Part shown: piece by piece, positions 1-37,893 of the stretch
How positions within the stretch are numbered: the first letter of the stretch is position 1
Layout of the letters: each line of letters begins with the position of its first letter
Source: a virus
Direction: 5' to 3' (one strand)
DNA: 37,893 nucleotides
IMG/VR virus record: IMGVR_UViG_3300008952_000133
Span: 1 to 37,893 of that record
Made by a program: the position numbers and the translations under genes
The notes under the pieces: model-generated
What the model was told of the DNA's origin: nothing
Database searches by the model: none
Seen by the model: only the letters and a program-made list of their open reading frames with translations

Positions 1-176
1 GTGCCATCAATGTTAAAATGTGTTCCTCCTTGTGCCGCGGTCAACGTAACTGTTGCCCCTGACGCAGTATTTAATGTGCTATTATCCACTTTTTTGCGTG
101 GTGAAGAAAGCTGATTTGCTGTGTTTTCGTTAATCAGGCTACGAATTCGTGCCCAACCTACTCTTTTTGTTCCCAT
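1..176 (-). CDS. Virion structural protein, N-terminal part (runs off the window)
   Basis: The reading frame starts at ATG 176 and stays open to the window edge, giving about 58 residues starting M-G-T-K-R-V-G-W-A-R-I. The ATG follows a strong ribosome binding site (AAGGAGAA). The start resembles the M-G-T-K-R-V-G opening I associate with structural proteins of marine T4-like phages (from memory, not checked). After about 30 residues the sequence becomes Thr/Ala/Gly-rich, as in beta-rich fibre or decoration proteins. It is the most downstream gene seen, after the capsid gene and the 122-residue gene. The function cannot be assigned from the fragment. Confidence 0.7.
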   Translation of the reverse strand, partial: MGTKRVGWARIRSLINENTANQLSSPRKKVDNSTLNTASGATVTLTAAQGGTHFNIDG

Positions 177-298
177 AATATATGTTCTCCTTATAAAATA
201 TTAATTAGGTCAATTAACGAAGGGATTTCTCCCCTCGCACATAAGTAGTACCCGGCGGTAAACAAAGTCCGGGTTAAAAACTAATACTTTTGAGATAT
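177..298 (-). other. Intergenic leader with GC-rich inverted repeat
   Basis: This 122-base gap contains an inverted repeat, ACCCGG (250-255) and CCGGGT (269-274), with a 13-nt loop. No T-run follows it on the minus strand, so it is not a convincing intrinsic terminator. It could be an mRNA hairpin upstream of the gene starting at 176. An AT-rich stretch at about 190-210 lies just before the ribosome binding site and may be a weak counterpart of the AT-rich elements ahead of other structural genes. Confidence 0.3.
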
Positions 299-667
299 CT
301 AGGTTGTGATGTATCGCACGGCTACATTAGCATCGGGATCGGTTGTGCTGGATTCGGCGGCAGTCTTGGTGCACCAGTGGCTAAAGCCGTTCGAAAACGT
401 GATCCCAGTCGGAAACGCAAAACTCATTTTTGTTGAAGCTGGAACCATCAACACCAATCCGGCTGCTGTAGTGCCTGCTGTCGCATCAGTCACGTCCGCC
501 ATCTTAAAATACACGACAAAAGCATTTCCTGTGTTATCGACCTCGACCATATAAAGTATGCCGGAGTCACCGGTGGTGTTGTCTGCAGCGGTACCGTCTG
601 CATCGCTATCGTAAACGAGCTTAGTTCCGATGGGATTTACTTGAGTGCTAACTGTGACAGTAGACAT
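299..667 (-). CDS. Small beta-rich virion protein, function unknown
   Basis: A 122-residue protein (M-S-T-V-T-V-S-T-Q-V-N-P-I-G...) with alternating Thr/Val/Ala/Asp content, no transmembrane segment and no signal peptide. The ATG at 667 follows AAAGGAGC. It sits directly downstream of the major capsid gene, separated by an intrinsic terminator (713-742) and an AT-rich candidate promoter (687-703), so it probably has its own late transcript. Position and composition fit a small head decoration or other structural protein. I do not recognise a family, so this role is inference only. Confidence 0.7.
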   Translation of the reverse strand: MSTVTVSTQVNPIGTKLVYDSDADGTAADNTTGDSGILYMVEVDNTGNAFVVYFKMADVTDATAGTTAAGLVLMVPASTKMSFAFPTGITFSNGFSHWCTKTAAESSTTDPDANVAVRYITT

Positions 668-686
668 AATGAATGCTCCTTTGAGT

Positions 687-703
687 TGTTATAATATATA
701 GTC
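687..703 (-). promoter_or_regulatory. AT-rich late-promoter-like element (GACTATATATTATAACA)
   Basis: On the minus strand this reads GACTATATATTATAACA and ends 20 nt before the ATG at 667. It lies just past the terminator of the capsid gene, where a new promoter is expected. It resembles elements at 3772-3789, 6642-6660 and 10246-10263. Its role as the -10 part of a phage late promoter is inferred. Confidence 0.45.
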
Positions 704-712
704 TCTTGAAAG

Positions 713-742
713 CAAAAAACCCGCCCTCCGAAGAGAGCGGGT
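713..742 (-). terminator. Intrinsic terminator after the major capsid gene
   Basis: On the minus strand a 9-bp stem (CCCGCTCTC / GAGGGCGGG, one G-U pair) closes a TTCG tetraloop and is followed by TTTTTT. It begins about 24 nt after the capsid stop codon at 766. This is a textbook Rho-independent terminator. Confidence 0.9.
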
Positions 743-765
743 TTCTTTTAAGCAATTACCAGTGT

Positions 766-2571
766 TTAGCTAGTAGCGCCTGCCTCACCGAGGAGTCCGC
801 GGACGATAACAAGACCGTACATATCAGGACGCACCATCTTCTTAGCGTAGCGCGTCATGACTCCCTTGCGGGGCACGAAGTCTTCGGGTCCGAAGATTGT
901 GGGTGTAGTTTGCAGCGGCACGTACGGAGCGTACACATATCCACTTTCAAGGAAAGAGGATCCGCGACGTCCAACGAGGACCACGTTGCGAAGGAAGTAC
1001 GGGTCAACAATGACATCGAACTTCTTGCTCAGTGAACCAACGTTTACAGCACCGACGCTACCCTTCTCATCATCATGAGTGACGTTAGCACGGAAGCCAG
1101 CGGTGAACTCAAGAATGTTGGCAACTTCAGGTCCGCAGACGAGGAAGTTAGCGCCACCACGCAGAGTCTTGCGATGGATTTGTGCAGACACATCATTGAT
1201 GGTCTCGATAAGGGTCTCATACCACTCGGAAACAGTACCGGTGAAGTCGGGAGCCGCAGAAGCAGCACCGATCTCAGTACCAGTTACCTTGTTGAGGAAC
1301 AAGCCGGGGGAACGCGACCAGTAGTAGGTAGCACCCTTAGCACCGTTCACAAGGTCACCGAGGATCTCACGGTCGATCTCAAGAGCAACTTGCTCAGAGA
1401 GAATCGAGGTAAGCTCGACCTCAGCATCAAGGTTGTGATAGGCGTTAAGGTCTTGACCTAACTCCGGAGTCCACTTAGCCTTGAGCTTCTTGGTTTGCGC
1501 TGTGACAGCCACAGAGTCGACCTTGATGTCGATTTCTGGGATGGCAGCGTTACCTTCGAGCCCCCATGCAGTAGCACCCTCGATTGCACCGAGAGGACCA
1601 GCCGCTTGGAATCTATCAACGATAGGACCAGAAGCGGACATATACGGACCAGAAAGACTCGTTGCCTTCTGTGCGGCAGTCGTCAGGAAGATCTGGTTAA
1701 CATAAGTTGCGCTATCTTCTGCAGACTTGCTCAAGGTTGTCAAACGACGAGCCTGTTGGCAATTATCTGCCGTGATGGTTGTGGATGTTGCAAAGACGTT
1801 ATCCAACTGCTCGATGGAAGACGAGAGAGCCGCGAGGTTGTCAAAGTCAAATGTACCAACCGTCGGAGACGATGCAGTAAGATGATCCTTGTTAACCGTA
1901 ACACGAACAACCCATGTTGCCGTAGCAGTACTTGAGGATAGAGTCAGAACATCCGGATCAAATCCGATCTTCTTCTTTTGAAGCTCGGAAGAGCCAGTGA
2001 CACCCCAAACTTCGACCCACTGGGTCGCGAGACCAAAGGCTCCTGTCGGAGATGCATATGCATAACCGCGAGCACCAACCGTCCGTGCACCACCGAGGTC
2101 ACCCTCGATAGAGCCAAGCAGATCGATACCACCAGTCACTTGCATACCAACTTCGTCAGAACCGTAAATTGACTTGTTGCCAATATTACCCATTCTCTTC
2201 GCGTCCTCGTCTGAAGCACCGGCAATATCCGGTGAGAACACGAAGTCGAGGAAGAAGATGAGACCGCTTGGCAGACTCATCGGCTGAACACTAACGAGAT
2301 CGTTTGCGATCAGCCCTGCGAAAACACGCCGAACGATGGGGAATGCGACGGCAGCAAAGCCCTCAACATCTCCAGCACTCATGCTACTACTCTCGCGTAG
2401 AAGCTCTTTCGCTTGATTTTCAAGCAAACGAGCCATTGAATTTTTTTGTCGGTCATTTCCAAGTCCTTCGAGAAGACCTGTGCGCTCCCACTTTGACATC
2501 AAAGCGTGACCTTCAGCGCGCATATCACGGTTAACAACTCCTTCGGTTAACCGTTCAACAATACCAGCCAT
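766..2571 (-). CDS. gp23: Major capsid protein, T4 gp23-like
   Basis: A 601-residue T4-type major head protein, longer than T4 gp23 (521). The N-terminal region has the gp23 layout: a helical delta domain with M-A-R-L-L-E-N-Q-A-K-E (46-56), then L-L-R-E at 57-60, a good prohead-protease site ([LI]-x-E) close to the T4 cleavage position (E65). After it comes A-F-P-I-V-R-R-V-F and V-S-V-Q-P-M-S-L-P-S-G, the counterpart of the T4 segment containing V-Q-P-M-N-S-P-T-G. The C-terminal part also follows the gp23 pattern. The ATG at 2571 has a GGAGG site. The gene follows the scaffold gene as in T4 (22-23) and is closed by a terminator. A TATAAATA sequence (2585-2592, minus strand) matches the T4 late -10 but abuts the ribosome site. 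Confidence 0.95.
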   Translation of the reverse strand: MAGIVERLTEGVVNRDMRAEGHALMSKWERTGLLEGLGNDRQKNSMARLLENQAKELLRESSSMSAGDVEGFAAVAFPIVRRVFAGLIANDLVSVQPMSLPSGLIFFLDFVFSPDIAGASDEDAKRMGNIGNKSIYGSDEVGMQVTGGIDLLGSIEGDLGGARTVGARGYAYASPTGAFGLATQWVEVWGVTGSSELQKKKIGFDPDVLTLSSSTATATWVVRVTVNKDHLTASSPTVGTFDFDNLAALSSSIEQLDNVFATSTTITADNCQQARRLTTLSKSAEDSATYVNQIFLTTAAQKATSLSGPYMSASGPIVDRFQAAGPLGAIEGATAWGLEGNAAIPEIDIKVDSVAVTAQTKKLKAKWTPELGQDLNAYHNLDAEVELTSILSEQVALEIDREILGDLVNGAKGATYYWSRSPGLFLNKVTGTEIGAASAAPDFTGTVSEWYETLIETINDVSAQIHRKTLRGGANFLVCGPEVANILEFTAGFRANVTHDDEKGSVGAVNVGSLSKKFDVIVDPYFLRNVVLVGRRGSSFLESGYVYAPYVPLQTTPTIFGPEDFVPRKGVMTRYAKKMVRPDMYGLVIVRGLLGEAGATS

Positions 2572-2602
2572 TTTTAATACCTCCTATTTATATGTATTTG
2601 CA

Positions 2603-3748
2603 TCATTTGATGCCAGCTAGCCTCTTCATCCTTTCATTGAAAGGATCCGAGGGCGTGCTCTCTTGACGAGTTGCACGCAAAACAGAAGTCCGACGACCGA
2701 TTGCTTCGCTCAGTGATTGTGGGCTTCGCTTAGGCTTAGCCTCCACTGTGCTTTCAAGCGTGTGGTATATTGTCTTCGCTTCTGCTACTGAACCAGCGTT
2801 TGAAATCGCTTCGGCAATCTTAGTTTTCTGCCGCTCATTTAGGGAGGTATTTCTTAGCACACGGTTCGTATATAACAAGCGAGCGTTAGAAAGATTCACA
2901 TCTTGTAAATTTTCCTTAAGCTCGTTAAATGCTTGCTTATATTGTGAGTTTTGCTCGTTGAGTTGGTTATTTTCGAAAACCAACTCTTCTTGAGCCTTCT
3001 TCAAATCTTTTAATTCTTCTTCCATATCAGTGGAACGTCGATGGGCTAATGCTTTTTCCATTTCCCACTTCACACTGTCAGAGGAGCGACCAGCCCAGCC
3101 GGCAAGTTCTGCTCCCATATCTACTGTAAGCTTTTCCACGATGGCATCGATGAGTTCGTCGTTTCCAACACCCTCTTCAAATGCGCCTTTCTGGGCAGCA
3201 TCGGTGGCGTTGACGGCTGCGGCACTGCCTGCGAGGGCGGCGGCACTATCATCATCGTCATCTTCTTCTTCATCGGCTTCTTCGCCGGCGAAAGAACCAG
3301 AGTCTTCAACTTCTTGAAGCTCCTCTTCTTCCTCTTCAAACAAGGCAGCGAGTTCTTCTTCATTGATCTCCACCTCTTCTTGCTCTTCTAATTCGTTTTC
3401 TAATGCCTTGACAGCTTCTTGTAGTGCATCAAGATCGATGTTTACTGGAACTTCCTCTCCTTCTGTCGGAAGACCGGGAGGAATTTCCCCTTCCTCCTCA
3501 TTAAGGTTGTCTGTTGCGGCAAGCGGGATGTTGGCGGCTACTTCTTCTGTGGAACCTGCTGGTTCTCCCCCAAGCGCTGGCTCTTCTGCTCCTAGATCGG
3601 CAGCCAGCTCATCTTGTTCTAAAAGTTGTTCGAGAGTTTCTCGGACTTCGCTCGAATACTTCTCAATGATAGCAGTCTCGGCGTTTTTCAAGGCGGAATC
3701 ACGTAGCGCTTTGGCGTCGACGATAGCTTCCTTAAGTAAATTTGACAT
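2603..3748 (-). CDS. gp22: Prohead core scaffold protein, T4 gp22-like
   Basis: A 381-residue, highly acidic, helical protein immediately upstream of the major capsid gene. Residues 1-60 form a charged helix. About 60-190 is Glu/Asp/Ala-rich low complexity, including runs of Glu and Asp. About 225-300 is predicted coiled coil (E-E-E-L-K-D-L-K-K-A-Q-E-E-L). The C terminus carries basic segments and ends R-M-K-R-L-A-G-I-K. Composition, length and position match gp22, the main scaffolding core protein that prohead protease degrades. The ending L-A-G-I-K is shared with the 832-residue protein at 10937-13435, suggesting a common docking peptide. The ATG at 3748 has TTAGGAGC upstream. Confidence 0.88.
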   Translation of the reverse strand: MSNLLKEAIVDAKALRDSALKNAETAIIEKYSSEVRETLEQLLEQDELAADLGAEEPALGGEPAGSTEEVAANIPLAATDNLNEEEGEIPPGLPTEGEEVPVNIDLDALQEAVKALENELEEQEEVEINEEELAALFEEEEEELQEVEDSGSFAGEEADEEEDDDDDSAAALAGSAAAVNATDAAQKGAFEEGVGNDELIDAIVEKLTVDMGAELAGWAGRSSDSVKWEMEKALAHRRSTDMEEELKDLKKAQEELVFENNQLNEQNSQYKQAFNELKENLQDVNLSNARLLYTNRVLRNTSLNERQKTKIAEAISNAGSVAEAKTIYHTLESTVEAKPKRSPQSLSEAIGRRTSVLRATRQESTPSDPFNERMKRLAGIK

Positions 3749-3771
3749 TCAGTATGCTCCTAAAAGGCAAT

Positions 3772-3789
3772 TGTTCAAAATAAATAGTC
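3772..3789 (-). promoter_or_regulatory. AT-rich late-promoter-like element before the scaffold gene
   Basis: The minus strand reads GACTATTTATTTTGAACA and ends 24 nt before the scaffold ATG. It matches 16 of 18 positions with the element at 10246-10263, which lies at almost the same distance from its gene. The role is inferred from position and conservation. Confidence 0.5.
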
Positions 3790-3864
3790 AGTAGGGTACT
3801 AAAAACCCATTTTTAATGATATGCGCGCGGCGTACTAATTGCCACAGTAGTTTATTCGTCTATA

Positions 3865-4872
3865 TTAAAAAGGCTTCACCTTATTGTAGTCTATCACAAG
3901 AACTTCTTCCGCGGAGGTGTGTCGCAGTGTCCACGACTCGCCGTTGTCGGTTGATGTGTGGACTTTGTTGTCTTTACCTCCGCATACAATTGTTGTTCCA
4001 TCTGACGCTAATGCCATAATTTGACCAGCGCTCGGGGTGGCCACATCGGTGGTGGTCCACGATGCGCAGTTGTCTGTTGACAGGTATGGCTGATTGCCGA
4101 AGTTGGCAGTCATCCACGTATCTCCGGAGATATGGCAGATTGCCCACATTTGTTCAGAGATGCCCGTTACGGCGCTCCAAGTATCTGTTGTATCGCTATT
4201 CGCAATCGAAGTTATACGGTAGGAGGTGGTACCATGACCGGTCATAAACCATACTCCGTTGTTATACTCGATGCCGTTCGCTCGCGTGGCGGTAGATTCG
4301 TACCAATTTAAGCCGTCATCCCATGATTTAAGAACCTTTACTGTGCCCCCAAGCAGCCAAGTTCCTGCACCGTCAGTTGCCAAGCAGAGCATCAGACCGG
4401 CGCCAGAAGCCACTGCGGTAATCTTGGTCCAGCTGTCGCCGCCATCAGTTGATCTAAACACATCATTACCTGTTCCGGCAATCCAAGTCCCGGTGGCGCC
4501 ATATTCGACTGTTCGAGCCAAATCGCTGGTGCCGGAGAAATCGATTGATGACCAAGAACCGGAGTTTGTAGGGTCTGCTGAGTACCTGAGTTCCGGGTTT
4601 GTATTGGTAGCAATAATCCAACGCGGACCATCGGAGTCGTCCTTTCCAAAAGATATGTCCCAGTAATCCGACGTTTCTCCGGCTGGGCTTTCATACTCAG
4701 TCCAACTTTCAGCATCTGATTAATACATAACACGACCGTCTCTTCCAACTCCGGTCCACAATGGGACGTGGGCGCTGGCGCCATTGATACTTTGAATGGA
4801 ATTCGCGGCAACATCGTTCACCGATGCAATATTGTCATCATCAGTCCCGTTTACTGATGTGTAATTAGCCAT
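3865..4872 (-). pseudogene. BNR-repeat (beta-propeller-like) tail adhesin, interrupted by in-frame TAA
   Basis: Read from ATG 4872, the frame encodes M-A-N-Y-T-S-V-N-G-T-D..., reaches Tyr50, hits TAA (4720-4722), and continues in the same frame without another stop to 3865. The part after the stop contains four S-x-D-x-G-x-x-W-like BNR/Asp-box repeats (R-S-T-D-G-G-D-S-W, K-S-W-D-D-G-L-N-W, L-S-T-D-N-C-A-S-W, T-S-T-D-N-G-E-S-W), typical of sialidase-like or Ycf48-like beta-propellers. The ATG overlaps the stop of the upstream fibre gene (TAATG). Other genes here use TAA normally, so recoding is unlikely. A point mutation, sequencing error or restart are the options. An ATG within the downstream part (4521, 218 codons) is an alternative start. 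Confidence 0.7.
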
Positions 4873-6623
4873 TAAACAATTACCAGATAATCCGGGCTCG
4901 GATTAAAATATATCACATTTGCTGTGGTTGTGCAGGTGCCAATGACCCTTAGCGATTCTCCCGACCCTGACGGGCGGTCGGTGGTAATCCCTCCGCTAGC
5001 AGTCAAGTATAACGTTGTTCCAATTGCAAACCCTCCCGATAAATATGTGTGGGCATCAAAAAATCCACGAATTAACATTCCATCGGATGCGGGAGATGTT
5101 CCCAGAGCCACTCCTATCATTCCAAGACCGCCAGATGCGGCGATCATAATGCTTGTTTCTTCCCAGTCGCCACTAGAGTGGAGATAATAGGTCTTACCTT
5201 TAACTGTCGTTCCTCCACCAAAGAGGACTATTTCGCCGGTGCCCGCATCGTTAGCCAAAGAAGTTGGATTGTGTCGGATGGTTAACCCAGCCCCATCGAA
5301 CGTCAAACCCGACTCACCATTAATGGATCCGGAACCGGCAGATGTTAACACATAGTTATCGGTGGCGTTCGTATAAGTTGATATGAGTCCACCGCCGCCG
5401 GCTACATTAGTAAGGTGTCTCCCGTCGCCATAGAAATATGACGCGCTGACTGAAAGTGAGCAACTGAGGGGGACTGATGCCGTGAGCGCAGTTCTACCCC
5501 CATCTAAAGCGAAGTAGGTGGTTGAAACTCCGCCGGGCTTTGCTTTAAGTTCAAGGTCTCCACCGGTGGCGTCTTGTGCCATAATAAAATTTCCACCGGA
5601 GCCGAGCTTAACATATGATTTGGCGACGCCGGCGGTTCCAAATCTCACAAACGCGTCCGAACTACCGCCGCCATCCACAAACACCGTGGTGCCTCCGGCG
5701 CCGTTAACGTGTAAATCATAACTTGGGTCGTTGGTGTTGATGCCTACGTTGCCTGTGATATATGCGCCGGCGCTGGCGGTTAGTTTATTCGTTTTAATCT
5801 CGCCAGAGCCCGTATAGTCCATTGCTATAATGCGATAACCAGAACCACTGAGGTCTGAGCCATCGAAGGTGAGTGCAGAACCATTCACTGTATTGGATGT
5901 GGCGGCGCCCACTACTATTTTGTATTGTCCAGCGCTACTGTATGTTGTAATGGGACTAAATGTAAGGTTGCTTTGTAGGTACGTCGCCAACGTTCCCACG
6001 GTCATGCTTCGGAGTGCGGGCGCTGATGGGTTTGCGCCGGCGACGTCTTGTACAAAGAGCTTATCGCCAGTTGCCAATGATTGACCGTTATTAGAGATAT
6101 CATATGTAGTCGTGGCATCAAGCATCAATGTGGTGGCGTTAAAGTTTAAACCACCGTATGTGTCTAGACTTGGTTTAATTCCTCCGGCATTTACCACAAT
6201 GCCGGCGCCGCCTGATACAGCGAGGACGCCACTATCAGACCGCAGCCCATCTCCAAACTTAATGCTCGATGCGCTGATGGTTGTCGTAAAGCGATCTCCG
6301 CGCAGGGCGGTTAGCCCGGCGCCTGAGCCTGTGAATGCGCCCGTGAGGGTTGTGCCGTTAAAGGTAAGGTTGGCGCTACCCTCTAACCCCGAAGCTCCAT
6401 TAAAAAACGAAACACGAGTGGCTGATGCGTTCGTAACACTATTGACCACGGGCGCTGTTATTTGGTTGCCCGCCCCGTCATATAAAGCCACACTCGATGT
6501 AATTGCACTAGTAAAAGTTTTAACTCCGCCTATGCTTTGTGCTGTGGTTTGATCCACTGTGTTTTCTAGGGAGCCGTTGTCTCCCGTAAATTCAACGTTG
6601 CCTTTTAAAATATTGTAAGCCAT
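4872..6623 (-). CDS. Tail-fibre-like structural protein, 583 aa
   Basis: A Gly/Ser/Thr/Ala-rich, beta-repetitive protein with no transmembrane segment. The N terminus (M-A-Y-N-I-L-K-G-N-V-E-F-T-G) resembles those of the next two fibre genes upstream (M-A-Y-K-F-Q-L-G-D and M-A-H-N-S-L-T-G-T-V). Recurrent units of the type G-S-A-N-L-T-F-N-G-T-T-L-T-G and E-S-G-L-T-F-D-G-A-G-L-T resemble phage tail fibre shafts. The segment A-S-Y-F-Y-G-D-G-R-H-L-T-N-V is shared with the 241-residue gene (G-S-Y-F-Y-G-D-G-S-Q-L-T-G-I). It likely contributes to host-receptor binding fibres. The stop overlaps the start of the broken BNR gene, implying one operon. Confidence 0.75.
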   Translation of the reverse strand: MAYNILKGNVEFTGDNGSLENTVDQTTAQSIGGVKTFTSAITSSVALYDGAGNQITAPVVNSVTNASATRVSFFNGASGLEGSANLTFNGTTLTGAFTGSGAGLTALRGDRFTTTISASSIKFGDGLRSDSGVLAVSGGAGIVVNAGGIKPSLDTYGGLNFNATTLMLDATTTYDISNNGQSLATGDKLFVQDVAGANPSAPALRSMTVGTLATYLQSNLTFSPITTYSSAGQYKIVVGAATSNTVNGSALTFDGSDLSGSGYRIIAMDYTGSGEIKTNKLTASAGAYITGNVGINTNDPSYDLHVNGAGGTTVFVDGGGSSDAFVRFGTAGVAKSYVKLGSGGNFIMAQDATGGDLELKAKPGGVSTTYFALDGGRTALTASVPLSCSLSVSASYFYGDGRHLTNVAGGGGLISTYTNATDNYVLTSAGSGSINGESGLTFDGAGLTIRHNPTSLANDAGTGEIVLFGGGTTVKGKTYYLHSSGDWEETSIMIAASGGLGMIGVALGTSPASDGMLIRGFFDAHTYLSGGFAIGTTLYLTASGGITTDRPSGSGESLRVIGTCTTTANVIYFNPSPDYLVIV

Positions 6624-6641
6624 TCAGATATTGTTCCTTGG

Positions 6642-6660
6642 TGTCTATAAATAGATAGTC
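6642..6660 (-). promoter_or_regulatory. AT-rich late-promoter-like element before the 583-aa fibre gene
   Basis: The minus strand reads GACTATCTATTTATAGACA, 19 nt before ATG 6623 and downstream of the terminator at 6708-6741. A second similar stretch, GACTACTTATAGATGAG, lies at about 6688-6704. It is a member of the same element group as 687-703, 3772-3789 and 10246-10263. Confidence 0.45.
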
Positions 6661-6707
6661 CGTTTCTTTGCGAGACCTCCATTAAAAACTCATCTATAAG
6701 TAGTCTC

Positions 6708-6741
6708 CAAAAAAGAGGACGCCCCCACAAGGAGGGCGCCC
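6708..6741 (-). terminator. Intrinsic terminator after the 469-aa fibre gene
   Basis: On the minus strand, GGGCGCCC pairs with GGGGCGTCC across a short loop, followed by TCTTTTTT. It starts about 40 nt after the stop at 6781 and separates this gene from the next fibre gene, which has its own AT-rich promoter candidate. Confidence 0.85.
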
Positions 6742-6780
6742 AATATAGAAGATAAATCTTCCGGATTGCAAAAGCAAATC

Positions 6781-8190
6781 CTAGTAGACTGACCAGCGGT
6801 TAGTAGCAACGTACACAAGCGAAACAGAACCACTAGGTGATTCAAGAAGAAGCGATGCTTGTCCATCAATCATCTGGCTACCTGCGCCAGCAATAGTGAG
6901 AGCATACGCGCTATCATCTTTCTTGACACGAACAACATCCGAGATGTCCGGAGAAGCTGGAAGCGTCCAAGTGCGAGCTTGGCTAAGAGAAGCAGTAGCA
7001 ACATTGAAACCTTCTTGCAAAGTAACAGCAGCATTACCCCATCGGATAACCCCGGTAGCAGCGTCAGTTGTTAACTTACCGGAATCGACCTTCAGACCAG
7101 CGCCGGCGATATCGCCAAGATATACACTGTTGAGCATGCGCTTCATCGACTTCGAGCCAGCGTCATAATAGAAAAGACTATCAGAAGCTTCCGCGAAATC
7201 AGCGTCATCAGCCAAACCGTAGAATCTAACTGTAGATCCACTGAATGTGGTGGCACCATTGTTACGCCCGAGAGTCGTAGCTCCGACGACAGTCAAGGTG
7301 CTAGAAGCAGACAAGCTTGTAGCCTTGACACCAGCGTTAGCAGTCAGAATACCGTGAGCGATAACAGTACCATTGACTGTAGCGTTATCAGCGATATTCA
7401 AATCGCCAGAAGCCGAAAGTGAGGTGAACTGACCAGAAGACTGCGAAGCAACACCGATAGTCATCCCATCGATAGAGCCGCCGTTAAGATCGGCAGTCGT
7501 GACCGAACCGAGGTCCGCACAAGTGCGAGTAGTAGCCGTCCAGTTAGAACCGAACGAGAAGCTAGCACCATCAGCAGAAATGCTATCGAGAGCAATGTCA
7601 CCAACGTTTGTGATGTTTGCATCACCCATTGAGGCACCACCGTGAGCAGTGAGCAACCCATACACACCAGCAGTACCATTCACAGTTGCGTTATCCGCAA
7701 TGTTCAAGTCGCCAGAAGCCGAAAGTGAGGTGAACTGACCAGAAGACTGCACAGCAGCACCAATGGTTGCGGCATCGACAGAACCGCCATTGATGTCGAC
7801 AGTCGTGACCTCACCAAGGTTCGCACAAACGCGACCAGCAGCCGTCCAGTTAGAACCGAACGAGAAGCTAGCACCGTCGGCGGAGATAGTATCAAGTGCG
7901 ATATCGCCAACGTTTGTGATGTTTTTGTCGTTGAACGACGTAGCACCGAGGCTGGAACCATCAGTAGTAGCTGCGATAGTGCTGCCGAAAACTGCGGCGC
8001 CGCTTACGTTAAGCGTGCTCTTGAGGTGGGCTGAACCCACAAGGCGCAAGTTACCAGAACCAGAGACGAGACCGTTGTCGCGGTTAACGCTAAAGCGTAA
8101 AGAACCTTCGTCGTCAGAAACCTCCAGTGTGCCTTCTTGCACAAGGGCGCCGCTCATAATTGCGTCGCCTAATTGAAATTTATAAGCCAT
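6781..8190 (-). CDS. Tail-fibre-like protein with internal 102-residue duplication
   Basis: A 469-residue Gly/Ser/Ala-rich beta-repeat protein. It starts M-A-Y-K-F-Q-L-G-D-A-I-M-S-G, like neighbouring fibre genes. The middle carries a tandem duplication of a 102-residue module containing N-I-T-N-V-G-D-I-A-L-D and L-S-A-S-G-D-L-N-I-A-D-N-A-T-V-N-G-T. The C terminus (V-S-L-V-Y-V-A-T-N-R-W-S-V-Y), preceded by I-D-G-Q-A-S-L-L-L-E-S-P-S-G-S, is homologous to the C terminus of the 241-residue protein. This pattern, a common tip and variable shaft, fits trimeric tail fibres. The ATG has TTTGGAGGG upstream. A terminator follows the gene. Confidence 0.75.
   Translation of the reverse strand: MAYKFQLGDAIMSGALVQEGTLEVSDDEGSLRFSVNRDNGLVSGSGNLRLVGSAHLKSTLNVSGAAVFGSTIAATTDGSSLGATSFNDKNITNVGDIALDTISADGASFSFGSNWTAAGRVCANLGEVTTVDINGGSVDAATIGAAVQSSGQFTSLSASGDLNIADNATVNGTAGVYGLLTAHGGASMGDANITNVGDIALDSISADGASFSFGSNWTATTRTCADLGSVTTADLNGGSIDGMTIGVASQSSGQFTSLSASGDLNIADNATVNGTVIAHGILTANAGVKATSLSASSTLTVVGATTLGRNNGATTFSGSTVRFYGLADDADFAEASDSLFYYDAGSKSMKRMLNSVYLGDIAGAGLKVDSGKLTTDAATGVIRWGNAAVTLQEGFNVATASLSQARTWTLPASPDISDVVRVKKDDSAYALTIAGAGSQMIDGQASLLLESPSGSVSLVYVATNRWSVY
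7367..7925 (-). repeat. Tandem 306-bp duplication inside the fibre gene
   Basis: Two direct copies of about 253 bp (7367-7619 and 7673-7925) repeat with a period of exactly 306 nt, so the frame is kept (102 codons). The copies share long identical runs, such as the segment at 7404 and again at 7710, but differ at many third positions elsewhere. The duplication is therefore not brand new, or it is kept under recombination. Confidence 0.85.
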
Positions 8191-8311
8191 GTTTAAAAAC
8201 CCTCCAAATTATAGTTTTATAATAGCATTGAATAAGATACACTTATCCAATTTTGATCGCCGGATTCCTCCGACGGTCGCTTATAATTAGAGTGACGGGC
8301 ACGATAAATTC
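8191..8311 (-). promoter_or_regulatory. Intergenic region with imperfect hairpin and AT-rich element
   Basis: This 121-base gap precedes the 469-residue fibre gene. An AT-rich element, CTATTATAAAACTATA (8210-8226), ends about 20 nt before ATG 8190 and resembles the TATTATAACAACT part of the element at 687-703. Further upstream a roughly 9-bp imperfect hairpin (GACCGTCGG / CCGGCGATC, about 8261-8285) has no T-run, so it is not called a terminator. Confidence 0.35.
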
Positions 8312-9037
8312 TCAGCAAATAAAGTATTTGTTCGAGCCGTTACAATAAAGCTGAACAGATGCATAGGGTGACTCCAAAACTATCGAATTTTTACCATCGA
8401 TTGTTTCGGCGCCAGACGCTAAAATGGTGATGTTGTTGCTATTGGCAGCACCGCCTTCATCTTTTACAACGTACGTTTGACCATCCAACAGGAGCGATGC
8501 GCTTGGTAGTCTAATATCGACGACATTGTTTGTTGTGTCTACGCCGATATAATAAGTCTTAGTGGAAGCAGTAAGGGTGGCAGCTGTGGATACGCGGGCG
8601 AATTGAAGTCCTCCTGCTACTGCCAGCCTGTCGCTCTCAAACCGCAATCCGAAAGAGCCTGTTAAATTTCCGCTAGCATTTTTAAACTGAACCGAATAAT
8701 TGGGACCAACAGGGTTAGCATTGCTGATTCCGGTTAGCTGGCTTCCATCTCCGTAAAAGTACGAACCGGAGACTGGTGCACTAGCGCTCAACCCTCCAAC
8801 GATCCCCATGAGTGAGCCGTTAAATGTGAGATTCGTCTCACAATTTAAAGCATTGGCGTCTCCACCTACATTTGTAATGATGCCATTGTCAGTGGCGTTC
8901 TGCACGCGGGGGACATTAATGATCGATTGACCATCAGAGGTACTAAGGTTACCCGATAGAATATTCGTGCCGGCATTGAGACCCGGACCAAAATAGCTTG
9001 GGGCGATTACGGTGCCCGTCAGTGAATTATGAGCCAT
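8312..9037 (-). CDS. Short tail-fibre/tip protein, 241 aa
   Basis: It starts M-A-H-N-S-L-T-G-T-V-I-A-P-S-Y-F-G, a diverged version of the N terminus of the neighbouring fibre genes. The middle contains C-E-T-N-L-T-F-N-G-S and G-S-Y-F-Y-G-D-G-S-Q-L-T-G, units also present in the 583-residue protein. The C-terminal part (Y-V-V-K-D-E-G-G-A, then I-D-G-K-N-S-I-V-L-E-S-P-Y, ending V-Q-L-Y-C-N-G-S-N-K-Y-F-I-C) matches the tip module of the 469- and 238-residue proteins. It probably forms part of the adsorption apparatus. The ATG follows a TTAGGAGGC ribosome site. Confidence 0.72.
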   Translation of the reverse strand: MAHNSLTGTVIAPSYFGPGLNAGTNILSGNLSTSDGQSIINVPRVQNATDNGIITNVGGDANALNCETNLTFNGSLMGIVGGLSASAPVSGSYFYGDGSQLTGISNANPVGPNYSVQFKNASGNLTGSFGLRFESDRLAVAGGLQFARVSTAATLTASTKTYYIGVDTTNNVVDIRLPSASLLLDGQTYVVKDEGGAANSNNITILASGAETIDGKNSIVLESPYASVQLYCNGSNKYFIC

Positions 9038-9060
9038 TTACAGGTGCCTCCTAAAACTAA

Positions 9061-9777
9061 TTAGAAGACAAACCAGTTGGTACCATCTGAATACAAGTTA
9101 ATTGCTGGCATTGTGCCGGTTAATTGATAGTAAGAACCGCCCTCAACAAGATCGCCGTAGCCGCTCTTAGAGAGGATCAGCGAACTTGTTCGTGCTGTGA
9201 CTTGATCTTTTACTACCATAACATGACCTTGTTTTGCTCCTTGGGCGCGCGCATCATCTAAAGTAATTGTTGTGTTAGCAGTGGCTGTGACGCCGTATAG
9301 ATAAGCTCTTTTGGTTAGGTTGGCGCCACCATTTAACGTAACGGTGCCGGTTACTTCAAAATAGTTACCCCGAATCGACTTCAAGTAAGTCATGTGATTG
9401 GTAGCAGATGAACTTAGAACAGGAGTAACCGAACTCCAAACTGCCCCAACGGCGCCCGACACAACATTCAAACTACCGGTTCGAAGATGGATATCGTCGG
9501 CACTATTACCAAAGATAGTAGAACCAGAGATGACCTCTGTGTCGATGATCTTATAGGCGCTGGCGGTGATAGCGCCGCTAACAATAAGGGCGCCGGTCAA
9601 TACCAGTGTACTTGTAGTGCCGCCCGGTGTGCCACCGCGAGACGCAGTGAAATACATAAGATTACGCGAACCTGTCATATTCGATCCGCTTGTATGAAAC
9701 TGAATCGACCCTGTGGGTCCGGTAGCTGTTCCACCGGCGCTAGCTGTACAGCTTATATATGCCCATCCGGTAGCCAT
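9061..9777 (-). CDS. Short tail-fibre/tip protein, 238 aa
   Basis: A Ser/Thr/Gly-rich protein starting M-A-T-G-W-A-Y-I-S-C-T-A-S. The central part has collagen-like and beta-repeat fragments (G-P-T-G-S-I-Q-F-H-T-S-G). The C terminus (G-H-V-M-V-V-K-D-Q-V, ending I-N-L-Y-S-D-G-T-N-W-F-V-F) is the same tip module as in the 241- and 469-residue proteins. Its ATG overlaps the last base of the upstream 148-residue gene (TAATG), so the two are probably co-translated. Its role in host recognition is inferred from family style and context. Confidence 0.7.
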   Translation of the reverse strand: MATGWAYISCTASAGGTATGPTGSIQFHTSGSNMTGSRNLMYFTASRGGTPGGTTSTLVLTGALIVSGAITASAYKIIDTEVISGSTIFGNSADDIHLRTGSLNVVSGAVGAVWSSVTPVLSSSATNHMTYLKSIRGNYFEVTGTVTLNGGANLTKRAYLYGVTATANTTITLDDARAQGAKQGHVMVVKDQVTARTSSLILSKSGYGDLVEGGSYYQLTGTMPAINLYSDGTNWFVF

Positions 9778-10223
9778 TATCCGACTCCGGCAGAACCTGA
9801 CCAGTTCGGACCAAGGCGTCCTGCTGTCTTCTTGCGATCAATACATGTGAGACCTGCTACGACGTCGACTGGTCCGTTTGTGCCGGCTGTTGGCGCATAA
9901 ATCCAAATTCCCGACACTTTCATACGAAAAATATCAGACTTTCCATACCCAGTTACGCTTCCGGATTCAGGAACAGTAAAGTAGTTAGAACCAGAGACCC
10001 CCACGGCTGAAAAGCCTACTCTAATCGGCTTAACGCTGCGATTGATTACCTGAAACCATGTGCTAACCATTGGAAATGCCACCTCTGCTGCCGAACCGGC
10101 AGTCTGCGTGCTAGCGAATGGTCGACCGCTTACTTGATATGAGCCGACGTTGTTAAGTCCTACTTCGGGTACCCTGATTGAACCCGATGGATAATATGCT
10201 GATCCTCCGTAACCACGTGCCAT
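9777..10223 (-). CDS. Structural protein of unknown function, 148 aa
   Basis: It starts M-A-R-G-Y-G-G-S-A-Y-Y-P-S-G-S-I-R-V-P. Residues about 35-110 look like a beta-sandwich (V-S-T-W-F-Q-V-I-N-R-S, R-V-G-F-S-A-V-G-V, Y-F-T-V-P-E-S-G-S), similar in style to small phage fibre-attachment or decoration proteins. There is no membrane segment or signal peptide. It opens a transcription unit with its own AT-rich promoter-like element (10246-10263) and is coupled to the 238-residue tip protein. The ATG has TTAGGAGA upstream. No family is recognised with certainty. Confidence 0.65.
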   Translation of the reverse strand: MARGYGGSAYYPSGSIRVPEVGLNNVGSYQVSGRPFASTQTAGSAAEVAFPMVSTWFQVINRSVKPIRVGFSAVGVSGSNYFTVPESGSVTGYGKSDIFRMKVSGIWIYAPTAGTNGPVDVVAGLTCIDRKKTAGRLGPNWSGSAGVG

Positions 10224-10245
10224 TAAAATTCTCCTAATTTAAACA

Positions 10246-10263
10246 TGTTCATTATAAATAGTC
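10246..10263 (-). promoter_or_regulatory. AT-rich late-promoter-like element before the 148-aa gene
   Basis: The minus strand reads GACTATTTATAATGAACA, ending 23 nt before ATG 10223 and overlapping the stop codon of the bS21 gene. It has 16 of 18 bases in common with the element ahead of the scaffold gene (3772-3789). Such long identity between two non-coding sites is the best support for a shared promoter or processing signal. Confidence 0.5.
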
Positions 10264-10507
10264 ACTTATTTCTTCTATTACGCCTTTCTTTTGCTCGCTG
10301 GCGTTTTTGTTCATCGCGAGCTTTCTGCCTTCGGGCTCTCTCACTCTTCTCTCGCTTCGCTACCGAAGGCTTTGTATATTCTTTGCGATTGCGAATCTCT
10401 TCGATAATTCGTGACCGCTTTGTTTTCTTGATAAACTTTCTTATCATTTTCTCATGGTTGCCGCGGCACTCTTTTGATGTTACTTTAAAGTTAGATTTTT
10501 TGCGCAT
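10262..10507 (-). CDS. rpsU-like: Ribosomal protein bS21 homologue
   Basis: An 81-residue, extremely Lys/Arg-rich protein. The core from about residue 18 to 55 (K-M-I-R-K-F-I-K-K-T-K-R-S-R-I-I-E-E, then I-R-N-R-K-E-Y-T-K-P-S) follows the bacterial bS21 pattern (R-R-F-K-R-S-C-E-K-A-G-V-L-A-E-V and R-R-R-E-F-Y-E-K-P). A basic C-terminal helix follows, as in bS21. bS21 sits on the 30S subunit near the anti-Shine-Dalgarno region and helps initiation, and phage-encoded bS21 genes are known in aquatic phages. The likely role is replacing host S21 to favour phage mRNAs (inference). It lies between head and fibre genes, so it may be expressed late. Alternative: an unrelated basic DNA-binding peptide. 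Confidence 0.75.
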   Translation of the reverse strand: MRKKSNFKVTSKECRGNHEKMIRKFIKKTKRSRIIEEIRNRKEYTKPSVAKREKSERARRQKARDEQKRQRAKERRNRRNK

Positions 10508-10514
10508 GATGCTC

Positions 10515-10940
10515 CTACTTCATCGCTTTCCAGACAGCAGAGGCGCCGCCCACTAAAGAACTAATATCAACGCCAGAATCGGCTGGGGCCCCCAAATCAA
10601 CGTTGCCGCCGCCCGGACTACTAGCTTCATACTGGGACATCGGCGCAGTTCCTTCAAACAGATTAACGCCGTTATATGCGTCTTGTCCAATAGCTTCCAT
10701 CATTTTCTTTCGCTGGGCTGCAAGCTGCTTGTTCGTTTCGCGAGTCTTTCGGGCGCGAATCTCTGCCTCTGGCTCCTGCGGTGTCTGGGGTCTTTGGACA
10801 CCTTCAACCACAAGACCTCCTTGCATGCCTTTCGCTACCTCTGCTACTACATTGGACAAAAGTCCTTCTTCTATTAAAAGCTCGTGAATGCACTCTTTGA
10901 CCATAGGCTTCATTAGCTCTTTAAGATCTTTCTTTTTCAT
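10515..10940 (-). CDS. Small tagged protein, possible internal head protein, 141 aa
   Basis: The start is placed at ATG 10940, which follows AGGAATAAA and overlaps the stop of the upstream gene (ATGA). A longer frame starting at 10964 lacks a ribosome site. The N terminus, M-K-K-K-D-L-K-E-L-M-K-P-M-V-K-E then C-I-H-E-L-L-I-E-E-G, is a basic amphipathic helix resembling the M-K-I-T-K-x-Q-L-K tags and contains a possible L-I-E|E protease site. The middle is charged (A-E-I-R-A-R-K-T-R-E-T-N-K-Q-L-A-A-Q-R-K), and the C terminus is Gly/Ser-rich. It is downstream of the 832-residue protein and the prohead protease. Packaging in the head is inferred. Confidence 0.68.
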   Translation of the reverse strand: MKKKDLKELMKPMVKECIHELLIEEGLLSNVVAEVAKGMQGGLVVEGVQRPQTPQEPEAEIRARKTRETNKQLAAQRKKMMEAIGQDAYNGVNLFEGTAPMSQYEASSPGGGNVDLGAPADSGVDISSLVGGASAVWKAMK

Positions 10941-13435
10941 TTTATTCCTGCTAGCGTCTTCCAACGCTCAATTGTTTTGGATTCTTTAAGGGTTTTGCCT
11001 TCTTCGTAACCTACAGCCTGTTTCATAAACGGCTGGGACGATTTTAAACCACCACTTCGTATGCGTTCTTTAGATCTCGCGATGTGGGCAGTACGGCGCT
11101 TAGCGGCATTGGCGGCGGACTTGTCGCGGTCGGCTTGGGTTCGGCGCTGACCCAAATCGACAACTTCGCCTCCCTTTGTCTCGGGAGCCTCTTCTTCCGC
11201 TGCCTTCACTCGAACTTTTTGTAACAGATCGTTTAACAAGCCTCGGGAATGCTTCTTCTGAAAGACTCTCGCCATTCTTTCCACTTTCCCTGCTTCTACC
11301 TTGTCTCGGGTAGCTAAGCGCTCCCAAGCCTTAAGAATTTGAGTCTTCTTGGCGGTAAGGTAGTTGCTGTCAGCAATCTTCCCCACGGCCGATTGGCGAT
11401 CTCTTTCTCTAAGAAGCCTTTCGGGAAGGAACGGTCCAAAAAAGTTTAGGAAGGAATTCAAATCGTCTTCAAACTTCATCTTGGAGCCGCGGACTTGTTT
11501 GCCTCTGTTGACGTTCTTCCAACTTCCTCTTAGTTTGTTGGTGTTAAAGTCGTCTGAAAGGTAGTATACTTTGCCTTCTCCGGGGTCCGCCTCTTCTTCG
11601 GCTTCGCCTTCTGCGTCTTCTGCGCCTTCCTCGCCGGGTTCGCCTTCTGCGTCTTCTGCGCCTTCCTCGCCGGGTTCGCCTTCTGCGCCGGCGGGGGCTA
11701 TATCTTCCGCCCCTTCAGGGGGAGCTTCGCCCGGCGCGGTACCGAGCATTGCGCTGAGATCTCTGAGGGGTTCAATGTACTTATCGCCTAGTTTTTTCAA
11801 CTCTTCCATTCCGGGCTTGTCGGCAACCTTGTCATACAGTTCGAGCGCCTTGTTAACACCCTCTTGTACATCTTCGACCGATGCCTCGATGCCTGCTGCC
11901 TCTAGAGCATTTATGATAGCATCCTTGGCACCTTGGGCGCCGCGGACTTTGTCCATAGCTTTAACTAGAGGTATTAACTTAAGGACCAATGGTCCAAACT
12001 TGCCAGCTTTCGCGGCGATCTTTCCAAAGGGAATGAGGGAAAACAGTGCCAATGCCGCCGATTTCAAATCCCCTTGTGCTATATTAATGAGAGATTCTGC
12101 GATAGACGCCGGTATATTGGCGCCGGGCACCAGTGACAATACGCTAGCCAAACCTTCGACCGCTTTAACAGCGGGCGTGTTTGCTAAATCTTGAACTTTA
12201 TCTATAACACTTTCGTCTTCTCCATCCGTATCGGTGGTGCCCTCTGGGTCGATTGCTGGCTCTTCAACACCGGTACCGATGTCCCAACCGCCTTCGCGCA
12301 ATTGAGTCTTGCAACAATCATAAATGGCTTGTGCAACTTCTTGGTCGGCAAAGATCTTAAAGATGCCAGAAAAGTCAACTGCATGCGACTTAGCCGGCTT
12401 TGAGTCACTTCCCTTAACTTTGCGCCCTTTGCGTGGAGATTTTTCAGGGGTAGTTACGCCGGCGATGTATTCTCGGATAGTGCTGTCTGCATCCATTTGT
12501 TTAATGATGCCGGCACTGACGCTTTGCTTGACCATATAGTCACGCAGTTCTTTATACTTCTCCGGTGCTATTTGATACTCATTCTTTATCGCCGATAAAA
12601 AGTATGCTAGTGTGTAGCCGGGATTGCTGGGCTTTGGCTTGAATTTGATTTTGCTACAGTCGCCGACCACTGCGTCCGGATATTCTTCCACGTCGACGGG
12701 GGTCGGCGCCTGAGTCCCATCTTCTGGCTCTTCCTCTTGACCGGGTGTGCCACCCTGCGGTTGTGGCTGTTGTGGCTCTTGGGGCGCTTGTGGTTCTTGC
12801 TGCTTGGGCTTTGATTTTTTAAACCAGTTGGGAAGGTCGTTCCCTTCTTTGCCGAAGAAGCCGGCACGTGCAAGAATCTTATAGAGGTGGTCTTTGGTCT
12901 TTTGTGTAGTGAGCGCAGCGTTGAATACTTTAGCAAGATTTGGGTATTTATTTACGTCCAACTCGCCGTTGGGACCCAACTTGGGCATCCGGCTAAGAAT
13001 TACAGATGCCTTGTGAATTGATTGTTCCTCGATTGTATAATTATTTCCTTGAGGGTTTGTAATAAGGTCTTCAAGTTCGTTATATAATACATCGCGCTTA
13101 ACTTCTACGTTTAAAATTCGACGGATGTCGTCAATTGCCTTATAAAGAGCAGCTACGTCGTCGGCGTTATAAGTTTCAGGCTCGTTGCCTGCGCCCTCTT
13201 CCTCTCCATCGCCGCCGGCACATTTGTCGCCCGGCTTGCATACCAGATCGCCTGTATATTGATGCTTGTCATAGCTAAGTCCGTGTTTTCCTCCGGTCTT
13301 TCCCCACTTAAGTTTTCCGAAAAACTCATCAAGAGGAACATCTTCTTTGATCTTAGGCTCAACACTCTCGGCTAAAAAGCCTTTCCATGCGTCGCTGCGC
13401 TTTTTAGCGTCTTTAAAACTACTCCAGTCACTCAT
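10937..13435 (-). CDS. Large low-complexity head-cluster protein with hydrophobic pretoxin-like segment
   Basis: The ATG at 13435 is preferred: GAGG lies 9 nt upstream, while the upstream TTG (13441) is only 3 nt from it. The product is 832 residues. It begins M-S-D-W-S-S-F-K-D-A-K-K-R-S-D-A-W-K-G-F, then L-A-E, a tag-like opening ending in a possible L-A-E site. Next come a Gly/Glu region, Pro/Gln repeats (about 225-250), and a hydrophobic helical segment near 430-490 (L-S-L-V-P-G-A-N-I-P-A-S-I-A-E-S and A-L-F-S-L-I-P-F-G-K) resembling linkers seen ahead of toxin domains. Then follow acidic E-G-E-P-G-E-E-G-A-E-D-A repeats and a basic C terminus ending W-K-T-L-A-G-I-K, like the scaffold protein. 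Function unknown; possibly an internal core protein. The start overlaps the protease stop by 8 nt. Confidence 0.75.
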   Translation of the reverse strand: MSDWSSFKDAKKRSDAWKGFLAESVEPKIKEDVPLDEFFGKLKWGKTGGKHGLSYDKHQYTGDLVCKPGDKCAGGDGEEEGAGNEPETYNADDVAALYKAIDDIRRILNVEVKRDVLYNELEDLITNPQGNNYTIEEQSIHKASVILSRMPKLGPNGELDVNKYPNLAKVFNAALTTQKTKDHLYKILARAGFFGKEGNDLPNWFKKSKPKQQEPQAPQEPQQPQPQGGTPGQEEEPEDGTQAPTPVDVEEYPDAVVGDCSKIKFKPKPSNPGYTLAYFLSAIKNEYQIAPEKYKELRDYMVKQSVSAGIIKQMDADSTIREYIAGVTTPEKSPRKGRKVKGSDSKPAKSHAVDFSGIFKIFADQEVAQAIYDCCKTQLREGGWDIGTGVEEPAIDPEGTTDTDGEDESVIDKVQDLANTPAVKAVEGLASVLSLVPGANIPASIAESLINIAQGDLKSAALALFSLIPFGKIAAKAGKFGPLVLKLIPLVKAMDKVRGAQGAKDAIINALEAAGIEASVEDVQEGVNKALELYDKVADKPGMEELKKLGDKYIEPLRDLSAMLGTAPGEAPPEGAEDIAPAGAEGEPGEEGAEDAEGEPGEEGAEDAEGEAEEEADPGEGKVYYLSDDFNTNKLRGSWKNVNRGKQVRGSKMKFEDDLNSFLNFFGPFLPERLLRERDRQSAVGKIADSNYLTAKKTQILKAWERLATRDKVEAGKVERMARVFQKKHSRGLLNDLLQKVRVKAAEEEAPETKGGEVVDLGQRRTQADRDKSAANAAKRRTAHIARSKERIRSGGLKSSQPFMKQAVGYEEGKTLKESKTIERWKTLAGIK
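11605..11689 (-). repeat. 36-bp tandem repeats encoding acidic 12-residue units
   Basis: Two identical 36-bp units (11605-11640, 11641-11676) and a partial third (to about 11689) encode the 12-residue unit E-P-G-E-E-G-A-E-D-A-E-G in the 832-residue protein. The copies are identical at DNA level, so the copy number is probably unstable. They have no spacers and are coding, so this is not a CRISPR array. Confidence 0.9.
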
Positions 13436-14033
13436 CTTCAAGTACCTCGTTTAATAATCTGTTGATGCGGTCCGCTTTGGTGAACACTCTGTTGGTGTAT
13501 CCTTTAGCTTCTTTCATCATAAAGGCGCCGGGCGTGGAAGGTTCAGATACAAAATCAAAGCAGATAAGCTGGAAATCGTCTTCAACAACTGTGTTGCCGG
13601 CGGATTCCGATACAGAACCCATTCCCCGAGACGAAATGCCGATGCTTACGCCGGCTTTCACTAGGGAATTTAAGACCTGACCGGACGGAGTATCGAGCAC
13701 TTTGGCTTTGCCCATCACATTTTTGCCGTCCCACCAAACTTTGGTCATCATGTGGGACGCGTTCTTAAGGTTGATCACAGAGTCGTCAGGGTGGTCCAAC
13801 TCTCCCAAAGCTCGGCGCTCGCTAACTAATTTTTCATAGTTCTTTATCTCGCGCATGAGGACCTTGTGAGGATAAACTCGACCGTTGCCGTTAACTGTGT
13901 CTGCTTTCTGAATAATTCCAGTAAGGTACATGCCGCCATCAGCGACATATGCCTTCTCTTCTTCAGTCAGCAAGTCTTGACAAATGCCGCCTTCGCAGAG
14001 TTCATAATATTCTCTAAGTAACTTCTGACCCAC
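13428..14033 (-). CDS. gp21: Prohead maturation protease, T4 gp21-like
   Basis: A serine protease of the T4 prohead (herpes-assemblin-like) type, which cleaves capsid, scaffold and internal proteins after [LI]-x-E. Family features seen: Y-L-T-G-I-I-Q-K-A-D-T-V-N-G-N-G-R-V-Y-P matching T4 gp21 Y-I-E-G-I-F, then A-L-G-E-L-D-H-P (catalytic His), V-W-W-D-G-K, and G-I-S-S-R-G-M-G-S (catalytic Ser). I prefer GTG at 14033 because AAAGGA lies 8 nt upstream; an in-frame TTG at 14054 has no ribosome site. The product is then 201 residues, similar to T4 gp21 (212). It lies between portal and scaffold genes as in T4. Confidence 0.92.
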   Translation of the reverse strand: MGQKLLREYYELCEGGICQDLLTEEEKAYVADGGMYLTGIIQKADTVNGNGRVYPHKVLMREIKNYEKLVSERRALGELDHPDDSVINLKNASHMMTKVWWDGKNVMGKAKVLDTPSGQVLNSLVKAGVSIGISSRGMGSVSESAGNTVVEDDFQLICFDFVSEPSTPGAFMMKEAKGYTNRVFTKADRINRLLNEVLEDE

Positions 14034-14078
14034 AGTTAGGATCCTTTGCAGCAACGCCTAACGGGCTGCAGCATCCAT

Positions 14079-14402
14079 TTATTTGTCCAAGTATTTGTGT
14101 TCATGTTTAACTCCGTTGTCTCCAAAGACCATGTTTAATATATAGGATGTTCCCGAAGATAACCATCCAAGAAGGAAGAAATTGAATACGGAAACGTCAA
14201 AACTAAATAGTTCTGTGTATGGGGAAAGCAGCATCAAAAGCCATCCGACGTGAAATCCCATGCACATAGGGCAGTGAAATACCTTGCCATAGCCGCCGGC
14301 GGCGTCCTTTGGGGGGCGTAATTTTTGTAAAGCGGGTAGATCGCTATATACTAAAATTTGAGTGAGCCCGTAGGCACACAAGACAAATGTCAATAATTCC
14401 AT
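14079..14402 (-). CDS. Small multi-pass membrane protein (DUF1360-like)
   Basis: A 107-residue protein with two or three hydrophobic segments (about 2-18, 50-60, 72-95). Between the first and second lies a cysteine-containing motif H-C-P-M-C-M-G-F-H-V-G-W, resembling the C-P-x-C-x-G-F/W-x-x-G signature of DUF1360 small membrane proteins of bacilli and phages. The molecular function of that family is unknown. It sits between the 309-residue tagged protein and the protease gene, within the head operon, with short gaps. Its position suggests a role in assembly at the membrane or in infection, but this is only inference. Confidence 0.65.
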   Translation of the reverse strand: MELLTFVLCAYGLTQILVYSDLPALQKLRPPKDAAGGYGKVFHCPMCMGFHVGWLLMLLSPYTELFSFDVSVFNFFLLGWLSSGTSYILNMVFGDNGVKHEHKYLDK

Positions 14403-14417
14403 TTTGTTTCCTAATGT

Positions 14418-15347
14418 TTAAGTTGTAGCAGCAGTGTACTTGCTAAGGTTTATCTTTTTTCCACCGCCCGTGTAGCGCGAGAATCTCGATAAAGAAGTGC
14501 CGAGGGCTTTGATAACCAACTGGACGCCGCCGACTGCAGAGACTGCTGCATCCCACCATCCCTTGACGCCCGTAGATACTGAAATGAGTTTTTCTACCAT
14601 TCCAACAAACTGAGTCTTTAAAACATTTAAAAAGGTGCTGTTGACTGCGGCTTTGAGCCAAGTCTTAAACTGTTCTGCCATTCCTTCACTCTCATCCGAT
14701 TCAAGCTTTTTACTCCACGTTCTATAGCCTTCTATAAAATCTTTAACCTTTTCCCATATCCACGTAAACCCTATGGATAATCCAGCAGTGGCGATTGCCT
14801 TCTTCCATCCTGACAGGGATTTAACCGACTCGATTACTTTATTTATAGTGTCTAAGGCTCTTTGTGCGATAGAAGCAAAGTTGGGCATATCCCACGTCGG
14901 CAATCTTTGTATTAAATCTTCCAATATGGGCTTTAGACCGGTGCGCCACTTGTGTCTTAAATTTACTTTCCATATGGCGCCCGTGAAATTGGGAATTAGA
15001 TCTGGGTTTGTTGCAACTCGATACAGTTGTTTTACGATAGCCCAACCTTCTTTGCCAAACTTTTTAATCCCCTCGGCAGCGTCGATAAACTTGCCGGCAA
15101 CTTTTCCGGCGGCGTCCTTAACCGTTTGGACCGCGTCATCCCAAAAGGATTCAAACAACATTTGCTCATGCAGAATTTGTTTTTTAAGTTCTTCGCTTAG
15201 AGGGGCAATATTGCCCGACTCAGTAAGAGGGAGTACGATCCCAAGTACGCCCGCAATATATGCTGTGTCTTCAAAAAGCGTTTGGTTCTTATACTCTTGG
15301 AGGAGGTAACCTCGCCACCCATTCATAATTAAATGCATTTCTGACAT
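14418..15347 (-). CDS. Possible internal head protein with W-R-x-x-x-x-x-E tag, 309 aa
   Basis: The ATG at 15347 follows TAGGAGAGAG. The N terminus (M-N-G-W-R-G-Y-L-L-Q-E from residue 8) resembles the M-E-N-W-R-K-F-V-N-E tags at 26666 and 24480, and its L-L-Q-E is a possible gp21-type site. The body is helical with amphipathic stretches (V-K-D-A-A-G-K-V-A-G-K-F-I-D-A-A). Hydrophobic parts near 195-215 (A-I-A-T-A-G-L-S-I-G-F-T-W-I-W) and 275-295 (A-A-V-S-A-V-G-G-V-Q-L-V-I-K-A-L) could insert in membranes. The C terminus is basic. The protein may be packaged and ejected (inference). No family recognised. Confidence 0.68.
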   Translation of the reverse strand: MSEMHLIMNGWRGYLLQEYKNQTLFEDTAYIAGVLGIVLPLTESGNIAPLSEELKKQILHEQMLFESFWDDAVQTVKDAAGKVAGKFIDAAEGIKKFGKEGWAIVKQLYRVATNPDLIPNFTGAIWKVNLRHKWRTGLKPILEDLIQRLPTWDMPNFASIAQRALDTINKVIESVKSLSGWKKAIATAGLSIGFTWIWEKVKDFIEGYRTWSKKLESDESEGMAEQFKTWLKAAVNSTFLNVLKTQFVGMVEKLISVSTGVKGWWDAAVSAVGGVQLVIKALGTSLSRFSRYTGGGKKINLSKYTAATT

Positions 15348-15356
15348 TGCTCTCTC

Positions 15357-15896
15357 CTAGATTGTATATAGATAGTTTAAGGAATAGGGATCTCGGGTAA
15401 AGCCGGGTCGAATCGAGCCCTTCTCAGTTGATTGAGGTACCTCGCCTAACTCGGTGGAGTCTGTGTTGTCTGGGTGCGTCAGTTCGTCGTCCGTCATCGA
15501 GACAATCGCTTCTGTGGCTTCAAAGTACGGACGTTCTTCGTTAATAAAGTTCGAGATATTGATAAGTGTGAACTTAGCCGCATTCAGGCTCTCTTTAAAC
15601 GGCTCTTCCATTGTCGCCTCAAACGAGCCGTAAAAGGCTCCGGCTTGAATTGACTCTGGGATCACTAGTCCCTTTTTGCGCAAGTGGGCAAATAGACGAT
15701 TTTGTGCACCATATACCATATCATTCATCGTCTCTTTGGGAAATGCTACAATTTTATTTTTAGAGGGAGACAACACAATGTCGATATCTCCATGATCAAA
15801 AATCATGAGATCTCCGTTGAGACTCTTTCGCAAATCCATTTCCAATCGGACGACTGCCGACTGGTGTCCTCTTCCGATCTTAATCGTCAGCGCCAT
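15357..15896 (-). CDS. Conserved-looking head-cluster protein, unknown function, 179 aa
   Basis: It starts M-A-L-T-I-K-I-G-R-G-H-Q-S-A-V-V-R-L-E-M at an ATG with GGGGAGAT upstream, overlapping the end of the upstream gene by 17 nt. The N-terminal half looks alpha/beta (L-M-I-F-D-H-G-D-I-D-I-V-L, K-I-V-A-F-P-K-E). The C-terminal half is acidic with a Thr/Asp-rich tail. There are no membrane segments or tags. It occupies the place of T4 genes 67/68 between portal and protease, but it does not look like those small core proteins. I do not assign a function. A role in head assembly is suggested by position alone. Confidence 0.72.
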   Translation of the reverse strand: MALTIKIGRGHQSAVVRLEMDLRKSLNGDLMIFDHGDIDIVLSPSKNKIVAFPKETMNDMVYGAQNRLFAHLRKKGLVIPESIQAGAFYGSFEATMEEPFKESLNAAKFTLINISNFINEERPYFEATEAIVSMTDDELTHPDNTDSTELGEVPQSTEKGSIRPGFTRDPYSLNYLYTI

Positions 15897-16713
15897 CGTT
15901 ATAGATCTCCCCTACTAATTCTTGTGCTTTAAGCACGGTGAACAACACTGCATCAGAGGGAGGCTCTTGCGCAAACTTGTTCAGCTTTTCGACTACTTGA
16001 TTAGCCTTCTGTACCATTACTTCGTCATCTTTAAAGCACTCGGTCGCGGAGGCGCCCTCTAATTCTTGCTTAAGCCGCGCAATCTCTTCGTTAAGATACA
16101 TTTTAAGCGCAAGAGAATTATCAACAAAAGACGAGATATAGGTGCTTAAAAGCTGCTGTTGCTCTTCGCGGAGACTCTCTCCGTACTTGTCATTAAACTT
16201 TGTGACAAACGTATTAAGGAGTAATTTATCAACTGGTTCGGGCTCTGTGTTGTCTGGTGCTGCCTGTGTCATGTTGGTGACGATTTCGTTTTCGAGCATG
16301 ATTACACTCTTCGGATCAGTTTTGATATTAAAAATCTGATCGATGGTAGCTAAAGTTTTGTAATTGGGAACAAAATTGTTAAAGACCTTGGTGTCAATTT
16401 CTTTATTGACGTCATGAATCATTGCACTCTGAGCAGCGAAGAGTCCTGCAGGGTTTACAAGCATCTTTTGCATTTTGGCTTCGCGCAGGATCTTCTCGGA
16501 TGTTTCTTTGGTTAGGTTTTGGTTCTCATATAATGAGCGGTAACACTCTAAATCTTTTCTCAGAATGGTCTTGGCTCCAAAATGTTTCTTAATCACATTA
16601 ACAACGCTCTGCTTTCGCTCGGCGTCTCCTTTGATTATCGACAATGTAGCTTCTTTGATTAAGGCTTCATAAACAAAAGCGGTGTTTCTTTTTTTATTAT
16701 GTTTTGTCTTCAT
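15880..16713 (-). CDS. Helical head-cluster protein, unknown function, 277 aa
   Basis: A soluble, charged, mainly helical protein starting M-K-T-K-H-N-K-K-R-N-T-A-F-V-Y-E. It has helical repeats rich in Lys/Glu (E-E-Q-Q-Q-L-L-S-T-Y, E-E-I-A-R-L-K-Q-E-L-E-G) and an acidic C terminus. The start overlaps the portal gene end by 17 nt, so translation is coupled to the portal. It could be a core or assembly factor produced with the portal, but no motif supports a definite role. The very basic first 10 residues followed by an acidic helix could bind portal or DNA (speculative). Confidence 0.72.
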   Translation of the reverse strand: MKTKHNKKRNTAFVYEALIKEATLSIIKGDAERKQSVVNVIKKHFGAKTILRKDLECYRSLYENQNLTKETSEKILREAKMQKMLVNPAGLFAAQSAMIHDVNKEIDTKVFNNFVPNYKTLATIDQIFNIKTDPKSVIMLENEIVTNMTQAAPDNTEPEPVDKLLLNTFVTKFNDKYGESLREEQQQLLSTYISSFVDNSLALKMYLNEEIARLKQELEGASATECFKDDEVMVQKANQVVEKLNKFAQEPPSDAVLFTVLKAQELVGEIYNDGADD

Positions 16714-18724
16714 CTTTCTTCTGCTCCGTTAATAATTTTTTATTTTCTAAATCTTGGATCAATACCCTAAGAGAATCATTGATGTTAAACAACTTATCTT
16801 CTTCGGTTTGTTCTCTCAAGTTATAAATAGACTGTTCTTGCTCGTAAATCCCTGCTGCTGCGCTGGGGATCTTGTTGATCTCCGCGCCGGGGAAAACGTT
16901 TCGCAGTGTGGCGCTGGCTTTTTCTCTAGAATATTTAGCGGCATTTGAGCGTTTTCGGGCTCCAGCCTTTCGCTGATCGATAGTGGTGGGGTGATATACT
17001 TTCCCCTTTGCGCCCGGAGTAAGACGGGGCTCATTTCGCGATCCCGGGGGAACTGCGAGAAGTGGAGACTCTTCTCCTCCGCCCTCGGCGCCTCCACCAG
17101 CATCACCTGCCGGCATCTCTTCCGGACCGCCCAGATCACCGCCCAGATCGTCTCCGCCTCCAAGATCATCTCCCCCGAGGTCACCGCCACCGAGGTCACC
17201 ACCAAGTCCTCCGCCGAGTCCTCCGCCGAGTCCTCCGCCGCCTGCTGCGGCTTCGCCGCCTTCGGCAACAGCTTGGAGTGCTGCATCGTGCTTACGGTCG
17301 TAATACATTTCTTTCTGGTTTCGCGCGAATTCTTCGTGAGACAAGCCAAAGATGTTATCAGCAACCCAACGACGAGAGAAGTAACCCTCGGTGGCTGCGC
17401 CGGCAATATCAAACTTAGCTTTCCAGTGTTCCACTTCTTGAAGCTCTGCAATCTTGGACGGATTGTTGAGTGCCAATTTGAAGCTTAACAGGTCGTCGCC
17501 GCGGAATCCTAAAGTATAAAGATGAATAATAGATATCTTTTCTAGTTCAGCGATAATAACGCGCTGAAGCCTCTGGACTGTGCGTGCAAATCGAATGTCT
17601 TTCTGTGCGAGTGTGGTCTTATCTTCTGCTGCTCCTTCGCCCATGGCAAGATATGCTTGGGGAATCTTTAACGCAGAGAACAGTTTATCGCGCAGATACT
17701 TAATATCGTCAATCTGTGTAATATTCTGTGCGCCGGCTAAACTTTGAATGTCAGTGACAGAGCCAGCGCGCACTGGAATAAAGTAATCTTCTTCGATGCT
17801 CATCGGATTATAACGAAGGTCCACTCTACCTGTGCTAGGATCTACTACCGAATGGCGCTTGAGTTGTGTTACAATCTTTTGCATATACTGCTCGACATCT
17901 TGTGGGGGGATCGAGCCTACGTCGATCTTGAACACTCGGCGCTCGGAAGACCGAACAACACGATACGCCATCATCGCATCTTCCATAAGCGTCAGTTGGC
18001 GCCAGATGCGGCGGGCAGGCTCAAGGATAGAGGTGCCGTACGGGATGTACTTGTCGTTTCCGAGAATACGGAAATGGCAAACCTGCCAATTTTCAAACGT
18101 CATTCCGGCAGAGTTCCACTGATATTGCACATAGTTGGGGTTCGTGGAGTCTTCTCCTTCCAAGCGTTCGATTTCTGGGGAAGGGAGTGCAATAACTGAT
18201 TTGATGCCGTACTTCTCATCAATGTCGAGATAGAGAAAGAAGTCTCCATACTTACACATTGTCCGTGCCCAGCCAAAAAGATTGTATTGAAGGCTAAGAA
18301 TGTTGTCAAAAAGAATTGCTAAGACTGCTTTGATTTCTTCATTCGGACACTTGATACTAAGCATCGGTCGCAAGTCTGAGTAGGTGGTCATCTCATCGGC
18401 ATAGATATCCATGGAGGACGCGATTTCTGGCATATACTCCATCTGATCAAAATCGATGTATCTCTCGGAGCGGCGCTGATTTGCAATTGCATTGGTGGCA
18501 ATTGTATCAAGAGGATTGTATAAGGCTTTCTTAAACTGTTGACCGGATGCAGACTTGAACCGTGCAGCATATTTGTCCATATGCTGCCGCCGGATCTTGC
18601 GACCGGATTGAGACCGATAATTAACGATTGGTCCCGAGAACAATCTCGTCAGCGCTTTAAAGAGATTTGAGTCTTCGTTCGCTGGGTTTTTGCCTCTTGA
18701 TTTATTTCTATTGTTGTTTGCCAT
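16697..18724 (-). CDS. gp20: Portal vertex protein, T4 gp20-like, with Gly-rich insert
   Basis: A 675-residue portal: it forms the dodecameric ring through which DNA is packaged and to which the neck attaches. T4-type features seen: the N-terminal Y-R-S-Q-S-G-R-K-I-R-R, the wing segment M-P-E-I-A-S-S-M-D-I-Y-A-D-E-M, H-F-R-I-L-G-N-D-K-Y-I-P-Y-G-T-S, E-P-A-R-R-I-W-R-Q-L and L-F-S-A-L-K-I-P-Q-A-Y-L. Unlike T4 gp20 (524 residues), about residues 485-560 are an extreme Gly-rich stretch (G-G-G-L-G-G-G-L-G-G-D-L units). Basic and acidic segments and a helical C terminus follow. It lies directly downstream of the terminase, as in compact T4-like head operons lacking 18/19 between them. Confidence 0.93.
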   Translation of the reverse strand: MANNNRNKSRGKNPANEDSNLFKALTRLFSGPIVNYRSQSGRKIRRQHMDKYAARFKSASGQQFKKALYNPLDTIATNAIANQRRSERYIDFDQMEYMPEIASSMDIYADEMTTYSDLRPMLSIKCPNEEIKAVLAILFDNILSLQYNLFGWARTMCKYGDFFLYLDIDEKYGIKSVIALPSPEIERLEGEDSTNPNYVQYQWNSAGMTFENWQVCHFRILGNDKYIPYGTSILEPARRIWRQLTLMEDAMMAYRVVRSSERRVFKIDVGSIPPQDVEQYMQKIVTQLKRHSVVDPSTGRVDLRYNPMSIEEDYFIPVRAGSVTDIQSLAGAQNITQIDDIKYLRDKLFSALKIPQAYLAMGEGAAEDKTTLAQKDIRFARTVQRLQRVIIAELEKISIIHLYTLGFRGDDLLSFKLALNNPSKIAELQEVEHWKAKFDIAGAATEGYFSRRWVADNIFGLSHEEFARNQKEMYYDRKHDAALQAVAEGGEAAAGGGGLGGGLGGGLGGDLGGGDLGGDDLGGGDDLGGDLGGPEEMPAGDAGGGAEGGGEESPLLAVPPGSRNEPRLTPGAKGKVYHPTTIDQRKAGARKRSNAAKYSREKASATLRNVFPGAEINKIPSAAAGIYEQEQSIYNLREQTEEDKLFNINDSLRVLIQDLENKKLLTEQKKDEDKT

Positions 18725-18732
18725 TTATCGCC

Positions 18733-20316
18733 TCACTTAATAATCCATTTATACTGATCGTATAATTCTTTTGCTTCACCCATTTTATCAAAAATATTAT
18801 CTTTTTTGTAGCCTTGTTGTCCGTTAATTTGAGTGTTCATAGAAGTCTTCGAAGTAACAATGGCATTCACAAAAGCTTTTTGATAGTTTAGGTCTCGTGC
18901 GTTTGATTGCAATGCTGTGTCCCTCACCCAGCAAGCAATCGCTAGCGCCATGATGAGATCATCATGATATCCTTTCATTGCCTGTGGTTTACCGTTCTTC
19001 CAAATAAAAGTTTTCATCTCATTAATTGTGCGAGATGAATATATCTTAATTAGTTTGTTTCTGATAAACTCCTCTAATTTCGCAACGATGAGCGGGCGCG
19101 TCTTCATTGAGGTTGTGAACCCGGCAACGGCAGAGTTTCTAACTTCTGCTTGATGTTGCTCTATATACTCATGTGTAGACTTAATAGAGTAGTACAAATT
19201 TGGATAACCGTGTTCAACGAGTTTATCGAGAACCGTGTAACCGATGTTATTGTTCTCTACTACAAGCATCGCATTTCCAAATTCTCTCCCTACTTGATTC
19301 AAGAAGTTTGCATACATATCGGGCGTTGGCTTCCCTTGATACTCGCCCACGATTTCCAGCGTCTCTAATTTAATCATGTGTAATGTTGAATAGTCAGCGC
19401 CATCGCCTCGCGAAACATCTGCCACCGCAAGATAGTTACATGTGGGATCGAATTCTTCCCAAATCCAGAAATTGCGATCAAAGCCGGTTCTGTGCTTTGG
19501 CTCTTTAACATTTTCTAATAGCCACTTCATACAGTCAGGGTCTATGACAGTCTCGCCAGAAGTATTGAAATTGCACTCAAGCTCTTGTGCAATCTGGCGT
19601 TTTGACATGTTCTTGGTTTCTTTCTTATACCAAGCTTCATCACGCTCGGGGTGAACGTCCCACTGGAGTGTTGTAAGGTTAAAGTTATTGCTGCCGCCTT
19701 CAGCATCCATACATGTTTTATGGAACCAGTTACCGACCCCGTTGGGCGTTGAAAGTGCTATGCATCGCCCACCAGTTGATAGTGTAGGATACAGACCGGT
19801 CCACAGTTCTTCAAGTCCTTCAATGTGTGCAGCCTCATCAAGAACCAGCAAAGACAGTGCCTCAGAACGACCGGCATCACCAGAGGTAGACGCTGCTTTG
19901 ATAGATGACCCATTAGAAAGCTCAAAGGAAGTCCGGTTATCCACGTCAATTGTGGCGATCTTAAGCCAATCTGGCAAGTTGCGCATAACGCCCTTGACCT
20001 TCTTTACTAAGTTGCCCGCTGTTGCAAATTTGGTCGCCATAACAAGAATTGATTTGTCACGGTGAAACAACATCAACCAAACAATATAGCCAGCAGTGAT
20101 TGTTGAAATCCCTAACTGGCGCGCCTTTAAAATAACATTAAAGCGATAATCATTAAAATCTTTAAGAAGGTCGTCTTGGAAATCATAAGTATCAAATAAA
20201 ATAAGCCCATACATGGGATGGGAAATTCTTGCGTAAGTCTTTAAAAAATAAGCGGGTTCCTTCCCGCATTTAAGTATTTCTTTAACTTGTTGTTTTTTGT
20301 CTAATTGGAACGTCAT
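18733..20316 (-). CDS. gp17: Terminase large subunit, T4 gp17-like
   Basis: The DNA-packaging motor, 527 residues. The ATPase domain shows a modified Walker A, R-Q-L-G-I-S-T-I-T-A-G (66-76), Walker B L-L-V-L-D-E-A (156-162), and the coupling-motif region C-I-A-L-S-T-P-N-G. The RNase H-like nuclease domain shows A-V-A-D-V-S-R-G-D-G (D300, D305) and, near the C terminus, G-Y-H-D-D-L-I-M-A. This is shorter than T4 gp17 (610). The ATG overlaps the stop of the upstream tagged gene (ATGA). The portal gene follows after a few bases. I did not recognise a gp16-like small terminase; the 183-residue gene upstream is the nearest candidate by position. Confidence 0.95.
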   Translation of the reverse strand: MTFQLDKKQQVKEILKCGKEPAYFLKTYARISHPMYGLILFDTYDFQDDLLKDFNDYRFNVILKARQLGISTITAGYIVWLMLFHRDKSILVMATKFATAGNLVKKVKGVMRNLPDWLKIATIDVDNRTSFELSNGSSIKAASTSGDAGRSEALSLLVLDEAAHIEGLEELWTGLYPTLSTGGRCIALSTPNGVGNWFHKTCMDAEGGSNNFNLTTLQWDVHPERDEAWYKKETKNMSKRQIAQELECNFNTSGETVIDPDCMKWLLENVKEPKHRTGFDRNFWIWEEFDPTCNYLAVADVSRGDGADYSTLHMIKLETLEIVGEYQGKPTPDMYANFLNQVGREFGNAMLVVENNNIGYTVLDKLVEHGYPNLYYSIKSTHEYIEQHQAEVRNSAVAGFTTSMKTRPLIVAKLEEFIRNKLIKIYSSRTINEMKTFIWKNGKPQAMKGYHDDLIMALAIACWVRDTALQSNARDLNYQKAFVNAIVTSKTSMNTQINGQQGYKKDNIFDKMGEAKELYDQYKWIIK

Positions 20317-20570
20317 ACATCTTTCAATGCTGCTATAACTTCTTCGCGATTTGCAAGATCCCCTTCTCCGTCCAGAACAATCATTTCTTCCATTCCATCT
20401 ACATGCATCATGTCGACAAGCTCAGCATCGGACATATCTTCGATTCCGTGGGGATCGAGGACATCATATGTCTCGTCTTCACCGCCCATATCATGATAAT
20501 GACCCTCGCGCAAAACACTTGAGATCTCTTCTTTGATGATCTGCTTAAGGTATAATTTGGAGAATTTCAT
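20313..20570 (-). CDS. Small acidic protein with M-K-x-x-K...I-I-K-E-E tag, 85 aa
   Basis: It begins M-K-F-S-K-L-Y-L-K-Q-I-I-K-E-E-I, a variant of the tag found on six other proteins here, followed by a strongly acidic body rich in Asp/Glu/Met (D-M-S-D-A-E-L-V-D-M-M-H-V-D-G-M) without membrane segments. The tag contains I-K-E, a possible prohead-protease site. The gene sits immediately before the terminase and overlaps it by 4 nt. The acidic body recalls small scaffold/core proteins or DNA mimics; both are only suggestions. Confidence 0.7.
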   Translation of the reverse strand: MKFSKLYLKQIIKEEISSVLREGHYHDMGGEDETYDVLDPHGIEDMSDAELVDMMHVDGMEEMIVLDGEGDLANREEVIAALKDV

Positions 20571-20573
20571 TGT

Positions 20574-21125
20574 CTATTCTTTCTTTCTTTTATCGTTGTC
20601 GGGGCGCTTGCCGCCTTCGCCATTCCAGCCACCAAGATCCAAAAACTTTTTCCAGCTAGCCTCTACGGGATTGGTGGAGCCGCTGTTGTCGACGTTCATT
20701 TGCTCGGATAGACCACCAACGCGAAAGTGGAGCTTAGCCACAACCCATGAACGAACACGGGAAGAGTTCTCAACGCGCACATCAGCTTCGCCCTCTTTGG
20801 TCAGCTTGACTGATTCGCCAGTGATTCTCTTATACTCTTTCTTGAGCCATCCAGAAATATCAACAAGTCTTTGCTCAATCTCTTCTTCAAATCCGCCGGC
20901 ATAAACCTCTCTGAGTTGAATATCGGACTGATATGTGAGACACATCATGTCTCCGTAAAACTTCACGTTGAAGCCGTCCATGACCCTCTGATCGATAAGG
21001 GCGTTGCCCTCTTCTCTGCGCAGGGCGCCTACGGTTACTGGCGACTGATCTTCTCCAAGCGCACCGTCATATGCGTTTGCTGCGGCTTGTGATAAGCCTT
21101 GAACTATTTCGTAAACTGTTGCCAT
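20574..21125 (-). CDS. Head-cluster protein upstream of terminase, 183 aa
   Basis: It starts M-A-T-V-Y-E-I-V-Q-G-L-S-Q-A-A-A-N-A-Y. The first half has an alpha/beta character (V-K-F-Y-G-D-M-M-C-L-T-Y-Q-S-D). The middle, E-E-I-E-Q-R-L-V-D-I-S-G-W-L-K-K-E-Y-K-R, is a helical segment. The C terminus is Gly/Lys/Asp-rich and looks disordered (G-G-W-N-G-E-G-G-K-R-P-D-N-D-K). Its start shares bases with the upstream stop (TAATG). By position it could be a head-completion, neck or small-terminase-like protein, but no motif decides. It has no N-terminal tag. Confidence 0.7.
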   Translation of the reverse strand: MATVYEIVQGLSQAAANAYDGALGEDQSPVTVGALRREEGNALIDQRVMDGFNVKFYGDMMCLTYQSDIQLREVYAGGFEEEIEQRLVDISGWLKKEYKRITGESVKLTKEGEADVRVENSSRVRSWVVAKLHFRVGGLSEQMNVDNSGSTNPVEASWKKFLDLGGWNGEGGKRPDNDKRKKE

Positions 21126-21430
21126 TATTGGGGTTCTCCTTGTGGTGCTGCGGCGGCAGCTCTTTGGTCTTTCTGAACAGCGGTCTTCACTTGTGTTAGT
21201 AGCGATGGATCGATGTCAAGCGTCTGCATCAAGCCTTTTAAAAATTCTACTTGGGCGCTGCGGCTAACCTTCGATAGGCGCACACCCACCTGCTCGATAA
21301 ACTTCTGCACTGCTTGGTTCTTGACGGTCGTCTTTGCAGAGCCGCCGAGGTCCGAGACGGCAGTTCCGATGTCGGACTCAGCAATTGCTTCTCTAATAAT
21401 TTGTTTAAGTTGTGATTTATTGATTCTCAT
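21125..21430 (-). CDS. Small tagged protein, 101 aa
   Basis: The N terminus M-R-I-N-K-S-Q-L-K-Q-I-I-R-E-A-I is a member of the M-K-I-T-K-S-Q-L-K tag family; I-R-E|A is a very good gp21-type cleavage site. The body has short helices (V-Q-K-F-I-E-Q-V-G-V-R-L-S-K-V, A-Q-V-E-F-L-K-G-L-M-Q-T-L), and the C terminus is Ala/Gln-rich. It overlaps the upstream zinc-ribbon-like gene by 14 nt. I infer an internal head protein; the activity is unknown. Confidence 0.72.
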   Translation of the reverse strand: MRINKSQLKQIIREAIAESDIGTAVSDLGGSAKTTVKNQAVQKFIEQVGVRLSKVSRSAQVEFLKGLMQTLDIDPSLLTQVKTAVQKDQRAAAAAPQGEPQ

Positions 21431-21803
21431 TTGGTCTCCAGCCTTTTTTCCATCTTTCTTCTCTATCTTCTACATATTCAATGTAACAATTATTGCAACA
21501 ATCAAATTTTACAAGACAGACATCATCCATTGCACTCTTTGGAAAATTTCCGCAGACAGGACAAGTTTTTAAAGATTCTCTATTAAGTAGTTTTTTTGTA
21601 ACCTTTATCCCATTAACGTCGACTTTTTCTTCCCACTCTTTATTCTTAGAAGCGTGGCGATAGAGTTCTTTCATTTGCTGAAGATATTCTTTTTCTTTGG
21701 TCTCGTCCCAATCGGACCGAGGATTTTTAATGGCTTCTTCACCATATTTCGCAGCGATTGCGCGCTCAATGGCAGCTACCTCATTTAAATCTTTCTCACT
21801 CAT
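21417..21803 (-). CDS. Small protein with zinc-ribbon-like cysteines, 128 aa
   Basis: The start is set at ATG 21803 (M-S-E-K-D-L-N-E-V), preceded by AAGGTG; a further-upstream in-frame start (21821) lies deeper inside the neighbouring gene and is less likely. The first half is a charged helix (A-A-I-E-R-A-I-A-A-K-Y-G-E-E-A, K-E-K-E-Y-L-Q-Q-M-K-E-L). The second half carries C-P-V-C-G and, about 25 residues on, C-C-N-N-C, a pattern for a zinc ribbon. It might bind nucleic acid or protein. The stop overlaps the next gene by 14 nt. No family identified. Confidence 0.7.
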   Translation of the reverse strand: MSEKDLNEVAAIERAIAAKYGEEAIKNPRSDWDETKEKEYLQQMKELYRHASKNKEWEEKVDVNGIKVTKKLLNRESLKTCPVCGNFPKSAMDDVCLVKFDCCNNCYIEYVEDREERWKKGWRPNENQ

Positions 21804-22227
21804 TAAACACCTTATATGCACCGTAGCTTAGTGCTATTCCAGATGCTACCCCAATTGTCACCCAAAGTGCAGGATTTTTTTTACTTTGTTTTTTAAGAGC
21901 ATTTGCTAGCGCACCACTCTCGCGTTCTAGCGAATCAATTCGTAAAACATATTCTTGCAAAAGGGCTTCGTGGCGAATCTGTAAGTTTTGTAATTGTAGA
22001 TCATAGTCTGCTGCTTGTATATCCAGTTGATATTTCATCCTTATCTCGCAATCGTTATTTAAGGCAAACCGATCCGCAAGGATGTGAGCGGTTGCTTTTG
22101 GGTCGAACAGGACACCCTCGTATGGCGCGCATTGATTTTTCCCCAAAAAGGTAAACCTTCCGTTGTCGGCGCCGAGTGCCGGATTACTCAGCAGTGCGCT
22201 CAAAGCCATAAGTATTAACAATCTCAT
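21796..22227 (-). CDS. Exported protein with coiled coil and C-terminal membrane anchor; possible spanin-like
   Basis: A 143-residue protein with a signal peptide (M-R-L-L-I-L-M-A-L-S-A-L-L-S, cleavage likely after A-L-G-A), two Cys in the mature N-terminal part, a coiled-coil region (L-Q-L-Q-N-L-Q-I-R-H-E-A-L-L-Q-E) and a C-terminal hydrophobic helix (A-L-W-V-T-I-G-V-A-S-G-I-A-L-S-Y-G-A-Y). It overlaps the end of the preceding Rz-like gene by 44 nt, the kind of nested arrangement seen for spanin pairs. However, it has no lipobox cysteine after the signal peptide, so it is not a standard o-spanin. A role in lysis or envelope anchoring is inferred. Confidence 0.65.
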   Translation of the reverse strand: MRLLILMALSALLSNPALGADNGRFTFLGKNQCAPYEGVLFDPKATAHILADRFALNNDCEIRMKYQLDIQAADYDLQLQNLQIRHEALLQEYVLRIDSLERESGALANALKKQSKKNPALWVTIGVASGIALSYGAYKVFNE

Positions 22228-22570
22228 TGGCTAAATCCTCCGGGTTCGATGAATAGCTTTTCTCTAAACGATCTCTTTTCTGTTTTTTTAATCTTTCGAC
22301 TTCTTCTTGAGATTCTAAATAGCCTCTTTCGATTTCTTCAAGAGTTGTACGGTAGCTCCTCAATGCCGCGTCTCGCTTCTTAAGTTCTTCCTCGTGAATC
22401 TTTTGTAAACCCTCTACTTGTTCTTGGAGGCTTTGTTGCGAAATCTCATACGCTTTATTAAGCGCACGATAATCAAGCTGTGTCTTAATTACAACTGCAA
22501 GGAGGGAGCCAACGACCAGCAGTTCTCGCCAGTACTTTAAACCAAATTTAATTACTGCCGACCAATTCAC
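22184..22570 (-). CDS. Rz-like inner-membrane coiled-coil protein (possible i-spanin)
   Basis: A 128-residue protein with an N-terminal transmembrane helix (L-L-V-V-G-S-L-L-A-V-V-I, about 17-28) followed by a long coiled coil (Q-E-Q-V-E-G-L-Q-K-I-H-E-E-E-L-K-K, through E-E-V-E-R-L-K-K-Q-K) and a short C-terminal tail. This is the topology of lambda Rz and similar i-spanins, which bridge to an outer-membrane partner and fuse the membranes at the end of infection. It overlaps the holin-like gene by 4 nt and the exported protein by 44 nt. No sequence-level identification; the call rests on topology and context. Confidence 0.55.
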   Translation of the reverse strand: MNWSAVIKFGLKYWRELLVVGSLLAVVIKTQLDYRALNKAYEISQQSLQEQVEGLQKIHEEELKKRDAALRSYRTTLEEIERGYLESQEEVERLKKQKRDRLEKSYSSNPEDLANEIVNTYGFERTAE

Positions 22571-22764
22571 GCGACACCCTTAAGTTTAGCGATACCATCG
22601 ATGACAGTTTGACCCCCAATGTAAATTGCTGAAATAATTACCCAGTCGCCCGACTGTAAGTCTGAAAATGCGAGGAGTCCTGTTGCGGTTAGCCATACAA
22701 GAAACTTCCGAGAAATCATTTTCTCGACTAATCTGTCTAGTTTGCCTTGTACATATTCCATCAT
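22567..22764 (-). CDS. Holin-like small membrane protein, 65 aa
   Basis: A 65-residue protein with a charged N terminus (Y-V-Q-G-K-L-D-R-L-V-E-K) and two hydrophobic segments (F-L-V-W-L-T-A-T-G-L-L-A-F, about 21-33; W-V-I-I-S-A-I-Y-I-G-G-Q-T-V, about 41-54), ending with a Lys-containing tail. Size and two-helix layout fit a holin that forms lesions in the inner membrane. The ATG has GGAGAC upstream, and the next genes look like spanins. No endolysin is recognised in the window, which weakens the lysis-cassette call; it could also be another small phage membrane protein. Confidence 0.55.
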   Translation of the reverse strand: MMEYVQGKLDRLVEKMISRKFLVWLTATGLLAFSDLQSGDWVIISAIYIGGQTVIDGIAKLKGVA

Positions 22765-22807
22765 CTTGTCTCCAATTATTAGCTTAAACTAAGCCTTCCT
22801 CTTCCGG

Positions 22808-23665
22808 TCATGCGTCTTCTTCCACTTTGGATGTACACATCTCTTCTGCCTCTGCTGCGGATAAGCTGTCTGCTCTTTCATCGGCGGGCTTGTCTTTTTG
22901 TGCGCAAGCCCAGCGGCGTTGCTTCTCGGAAGACACCTCTTCTAAGCCGTAATCTTGTTCAATATTTTCGCTAGCTGCGTCCATGAGTTGTGCCACCATA
23001 TCGGCTAGTTGTTGTAATTCCTCTGGGTCTCCGGTGTCTAAGGCAGCTATTAATTTCATCAACTCTGTTCTTGTTGGTTCTGAGCGCTGGGCGATCCCTG
23101 CGCGAGAGAGAGTGCGAGCTACTGGAGCCATTCTGCCCGTACCTAGCGCCTCTGCGATCTCTTGTTCGATGATCTCGGCTAATTCCGCCGGCGGTTGAAT
23201 CTTCTTCTTGCGGGCGGCTCTGCCAAACGCTGCCTGTCCATACCCAAGAGAGAGACGATCTTCGCCGGTAACAGCAGCGGCTAAGTAATCAACACTAACA
23301 TCTAAGTTATCAATCTTGTCTGCTAATTTATTGATCGCGCTTAAAAGGGCGGAATCGGTACTCATTTCTTCTTTGATTACTTTTATCAAGCTCTCTTCGA
23401 AGCCGATGCGCTCTGGTGCTCTATTGGATACTTCTTCAGGTTCCCTATCAAAGCCAATTTGTTGGGTCGCTTCCGGCTCTTCACTTGTTTCGGGTGGCGG
23501 ACTGCCTCCCTCCATCTCCTTGAAGACAGTGGTGAAAACAACACCCACCAACTCCGGATCCATGCCGTCGACGAGACTGCTGATTCCGCCGATTAAATTC
23601 TCAATCGGAAGCGAGTCGATATTCTCTCGTATAATTTCTTTGAGTTGTGATTTTGTGATTTTCAT
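22808..23665 (-). CDS. Tagged protein with C-terminal cysteine module, 285 aa
   Basis: The start is set at ATG 23665: the protein then begins M-K-I-T-K-S-Q-L-K-E-I-I-R-E-N, the tag found on neighbouring genes. The longer open frame to 23965 overlaps the upstream 107-residue gene out of frame and has no coding character. A second tag-like motif occurs inside (S-L-I-K-V-I-K-E-E-M). The body is helical and acidic. The C-terminal R-R-W-A-C-A-Q-K-D-K-P-A-D-E-R and E-A-E-E-M-C form a two-cysteine module, recalling C-terminal modules in the tagged 304- and 46-residue proteins. Probably an internal head protein with a domain of unknown function. Confidence 0.72.
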   Translation of the reverse strand: MKITKSQLKEIIRENIDSLPIENLIGGISSLVDGMDPELVGVVFTTVFKEMEGGSPPPETSEEPEATQQIGFDREPEEVSNRAPERIGFEESLIKVIKEEMSTDSALLSAINKLADKIDNLDVSVDYLAAAVTGEDRLSLGYGQAAFGRAARKKKIQPPAELAEIIEQEIAEALGTGRMAPVARTLSRAGIAQRSEPTRTELMKLIAALDTGDPEELQQLADMVAQLMDAASENIEQDYGLEEVSSEKQRRWACAQKDKPADERADSLSAAEAEEMCTSKVEEDA

Positions 23666-23669
23666 GTTG

Positions 23670-23993
23670 TTAACCCATACCTTGCTTTTCAAATTTTGCA
23701 ATCCAACGAAGGGCGTGACGTAGCTTATCTGATGGTTTGTTGCCGGGGAGGTCCGAATCCAGCAAGAAACTATGCAATTCGTAATAGGCATCGTAAGAAG
23801 CTTCTTGTTCTTCATCGGAGAGTGGTTCAATATCAATGGAGCCGCCAGTAAATCTTTCTTCTTCGGGCGGTGTGTGGACCGGGCGTTCCCATGCAGGAAG
23901 GCGCGCCTCCTCAATCTCTTCTTTAATAATATCAGTCTTCTCGTCCATAAAGTAACGAGGATCAATGAACTTCTTGTTTTTTCTAAATGCCAT
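23670..23993 (-). CDS. Protein with I-D-P-R-Y-F-M-D-E-K N-terminal motif, 107 aa
   Basis: It starts M-A-F-R-K-N-K-K-F-I-D-P-R-Y-F-M-D-E-K-T, then D-I-I-K-E-E-I-E-E-A. The same segment (R-R-I-D-P-R-Y-F-M-D-E-K-A-E-V-I-K-E-E) opens the 170-residue protein at 31797-32309. It ends in a possible I-K-E|E protease site. The rest is acidic, then a basic helical C terminus (K-L-R-H-A-L-R-W-I-A-K-F-E-K). It sits 4 bases before the ATG of the 285-residue tagged gene. An alternative packaging signal is the favoured inference; no catalytic motif is seen. Confidence 0.72.
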   Translation of the reverse strand: MAFRKNKKFIDPRYFMDEKTDIIKEEIEEARLPAWERPVHTPPEEERFTGGSIDIEPLSDEEQEASYDAYYELHSFLLDSDLPGNKPSDKLRHALRWIAKFEKQGMG

Positions 23994-24015
23994 TATATTA
24001 TTCCTTTTATATTTA

Positions 24016-24480
24016 TTATCGGCTTGCTAAATCTTGTTCAGCACTATCCATTTCATCCTTGTGGCGCTCAAGCCAACGCTCAGCTTCTTCATCAGAAAGA
24101 TCATGAGTTAAACTCTTTAGCGCTTCCTTAGCACTTAGTCCTGTTTTCATCATCTTTTTAACGACGTGAGAGGCTGAATGTGGTTCAGCTGCTTCATTCA
24201 TTTCTTGTCGGCTTGCTAACTCTTTGTACATCTCTTCTGTGTCGTTATACATTGACAATTTGCCGTCTTGGTGCTTTACTATAATAGAAGGCTTTCCATC
24301 GCTAGCAATCTCAACGAAGGCTTCGACATTAAACTTGTCAGCCAAGTCTTGTACCTCTTCGTCCCTAATTTCTTCGGGGCTCATGTAATCTTCGCCAGTA
24401 TCAATATCGGCAACAGCACGACCGGGTTCGTATGCTGCTTCGTTTGTGTACTTTCGCCAATTTTCAAATAGTTTGTTCAT
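24016..24480 (-). CDS. Tagged protein, E-N-W-R-K-Y type, 154 aa
   Basis: The start is ATG 24480, overlapping the stop of the FtsZ-like gene (ATGA). A longer frame to 24564 is a shadow of the GTPase gene. It begins M-N-K-L-F-E-N-W-R-K-Y-T-N-E-A, sharing E-N-W-R-K-[FY]-x-N-E with the 341-residue protein at 26666. The middle has a possible small alpha/beta unit (E-A-F-V-E-I-A-S-D-G-K-P-S-I-I-V-K-H). The C terminus is helical with the motif M-M-K-T-G-L-S-A-K-E-A-L-K-S-L, followed by D-L-S-D-E-E-A-E-R-W. Function unknown; possibly packaged in the head. Confidence 0.72.
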   Translation of the reverse strand: MNKLFENWRKYTNEAAYEPGRAVADIDTGEDYMSPEEIRDEEVQDLADKFNVEAFVEIASDGKPSIIVKHQDGKLSMYNDTEEMYKELASRQEMNEAAEPHSASHVVKKMMKTGLSAKEALKSLTHDLSDEEAERWLERHKDEMDSAEQDLASR

Positions 24481-25625
24481 GTTGCTAATCCATTCATACT
24501 TAGTATCGCAATCAATCCGGGCACATTCTTGCGCACGTAAACGCCAGAGAAAAGTGTCTCGCACCGACCGCCGACATAAGCGATTGCAGACTCAATGTTT
24601 TTACTGACCTTTGGGTCAGCCACCATCTCTTCCGAGACCACCAACACTAACGAACCGGCGCCTGCCTTCCCCTTGGGGGGCGGACACGCAGAACGATTCA
24701 TACAGTTATGAAGGATCACCGATCCAAGCTTTGCTGTATTTGGATCTTTTATCATTGTTGAGCCCATAAAGGCTCTGCCATTATTGCTCAAGCAAGTTTC
24801 CAAATCTTTAGAATCGAAAGATTGGATCGGTGAATCCTCGGTGGAGAGTTTTAAAACTTGAGCAAGTGACTTAGCAAATGTTGTGTTAGCGACAGGATAC
24901 ATGCCAAGCATGCCGATTCTGCCGCGGAGTAATCGTGTGGCACGTTCGTTGTCGAGAACGATGTGCGGATGGCGGGCAACGTCATTCACGAGCGTAAGCG
25001 CGTTGCGAGCGATAGTCGGGTTCAGTGCCTCTTGCGCGGTTGGCCAAGAAACAATATAGACCACTTTTCCAGAAGCCTGAACTGATTGCATATATCTTTC
25101 GAAGACTGGCTGCAGCGCGGTTACCGAACTGCCGGTTCCGCCGCCTCCACCAGCCATAACGAAAAGCCAATCGACTTTTCCAAGCTTAATACGAAGTGCA
25201 TCTTCAACGATGGCGCCATTTTGGGAAAGAATCTCTTTGCCGTAAACGACGTTCTTTCCGATGCCGTCGCTATCGGGGATAAGAACGACGTGATCTTCTT
25301 CGACGTTCTTCGGAATGTCTTTCCCTGTGGAGTTTACCATCAGTGTTTTGTTGAATCCAAGTTCAATGAAGGCGTTCGCCATTTTGTTGCCTCCGCCGCC
25401 AACGCCAACAAAGCCCACATTAATCGAAGAAGGGGCAGTGTTTTCTGGGAGGAGATCTTCATCAGAATATTCCATCTGGAGACCGAAGTCCTCAACCATG
25501 CCGAAATCCTCTGCTGCGACTTCTTCGTGATAGTGGTCTTTCTCCTGATTAAAGGAGGGTGGTGGCTCTGCGGGAGGCAGAAAATCAAATTCGTTTTTGT
25601 CATCTTTATTTTCGTTATCAGACAT
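24477..25625 (-). CDS. FtsZ/tubulin-like GTPase
   Basis: A 382-residue protein of the tubulin/FtsZ superfamily. Seen: N-V-G-F-V-G-V-G-G-G-G-N-K at 69-81 (FtsZ T1 loop, nucleotide binding), the signature G-box A-G-G-G-G-G-T-G-S-S at 158-167 (FtsZ consensus G-G-G-T-G-[ST]-G), and a T7-like synergy loop S-F-D-S-K-D-L-E-T-C at 269-278 with both acidic residues (D271, D274) that trigger hydrolysis in the partner subunit, followed by G-R-A-F-M-G-S. Residues 1-65 are an acidic, disordered-looking extension absent from typical FtsZ. No conserved FtsZ C-terminal peptide is seen. It could form filaments that position phage DNA or capsids, or interfere with host division. It is not tagged like its neighbours. 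The start has AAGGAATAAAC upstream. Confidence 0.88.
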   Translation of the reverse strand: MSDNENKDDKNEFDFLPPAEPPPSFNQEKDHYHEEVAAEDFGMVEDFGLQMEYSDEDLLPENTAPSSINVGFVGVGGGGNKMANAFIELGFNKTLMVNSTGKDIPKNVEEDHVVLIPDSDGIGKNVVYGKEILSQNGAIVEDALRIKLGKVDWLFVMAGGGGGTGSSVTALQPVFERYMQSVQASGKVVYIVSWPTAQEALNPTIARNALTLVNDVARHPHIVLDNERATRLLRGRIGMLGMYPVANTTFAKSLAQVLKLSTEDSPIQSFDSKDLETCLSNNGRAFMGSTMIKDPNTAKLGSVILHNCMNRSACPPPKGKAGAGSLVLVVSEEMVADPKVSKNIESAIAYVGGRCETLFSGVYVRKNVPGLIAILSMNGLAT

Positions 25626-25640
25626 TGTTTATTCCTTATT

Positions 25641-26666
25641 TTACTGGTTTTCGTCTTCGGGATTGGGACCCTTTTGCTGGCGACCAAGTGCGTTCCCTAC
25701 CGTAACCAAAAGAGGGATGACTGCATCGGCTGGCGCCTTAACAATATGAACGCCGGTATGCTGAAGTGCACCACCGGTACCGATAAGGGCGCCTGACCAA
25801 CGATGGTGACCGTCGAGAATCTTTCCATCACTAGTGACAAAGGCTCCGCCCATATCTTTGAGTTGTTTTGCTGGATTGTTGTATGCAAATAATAGTGACT
25901 TAGCTGCCAAAATATTACTTTGCGTTGGAATCATTTTTGAGTTTGTGGCGCCGGCGTCTTTTTCAACGGCTACAGCGTCACCCGGCGCGCCGTCGAGCAT
26001 CCCTTTGGTTAAGAACGCCAATGCGGCGCCCTTAATATTTTTAAGATTGATTTGTTCTTTTTCTCCAACAGCGGGGGCGCCGGGCATTGGACCTTTTCCA
26101 AATCGTGGAAACTTGTCTTCACTGACGTTTTGTTGGGGGGTCTGTTGGGTTGCTTGCTGTACTTGTTCTACAGATGGGATCTTCCCTGCTTCGTACATCT
26201 GTTTAATCGGCTCGGGTAGTGCCTCCCACCACTCTTTAAAGCTTTCGATTTGGTTCGCAAATTTCGAACTTAGATCAACTCCCAAGGCGCCATCTTGATC
26301 GCTTAGTGCATCTACTACTGCATCGGCGTCTCCGCCCTCCAGAGCAGGCATATTAAATTTAGCTGTTTTTGCTGTAGAGATCAGTTTTTGAACTTGTTGA
26401 ACTCTCGCTATGAAGGCTTCTTGTCCAATCTGCCCAAACCTTTGTTTAACTTGTTCTGGGGTGCCCAAGACGCCGCTTGCCCAGCCAGTGGCATTTTTCA
26501 TCGCATTATAGAGCGGACTCTCCTGTCCGGACACAAGCTGCCTCCAGAGTTCATCAGCCTTGACGGCTCCAATATTAGTATCGGGAGTTATTTGGGCAAA
26601 TCCTTGTTGTGCGGCTTCTTCTTGTTCATTAACAAATTTACGCCAGTTTTCCATTAAAAGTTTCAC
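25641..26666 (-). CDS. Tagged protein with ParB/sulfiredoxin-like motif, 341 aa
   Basis: A GTG start at 26666 follows AAGGAGAT at 8 nt, and the gene overlaps the stop of the previous gene. The N terminus (M-E-N-W-R-K-F-V-N-E-Q-E from residue 5) is the second tag type. Residues about 15-220 are helical and Gln/Ala-rich with no known motif. Residues about 265-295 contain G-G-A-F-V-T-S-D-G-K-I-L-D-G-H-H-R-W, the D-G-H-H-R-W signature of ParB/sulfiredoxin-fold nucleotide-binding or nuclease domains. Packaging of such a domain inside a capsid would suggest an injected DNA-acting or nucleotide-using protein (inference). The C terminus is Pro/Asn/Asp-rich. Confidence 0.75.
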   Translation of the reverse strand: MKLLMENWRKFVNEQEEAAQQGFAQITPDTNIGAVKADELWRQLVSGQESPLYNAMKNATGWASGVLGTPEQVKQRFGQIGQEAFIARVQQVQKLISTAKTAKFNMPALEGGDADAVVDALSDQDGALGVDLSSKFANQIESFKEWWEALPEPIKQMYEAGKIPSVEQVQQATQQTPQQNVSEDKFPRFGKGPMPGAPAVGEKEQINLKNIKGAALAFLTKGMLDGAPGDAVAVEKDAGATNSKMIPTQSNILAAKSLLFAYNNPAKQLKDMGGAFVTSDGKILDGHHRWSGALIGTGGALQHTGVHIVKAPADAVIPLLVTVGNALGRQQKGPNPEDENQ

Positions 26667-27193
26667 TGTTTTTTATCTCCTTGAATCTCTTGTAGCACTT
26701 CTCTAATAATGTCCTTAATCTTCTCTATGGATTCGCCGTAAGCAAGGTTAGATGAACCAACAGCGCTGGATGCGCGATGGGCAGGGGATTTATCACGTCG
26801 ATACGACGACGACGATGACGACGATCTTCCAGAGCCGCGCTTCTTCCTGGCTTGCTCAATATCCCATTGAGCCTGTCGATGTTGTTCGGAGTCAGCTACA
26901 TGCTTGGTTCTCCATTTTAAGAAGTCCTGGTAAGCCTCATATGAACTCGTATCGTCGAAGTTCTGTCCTCGGGCATCTTCCCACTTGAATTGACCGGCGG
27001 CGCCTCCACTACGAAATTCTTCATAGTCTTCGCGCTCATCTTCTGGGACATTTGCCATTGGATCGGCTGCTGGGGCTGCTTTCTTGCCGCCAAGACCGAG
27101 GGCGCCCTTGATAGAGTCCACAAAACCCTCATCGACGGTGTTTTCTATTTCTTCTCTGATTACGCTTCGAAGCTGCGATTTGGTAATTTTCAT
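26663..27193 (-). CDS. Tagged protein with Ser-rich basic segment, 176 aa
   Basis: It begins M-K-I-T-K-S-Q-L-R-S-V-I-R-E-E-I-E-N, then F-V-D-S-I-K-G-A-L-G-L-G-G. The tag contains V-I-R-E|E, a possible protease site. The middle is acidic and aromatic (E-E-F-R-S-G-G-A-A-G-Q-F-K-W-E, Y-E-A-Y-Q-D-F-L-K-W-R). A basic Ser-rich stretch (G-S-G-R-S-S-S-S-S-S-S-Y-R-R) follows, then a helical C terminus with another I-I-R-E-V-L-Q-E-I motif. The Ser/Arg run could bind DNA. It is an internal head protein candidate of unknown activity. Confidence 0.72.
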   Translation of the reverse strand: MKITKSQLRSVIREEIENTVDEGFVDSIKGALGLGGKKAAPAADPMANVPEDEREDYEEFRSGGAAGQFKWEDARGQNFDDTSSYEAYQDFLKWRTKHVADSEQHRQAQWDIEQARKKRGSGRSSSSSSSYRRDKSPAHRASSAVGSSNLAYGESIEKIKDIIREVLQEIQGDKKQ

Positions 27194-27205
27194 GCTGTTG
27201 ACTCC

Positions 27206-30200
27206 TTATTGGTTTACTCTTGCATATCCATTTTTCTTTTCAATTACAATTTGCATGTCAACACAGTCTTTGAGCGAATCAAGGTGCGAGATCAACAAAA
27301 CGTTCTTAAAATACACTTTAATTAGTTCTAAGATCCTAATAAAACCTTCCATATTTTCTTCATCTAATGCTGTGCCGGGCTCGTCGAGGATGAATAAGTC
27401 GCTTTTGGGCAGTGAAGAGACACTCAGAAGAGCCAAACGAATTGCCATCGCCGCCATGGTTTTCTCTGCGCCAGACGCCATTTCAATAGGGCGCTCGTCG
27501 TATAGAGGGTGCTTGATAAAGATGTCAAACTTATTACCAGAACTCTCAAAGAAAATTTCAAAATCTACAATATTTGCCAACACCTTCGCTATCTCTTGAT
27601 TGATAACAGGAATCTTCTTTTTAATCACATCGTATGCAATTCCGTTTGGGTGCATGCACTGCATAAACAGATCGTAGGCTGCATATGAGTTCTGTAGTTC
27701 TTTGTATTCAGTTTGTTGCTCTCGCAAGTTTTCAATCTTTTGTTCGCAAGAACCAACGAGTTTAACGATATCTAAAGTCTCTTGTTCGCAAGTCGTTATC
27801 TCATTCTGCTTACTGTTCATGTCTTTTTGGTGCTTATCTTTTTCCTTTATAAGTTTCTCAAGATTCTCAATTGCTTCTTTATTTTCTTCGTATTCCTTAA
27901 TTTGATTAGTAATATCTTTCAAAGATAATTCTATCTTAGATTTTGTAGCCTTGTTGCGCTCTCGCTTAAGCTTCAACTCAGAAATCTCTTTTTCAAAATT
28001 TAAAGACTTTATTTGTAAAGCGTTGTGTTCTTCAATCTCCAACTCGATTTCTTCGGGATTTAATGCGCTGCGGGCTTCTATGGACTTATCGCGCTCGTTA
28101 GCTGCAATATCCCTTGTGGCAACTGAGACGTGTGCATCTCTAATAAACTTGCACGTTGGGAACGAATCACCGCACGGGATTCCCTCTAGCAGCTTCTGTT
28201 TCTTAACGATACTCTCTAGTTCTTGATTTAACGAGGCAATCGTTTCATCTAATTTCTCAATCGACAACTTATTCTCAAGGTTCTTCTGGTGATCTATCGC
28301 GCCGAGTAGCTTCTCGGTTGCCGCGATTTCCTCGCTCTTGAGAGATATGAACTGCGATTGTTCTTTGATTGTTTCGCCCAAAGCAACAATAGAATTAACT
28401 TTCTTTTTGTGCTCTTTGCGCAAGTTAGTAATGTCCACCACTTCCGAGGGAGTCGCTTTGATTTGTTCTTCCAATAAGCGCACAACATCCGTCAATGTAT
28501 TAAGCTTAATACGCAAGGATTCACAGAGGCTCTTGTTCTTCTCTGATTTGTTCTGATACTTATTCAACTCCTTCGTGGCGGCGGTGATGTCTGCCCCATA
28601 GTCTCGGTCTTCGTGCTTCTTAATCAAGACTTTGGCTTCTACCGAGTCTTCCTTGGACATCCTAAACTTCTTTTCAAAAATCTCCAGGTCCAAGAACTTA
28701 GCAATGATCTCTTTACGTCGAGTAGAGCCCTCATCAATAAATGCTAACGCACCATGCTGCGAGGCTAGCGAAGATACCATGAAATCATCGATAGAACCAA
28801 AATGCTTTCTGATAATTGCATCTGTCTGATTTCGCGTTGTTCCGTTCAGAGATGTTGTTTCTTCGGTGATGCGATCATATACTTCAAAATTCAAATCGGT
28901 TTTGGCTTCTAGGGTTTCCTCGCCCTTAAGCCTCTTAACGTACTTCTCTGATTTCCTTTCAACCGTATAGACCTTATTGTTTGACTCGATAGTGAGCTTG
29001 CCTGCGCATGAATCTCTGTTCTGATTAATGACGTTTAAGTTTTTGCGTTCGTTCTTGGACGTCGTATTAAACAAAGTATATAATGCAGCATCAATCACAG
29101 AACTCTTTCCGGAAAAGTTCTTTCCAAAGATGCCGATGATACCACCCATATTTTCAAAATTAATTGAATTGTCTGTTCCATAATTAAACAGATTGTCAAA
29201 CTCAAAGGTCTTAAGTTTCCAGTTTACATTGCGCGAGACTTCCTCTGTCTCCTCAATAATTTTGTTGTAAGCCCGATTGAGTTCATAAACTTTTTCGAGC
29301 GTCTCAGAGGGCACCTGATAGTCCTTAAGGTACTCATCGATAAGTTCTTCCTGAATCTTTGGATCTCGCAAGTTCTCGGTCTTGAGTCCGTCTGTAATAT
29401 CTTCAACATTTCCGCGTTCACCGGTGGCTCTGTTCAAAAACGAGATGCTCTCCGGTTTGAATCGGTGTTTGGCGATATCCATTGCGCGCTTCATCACATT
29501 GAGCGGAAGATTGTTGTTGCTCACCAAGCGCAGACGAGCGCCGGTTGGCACATCAATCTTGCGTGGCATGCGCCCCTTCATCGTTAAAGGAATTGTAAAG
29601 AATGGCTTTGGATTCTTAAGCACAATGGGCTCGATTTCCCAATCATCCTTTGACTGGATATCCCAGATGAGAATCCCCTTATCATTTGTTTCGCCATGAT
29701 TCTGCTGTACAGTTGAGCCGGCATACCAAACGCGACCTACTTCATCTAAATATTGACGACGGTGAATATCGCCGAGCATGGCGAAATCAAAGTCTTCAAA
29801 GATAGTTAGAGTATCTTCGCCATTTCTCATTGTCCAGTTCATGTCAGTCTTACAGTTGCTGATTGAGCCGTGATACAGGGCGATGTTGATTTTATCAGTA
29901 TCGCTTGGCTTTGTCCAATTATCTCGATCAAAGACTGAAAGCACATTCAAACAGAACTTATCGTCTATGTGGGTTTCGCCAGATTCTTTGAGCAGATGCA
30001 GAGCTGGCAAGTTTAACGCATCTACAATCGGCGTCAATGCGTCTTGGCGACTACTATTCTTTAGATTGCCATCGTGGTTGCCCAATATAATATATGTGGG
30101 TGCAATCTCCGCTAAACTGCGGAAGAAATCAGAACACATTTCCACAAACTCTGGTGAGATCTGTGTCTTTGTGTGTGCGATATCTCCGCAATGAACGATG

Positions 30201-30313
30201 TAATCGACTTCCTGCTCTCGCAGTGTCTGGTATAATTGTTCGAATACAATTCTATATTCGTAGTGATACTTCAAATTTTTGATATGAGTGTCACTGATGT
30301 GTGCAAACTTCAA
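27206..30313 (-). CDS. gp47-gp46 fusion: SbcD-SbcC (gp47-gp46) fused recombination nuclease
   Basis: The N-terminal part (about 1-340) is a Mre11/SbcD/gp47 metallophosphoesterase: F-A-H-I-S-D-T-H, H-C-G-D-I-A, L-G-N-H-D-G, M-L-G-D-I-H-R-R. It is continuous with a Rad50/SbcC/gp46 ATPase: Walker A G-K-N-F-S-G-K-S-S (about 400), a long coiled coil, a hook-like cysteine pair C-G-D-S-F-P-T-C (about 720), a signature A-S-G-A-E-K-T and Walker B L-F-I-L-D-E-P-G-T near the C terminus. In T4 these are two proteins that resect DNA ends for recombination-dependent replication. I choose TTG 30313, five bases after GGAGG; an upstream TTG (30331) adds six residues without a better ribosome site. A near-consensus sigma70 promoter sits directly upstream. 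Confidence 0.92.
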   Translation of the reverse strand: MKFAHISDTHIKNLKYHYEYRIVFEQLYQTLREQEVDYIVHCGDIAHTKTQISPEFVEMCSDFFRSLAEIAPTYIILGNHDGNLKNSSRQDALTPIVDALNLPALHLLKESGETHIDDKFCLNVLSVFDRDNWTKPSDTDKINIALYHGSISNCKTDMNWTMRNGEDTLTIFEDFDFAMLGDIHRRQYLDEVGRVWYAGSTVQQNHGETNDKGILIWDIQSKDDWEIEPIVLKNPKPFFTIPLTMKGRMPRKIDVPTGARLRLVSNNNLPLNVMKRAMDIAKHRFKPESISFLNRATGERGNVEDITDGLKTENLRDPKIQEELIDEYLKDYQVPSETLEKVYELNRAYNKIIEETEEVSRNVNWKLKTFEFDNLFNYGTDNSINFENMGGIIGIFGKNFSGKSSVIDAALYTLFNTTSKNERKNLNVINQNRDSCAGKLTIESNNKVYTVERKSEKYVKRLKGEETLEAKTDLNFEVYDRITEETTSLNGTTRNQTDAIIRKHFGSIDDFMVSSLASQHGALAFIDEGSTRRKEIIAKFLDLEIFEKKFRMSKEDSVEAKVLIKKHEDRDYGADITAATKELNKYQNKSEKNKSLCESLRIKLNTLTDVVRLLEEQIKATPSEVVDITNLRKEHKKKVNSIVALGETIKEQSQFISLKSEEIAATEKLLGAIDHQKNLENKLSIEKLDETIASLNQELESIVKKQKLLEGIPCGDSFPTCKFIRDAHVSVATRDIAANERDKSIEARSALNPEEIELEIEEHNALQIKSLNFEKEISELKLKRERNKATKSKIELSLKDITNQIKEYEENKEAIENLEKLIKEKDKHQKDMNSKQNEITTCEQETLDIVKLVGSCEQKIENLREQQTEYKELQNSYAAYDLFMQCMHPNGIAYDVIKKKIPVINQEIAKVLANIVDFEIFFESSGNKFDIFIKHPLYDERPIEMASGAEKTMAAMAIRLALLSVSSLPKSDLFILDEPGTALDEENMEGFIRILELIKVYFKNVLLISHLDSLKDCVDMQIVIEKKNGYARVNQ

Positions 30314-30336
30314 ACTTCCCTCCGAGCACAAATGTG

Positions 30337-30371
30337 CCTCTACTATACAAGTATATCTTGTTCAGTAGAGG
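30337..30371. promoter_or_regulatory. 35-bp near-perfect palindrome over the promoter (operator candidate)
   Basis: Two 15-bp arms (CCTCTACTATACAAG and CTTGTTCAGTAGAGG on the plus strand) flank TATAT. They pair at 13 of 15 positions. The palindrome covers the -10 box, most of the spacer and the start region of the promoter, so a dimeric repressor bound here would block polymerase. Only its distal half would be in the transcript, so it is not an mRNA hairpin. Confidence 0.75.
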
Positions 30372-30378
30372 CTGTCAA
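30350..30378 (-). promoter_or_regulatory. Near-consensus sigma70 promoter for the nuclease gene
   Basis: On the minus strand TTGACA (30373-30378), 17-nt spacer, TATACT (30350-30355). Predicted transcription start about 30342, so the leader before TTG 30313 is about 30 nt. It shares the exact 10-mer CTTGACAGCC with the primase promoter. Likely recognised by host RNA polymerase early in infection. Confidence 0.88.
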
Positions 30379-30394
30379 GTATTTTTTTGTGCCA

Positions 30395-30733
30395 TTACTC
30401 AGAGGGCATATCGCCCATAAAATAATCACTTAACAGTTCCATGCTGTATATTACCTGATCTAACTCTTGAGAAAGCTCTGACGCTACTGGATCGCCTTGT
30501 TGTTGAAGGTAAAGCTTTGCGTCGTTAATTCTCGCCAGCATATGATTGTGGTTAAGTTTGCGTTGTGATCGTTGTGTAAGAGGAGGCTCGCCAGTATCGT
30601 CGCGAGAAGGCTCGTCAGACTGCTCATAATCATCGTGAGTGATCATGGAGTCATCGAAAGGCTTTTTCACGACGCCTTCATTGGCGACCTCTTCCGCGAT
30701 AATCTTACGCAATTGTTCTTTTGTAATCTTCAT
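30395..30733 (-). CDS. Small tagged protein, 112 aa
   Basis: It starts M-K-I-T-K-E-Q-L-R-K-I-I-A-E-E-V, a clear tag-family member with I-A-E|E. The middle is acidic and polar (H-D-D-Y-E-Q-S-D-E-P-S-R-D-D). The C-terminal half is helical (L-A-R-I-N-D-A-K-L-Y-L-Q-Q, Q-E-L-D-Q-V-I-Y-S-M-E-L-L), ending in Met/Asp/Pro-rich residues. It overlaps the upstream tagged gene by 4 nt (ATGA) and ends 17 bases before the promoter region of the nuclease gene. No known domain. Confidence 0.72.
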   Translation of the reverse strand: MKITKEQLRKIIAEEVANEGVVKKPFDDSMITHDDYEQSDEPSRDDTGEPPLTQRSQRKLNHNHMLARINDAKLYLQQQGDPVASELSQELDQVIYSMELLSDYFMGDMPSE

Positions 30734-31644
30734 TTCTTTTTGTCCTTTGCCATCTTGCGGAATGTTTTGGCTAGATTATATCTCTTCGTTCCCGGCTTGC
30801 AAGTAGGTCCGCCAAACTTATCGCCGGTGCAGACACCTTCTGTGCCGCTCTTTTCAATATCTTTTTCTGCATCTTGGATCCAATCATCCTTTTCTTCTGA
30901 GGGGGCTTCTTGCATCTTTTTCTCCTCCAGTGCGGCTTCGACTTCCTCTTTAACGATCTTCAGCATGTGTTCTCTATATGTTGATTTAAGTCCGCGCATA
31001 TTACTAAGGAATCCCGATTTGATCTCTTTTTTAAGCCTATCTCTAATCCCGGGTGGTACCGGGCGATCTAAACCATATTCAATCGCGAATCGCAATTTTA
31101 ATGCTTGTTCTCTGAGCACTTTTCGGGGTTCGTCGTAGTTGTCGAAGCCATCTATATACATGTCAACTGGCATCCTCTCGTACGGTCCTCCGCGAGTGGC
31201 GCCGGATACAAGCTCATCTCCTAGTGAGCCAACCTTCTTAATTATACGCTCGACTGCATCGTTTGTATGCCTTAAGACTTCAGAATGCCCAGATCCTCGA
31301 CCTTCAGTCACTGGCTCTGATTCGGCACCTTTTACATGCTTGGCGTATTCTCTAGTAATATCAGCCAACTCCTTAAGGGCACCTTGTTCTCGGATGGGTA
31401 ACCCATAAACAGTTGTGTTCTGAAAGTGTTCTGACTTCTTCTGCACCATAAGGTTTGACAACTCAAACATTTGTTGTAGGGTTCGGGCTATTTCATTTAG
31501 CTCGTCTCTAGCGTCTCTGTGTTTGACTTTCTGAGTGTCGTCGTCTCTGCGCGCATCCATGCCGGCAAGCCGGGCTTCAAGATCCTCTATCGAACTTAGC
31601 TCTTCTTTGATGATTTGTTTAAGCTGCGTTTTTGTGATCTTCAT
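30730..31644 (-). CDS. Tagged protein with C-terminal cysteine/basic module, 304 aa
   Basis: The start is set at ATG 31644 (M-K-I-T-K-T-Q-L-K-Q-I-I-K-E-E-L), with AAAGGAAG upstream and overlapping the stop of the 46-codon gene (ATGA). The longer frame to 31707 runs through that gene in another frame and is rejected. The body is charged and helical (D-E-L-N-E-I-A-R-T-L-Q-Q-M-F-E-L, K-E-L-A-D-I-T-R-E-Y-A-K). The C terminus, G-V-C-T-G-D-K-F-G-G-P-T-C-K-P-G-T-K-R-Y followed by N-L-A-K-T-F-R-K-M-A-K-D, looks like a small Cys-pair/basic module that may bind DNA or metal. Packaged-protein role inferred. Confidence 0.73.
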   Translation of the reverse strand: MKITKTQLKQIIKEELSSIEDLEARLAGMDARRDDDTQKVKHRDARDELNEIARTLQQMFELSNLMVQKKSEHFQNTTVYGLPIREQGALKELADITREYAKHVKGAESEPVTEGRGSGHSEVLRHTNDAVERIIKKVGSLGDELVSGATRGGPYERMPVDMYIDGFDNYDEPRKVLREQALKLRFAIEYGLDRPVPPGIRDRLKKEIKSGFLSNMRGLKSTYREHMLKIVKEEVEAALEEKKMQEAPSEEKDDWIQDAEKDIEKSGTEGVCTGDKFGGPTCKPGTKRYNLAKTFRKMAKDKKK

Positions 31645-31781
31645 CTTCCTTTCCACCACTTTGTCTTTTTCTTCTCCGGAGAACATTTGCTTCCCGAGGG
31701 GCACCATTTGTATATGTTGGACAAATAATTACTAAGCTCTTCTTCGATAATATCTTTAAGTCGGGATTTGGTGATTTTCAC
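31641..31781 (-). CDS. 46-residue tagged miniprotein
   Basis: A small gene found by eye: GTG 31781 with AAGGAA 8 nt upstream encodes V/M-K-I-T-K-S-R-L-K-D-I-I-E-E-E-L-S-N, then a tail W-C-P-S-G-S-K-C-S-P-E-K-K-K-T-K-W-W and the end K-G-R. The stop TGA overlaps the ATG of the 304-residue tagged gene. The full tag, ribosome site and tight packing between genes support a real gene. The tail combines a Cys pair and basic/aromatic residues, like the C-terminal modules of larger tagged proteins. It is nearly a tag fused directly to a cargo module. Confidence 0.72.
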   Translation of the reverse strand: MKITKSRLKDIIEEELSNYLSNIYKWCPSGSKCSPEKKKTKWWKGR

Positions 31782-31796
31782 TTGTTTATTCCTTAG

Positions 31797-32309
31797 CTAC
31801 TGTTCGACGATCTGGCTAACTAATATTCCGATTGCCATTAACGCCACGCCTCCGGTTAATCCCAGCGCAAATACTGCCGGCGTGGCGACTGCTGCAGCGC
31901 CGATCATCATGATTCCGCCGGCGCCGAGTCCGGTAGCTAGGGCTGCATCCGATAATGGATTACCCCCAAGCACCCCGTCGCCTTCTTGCATTGCGTCTGC
32001 CTCCGCTGCACCTTCCTGCGCAGCGGCTTGGACTTCGGGATCCTTCGCTGCCTGTTGTACAGCAGCCATGACTGCCGGACTTTGGGCGAGGACTTGAGCA
32101 AGCTCTTGTGCTTGTGTCATGTCAGGTTCGCGAGTTTGTAATCGTGGGGTTCGACGTGCGGAGGGCGACGGTGCGCCGGCGCCTACGCCAGCAATCTCCT
32201 TCATGCGCGTGACTTCTTTTTCTTCCTTGATTACTTCTGCCTTCTCATCCATAAAGTATCGTGGGTCGATTCTCCTGACGTTTTTTCTTGGTTTTCCCCA
32301 TCTGGACAT
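31797..32309 (-). CDS. I-D-P-R-Y-F-M-D-E-K protein with C-terminal membrane helices, 170 aa
   Basis: The N terminus R-R-I-D-P-R-Y-F-M-D-E-K-A-E-V-I-K-E-E is nearly the same as in the 107-residue protein at 23670-23993. It is followed by R-M-K-E-I-A-G, recalling the R-M-K-R-L-A-G-I-K end of the scaffold. A helical, Ala/Gln-rich middle (A-Q-E-L-A-Q-V-L-A-Q-S-P-A-V) leads to two hydrophobic segments (about 118-140 and 143-165, e.g. G-G-I-M-M-I-G-A-A-A-V-A-T-P and G-G-V-A-L-M-A-I-G-I-L-V). If packaged, it could insert in the host membrane during ejection (speculative). The ATG has AAGGAGAAC. Confidence 0.72.
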   Translation of the reverse strand: MSRWGKPRKNVRRIDPRYFMDEKAEVIKEEKEVTRMKEIAGVGAGAPSPSARRTPRLQTREPDMTQAQELAQVLAQSPAVMAAVQQAAKDPEVQAAAQEGAAEADAMQEGDGVLGGNPLSDAALATGLGAGGIMMIGAAAVATPAVFALGLTGGVALMAIGILVSQIVEQ

Positions 32310-32319
32310 GCTGTTCTCC

Positions 32320-33258
32320 TTATAGTGCTGATAGCAAATTCAACAGTAAATAGTTGTCATTATCTATAAATACAGCGTTCTTTTTTCTTTCTTCGAAAAC
32401 TTCTTTCGACATGGACCCTACGTCTTCGTAGTCCGAAACATCGATCTTATACATTTCGATATCATATTTAAGAAGTGTTTTGATGATTTTGTTTTCTTTG
32501 TCTCGCGCATCGGGGTCGAGGGCGATGTAGATTGGGGTATCGTTTGTGACGATTTTTCGGACCAGTTCGGAACCAGTTCGTAACGTGCTACCCAAGATAG
32601 GTACAGCGTTTCCGGCGATAATAGCATCAAAAATTCCTTCGACTAAAACTAAGTCTTTGTTCCAATCGATATATAGTTCATTAAATACAATATTCTTTGA
32701 AGCCTTCGGGTTCTTATACTTGTATGAGTCGCCGTTATAGGCTCTCGCAACAAAGTAACTTACGTCTCCTTCGCTGTCAAAAGAAGGAATAACAATCCTA
32801 TTACGATATTCTCCGCTAAAACAATATCCAATTTTCCATTTAAGAATATCCGTCTTGGTAAGTCCGCGCTTTTGTAAATATCTAAGCGCATACATGCCTG
32901 TGGCGGGGATATTGTCCGAACAGAGGCTTACGAATTCTTCCGGGAGTTCCGGTTTTTCCGCGTCTTCTCGACGCTCTGGTTCCATAAAGAGATCAGCAAA
33001 TCTCTCAAGATCTGACCTGTTCGTAATTTCGTCCCATTTCTGTAGTTGTGTATACGAACCAAAACGCCTAACAACACGCCTAAGATTGCGACCGCGATAA
33101 TCACAAACCCAGCACTTATAAAAACCTTTATCGAGATTAACAGAGAACTTACGCTTGTGGTGATTGCAGACCGGGCACGCGAAAAGTAGTTCGCTGCCTT
33201 TGTCTGCGTAGTTTCCAATTGCTGCATGTAGGATCTTCTTCGCTTCTTTCTTATTCAT
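32320..33258 (-). CDS. DNA primase with zinc finger and TOPRIM (gp61/DnaG-type)
   Basis: A 312-residue protein. Residues 28-52 form a CHC2-type zinc finger (C28-P-V-C31, H33/H34, C49-W-V-C52). The TOPRIM domain has the conserved Glu in L-V-L-V-E207-G-I-F-D and the D-x-D motif A-L-D248-P-D250. These make RNA primers for lagging-strand synthesis in phage replication. The protein is close to T4 gp61 in size. It has its own sigma70 promoter (33273-33301), with a terminator just upstream of that. No helicase gene is recognised in the window. Confidence 0.9.
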   Translation of the reverse strand: MNKKEAKKILHAAIGNYADKGSELLFACPVCNHHKRKFSVNLDKGFYKCWVCDYRGRNLRRVVRRFGSYTQLQKWDEITNRSDLERFADLFMEPERREDAEKPELPEEFVSLCSDNIPATGMYALRYLQKRGLTKTDILKWKIGYCFSGEYRNRIVIPSFDSEGDVSYFVARAYNGDSYKYKNPKASKNIVFNELYIDWNKDLVLVEGIFDAIIAGNAVPILGSTLRTGSELVRKIVTNDTPIYIALDPDARDKENKIIKTLLKYDIEMYKIDVSDYEDVGSMSKEVFEERKKNAVFIDNDNYLLLNLLSAL

Positions 33259-33272
33259 ATGCCCTCATATAC

Positions 33273-33301
33273 AATCTAACATATGGTGGCTTGGCTGTCA
33301 A
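33273..33301 (-). promoter_or_regulatory. Sigma70-type promoter for the primase gene
   Basis: On the minus strand TTGACA (33296-33301), 17-nt spacer, TAGATT (33273-33278, four of six consensus). It lies immediately after the terminator at 33304-33330 and about 15 nt before the ATG 33258. CTTGACAGCC is identical to the nuclease promoter, and TTGTATA occurs around the -10/start in both. Confidence 0.75.
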
Positions 33302-33303
33302 GC

Positions 33304-33330
33304 AAAAAAACCCCGCCGAAGCGAGGTTTT
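33304..33330 (-). terminator. Intrinsic terminator after the FKBP gene
   Basis: On the minus strand the stem CCTCGC / GCGGGG (one G-U) with TTCG tetraloop is followed by TTTTTTT. It starts about 24 nt after the FKBP stop and ends right at the -35 box of the primase promoter. Confidence 0.92.
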
Positions 33331-33349
33331 ATTTGCCGATCAGAATTAA

Positions 33350-33904
33350 TCAAGCTCCAAGTGCTTGGATAATCTGAGCCTTTGTGGACTTGGTGTTGAC
33401 TGGCAACCCACGGGACTTTGCAACCTCTAGAAGCTCTGCTTTTTTCATTGAAGCAGACCAGTTAGCGGTGGTAGTCTCGGACTCGGCAGACATCAACTCA
33501 ATCTCAAAGGTGAGTTCTTCGCCAGCGAGGGGATGGTTCATGTCCAGAATCACATTGTCTTCTTGAAGTTCGTGAATCTTAGCAAGGAAAGGACCTGCAG
33601 GACCATTTCCTTGAATAGTTTCGCCAACTAAAAACTCGAAATCTGGACCAAATGCCGTCTTCGGTACTGGCTGGAAGGCGTTCGGATTACGTAGACCGTA
33701 CGCCTCGTCCGGTGCGAGAGTAAACGTCTTTGTCTCCCCCACACTCATTCCAACAACTGCGTTGTTAAATCCGAGAATCATGCGACCAGAACCGATTTCA
33801 AAATCGAGTGTCTCGCCGCGTACCCGCGAATTATCAAATTCGGTACCATCAGTGAGGGTACCCCTGTAGTGGACTTTTACGTTATGTCCATTTGTTACTT
33901 TCAT
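33350..33904 (-). CDS. FKBP/SlyD-type peptidyl-prolyl isomerase with C-terminal SAP/Rho-N-like domain
   Basis: Residues 1-about 70 and 125-140 form the FKBP core (V-H-Y-R-G-T-L-T-D-G-T-E-F-D, G-S-G-R-M-I-L-G-F-N-N-A-V-V-G-M, A-Y-G-L-R-N). Residues about 70-125 are the insert-in-flap chaperone domain of SlyD proteins, including the motif D-M-N-H-P-L-A-G-E. It lacks the His-rich tail of SlyD. Instead, residues about 150-184 (M-K-K-A-E-L-L-E-V-A-K-S-R-G-L-P, T-K-A-Q-I-I-Q-A-L-G-A) form a small helix-extended-loop-helix unit like SAP or Rho N-terminal domains that bind nucleic acid or protein. It may fold phage structural proteins or bind DNA. AGGAGAT precedes ATG. Confidence 0.88.
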   Translation of the reverse strand: MKVTNGHNVKVHYRGTLTDGTEFDNSRVRGETLDFEIGSGRMILGFNNAVVGMSVGETKTFTLAPDEAYGLRNPNAFQPVPKTAFGPDFEFLVGETIQGNGPAGPFLAKIHELQEDNVILDMNHPLAGEELTFEIELMSAESETTTANWSASMKKAELLEVAKSRGLPVNTKSTKAQIIQALGA

Positions 33905-33940
33905 TTTATCTCCTAGGTATGATGAAAGATCATCTTATGT

Positions 33941-33969
33941 ATATTAACATCGTTTAAATAGCTCGTCAA
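33941..33969 (-). promoter_or_regulatory. Sigma70-type promoter for the FKBP gene
   Basis: On the minus strand TTGACG (33964-33969), 17-nt spacer, TAATAT (33941-33946). The -35 overlaps the stop of the RuvC-like gene. The leader contains a small hairpin, GATGATCTTTCATC (33921-33934), before the AGGAGAT ribosome site. Confidence 0.65.
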
Positions 33970-34532
33970 GCTTTTTCTTGATTATTTTGTTCTACCCTAT
34001 AGCCAGCTTTGGCAACTATGATAGCATCAGCCCTATCATAGGACTCTGGCTTCGGGTTTCCGTGCTTGGTATACTCAATACTAAATGCTGGCTCATTCTC
34101 CAATAAGTGCTGCAGCACAACTTGTTTTGCCTTTTGTCCTCTCGGGACTTTAATGCCAGCTTGCTTGCGTGCGGATGAGGCGCCAATGAACTTTGGTTTG
34201 ATCTCAAACAATTCATAAATTAACCACGATACGATTCCATTAAAGCGAGTGAGAGTTGATAGGGTTTTGGCGGACGATTTTCCGCCCATGAACATATGAA
34301 GAGACTGCTCAATATAAATGTGTTCAATGGGATATTCTGAGGATCCCACAAAGGCTTCATTATCGCACTGGTACATCTCGAACAAGTCTAAAAGCTTTTC
34401 TTTCAACACAATAGTCTTTTCAAATATATCCTTATACTTCCTCAAATCAACTGAATCATAATAAAGAATCTGGTCGTCAGCAACAATAGCAAAGCCAGTG
34501 ATGCTGGTTGAAATGTCAACCCCTAAAATCAT
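33966..34532 (-). CDS. RuvC-like Holliday-junction resolvase (RNase H fold)
   Basis: A 188-residue protein with the RuvC-type layout: G-V-D6-I-S-T-S at the N terminus, I-Y-I-E75-Q-S, and Y-D166-R-A-D169-A-I-I-V-A near the C terminus, giving four acidic metal ligands. The region A-R-K-Q-A-G-I-K-V-P-R-G-Q-K-A-K fits the DNA-binding stretch between the second and third motifs. It likely cleaves branched DNA before packaging, the role of the unrelated T4 endonuclease VII. The ATG follows AAGGTATAAA and the gene is close-packed with the HExxH gene. Confidence 0.85.
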   Translation of the reverse strand: MILGVDISTSITGFAIVADDQILYYDSVDLRKYKDIFEKTIVLKEKLLDLFEMYQCDNEAFVGSSEYPIEHIYIEQSLHMFMGGKSSAKTLSTLTRFNGIVSWLIYELFEIKPKFIGASSARKQAGIKVPRGQKAKQVVLQHLLENEPAFSIEYTKHGNPKPESYDRADAIIVAKAGYRVEQNNQEKA

Positions 34533-34533
34533 T

Positions 34534-34875
34534 TTATACCTTGTAGTTTTTCCAGCTATATGACTGTCGAGTGTCTAAATAAGTTTGCGTATACATGTGT
34601 TCGTAAGCTTCTTGTTCAAATCTAATCTGAAAATATGCTTTGTTTTTGTCTCTGTATTTCACAAAGCCTCTTAGGTGGTCCCAGCCATACAATATATAAA
34701 AGAATACCACAAGTAATTCTTTTTGTTGAGCGATATGTATACTTTCGTGATTTAAAACGTCTTCGGACATTTCTTCTCGCGCAATTATAAAGGGATATAG
34801 GGTAATGGCGCAGATATCGATTACCCACGATATCGCTTTGAGAAACCTTGGTGCTAAAATTACAATGGGCTTCAT
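34534..34875 (-). CDS. Small membrane-associated HExxH protein, 113 aa
   Basis: A protein with an N-terminal hydrophobic segment (about 11-31) and the zinc-metallopeptidase motif N-H43-E44-S-I-H47-I-A-Q-Q, followed by a second hydrophobic stretch L-L-V-V-F-F-Y-I-L-Y and a possible third ligand in F-E-Q-E89-A-Y. H-E-S-I-H-x-x-Q-Q fits small membrane zincin-like proteins of unknown function in bacteria and phages. It might be a peptidase acting on cell-envelope protein, but small size and lack of a clear catalytic domain make this uncertain. It starts directly after the stop of the structural gene. Confidence 0.7.
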   Translation of the reverse strand: MKPIVILAPRFLKAISWVIDICAITLYPFIIAREEMSEDVLNHESIHIAQQKELLVVFFYILYGWDHLRGFVKYRDKNKAYFQIRFEQEAYEHMYTQTYLDTRQSYSWKNYKV

Positions 34876-36309
34876 TTATACATCCATCTTCAATTTGAAT
34901 GTATAGCTTTGATCTTCTTTTTTTAAAATTGGATTTGAAAGTGTTGCCAATCCAATTAAATTCTTGCTTTTGTCATATACTCCGATGCGCGAAATGTATA
35001 CCTGCCTTTCGAACGAAGACGTATAATCAAAATTATTGGTCGTGCCGAAGCTTGAGCTAACGGTGTTCTTCATCAGCAGATTTGGATTTTCTTGATATAC
35101 ATGAGATGACGTGTAGTTAACTTTCTCTTGTCCAAATTTTAGAAAAGTTGGATTATTGGAATAGTTTGCCTCGCCGCGGCGCGCATGCGCAAAAAGTGTC
35201 ATCACCTGAGTTTCGGTATTGCCCTTAAAGGACATGTCGAAGGAGACATTGGCAAATGTTGAGTCTATGCCACCAGAACCTTTCACGGTCCCGTCATTTG
35301 CTCCAACGCCCCAATAGATCCATTTGGGTTTGACCGCGGAGGCATCAATTAGCCTTGCAGTTTGATCGCTCATATCCCACGAGCCAGTTAAAATAACGAT
35401 TCCTTCGTCATACATAACAACCCCAGCACAACTTCCACTGTATCCGAGTACGCCCGTTCCATCGTCAGTATCTGATTGTTGAATAAGCTCTCCGTTGCGA
35501 CGATCATCTCTTAACTCGGCAACTAACGAGCCTGTCCAGTAGAATTTCAAGGAGACGGTGCCGGGTTCAATTTTCGTTCCATAGAAAATAGATGGAATGT
35601 GAATCATATTAAGGGTTTGAGTGTCTTTGTCCCAAGTGGGTCCCTTCACAATATATTGCTGGCTTCTGGCGCCGTAAAAGTTTAAGCGATTCCGTAACGC
35701 GACGTAGTGCTTATTGTAGACCCCTGCTGAAGAGGAGGGGGTTTCGATATACTCGCGTGTAATGGACGAGGACAGAGGATATTGGAACGATTGGACTGCG
35801 CCGTAGGAATATTCAGTATTATATGAAACTGGCGCTACTGTTTTGAAGGACGAGCGGGCGCTGTCTTTTGAAATATATGCGTATATCGTGCCGTTGTTTG
35901 GCAAGAATGTGACGGGCTCGGTGGTGTCGTCATAGGCTTGCTTCAATGCATTATAGCTTGCGGATGAATGAAGCCCCATAACGCCGCCGGGGTAGCCGAA
36001 CGCTACCGGACCCTCGATCACTGCAGCGGTCTTTCCGCCGCCGGCGATGTTTCGGTTCGCCCAGTTCGATCTTCCCACGTTACCTGAATGGGGGCGATCT
36101 ATGTTGTATTCATATAGACTAACGAAGCCGCGAGGGACATTCTTTACTGTGCGTGCTTGCGAGCCCGTGTTCCGGTTGCCGGAGGATCCCGTCACTAACG
36201 ACTCGTTATTATAGTATACGTAAGTGTCGAAAATGAAAAACTTATTATGCGGCTGCGCCTTCATCGTGTTAAGAAAGAAGTCGTTTTCTCCTATCTTGCG
36301 GAACGCCAT
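34876..36309 (-). CDS. Virion structural protein, 477 aa (paralogue of the next gene)
   Basis: A beta-rich protein with aromatic/Ser/Thr/Asn-rich sequence, no membrane segment. It begins M-A-F-R-K-I-G-E-N-D-F-F-L-N-T. The C-terminal third (N-Y-S-N-N-P-T-F, then Y-I-S-R-I-G-V-Y-D-K-S-K-N-L-I-G and L-A-T-L-S-N-P-I-L-K) aligns with the end of the 382-residue gene upstream (N-Y-S-S-N-P-T-Y, V-G-L-Y-N-A-S-N-E-L-L-A-V-A-K-L, S-E-P-L-R-K). This suggests a shared structural domain, perhaps a tail, neck or baseplate component of marine-type myoviruses. The exact role is unknown. It starts 2 bases after the upstream stop. Confidence 0.78.
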   Translation of the reverse strand: MAFRKIGENDFFLNTMKAQPHNKFFIFDTYVYYNNESLVTGSSGNRNTGSQARTVKNVPRGFVSLYEYNIDRPHSGNVGRSNWANRNIAGGGKTAAVIEGPVAFGYPGGVMGLHSSASYNALKQAYDDTTEPVTFLPNNGTIYAYISKDSARSSFKTVAPVSYNTEYSYGAVQSFQYPLSSSITREYIETPSSSAGVYNKHYVALRNRLNFYGARSQQYIVKGPTWDKDTQTLNMIHIPSIFYGTKIEPGTVSLKFYWTGSLVAELRDDRRNGELIQQSDTDDGTGVLGYSGSCAGVVMYDEGIVILTGSWDMSDQTARLIDASAVKPKWIYWGVGANDGTVKGSGGIDSTFANVSFDMSFKGNTETQVMTLFAHARRGEANYSNNPTFLKFGQEKVNYTSSHVYQENPNLLMKNTVSSSFGTTNNFDYTSSFERQVYISRIGVYDKSKNLIGLATLSNPILKKEDQSYTFKLKMDV

Positions 36310-36311
36310 TT

Positions 36312-37460
36312 TTAGTAATCCAATCTAACTCTTAGCGTGATCTCGTTCGTAGGATCTTTTCGAAGCGGCTCTGAAAGCTTAGCGACCGCCAAGAGTTCGT
36401 TGCTAGCATTATACAGACCCACGGTTGTAATGTAGCTAATTGGTGGATCTGACGCCTTTTCTTTCACTCTGATTTTACTTGCGCTAGTATATGTGGGGTT
36501 CGAGCTATAGTTATACTTGTTGTGCGGAACGCGGCAGAAGTAAATCTTAGAGTTGATCTCGGTTGTATTGTTAAACGAGATGTTTTGGATTCTCTCACGC
36601 ACAATGTCGCACGAACCTGTAATGGTTCCCGTAACCATTGTTTGAATGGCTGTGTAGGTGGCGCCGCCCATCGATTCAGAGACTATGGCTGTCGGAATTT
36701 GATTCGGTTGCCGGGGGGCGCCGGTGGATCCTGTTCCAAATACCGAGCTAGTTAATACAATAACTCCTGCCTGATACCATATGTTGCCTACCGCTATTCC
36801 TGTTGTACTGTATTGAGAACCAGACACATATAGGACGCCGTAGTCACCGCCGGGGAGTCCGGACTTGTAGCCTCCGCTATCGCCGGACGAGGCGGAAGCA
36901 TCGATAAGCGTGATAGAATATGCAGATGCGGTGGGATAATTCGAGCCAGCATTCCTGTGAGATCCTGTGCCGAGCGTCATGCTGAAGGTGCCTTTCTTAA
37001 TTTGCTCTTTCATAAGAAGGCGCGATAGCGTAACGAAATAGCACGATGTCATCTGCGCAGTGTTGTCGCTGATATTCAAGTCGCTCTCAAAAATCTCAAC
37101 AGTGTTGTTGCTGCCCGTATATCCCAAAAGTACTTGAGAGAATTGGTTATACATGTTGATCTTTTTGGCGACCTGTACGCCACTATAGCGCGCTGACGCA
37201 GAGAGAGTTTGCGCTGAGCCTGTCACAGCGGCTCCCTCATCAAAGCCGCAAGTAACATCAAAGAGATGGTTAGCCGAGGAGCTTAGATAAGGATAGTCGT
37301 AAGTCGACTGGAACATCCCGTGAGAATAGTTTTTGATGTTAAGATCACTGTAGGTGCCCGAAACAATTGTGCCCGTCAGCGGTATTACTTCGTGTAATAG
37401 CGTCCGGGTTGTCGTGACATCTGTGTTTGTGTCGATATTTTCATAATTCTGTACAGGCAT
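36312..37460 (-). CDS. Virion structural protein, 382 aa (paralogue of the previous gene)
   Basis: It starts M-P-V-Q-N-Y-E-N-I-D-T-N-T-D-V-T-T-T-R with TTAGGAGT upstream. The central part (M-Y-N-Q-F-S-Q-V-L-L-G-Y, K-K-G-T-F-S-M-T-L-G-T-G-S-H-R) is beta-rich, and the C-terminal domain is homologous to that of the 477-residue protein. Segments such as P-G-G-D-Y-G-V-L-Y-V-S-G-S-Q-Y correspond to Y-S-G-S-C-A-G-V-V-M-Y-D-E-G-I-V-I in the paralogue in spirit only. Probably a structural component of the tail or neck; no T4 counterpart is recognised. Confidence 0.78.
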   Translation of the reverse strand: MPVQNYENIDTNTDVTTTRTLLHEVIPLTGTIVSGTYSDLNIKNYSHGMFQSTYDYPYLSSSANHLFDVTCGFDEGAAVTGSAQTLSASARYSGVQVAKKINMYNQFSQVLLGYTGSNNTVEIFESDLNISDNTAQMTSCYFVTLSRLLMKEQIKKGTFSMTLGTGSHRNAGSNYPTASAYSITLIDASASSGDSGGYKSGLPGGDYGVLYVSGSQYSTTGIAVGNIWYQAGVIVLTSSVFGTGSTGAPRQPNQIPTAIVSESMGGATYTAIQTMVTGTITGSCDIVRERIQNISFNNTTEINSKIYFCRVPHNKYNYSSNPTYTSASKIRVKEKASDPPISYITTVGLYNASNELLAVAKLSEPLRKDPTNEITLRVRLDY

Positions 37461-37476
37461 TTATAAACTCCTAATT

Positions 37477-37893
37477 TTAACTAACGTTCCTGATAATTCT
37501 AGCCGGCAATTGGATCACGGCAGATGTGTTGTTGCCGACAACGTAAACAACCGTATCTATATAATCGTAGGTGTCGGAGCCTCCGAATGGCGTGGCACTG
37601 ATTACTCCATAATCATTATAAAGAGAGGATCTCGTGTCCGTGGATCCCAATTCGCTCACGGTGTTGAAGACCACGCCACCGATGGTCCCTTTGGGTCCGT
37701 TGAGGGCACTCCACTGAGAAGCCCCTGATGATGTGTCTGTTATCGCGTCGGTTATGCCGGGGACAGTAAAGTTGTTGTAATTGGCTAGACCCGTCGCGGC
37801 GACACCGCTGATGCTGCCAGCGCCTACGGATAGGTTTGCCACGAGATTATCCTCAAAATCGTTTGTAAAAGTGCTATTGGCGGCGAGTCCGGC
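37477..37893 (-). CDS. Virion structural protein, C-terminal part (frame open to window edge)
   Basis: A Gly/Ser/Thr/Asn-rich protein of at least 121 residues. A GTG at 37842 (after GAGGATAAT) could be the start, but the same frame continues with no stop to 37893 (T-N-D-F-E-D-N-L-V-A-N-L-S-V-G-A-G), and that stretch reads as normal protein. I therefore record it as running off the window. The C terminus (V-V-Y-V-V-G-N-N-T-S-A-V-I-Q-L-P-A-R-I-I) is beta-like. Likely another structural or fibre protein. Confidence 0.6.
   Translation of the reverse strand, partial: AGLAANSTFTNDFEDNLVANLSVGAGSISGVAATGLANYNNFTVPGITDAITDTSSGASQWSALNGPKGTIGGVVFNTVSELGSTDTRSSLYNDYGVISATPFGGSDTYDYIDTVVYVVGNNTSAVIQLPARIIRNVS

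Follow-up and report, generated by a model that had tools for sequence, protein, structure and literature searches.

Unrelated proteins encoded in the DNA of one T4-like phage share short N-terminal tags, which probably act as propeptides resembling the capsid-targeting sequence (CTS) of phage T4, loading proteins into the prohead and then being removed. The DNA, hereafter the window, is the whole 37,893-nt IMG/VR record IMGVR_UViG_3300008952_000133 (positions 1-37,893), and all its features described below lie on the minus strand. The sequences establish the tags, their fixed register, a candidate site where conservation stops, the occurrence of the same bodies behind more than one kind of tag, and a protease of the matching type. 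The underlying principle is already known from T4. No description of the scale, of several interchangeable tag families or of change-over at the cut site was found among the open-licence PMC papers searched.

Variants of the tag A consensus MKITKxQLKxIIxEE open seven of seven ORFs, at 20313-20570 (85 aa), 21125-21430 (101 aa), 22808-23665 (285 aa), 26663-27193 (176 aa), 30395-30733 (112 aa), 30730-31644 (304 aa) and 31641-31781 (46 aa, GTG start), the first two having the most divergent starts (MKFSKLYLKQIIKEE and MRINKSQLKQIIREA). When 169 tags from other contigs were made into a profile, near relatives of the window being excluded, the seven scored 19.4-37.7 bits, and shuffled window proteomes gave 0.005 matches of at least 5 bits per proteome. 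A second profile including the window tags matched exactly seven window proteins. The common start claimed in the preliminary description was thus confirmed by both coordinates and scores, and so was the possible [ILV]-x-E site, found as [IV]-x-E at the fixed positions 12-14 in all seven. Of the 15-residue segment proposed there, the shared start stood; the likely unit is residues 1-14, position 15 being variable (E, A, N, E, E, E, E). With slashes at presumed sites, three of the starts read MKFSKLYLKQIIKE/EISSVLRE/G (20313), MRINKSQLKQIIRE/A (21125) and MKITKEQLRKIIAE/E (30395). Codons often differ where residues agree (only two of ten same-residue codons are identical between the 22808 and 26663 copies, and differences are frequent among copies generally), indicating that conservation is at the protein level. 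The bodies proved as unrelated as described, with ungapped identity of 2-16% and six bodies falling into six separate BLAST families (the 46-aa body left out). Pfam and PHROGs searches for functions of the seven bodies yielded nothing usable, and the AlphaFold model of the 22808 protein had a mean pLDDT of 50.

An unbiased N-terminal seed scan of IMG/VR, which did not ask for [ILV]-x-E, collected at least 187 tag A proteins. Among the 187 matches listed, three of them from near relatives of the window, 174 carry [ILV]-x-E at positions 12-14. Conservation ends at this site, and E14 is better conserved than E15. Another [LIVM]-x-E, ending at E22, was observed in 57 of 171 proteins among the matches listed, against 4.4 expected from shuffles of the same proteins, the source of all expected counts given here. 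E and L recur at the helical spacing 14, 18, 21 and 22, and the second-site pattern might come from a helix. The segment had been called a basic amphipathic helix: amphipathicity was borne out (mean moment 0.363 vs 0.25 for shuffled sequences), and basicity is weak (net charge averaging +0.65 over residues 5-22). The amphipathicity, pI, tag C and different-tag analyses used a looser tag A definition, in which 205 of 383 proteins start with MKITKxQ[LF] (ORFs of at least 60 aa in any frame, with merging of identical proteins only). Profile searches gave up to 40 tag A matches per record and none in seven large controls. Tagged genes are frequently adjacent or clustered.

The earlier count of seven tagged proteins holds for tag A and is an undercount for the window, which carries two more families, tag B (ENWRK[FY]) and tag C (DPRYFMDEK). 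In both, conservation ends at the [LIV]-x-E site as in tag A. Among the matches listed, [LIVM]-x-E occurs with E at position 14 in 121 of 148 tag B proteins (3.8 expected) and with E at position 15 in 46 of 74 tag C proteins (1.8 expected, looser definition). The length up to the site is 14 residues in tags A and B and about 25 in tag C. Tag A was also present in six of six records picked for tag B alone, and enzymes occur among the bodies behind tag B (NUDIX hydrolases, protein kinases, P-loop kinases). The window tag B proteins are encoded at 24016-24480 (154 aa, MNKLFENWRKYTNE, found by the tag B profile) and 25641-26666 (341 aa, GTG start, MKLLMENWRKFVNE, profile and motif); the former has T-N-E, with T at P3, instead of [LIV]-x-E. 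Tag C opens the proteins at 23670-23993 (107 aa, IDPRYFMDEKTDIIKE/E) and 31797-32309 (170 aa, IDPRYFMDEKAEVIKE/E). An 834-aa protein adjoining the protease gene (10937-13441) has a B-like, T4-CTS-like start, WKGFLAE/S, at residues 19-25, and is absent from the tag B profile matches. A B-like start, WRGYLLQE, noted by eye in a 309-aa protein (14418-15347), was matched by neither the spacing motif described below nor the tag B profile.

BLAST sorted 204 tag A bodies into 164 families, mostly single-member, and 11 of 445 body families stand behind different tags, both among the matches listed and the latter under the looser definition. Homology begins directly behind the site in five of the 11; three of the five pair A with C and were cut back to the site ahead of the BLAST comparison, and in one A/B pair (L170) the start is intermediate between A and B. 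An alignment of L179, L435 and L536 needs no gaps and puts E14 in a single column. In the remaining six families the common domain lies elsewhere than at the start, which is domain shuffling only, and the L091/L042/L481/L400 case was rejected as junction evidence. Tag-like cores occur also inside proteins, as internal relics. The 22808 protein has the relic VIKEEM (residues 96-103), and the domain after it directly follows a start tag in L002, L049, L099 and L139; tag-like cores lie near the C-terminus of the 26663 protein (residues 160-171) and within the 30730 protein (KIVKEEVEAALEE, residues 229-241). The C-terminal domain of the 24016 tag B protein is found behind tag A in L036.

As the preliminary description stated, a gp21 homologue is encoded in the window. 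This presumed cutter, an S77 prohead protease at 13428-14054, was recognised by PF03420 (E 6.7e-35), phrog_207 (E 2.8e-57) and alignment to T4 gp21. An S77 match above the cut-off was found in 33 of 50 tag A records of at least 30 kb and in six of 32 listed controls of at least 20 kb (Fisher p 3.5e-5), an association confounded by record length. For records of 30-100 kb the counts were 14 of 29 and three of 19 (p 0.031), and for those of at least 165 kb 11 of 11 tag A, eight of eight tag B and one of four controls. A further 40 unlisted controls were of any size; one extra control passes E 0.001 yet stays below the cut-off. Among 40 of the listed tag B records 12 were positive; record G043 is counted in both sets. 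The S77 search was negative for 17 of the 50 tag A records and 28 of the 40 tag B records, which are mostly fragments. These counts bear on the possibility that the tag is widespread in phages lacking a gp21-type protease; two tag A records above 100 kb have no S77 match (G041 and G046). G040, one of the 11 tag A records of at least 165 kb, has a weak S77 match (31.9 bits) and a seed match without E14, and probably does not carry a true tag. The gp23-like major capsid protein of the window (766-2571) has LLRE/SSSM aligned to the T4 gp23 site, and all 20 capsid proteins compared from tagged records keep L-x-E where they align with the cleavage site of T4.

In T4 (PMC9026906), the CTS of IPI-IPIII is a short N-terminal peptide before unlike bodies, ends in L/I-x-E and is processed by gp21; genetic mapping of IPIII assigned residues 4 and 7 to targeting and 8 and 10 to processing. 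These residues are spaced as positions 8, 11, 12 and 14 of tags A and B. The motif PHI-x-x-PHI-[LIV]-x-E at positions 8-14 was found in 173 of 187 tag A and 119 of 148 tag B proteins among the matches listed, position 8 (A and B) and position 11 (B) being preset by the seeds. This spacing and the fixed [ILV]-x-E support the modular N-terminal label proposed from the window. In common with the T4 class the tags have a short N-terminal peptide, unrelated mature parts, an [LI]-x-E end (counted with V and M allowed as first residue), hydrophobic residues at the T4 spacing, and an S77 gene, present in T4 and in the window. In contrast to T4, where the site follows 10 residues, it follows 14 in tags A and B; tagged phages have at least three tag families and up to 40 tags of one kind per record; their bodies are acidic (median pI 4.9, looser definition), whereas T4 internal proteins are basic; and a likely second site and internal relics are present. 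Only four of ten T4 head proteins examined fit the strict motif near the start. Since neither the A nor the B profile matched the T4 record, which contains the IPII/IPIII CTS (MKTYQEFIAE), the tags are classed as working like the T4 CTS, not as members of its sequence family.

Two other systems were compared from the available parts of their reports. The N-terminal 30 residues of P1 DarB suffice for capsid targeting, also of a reporter (PMC9024508), an N-terminal packaging signal like tags A-C; DarB is, however, one protein, and no shared tag family or exchange between proteins is described in that text. In SPN3US and phiKZ a diverged gp21 homologue cleaves head proteins behind Glu, and SPN3US gp53 and gp54 have identical first 15 residues (PMC5694885, PMC10052503). 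Unlike the tags, SPN3US uses A-x-E with propeptides mostly of 111-254 residues, phiKZ uses S-x-E at named sites, and an interchangeable short tag family is not described in the portions available.

A 22-aa tblastn query found no match in phage records, and profiles were therefore used for tag searches. Among 14 named phage records, LR756508 (11 matches at E up to 1) and Flavobacterium phage immuto (two matches, QQO92108.1 and QQO92094.1) showed clear tag A, with weak candidates in P-TIM68 (two), P-SSM2 (one) and Mel-JY01 (one). The profile gave no match in the other nine, which include T4 and several T4-like phages (RM378, LR756511, S-SKS1, XacN1, SRB7757, SCTP-2, S-CRM01, HTVC008M and T4). 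Tag B was without a match in 13 of the 14, again including T4 and several T4-like phages, the sole match being a weak one in SCTP-2. None of these 14 records supplied a tagged isolate for which virion proteomics has been published.

We propose that the amphipathic start of a tagged protein would bind the prohead core during head assembly, probably using its hydrophobic residues 8 and 11, and that the gp21-type protease would cut behind [LIV]-x-E at positions 12-14, or at the matching end of tag C. Many tag A proteins may be cut again at 20-22. The body would stay in the head after cleavage and could enter the host together with DNA. We infer core binding, cleavage and packaging from the site enrichment, the T4 spacing, the 164 body families, tag changes at the site, the S77 association, co-occurrence of A and B, the capsid L-x-E and the enzyme bodies of tag B. 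Counted against them were the named T4-like phages without tags, the S77-negative records, the acidic bodies, the four of ten T4 head proteins, T at P3 in the 24016 protein, the length confounding and a second-site pattern that could reflect a helix. Delivery to the host and a role in host takeover, the least supported steps, might follow. More ambitiously, and with somewhat less than even confidence, tags A, B and C can be seen as interchangeable address propeptides for one core and one protease, bringing tens of proteins, some of them enzymes, into each head of T4-like phages including one with a 484 kb genome; genes would join or switch at the scissile bond, and internal tags would give polyproteins cut in the head. 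If true, the head cargo of many uncultured phages would be readable from sequence, and a small unknown gene with a tag could be predicted to encode a head protein, which might be among the first phage products to reach the host. The tags would then be natural, portable packaging signals, and many short unknown genes of large phage genomes would be explained.

Tagged proteins could instead enter the core and be cut as parts of the scaffold or head interior, like T4 gp67 and gp68, and not as delivered effectors. T4 core and scaffold proteins share the type of cleavage site (PMC9026906), and in the window both the presumed prohead scaffold and a 277-aa protein adjoining the portal gene fit the CTS-spacing motif. 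The former (2603-3748; start MSNLLKE) was assigned by its place and its C-terminus RMKRLAGIK, with a weak family match to phrog_23128 (unknown function). The acidic bodies fit this alternative as well, and one of 110 tag A proteins matches the head scaffolding family phrog_3503. Up to 40 bodies per record, mostly of single-member families, nevertheless exceed the apparent needs of a core, and enzymes are found among tag B bodies; we regard the alternative as unlikely. RMKRLAGIK itself was rejected as a fourth tag, because most occurrences belong to one scaffold-like C-terminus (83 of 94 lie no more than two residues from the end).

It is very improbable that the tag is a general docking helix for a membrane, a replication complex or another phage structure, uncleaved and with [LIV]-x-E a by-product of helix composition. 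The amphipathicity is real and E and L keep helical spacing, but three unlike starts all stop conservation at [LIV]-x-E, E14 is retained more than E15, the same body meets different tags at the site, and Pfam assigned no replication family to any of 110 tag A proteins. An origin of the tags by recently duplicated gene starts, or as a nucleic-acid element (ribosome-binding or promoter sequence), would suit the clustering of tagged genes but is hardly credible, given the codon differences at agreeing residues, with conserved synonymous sites not seen, the 164 body families behind the tag in many contigs among the matches listed, and the cores inside proteins.

A scan of GTDB gave [ILV]-x-E in 32 of 86 distinct proteins of at least 25 aa among the matches listed, and these matches are largely due to chance. 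Several of them sit on tag-dense, putatively phage-like contigs.

As judged from sequence, the N-terminal tags of this phage are modular, exchangeable peptides that end in a protease consensus, the [LIV]-x-E site predicted to be cut by a gp21-type (S77) enzyme. The preliminary description, which proposed capsid cargo with T4 gp21-like processing and delivery to the host, was right in kind as to the modular peptide, the consensus at its end and the S77 protease in the window; we infer that the tagged proteins would bind the core, be cleaved, be present in the virion and be delivered. The linear IMG/VR record was taken entire (37,893 bases), and ORFs selected by us, without a gene caller, were used as its genes. 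All 43 lie on the minus strand, including those for a gp23-like capsid protein (766-2571), an S77 prohead protease (13428-14054), a portal protein and a terminase. Reading of these ORFs confirmed that the seven previously named begin with variants of MKITKxQLKxIIxEE (tag A), with [IV]-x-E at residues 12-14 in all seven and a variable residue 15. Since synonymous codons differ among the window copies, the constraint acts on the peptide. With a profile built from other contigs, the near relatives of the window being left out, the seven ORFs scored 19.4-37.7 bits, and four additional weak matches (3.4-7.5 bits) were located inside proteins that start with tag A (three) or tag C (one); shuffled window proteomes gave 0.065 matches of at least 3 bits.

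The IMG/VR seed was a DNA pattern that covered no more than residues 1-9 (MKITKxQL plus K, R or similar), and it gave at least 187 distinct tag A proteins of 25 aa or more. Among the 187 matches listed, [ILV]-x-E at residues 12-14, unasked for by the seed, was present in 174, with E14 in 93% and E15 in 76%. The bodies behind the tag (204 among the matches listed, 198 from contigs and six from the window) fell into 164 BLAST families, 139 of them singletons, and just five of 110 tag A bodies gave a Pfam match of any kind. By profile search, seven control records of 117-307 kb had no tag A start, against seven in the window and 40, 31, 27, 25 and 22 in five records of 242-293 kb. In the 484-kb phage genome LR756508 eleven matches reached an E of 1 or better, and those inspected are variants, for example MRLSERKLRRIVKEEISRVLRE, that keep the register. 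Tag A is not universal, because no match was found in nine of 14 named phage records, T4 included. The GTDB bacterial bins Methylococcaceae TMED69 and Halobacteriovorax SP2999 contain tag-A-dense contigs, which look like misbinned phage (one with the tagged stretches L170, L206 and L230, another with L178 and L204).

Tag B, ENWRK[FY], begins the window proteins at 24016-24480 (start MNKLFENWRKYTNE) and 25641-26666 (start MKLLMENWRKFVNE), and tag C, DPRYFMDEK, those at 23670-23993 and 31797-32309, all on the minus strand. The IMG/VR seed for tag B gave at least 148 distinct proteins; among the 148 listed, [LIVM]-x-E with E at 14 was found in 121 against 3.8 expected, 14 more had E at 15, and conservation ends at this site. 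Pfam scanning of 104 tag B bodies identified NUDIX (4), protein kinase (4), AAA_33 (3), zeta toxin family (2) and HAD_SAK_1 (2), with RNase T, amidase and others in one body each. The tag C start was found in 92 stretches; among 74 distinct proteins, [LIVM]-x-E had its E at 15 in 46, where 1.8 were expected, and at 12-17 in 67. Tag A was also present in all six records picked for tag B alone, and tag B in two of ten picked for tag A.

The tags behave as interchangeable parts, since the same bodies occur behind different tags. Among the matches listed, 11 of 445 tagged-body families carry different tags (six A/B, four A/C and one A/B/C); in five, homology begins directly behind the site in both proteins, and in the remaining six an inner domain only is common. 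In the clearest exchange, L179 (tag A), L435 and L536 (both tag B) align ungapped from residue 1 with E14 in a single column, and the bodies behind E14 are 58-66% identical. The change-over in the best cases is thus placed, on alignment, at the predicted scissile bond. The window tag B protein 24016 was found letter-identical in L534, and its C-terminal domain is 84% identical over 56 residues to the tag A protein of L036. A body common to L170 and L537, behind two different starts, contains an HExxH-like stretch (HEIQHS, HELEHS), which suggests a packaged metallopeptidase.

Tagged phages appear mostly to encode the matching protease. S77 (PF03420, counted when over cut-off) was detected in 33 of 50 tag A and 12 of 40 tag B records, against 6/32 controls of at least 20 kb and 2/40 further controls of any size. 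Among records of at least 100 kb the counts were 19/21 for tag A, 10/13 for tag B and 2/7 for controls, and at 165 kb or more 11/11 (one with a weak match, probably not a true tag), 8/8 and 1/4. No S77 match over cut-off came from 17 of 50 tag A and 28 of 40 tag B records, which are mostly fragments. The window protease and T4 gp21 share the invariant columns AxGELxHP and SSRG, which contain the catalytic His and Ser. Capsid proteins were fetched from tagged records, and in all 20 L-x-E aligned, across an alignment gap, with L-T-E65 of T4 gp23, E65 being the cut site.

The T4 capsid targeting sequence is a known system working in the way proposed for the tags. Capsid targeting needs no more than the first ten residues of T4 IPIII, according to PMC9026906; among these, 4 and 7 count in targeting and 8 and 10 in processing, and gp21 cleaves behind L/I-x-E. 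In the T4 record, ipII and ipIII start with MKTYQEFIAE and gp24 with MAKINELLRE. The pattern PHI-x-x-PHI-[LIV]-x-E near the start fits ipII, ipIII, gp24 and gp68 among ten T4 head proteins read, and not IPI, Alt, gp21, gp22, gp23 or gp67. Residues 8-14, partly fixed by the seeds, match it in 173 of 187 listed tag A and 119 of 148 listed tag B proteins. By residue 30 it occurs in 12 of 42 window proteins, where 1000 shuffles averaged 1.7 and never exceeded 6. Apart from the tag A proteins and a single one with tag B, the 12 include 10515, 15880, the presumed scaffold (2603) and, with WKGFLAE, the 834-aa protein at 10937. The same working mode is known for one protein, P1 DarB (PMC9024508). The motifs of SPN3US and phiKZ (PMC5694885, PMC10052503) are different ones. 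Tagged bodies are acidic (median pI 4.9), in contrast to the basic T4 internal proteins. In the open-licence literature searched, no related description was found for MKITK, ENWRKF, ENWRKY, ENWRRF or ENWRQY, and 'capsid targeting sequence' nowhere occurred together with 'metagenom'.

Among 171 distinct tags in the matches listed, a further excess of [LIVM]-x-E was seen with E at 22 (57 against 4.4 expected), 21 (27 against 4.6), 18 (23 against 4.6) and 19 (13 against 4.5), which may reflect a second cut or a single long helix pattern. The 22808-23665 protein carries a tag relic, VIKEEM, mid-protein, followed by the domain that in L002, L049, L099 and L139 stands immediately behind the N-terminal tag; the simplest reading would be a fusion retaining a former start tag. 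Six of 236 tag hits among the matches listed, from six further contigs (L097, L179, L230, L005, L038 and L054), are exact tags that lie over 100 codons into an open frame, whose upstream part may be translated together with the tag. Cleavage at an internal tag would give two products, separated in the head. Tagged proteins of L031 and L105 end like the 22808-23665 protein, in SSEKQRRWACAQKD...EAEEMCTSK, a C-terminus that could be a swapped module of its own.

A tubulin/FtsZ-family GTPase gene (24477-25625, minus strand; PF00091, E 1.4e-8) lies among the tagged genes of this phage with T4-like head genes. Three small ORFs at 21796-22764, also amid tagged genes, have by eye signal-peptide-like or membrane-helix-like starts, and could be lysis genes. 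The single 1041-aa ORF at 27206-30331 resembles, by eye, an SbcD-like nuclease and an SbcC-like ATPase in one chain. The presumed scaffold (2603-3748) and the 834-aa protein (10937-13441) have a common C-terminal R-x-K-x-LAGIK; RMKRLAGIK was found in at least 120 IMG/VR stretches, and within two residues of the C-terminus in 83 of 94 distinct cases among the matches listed.
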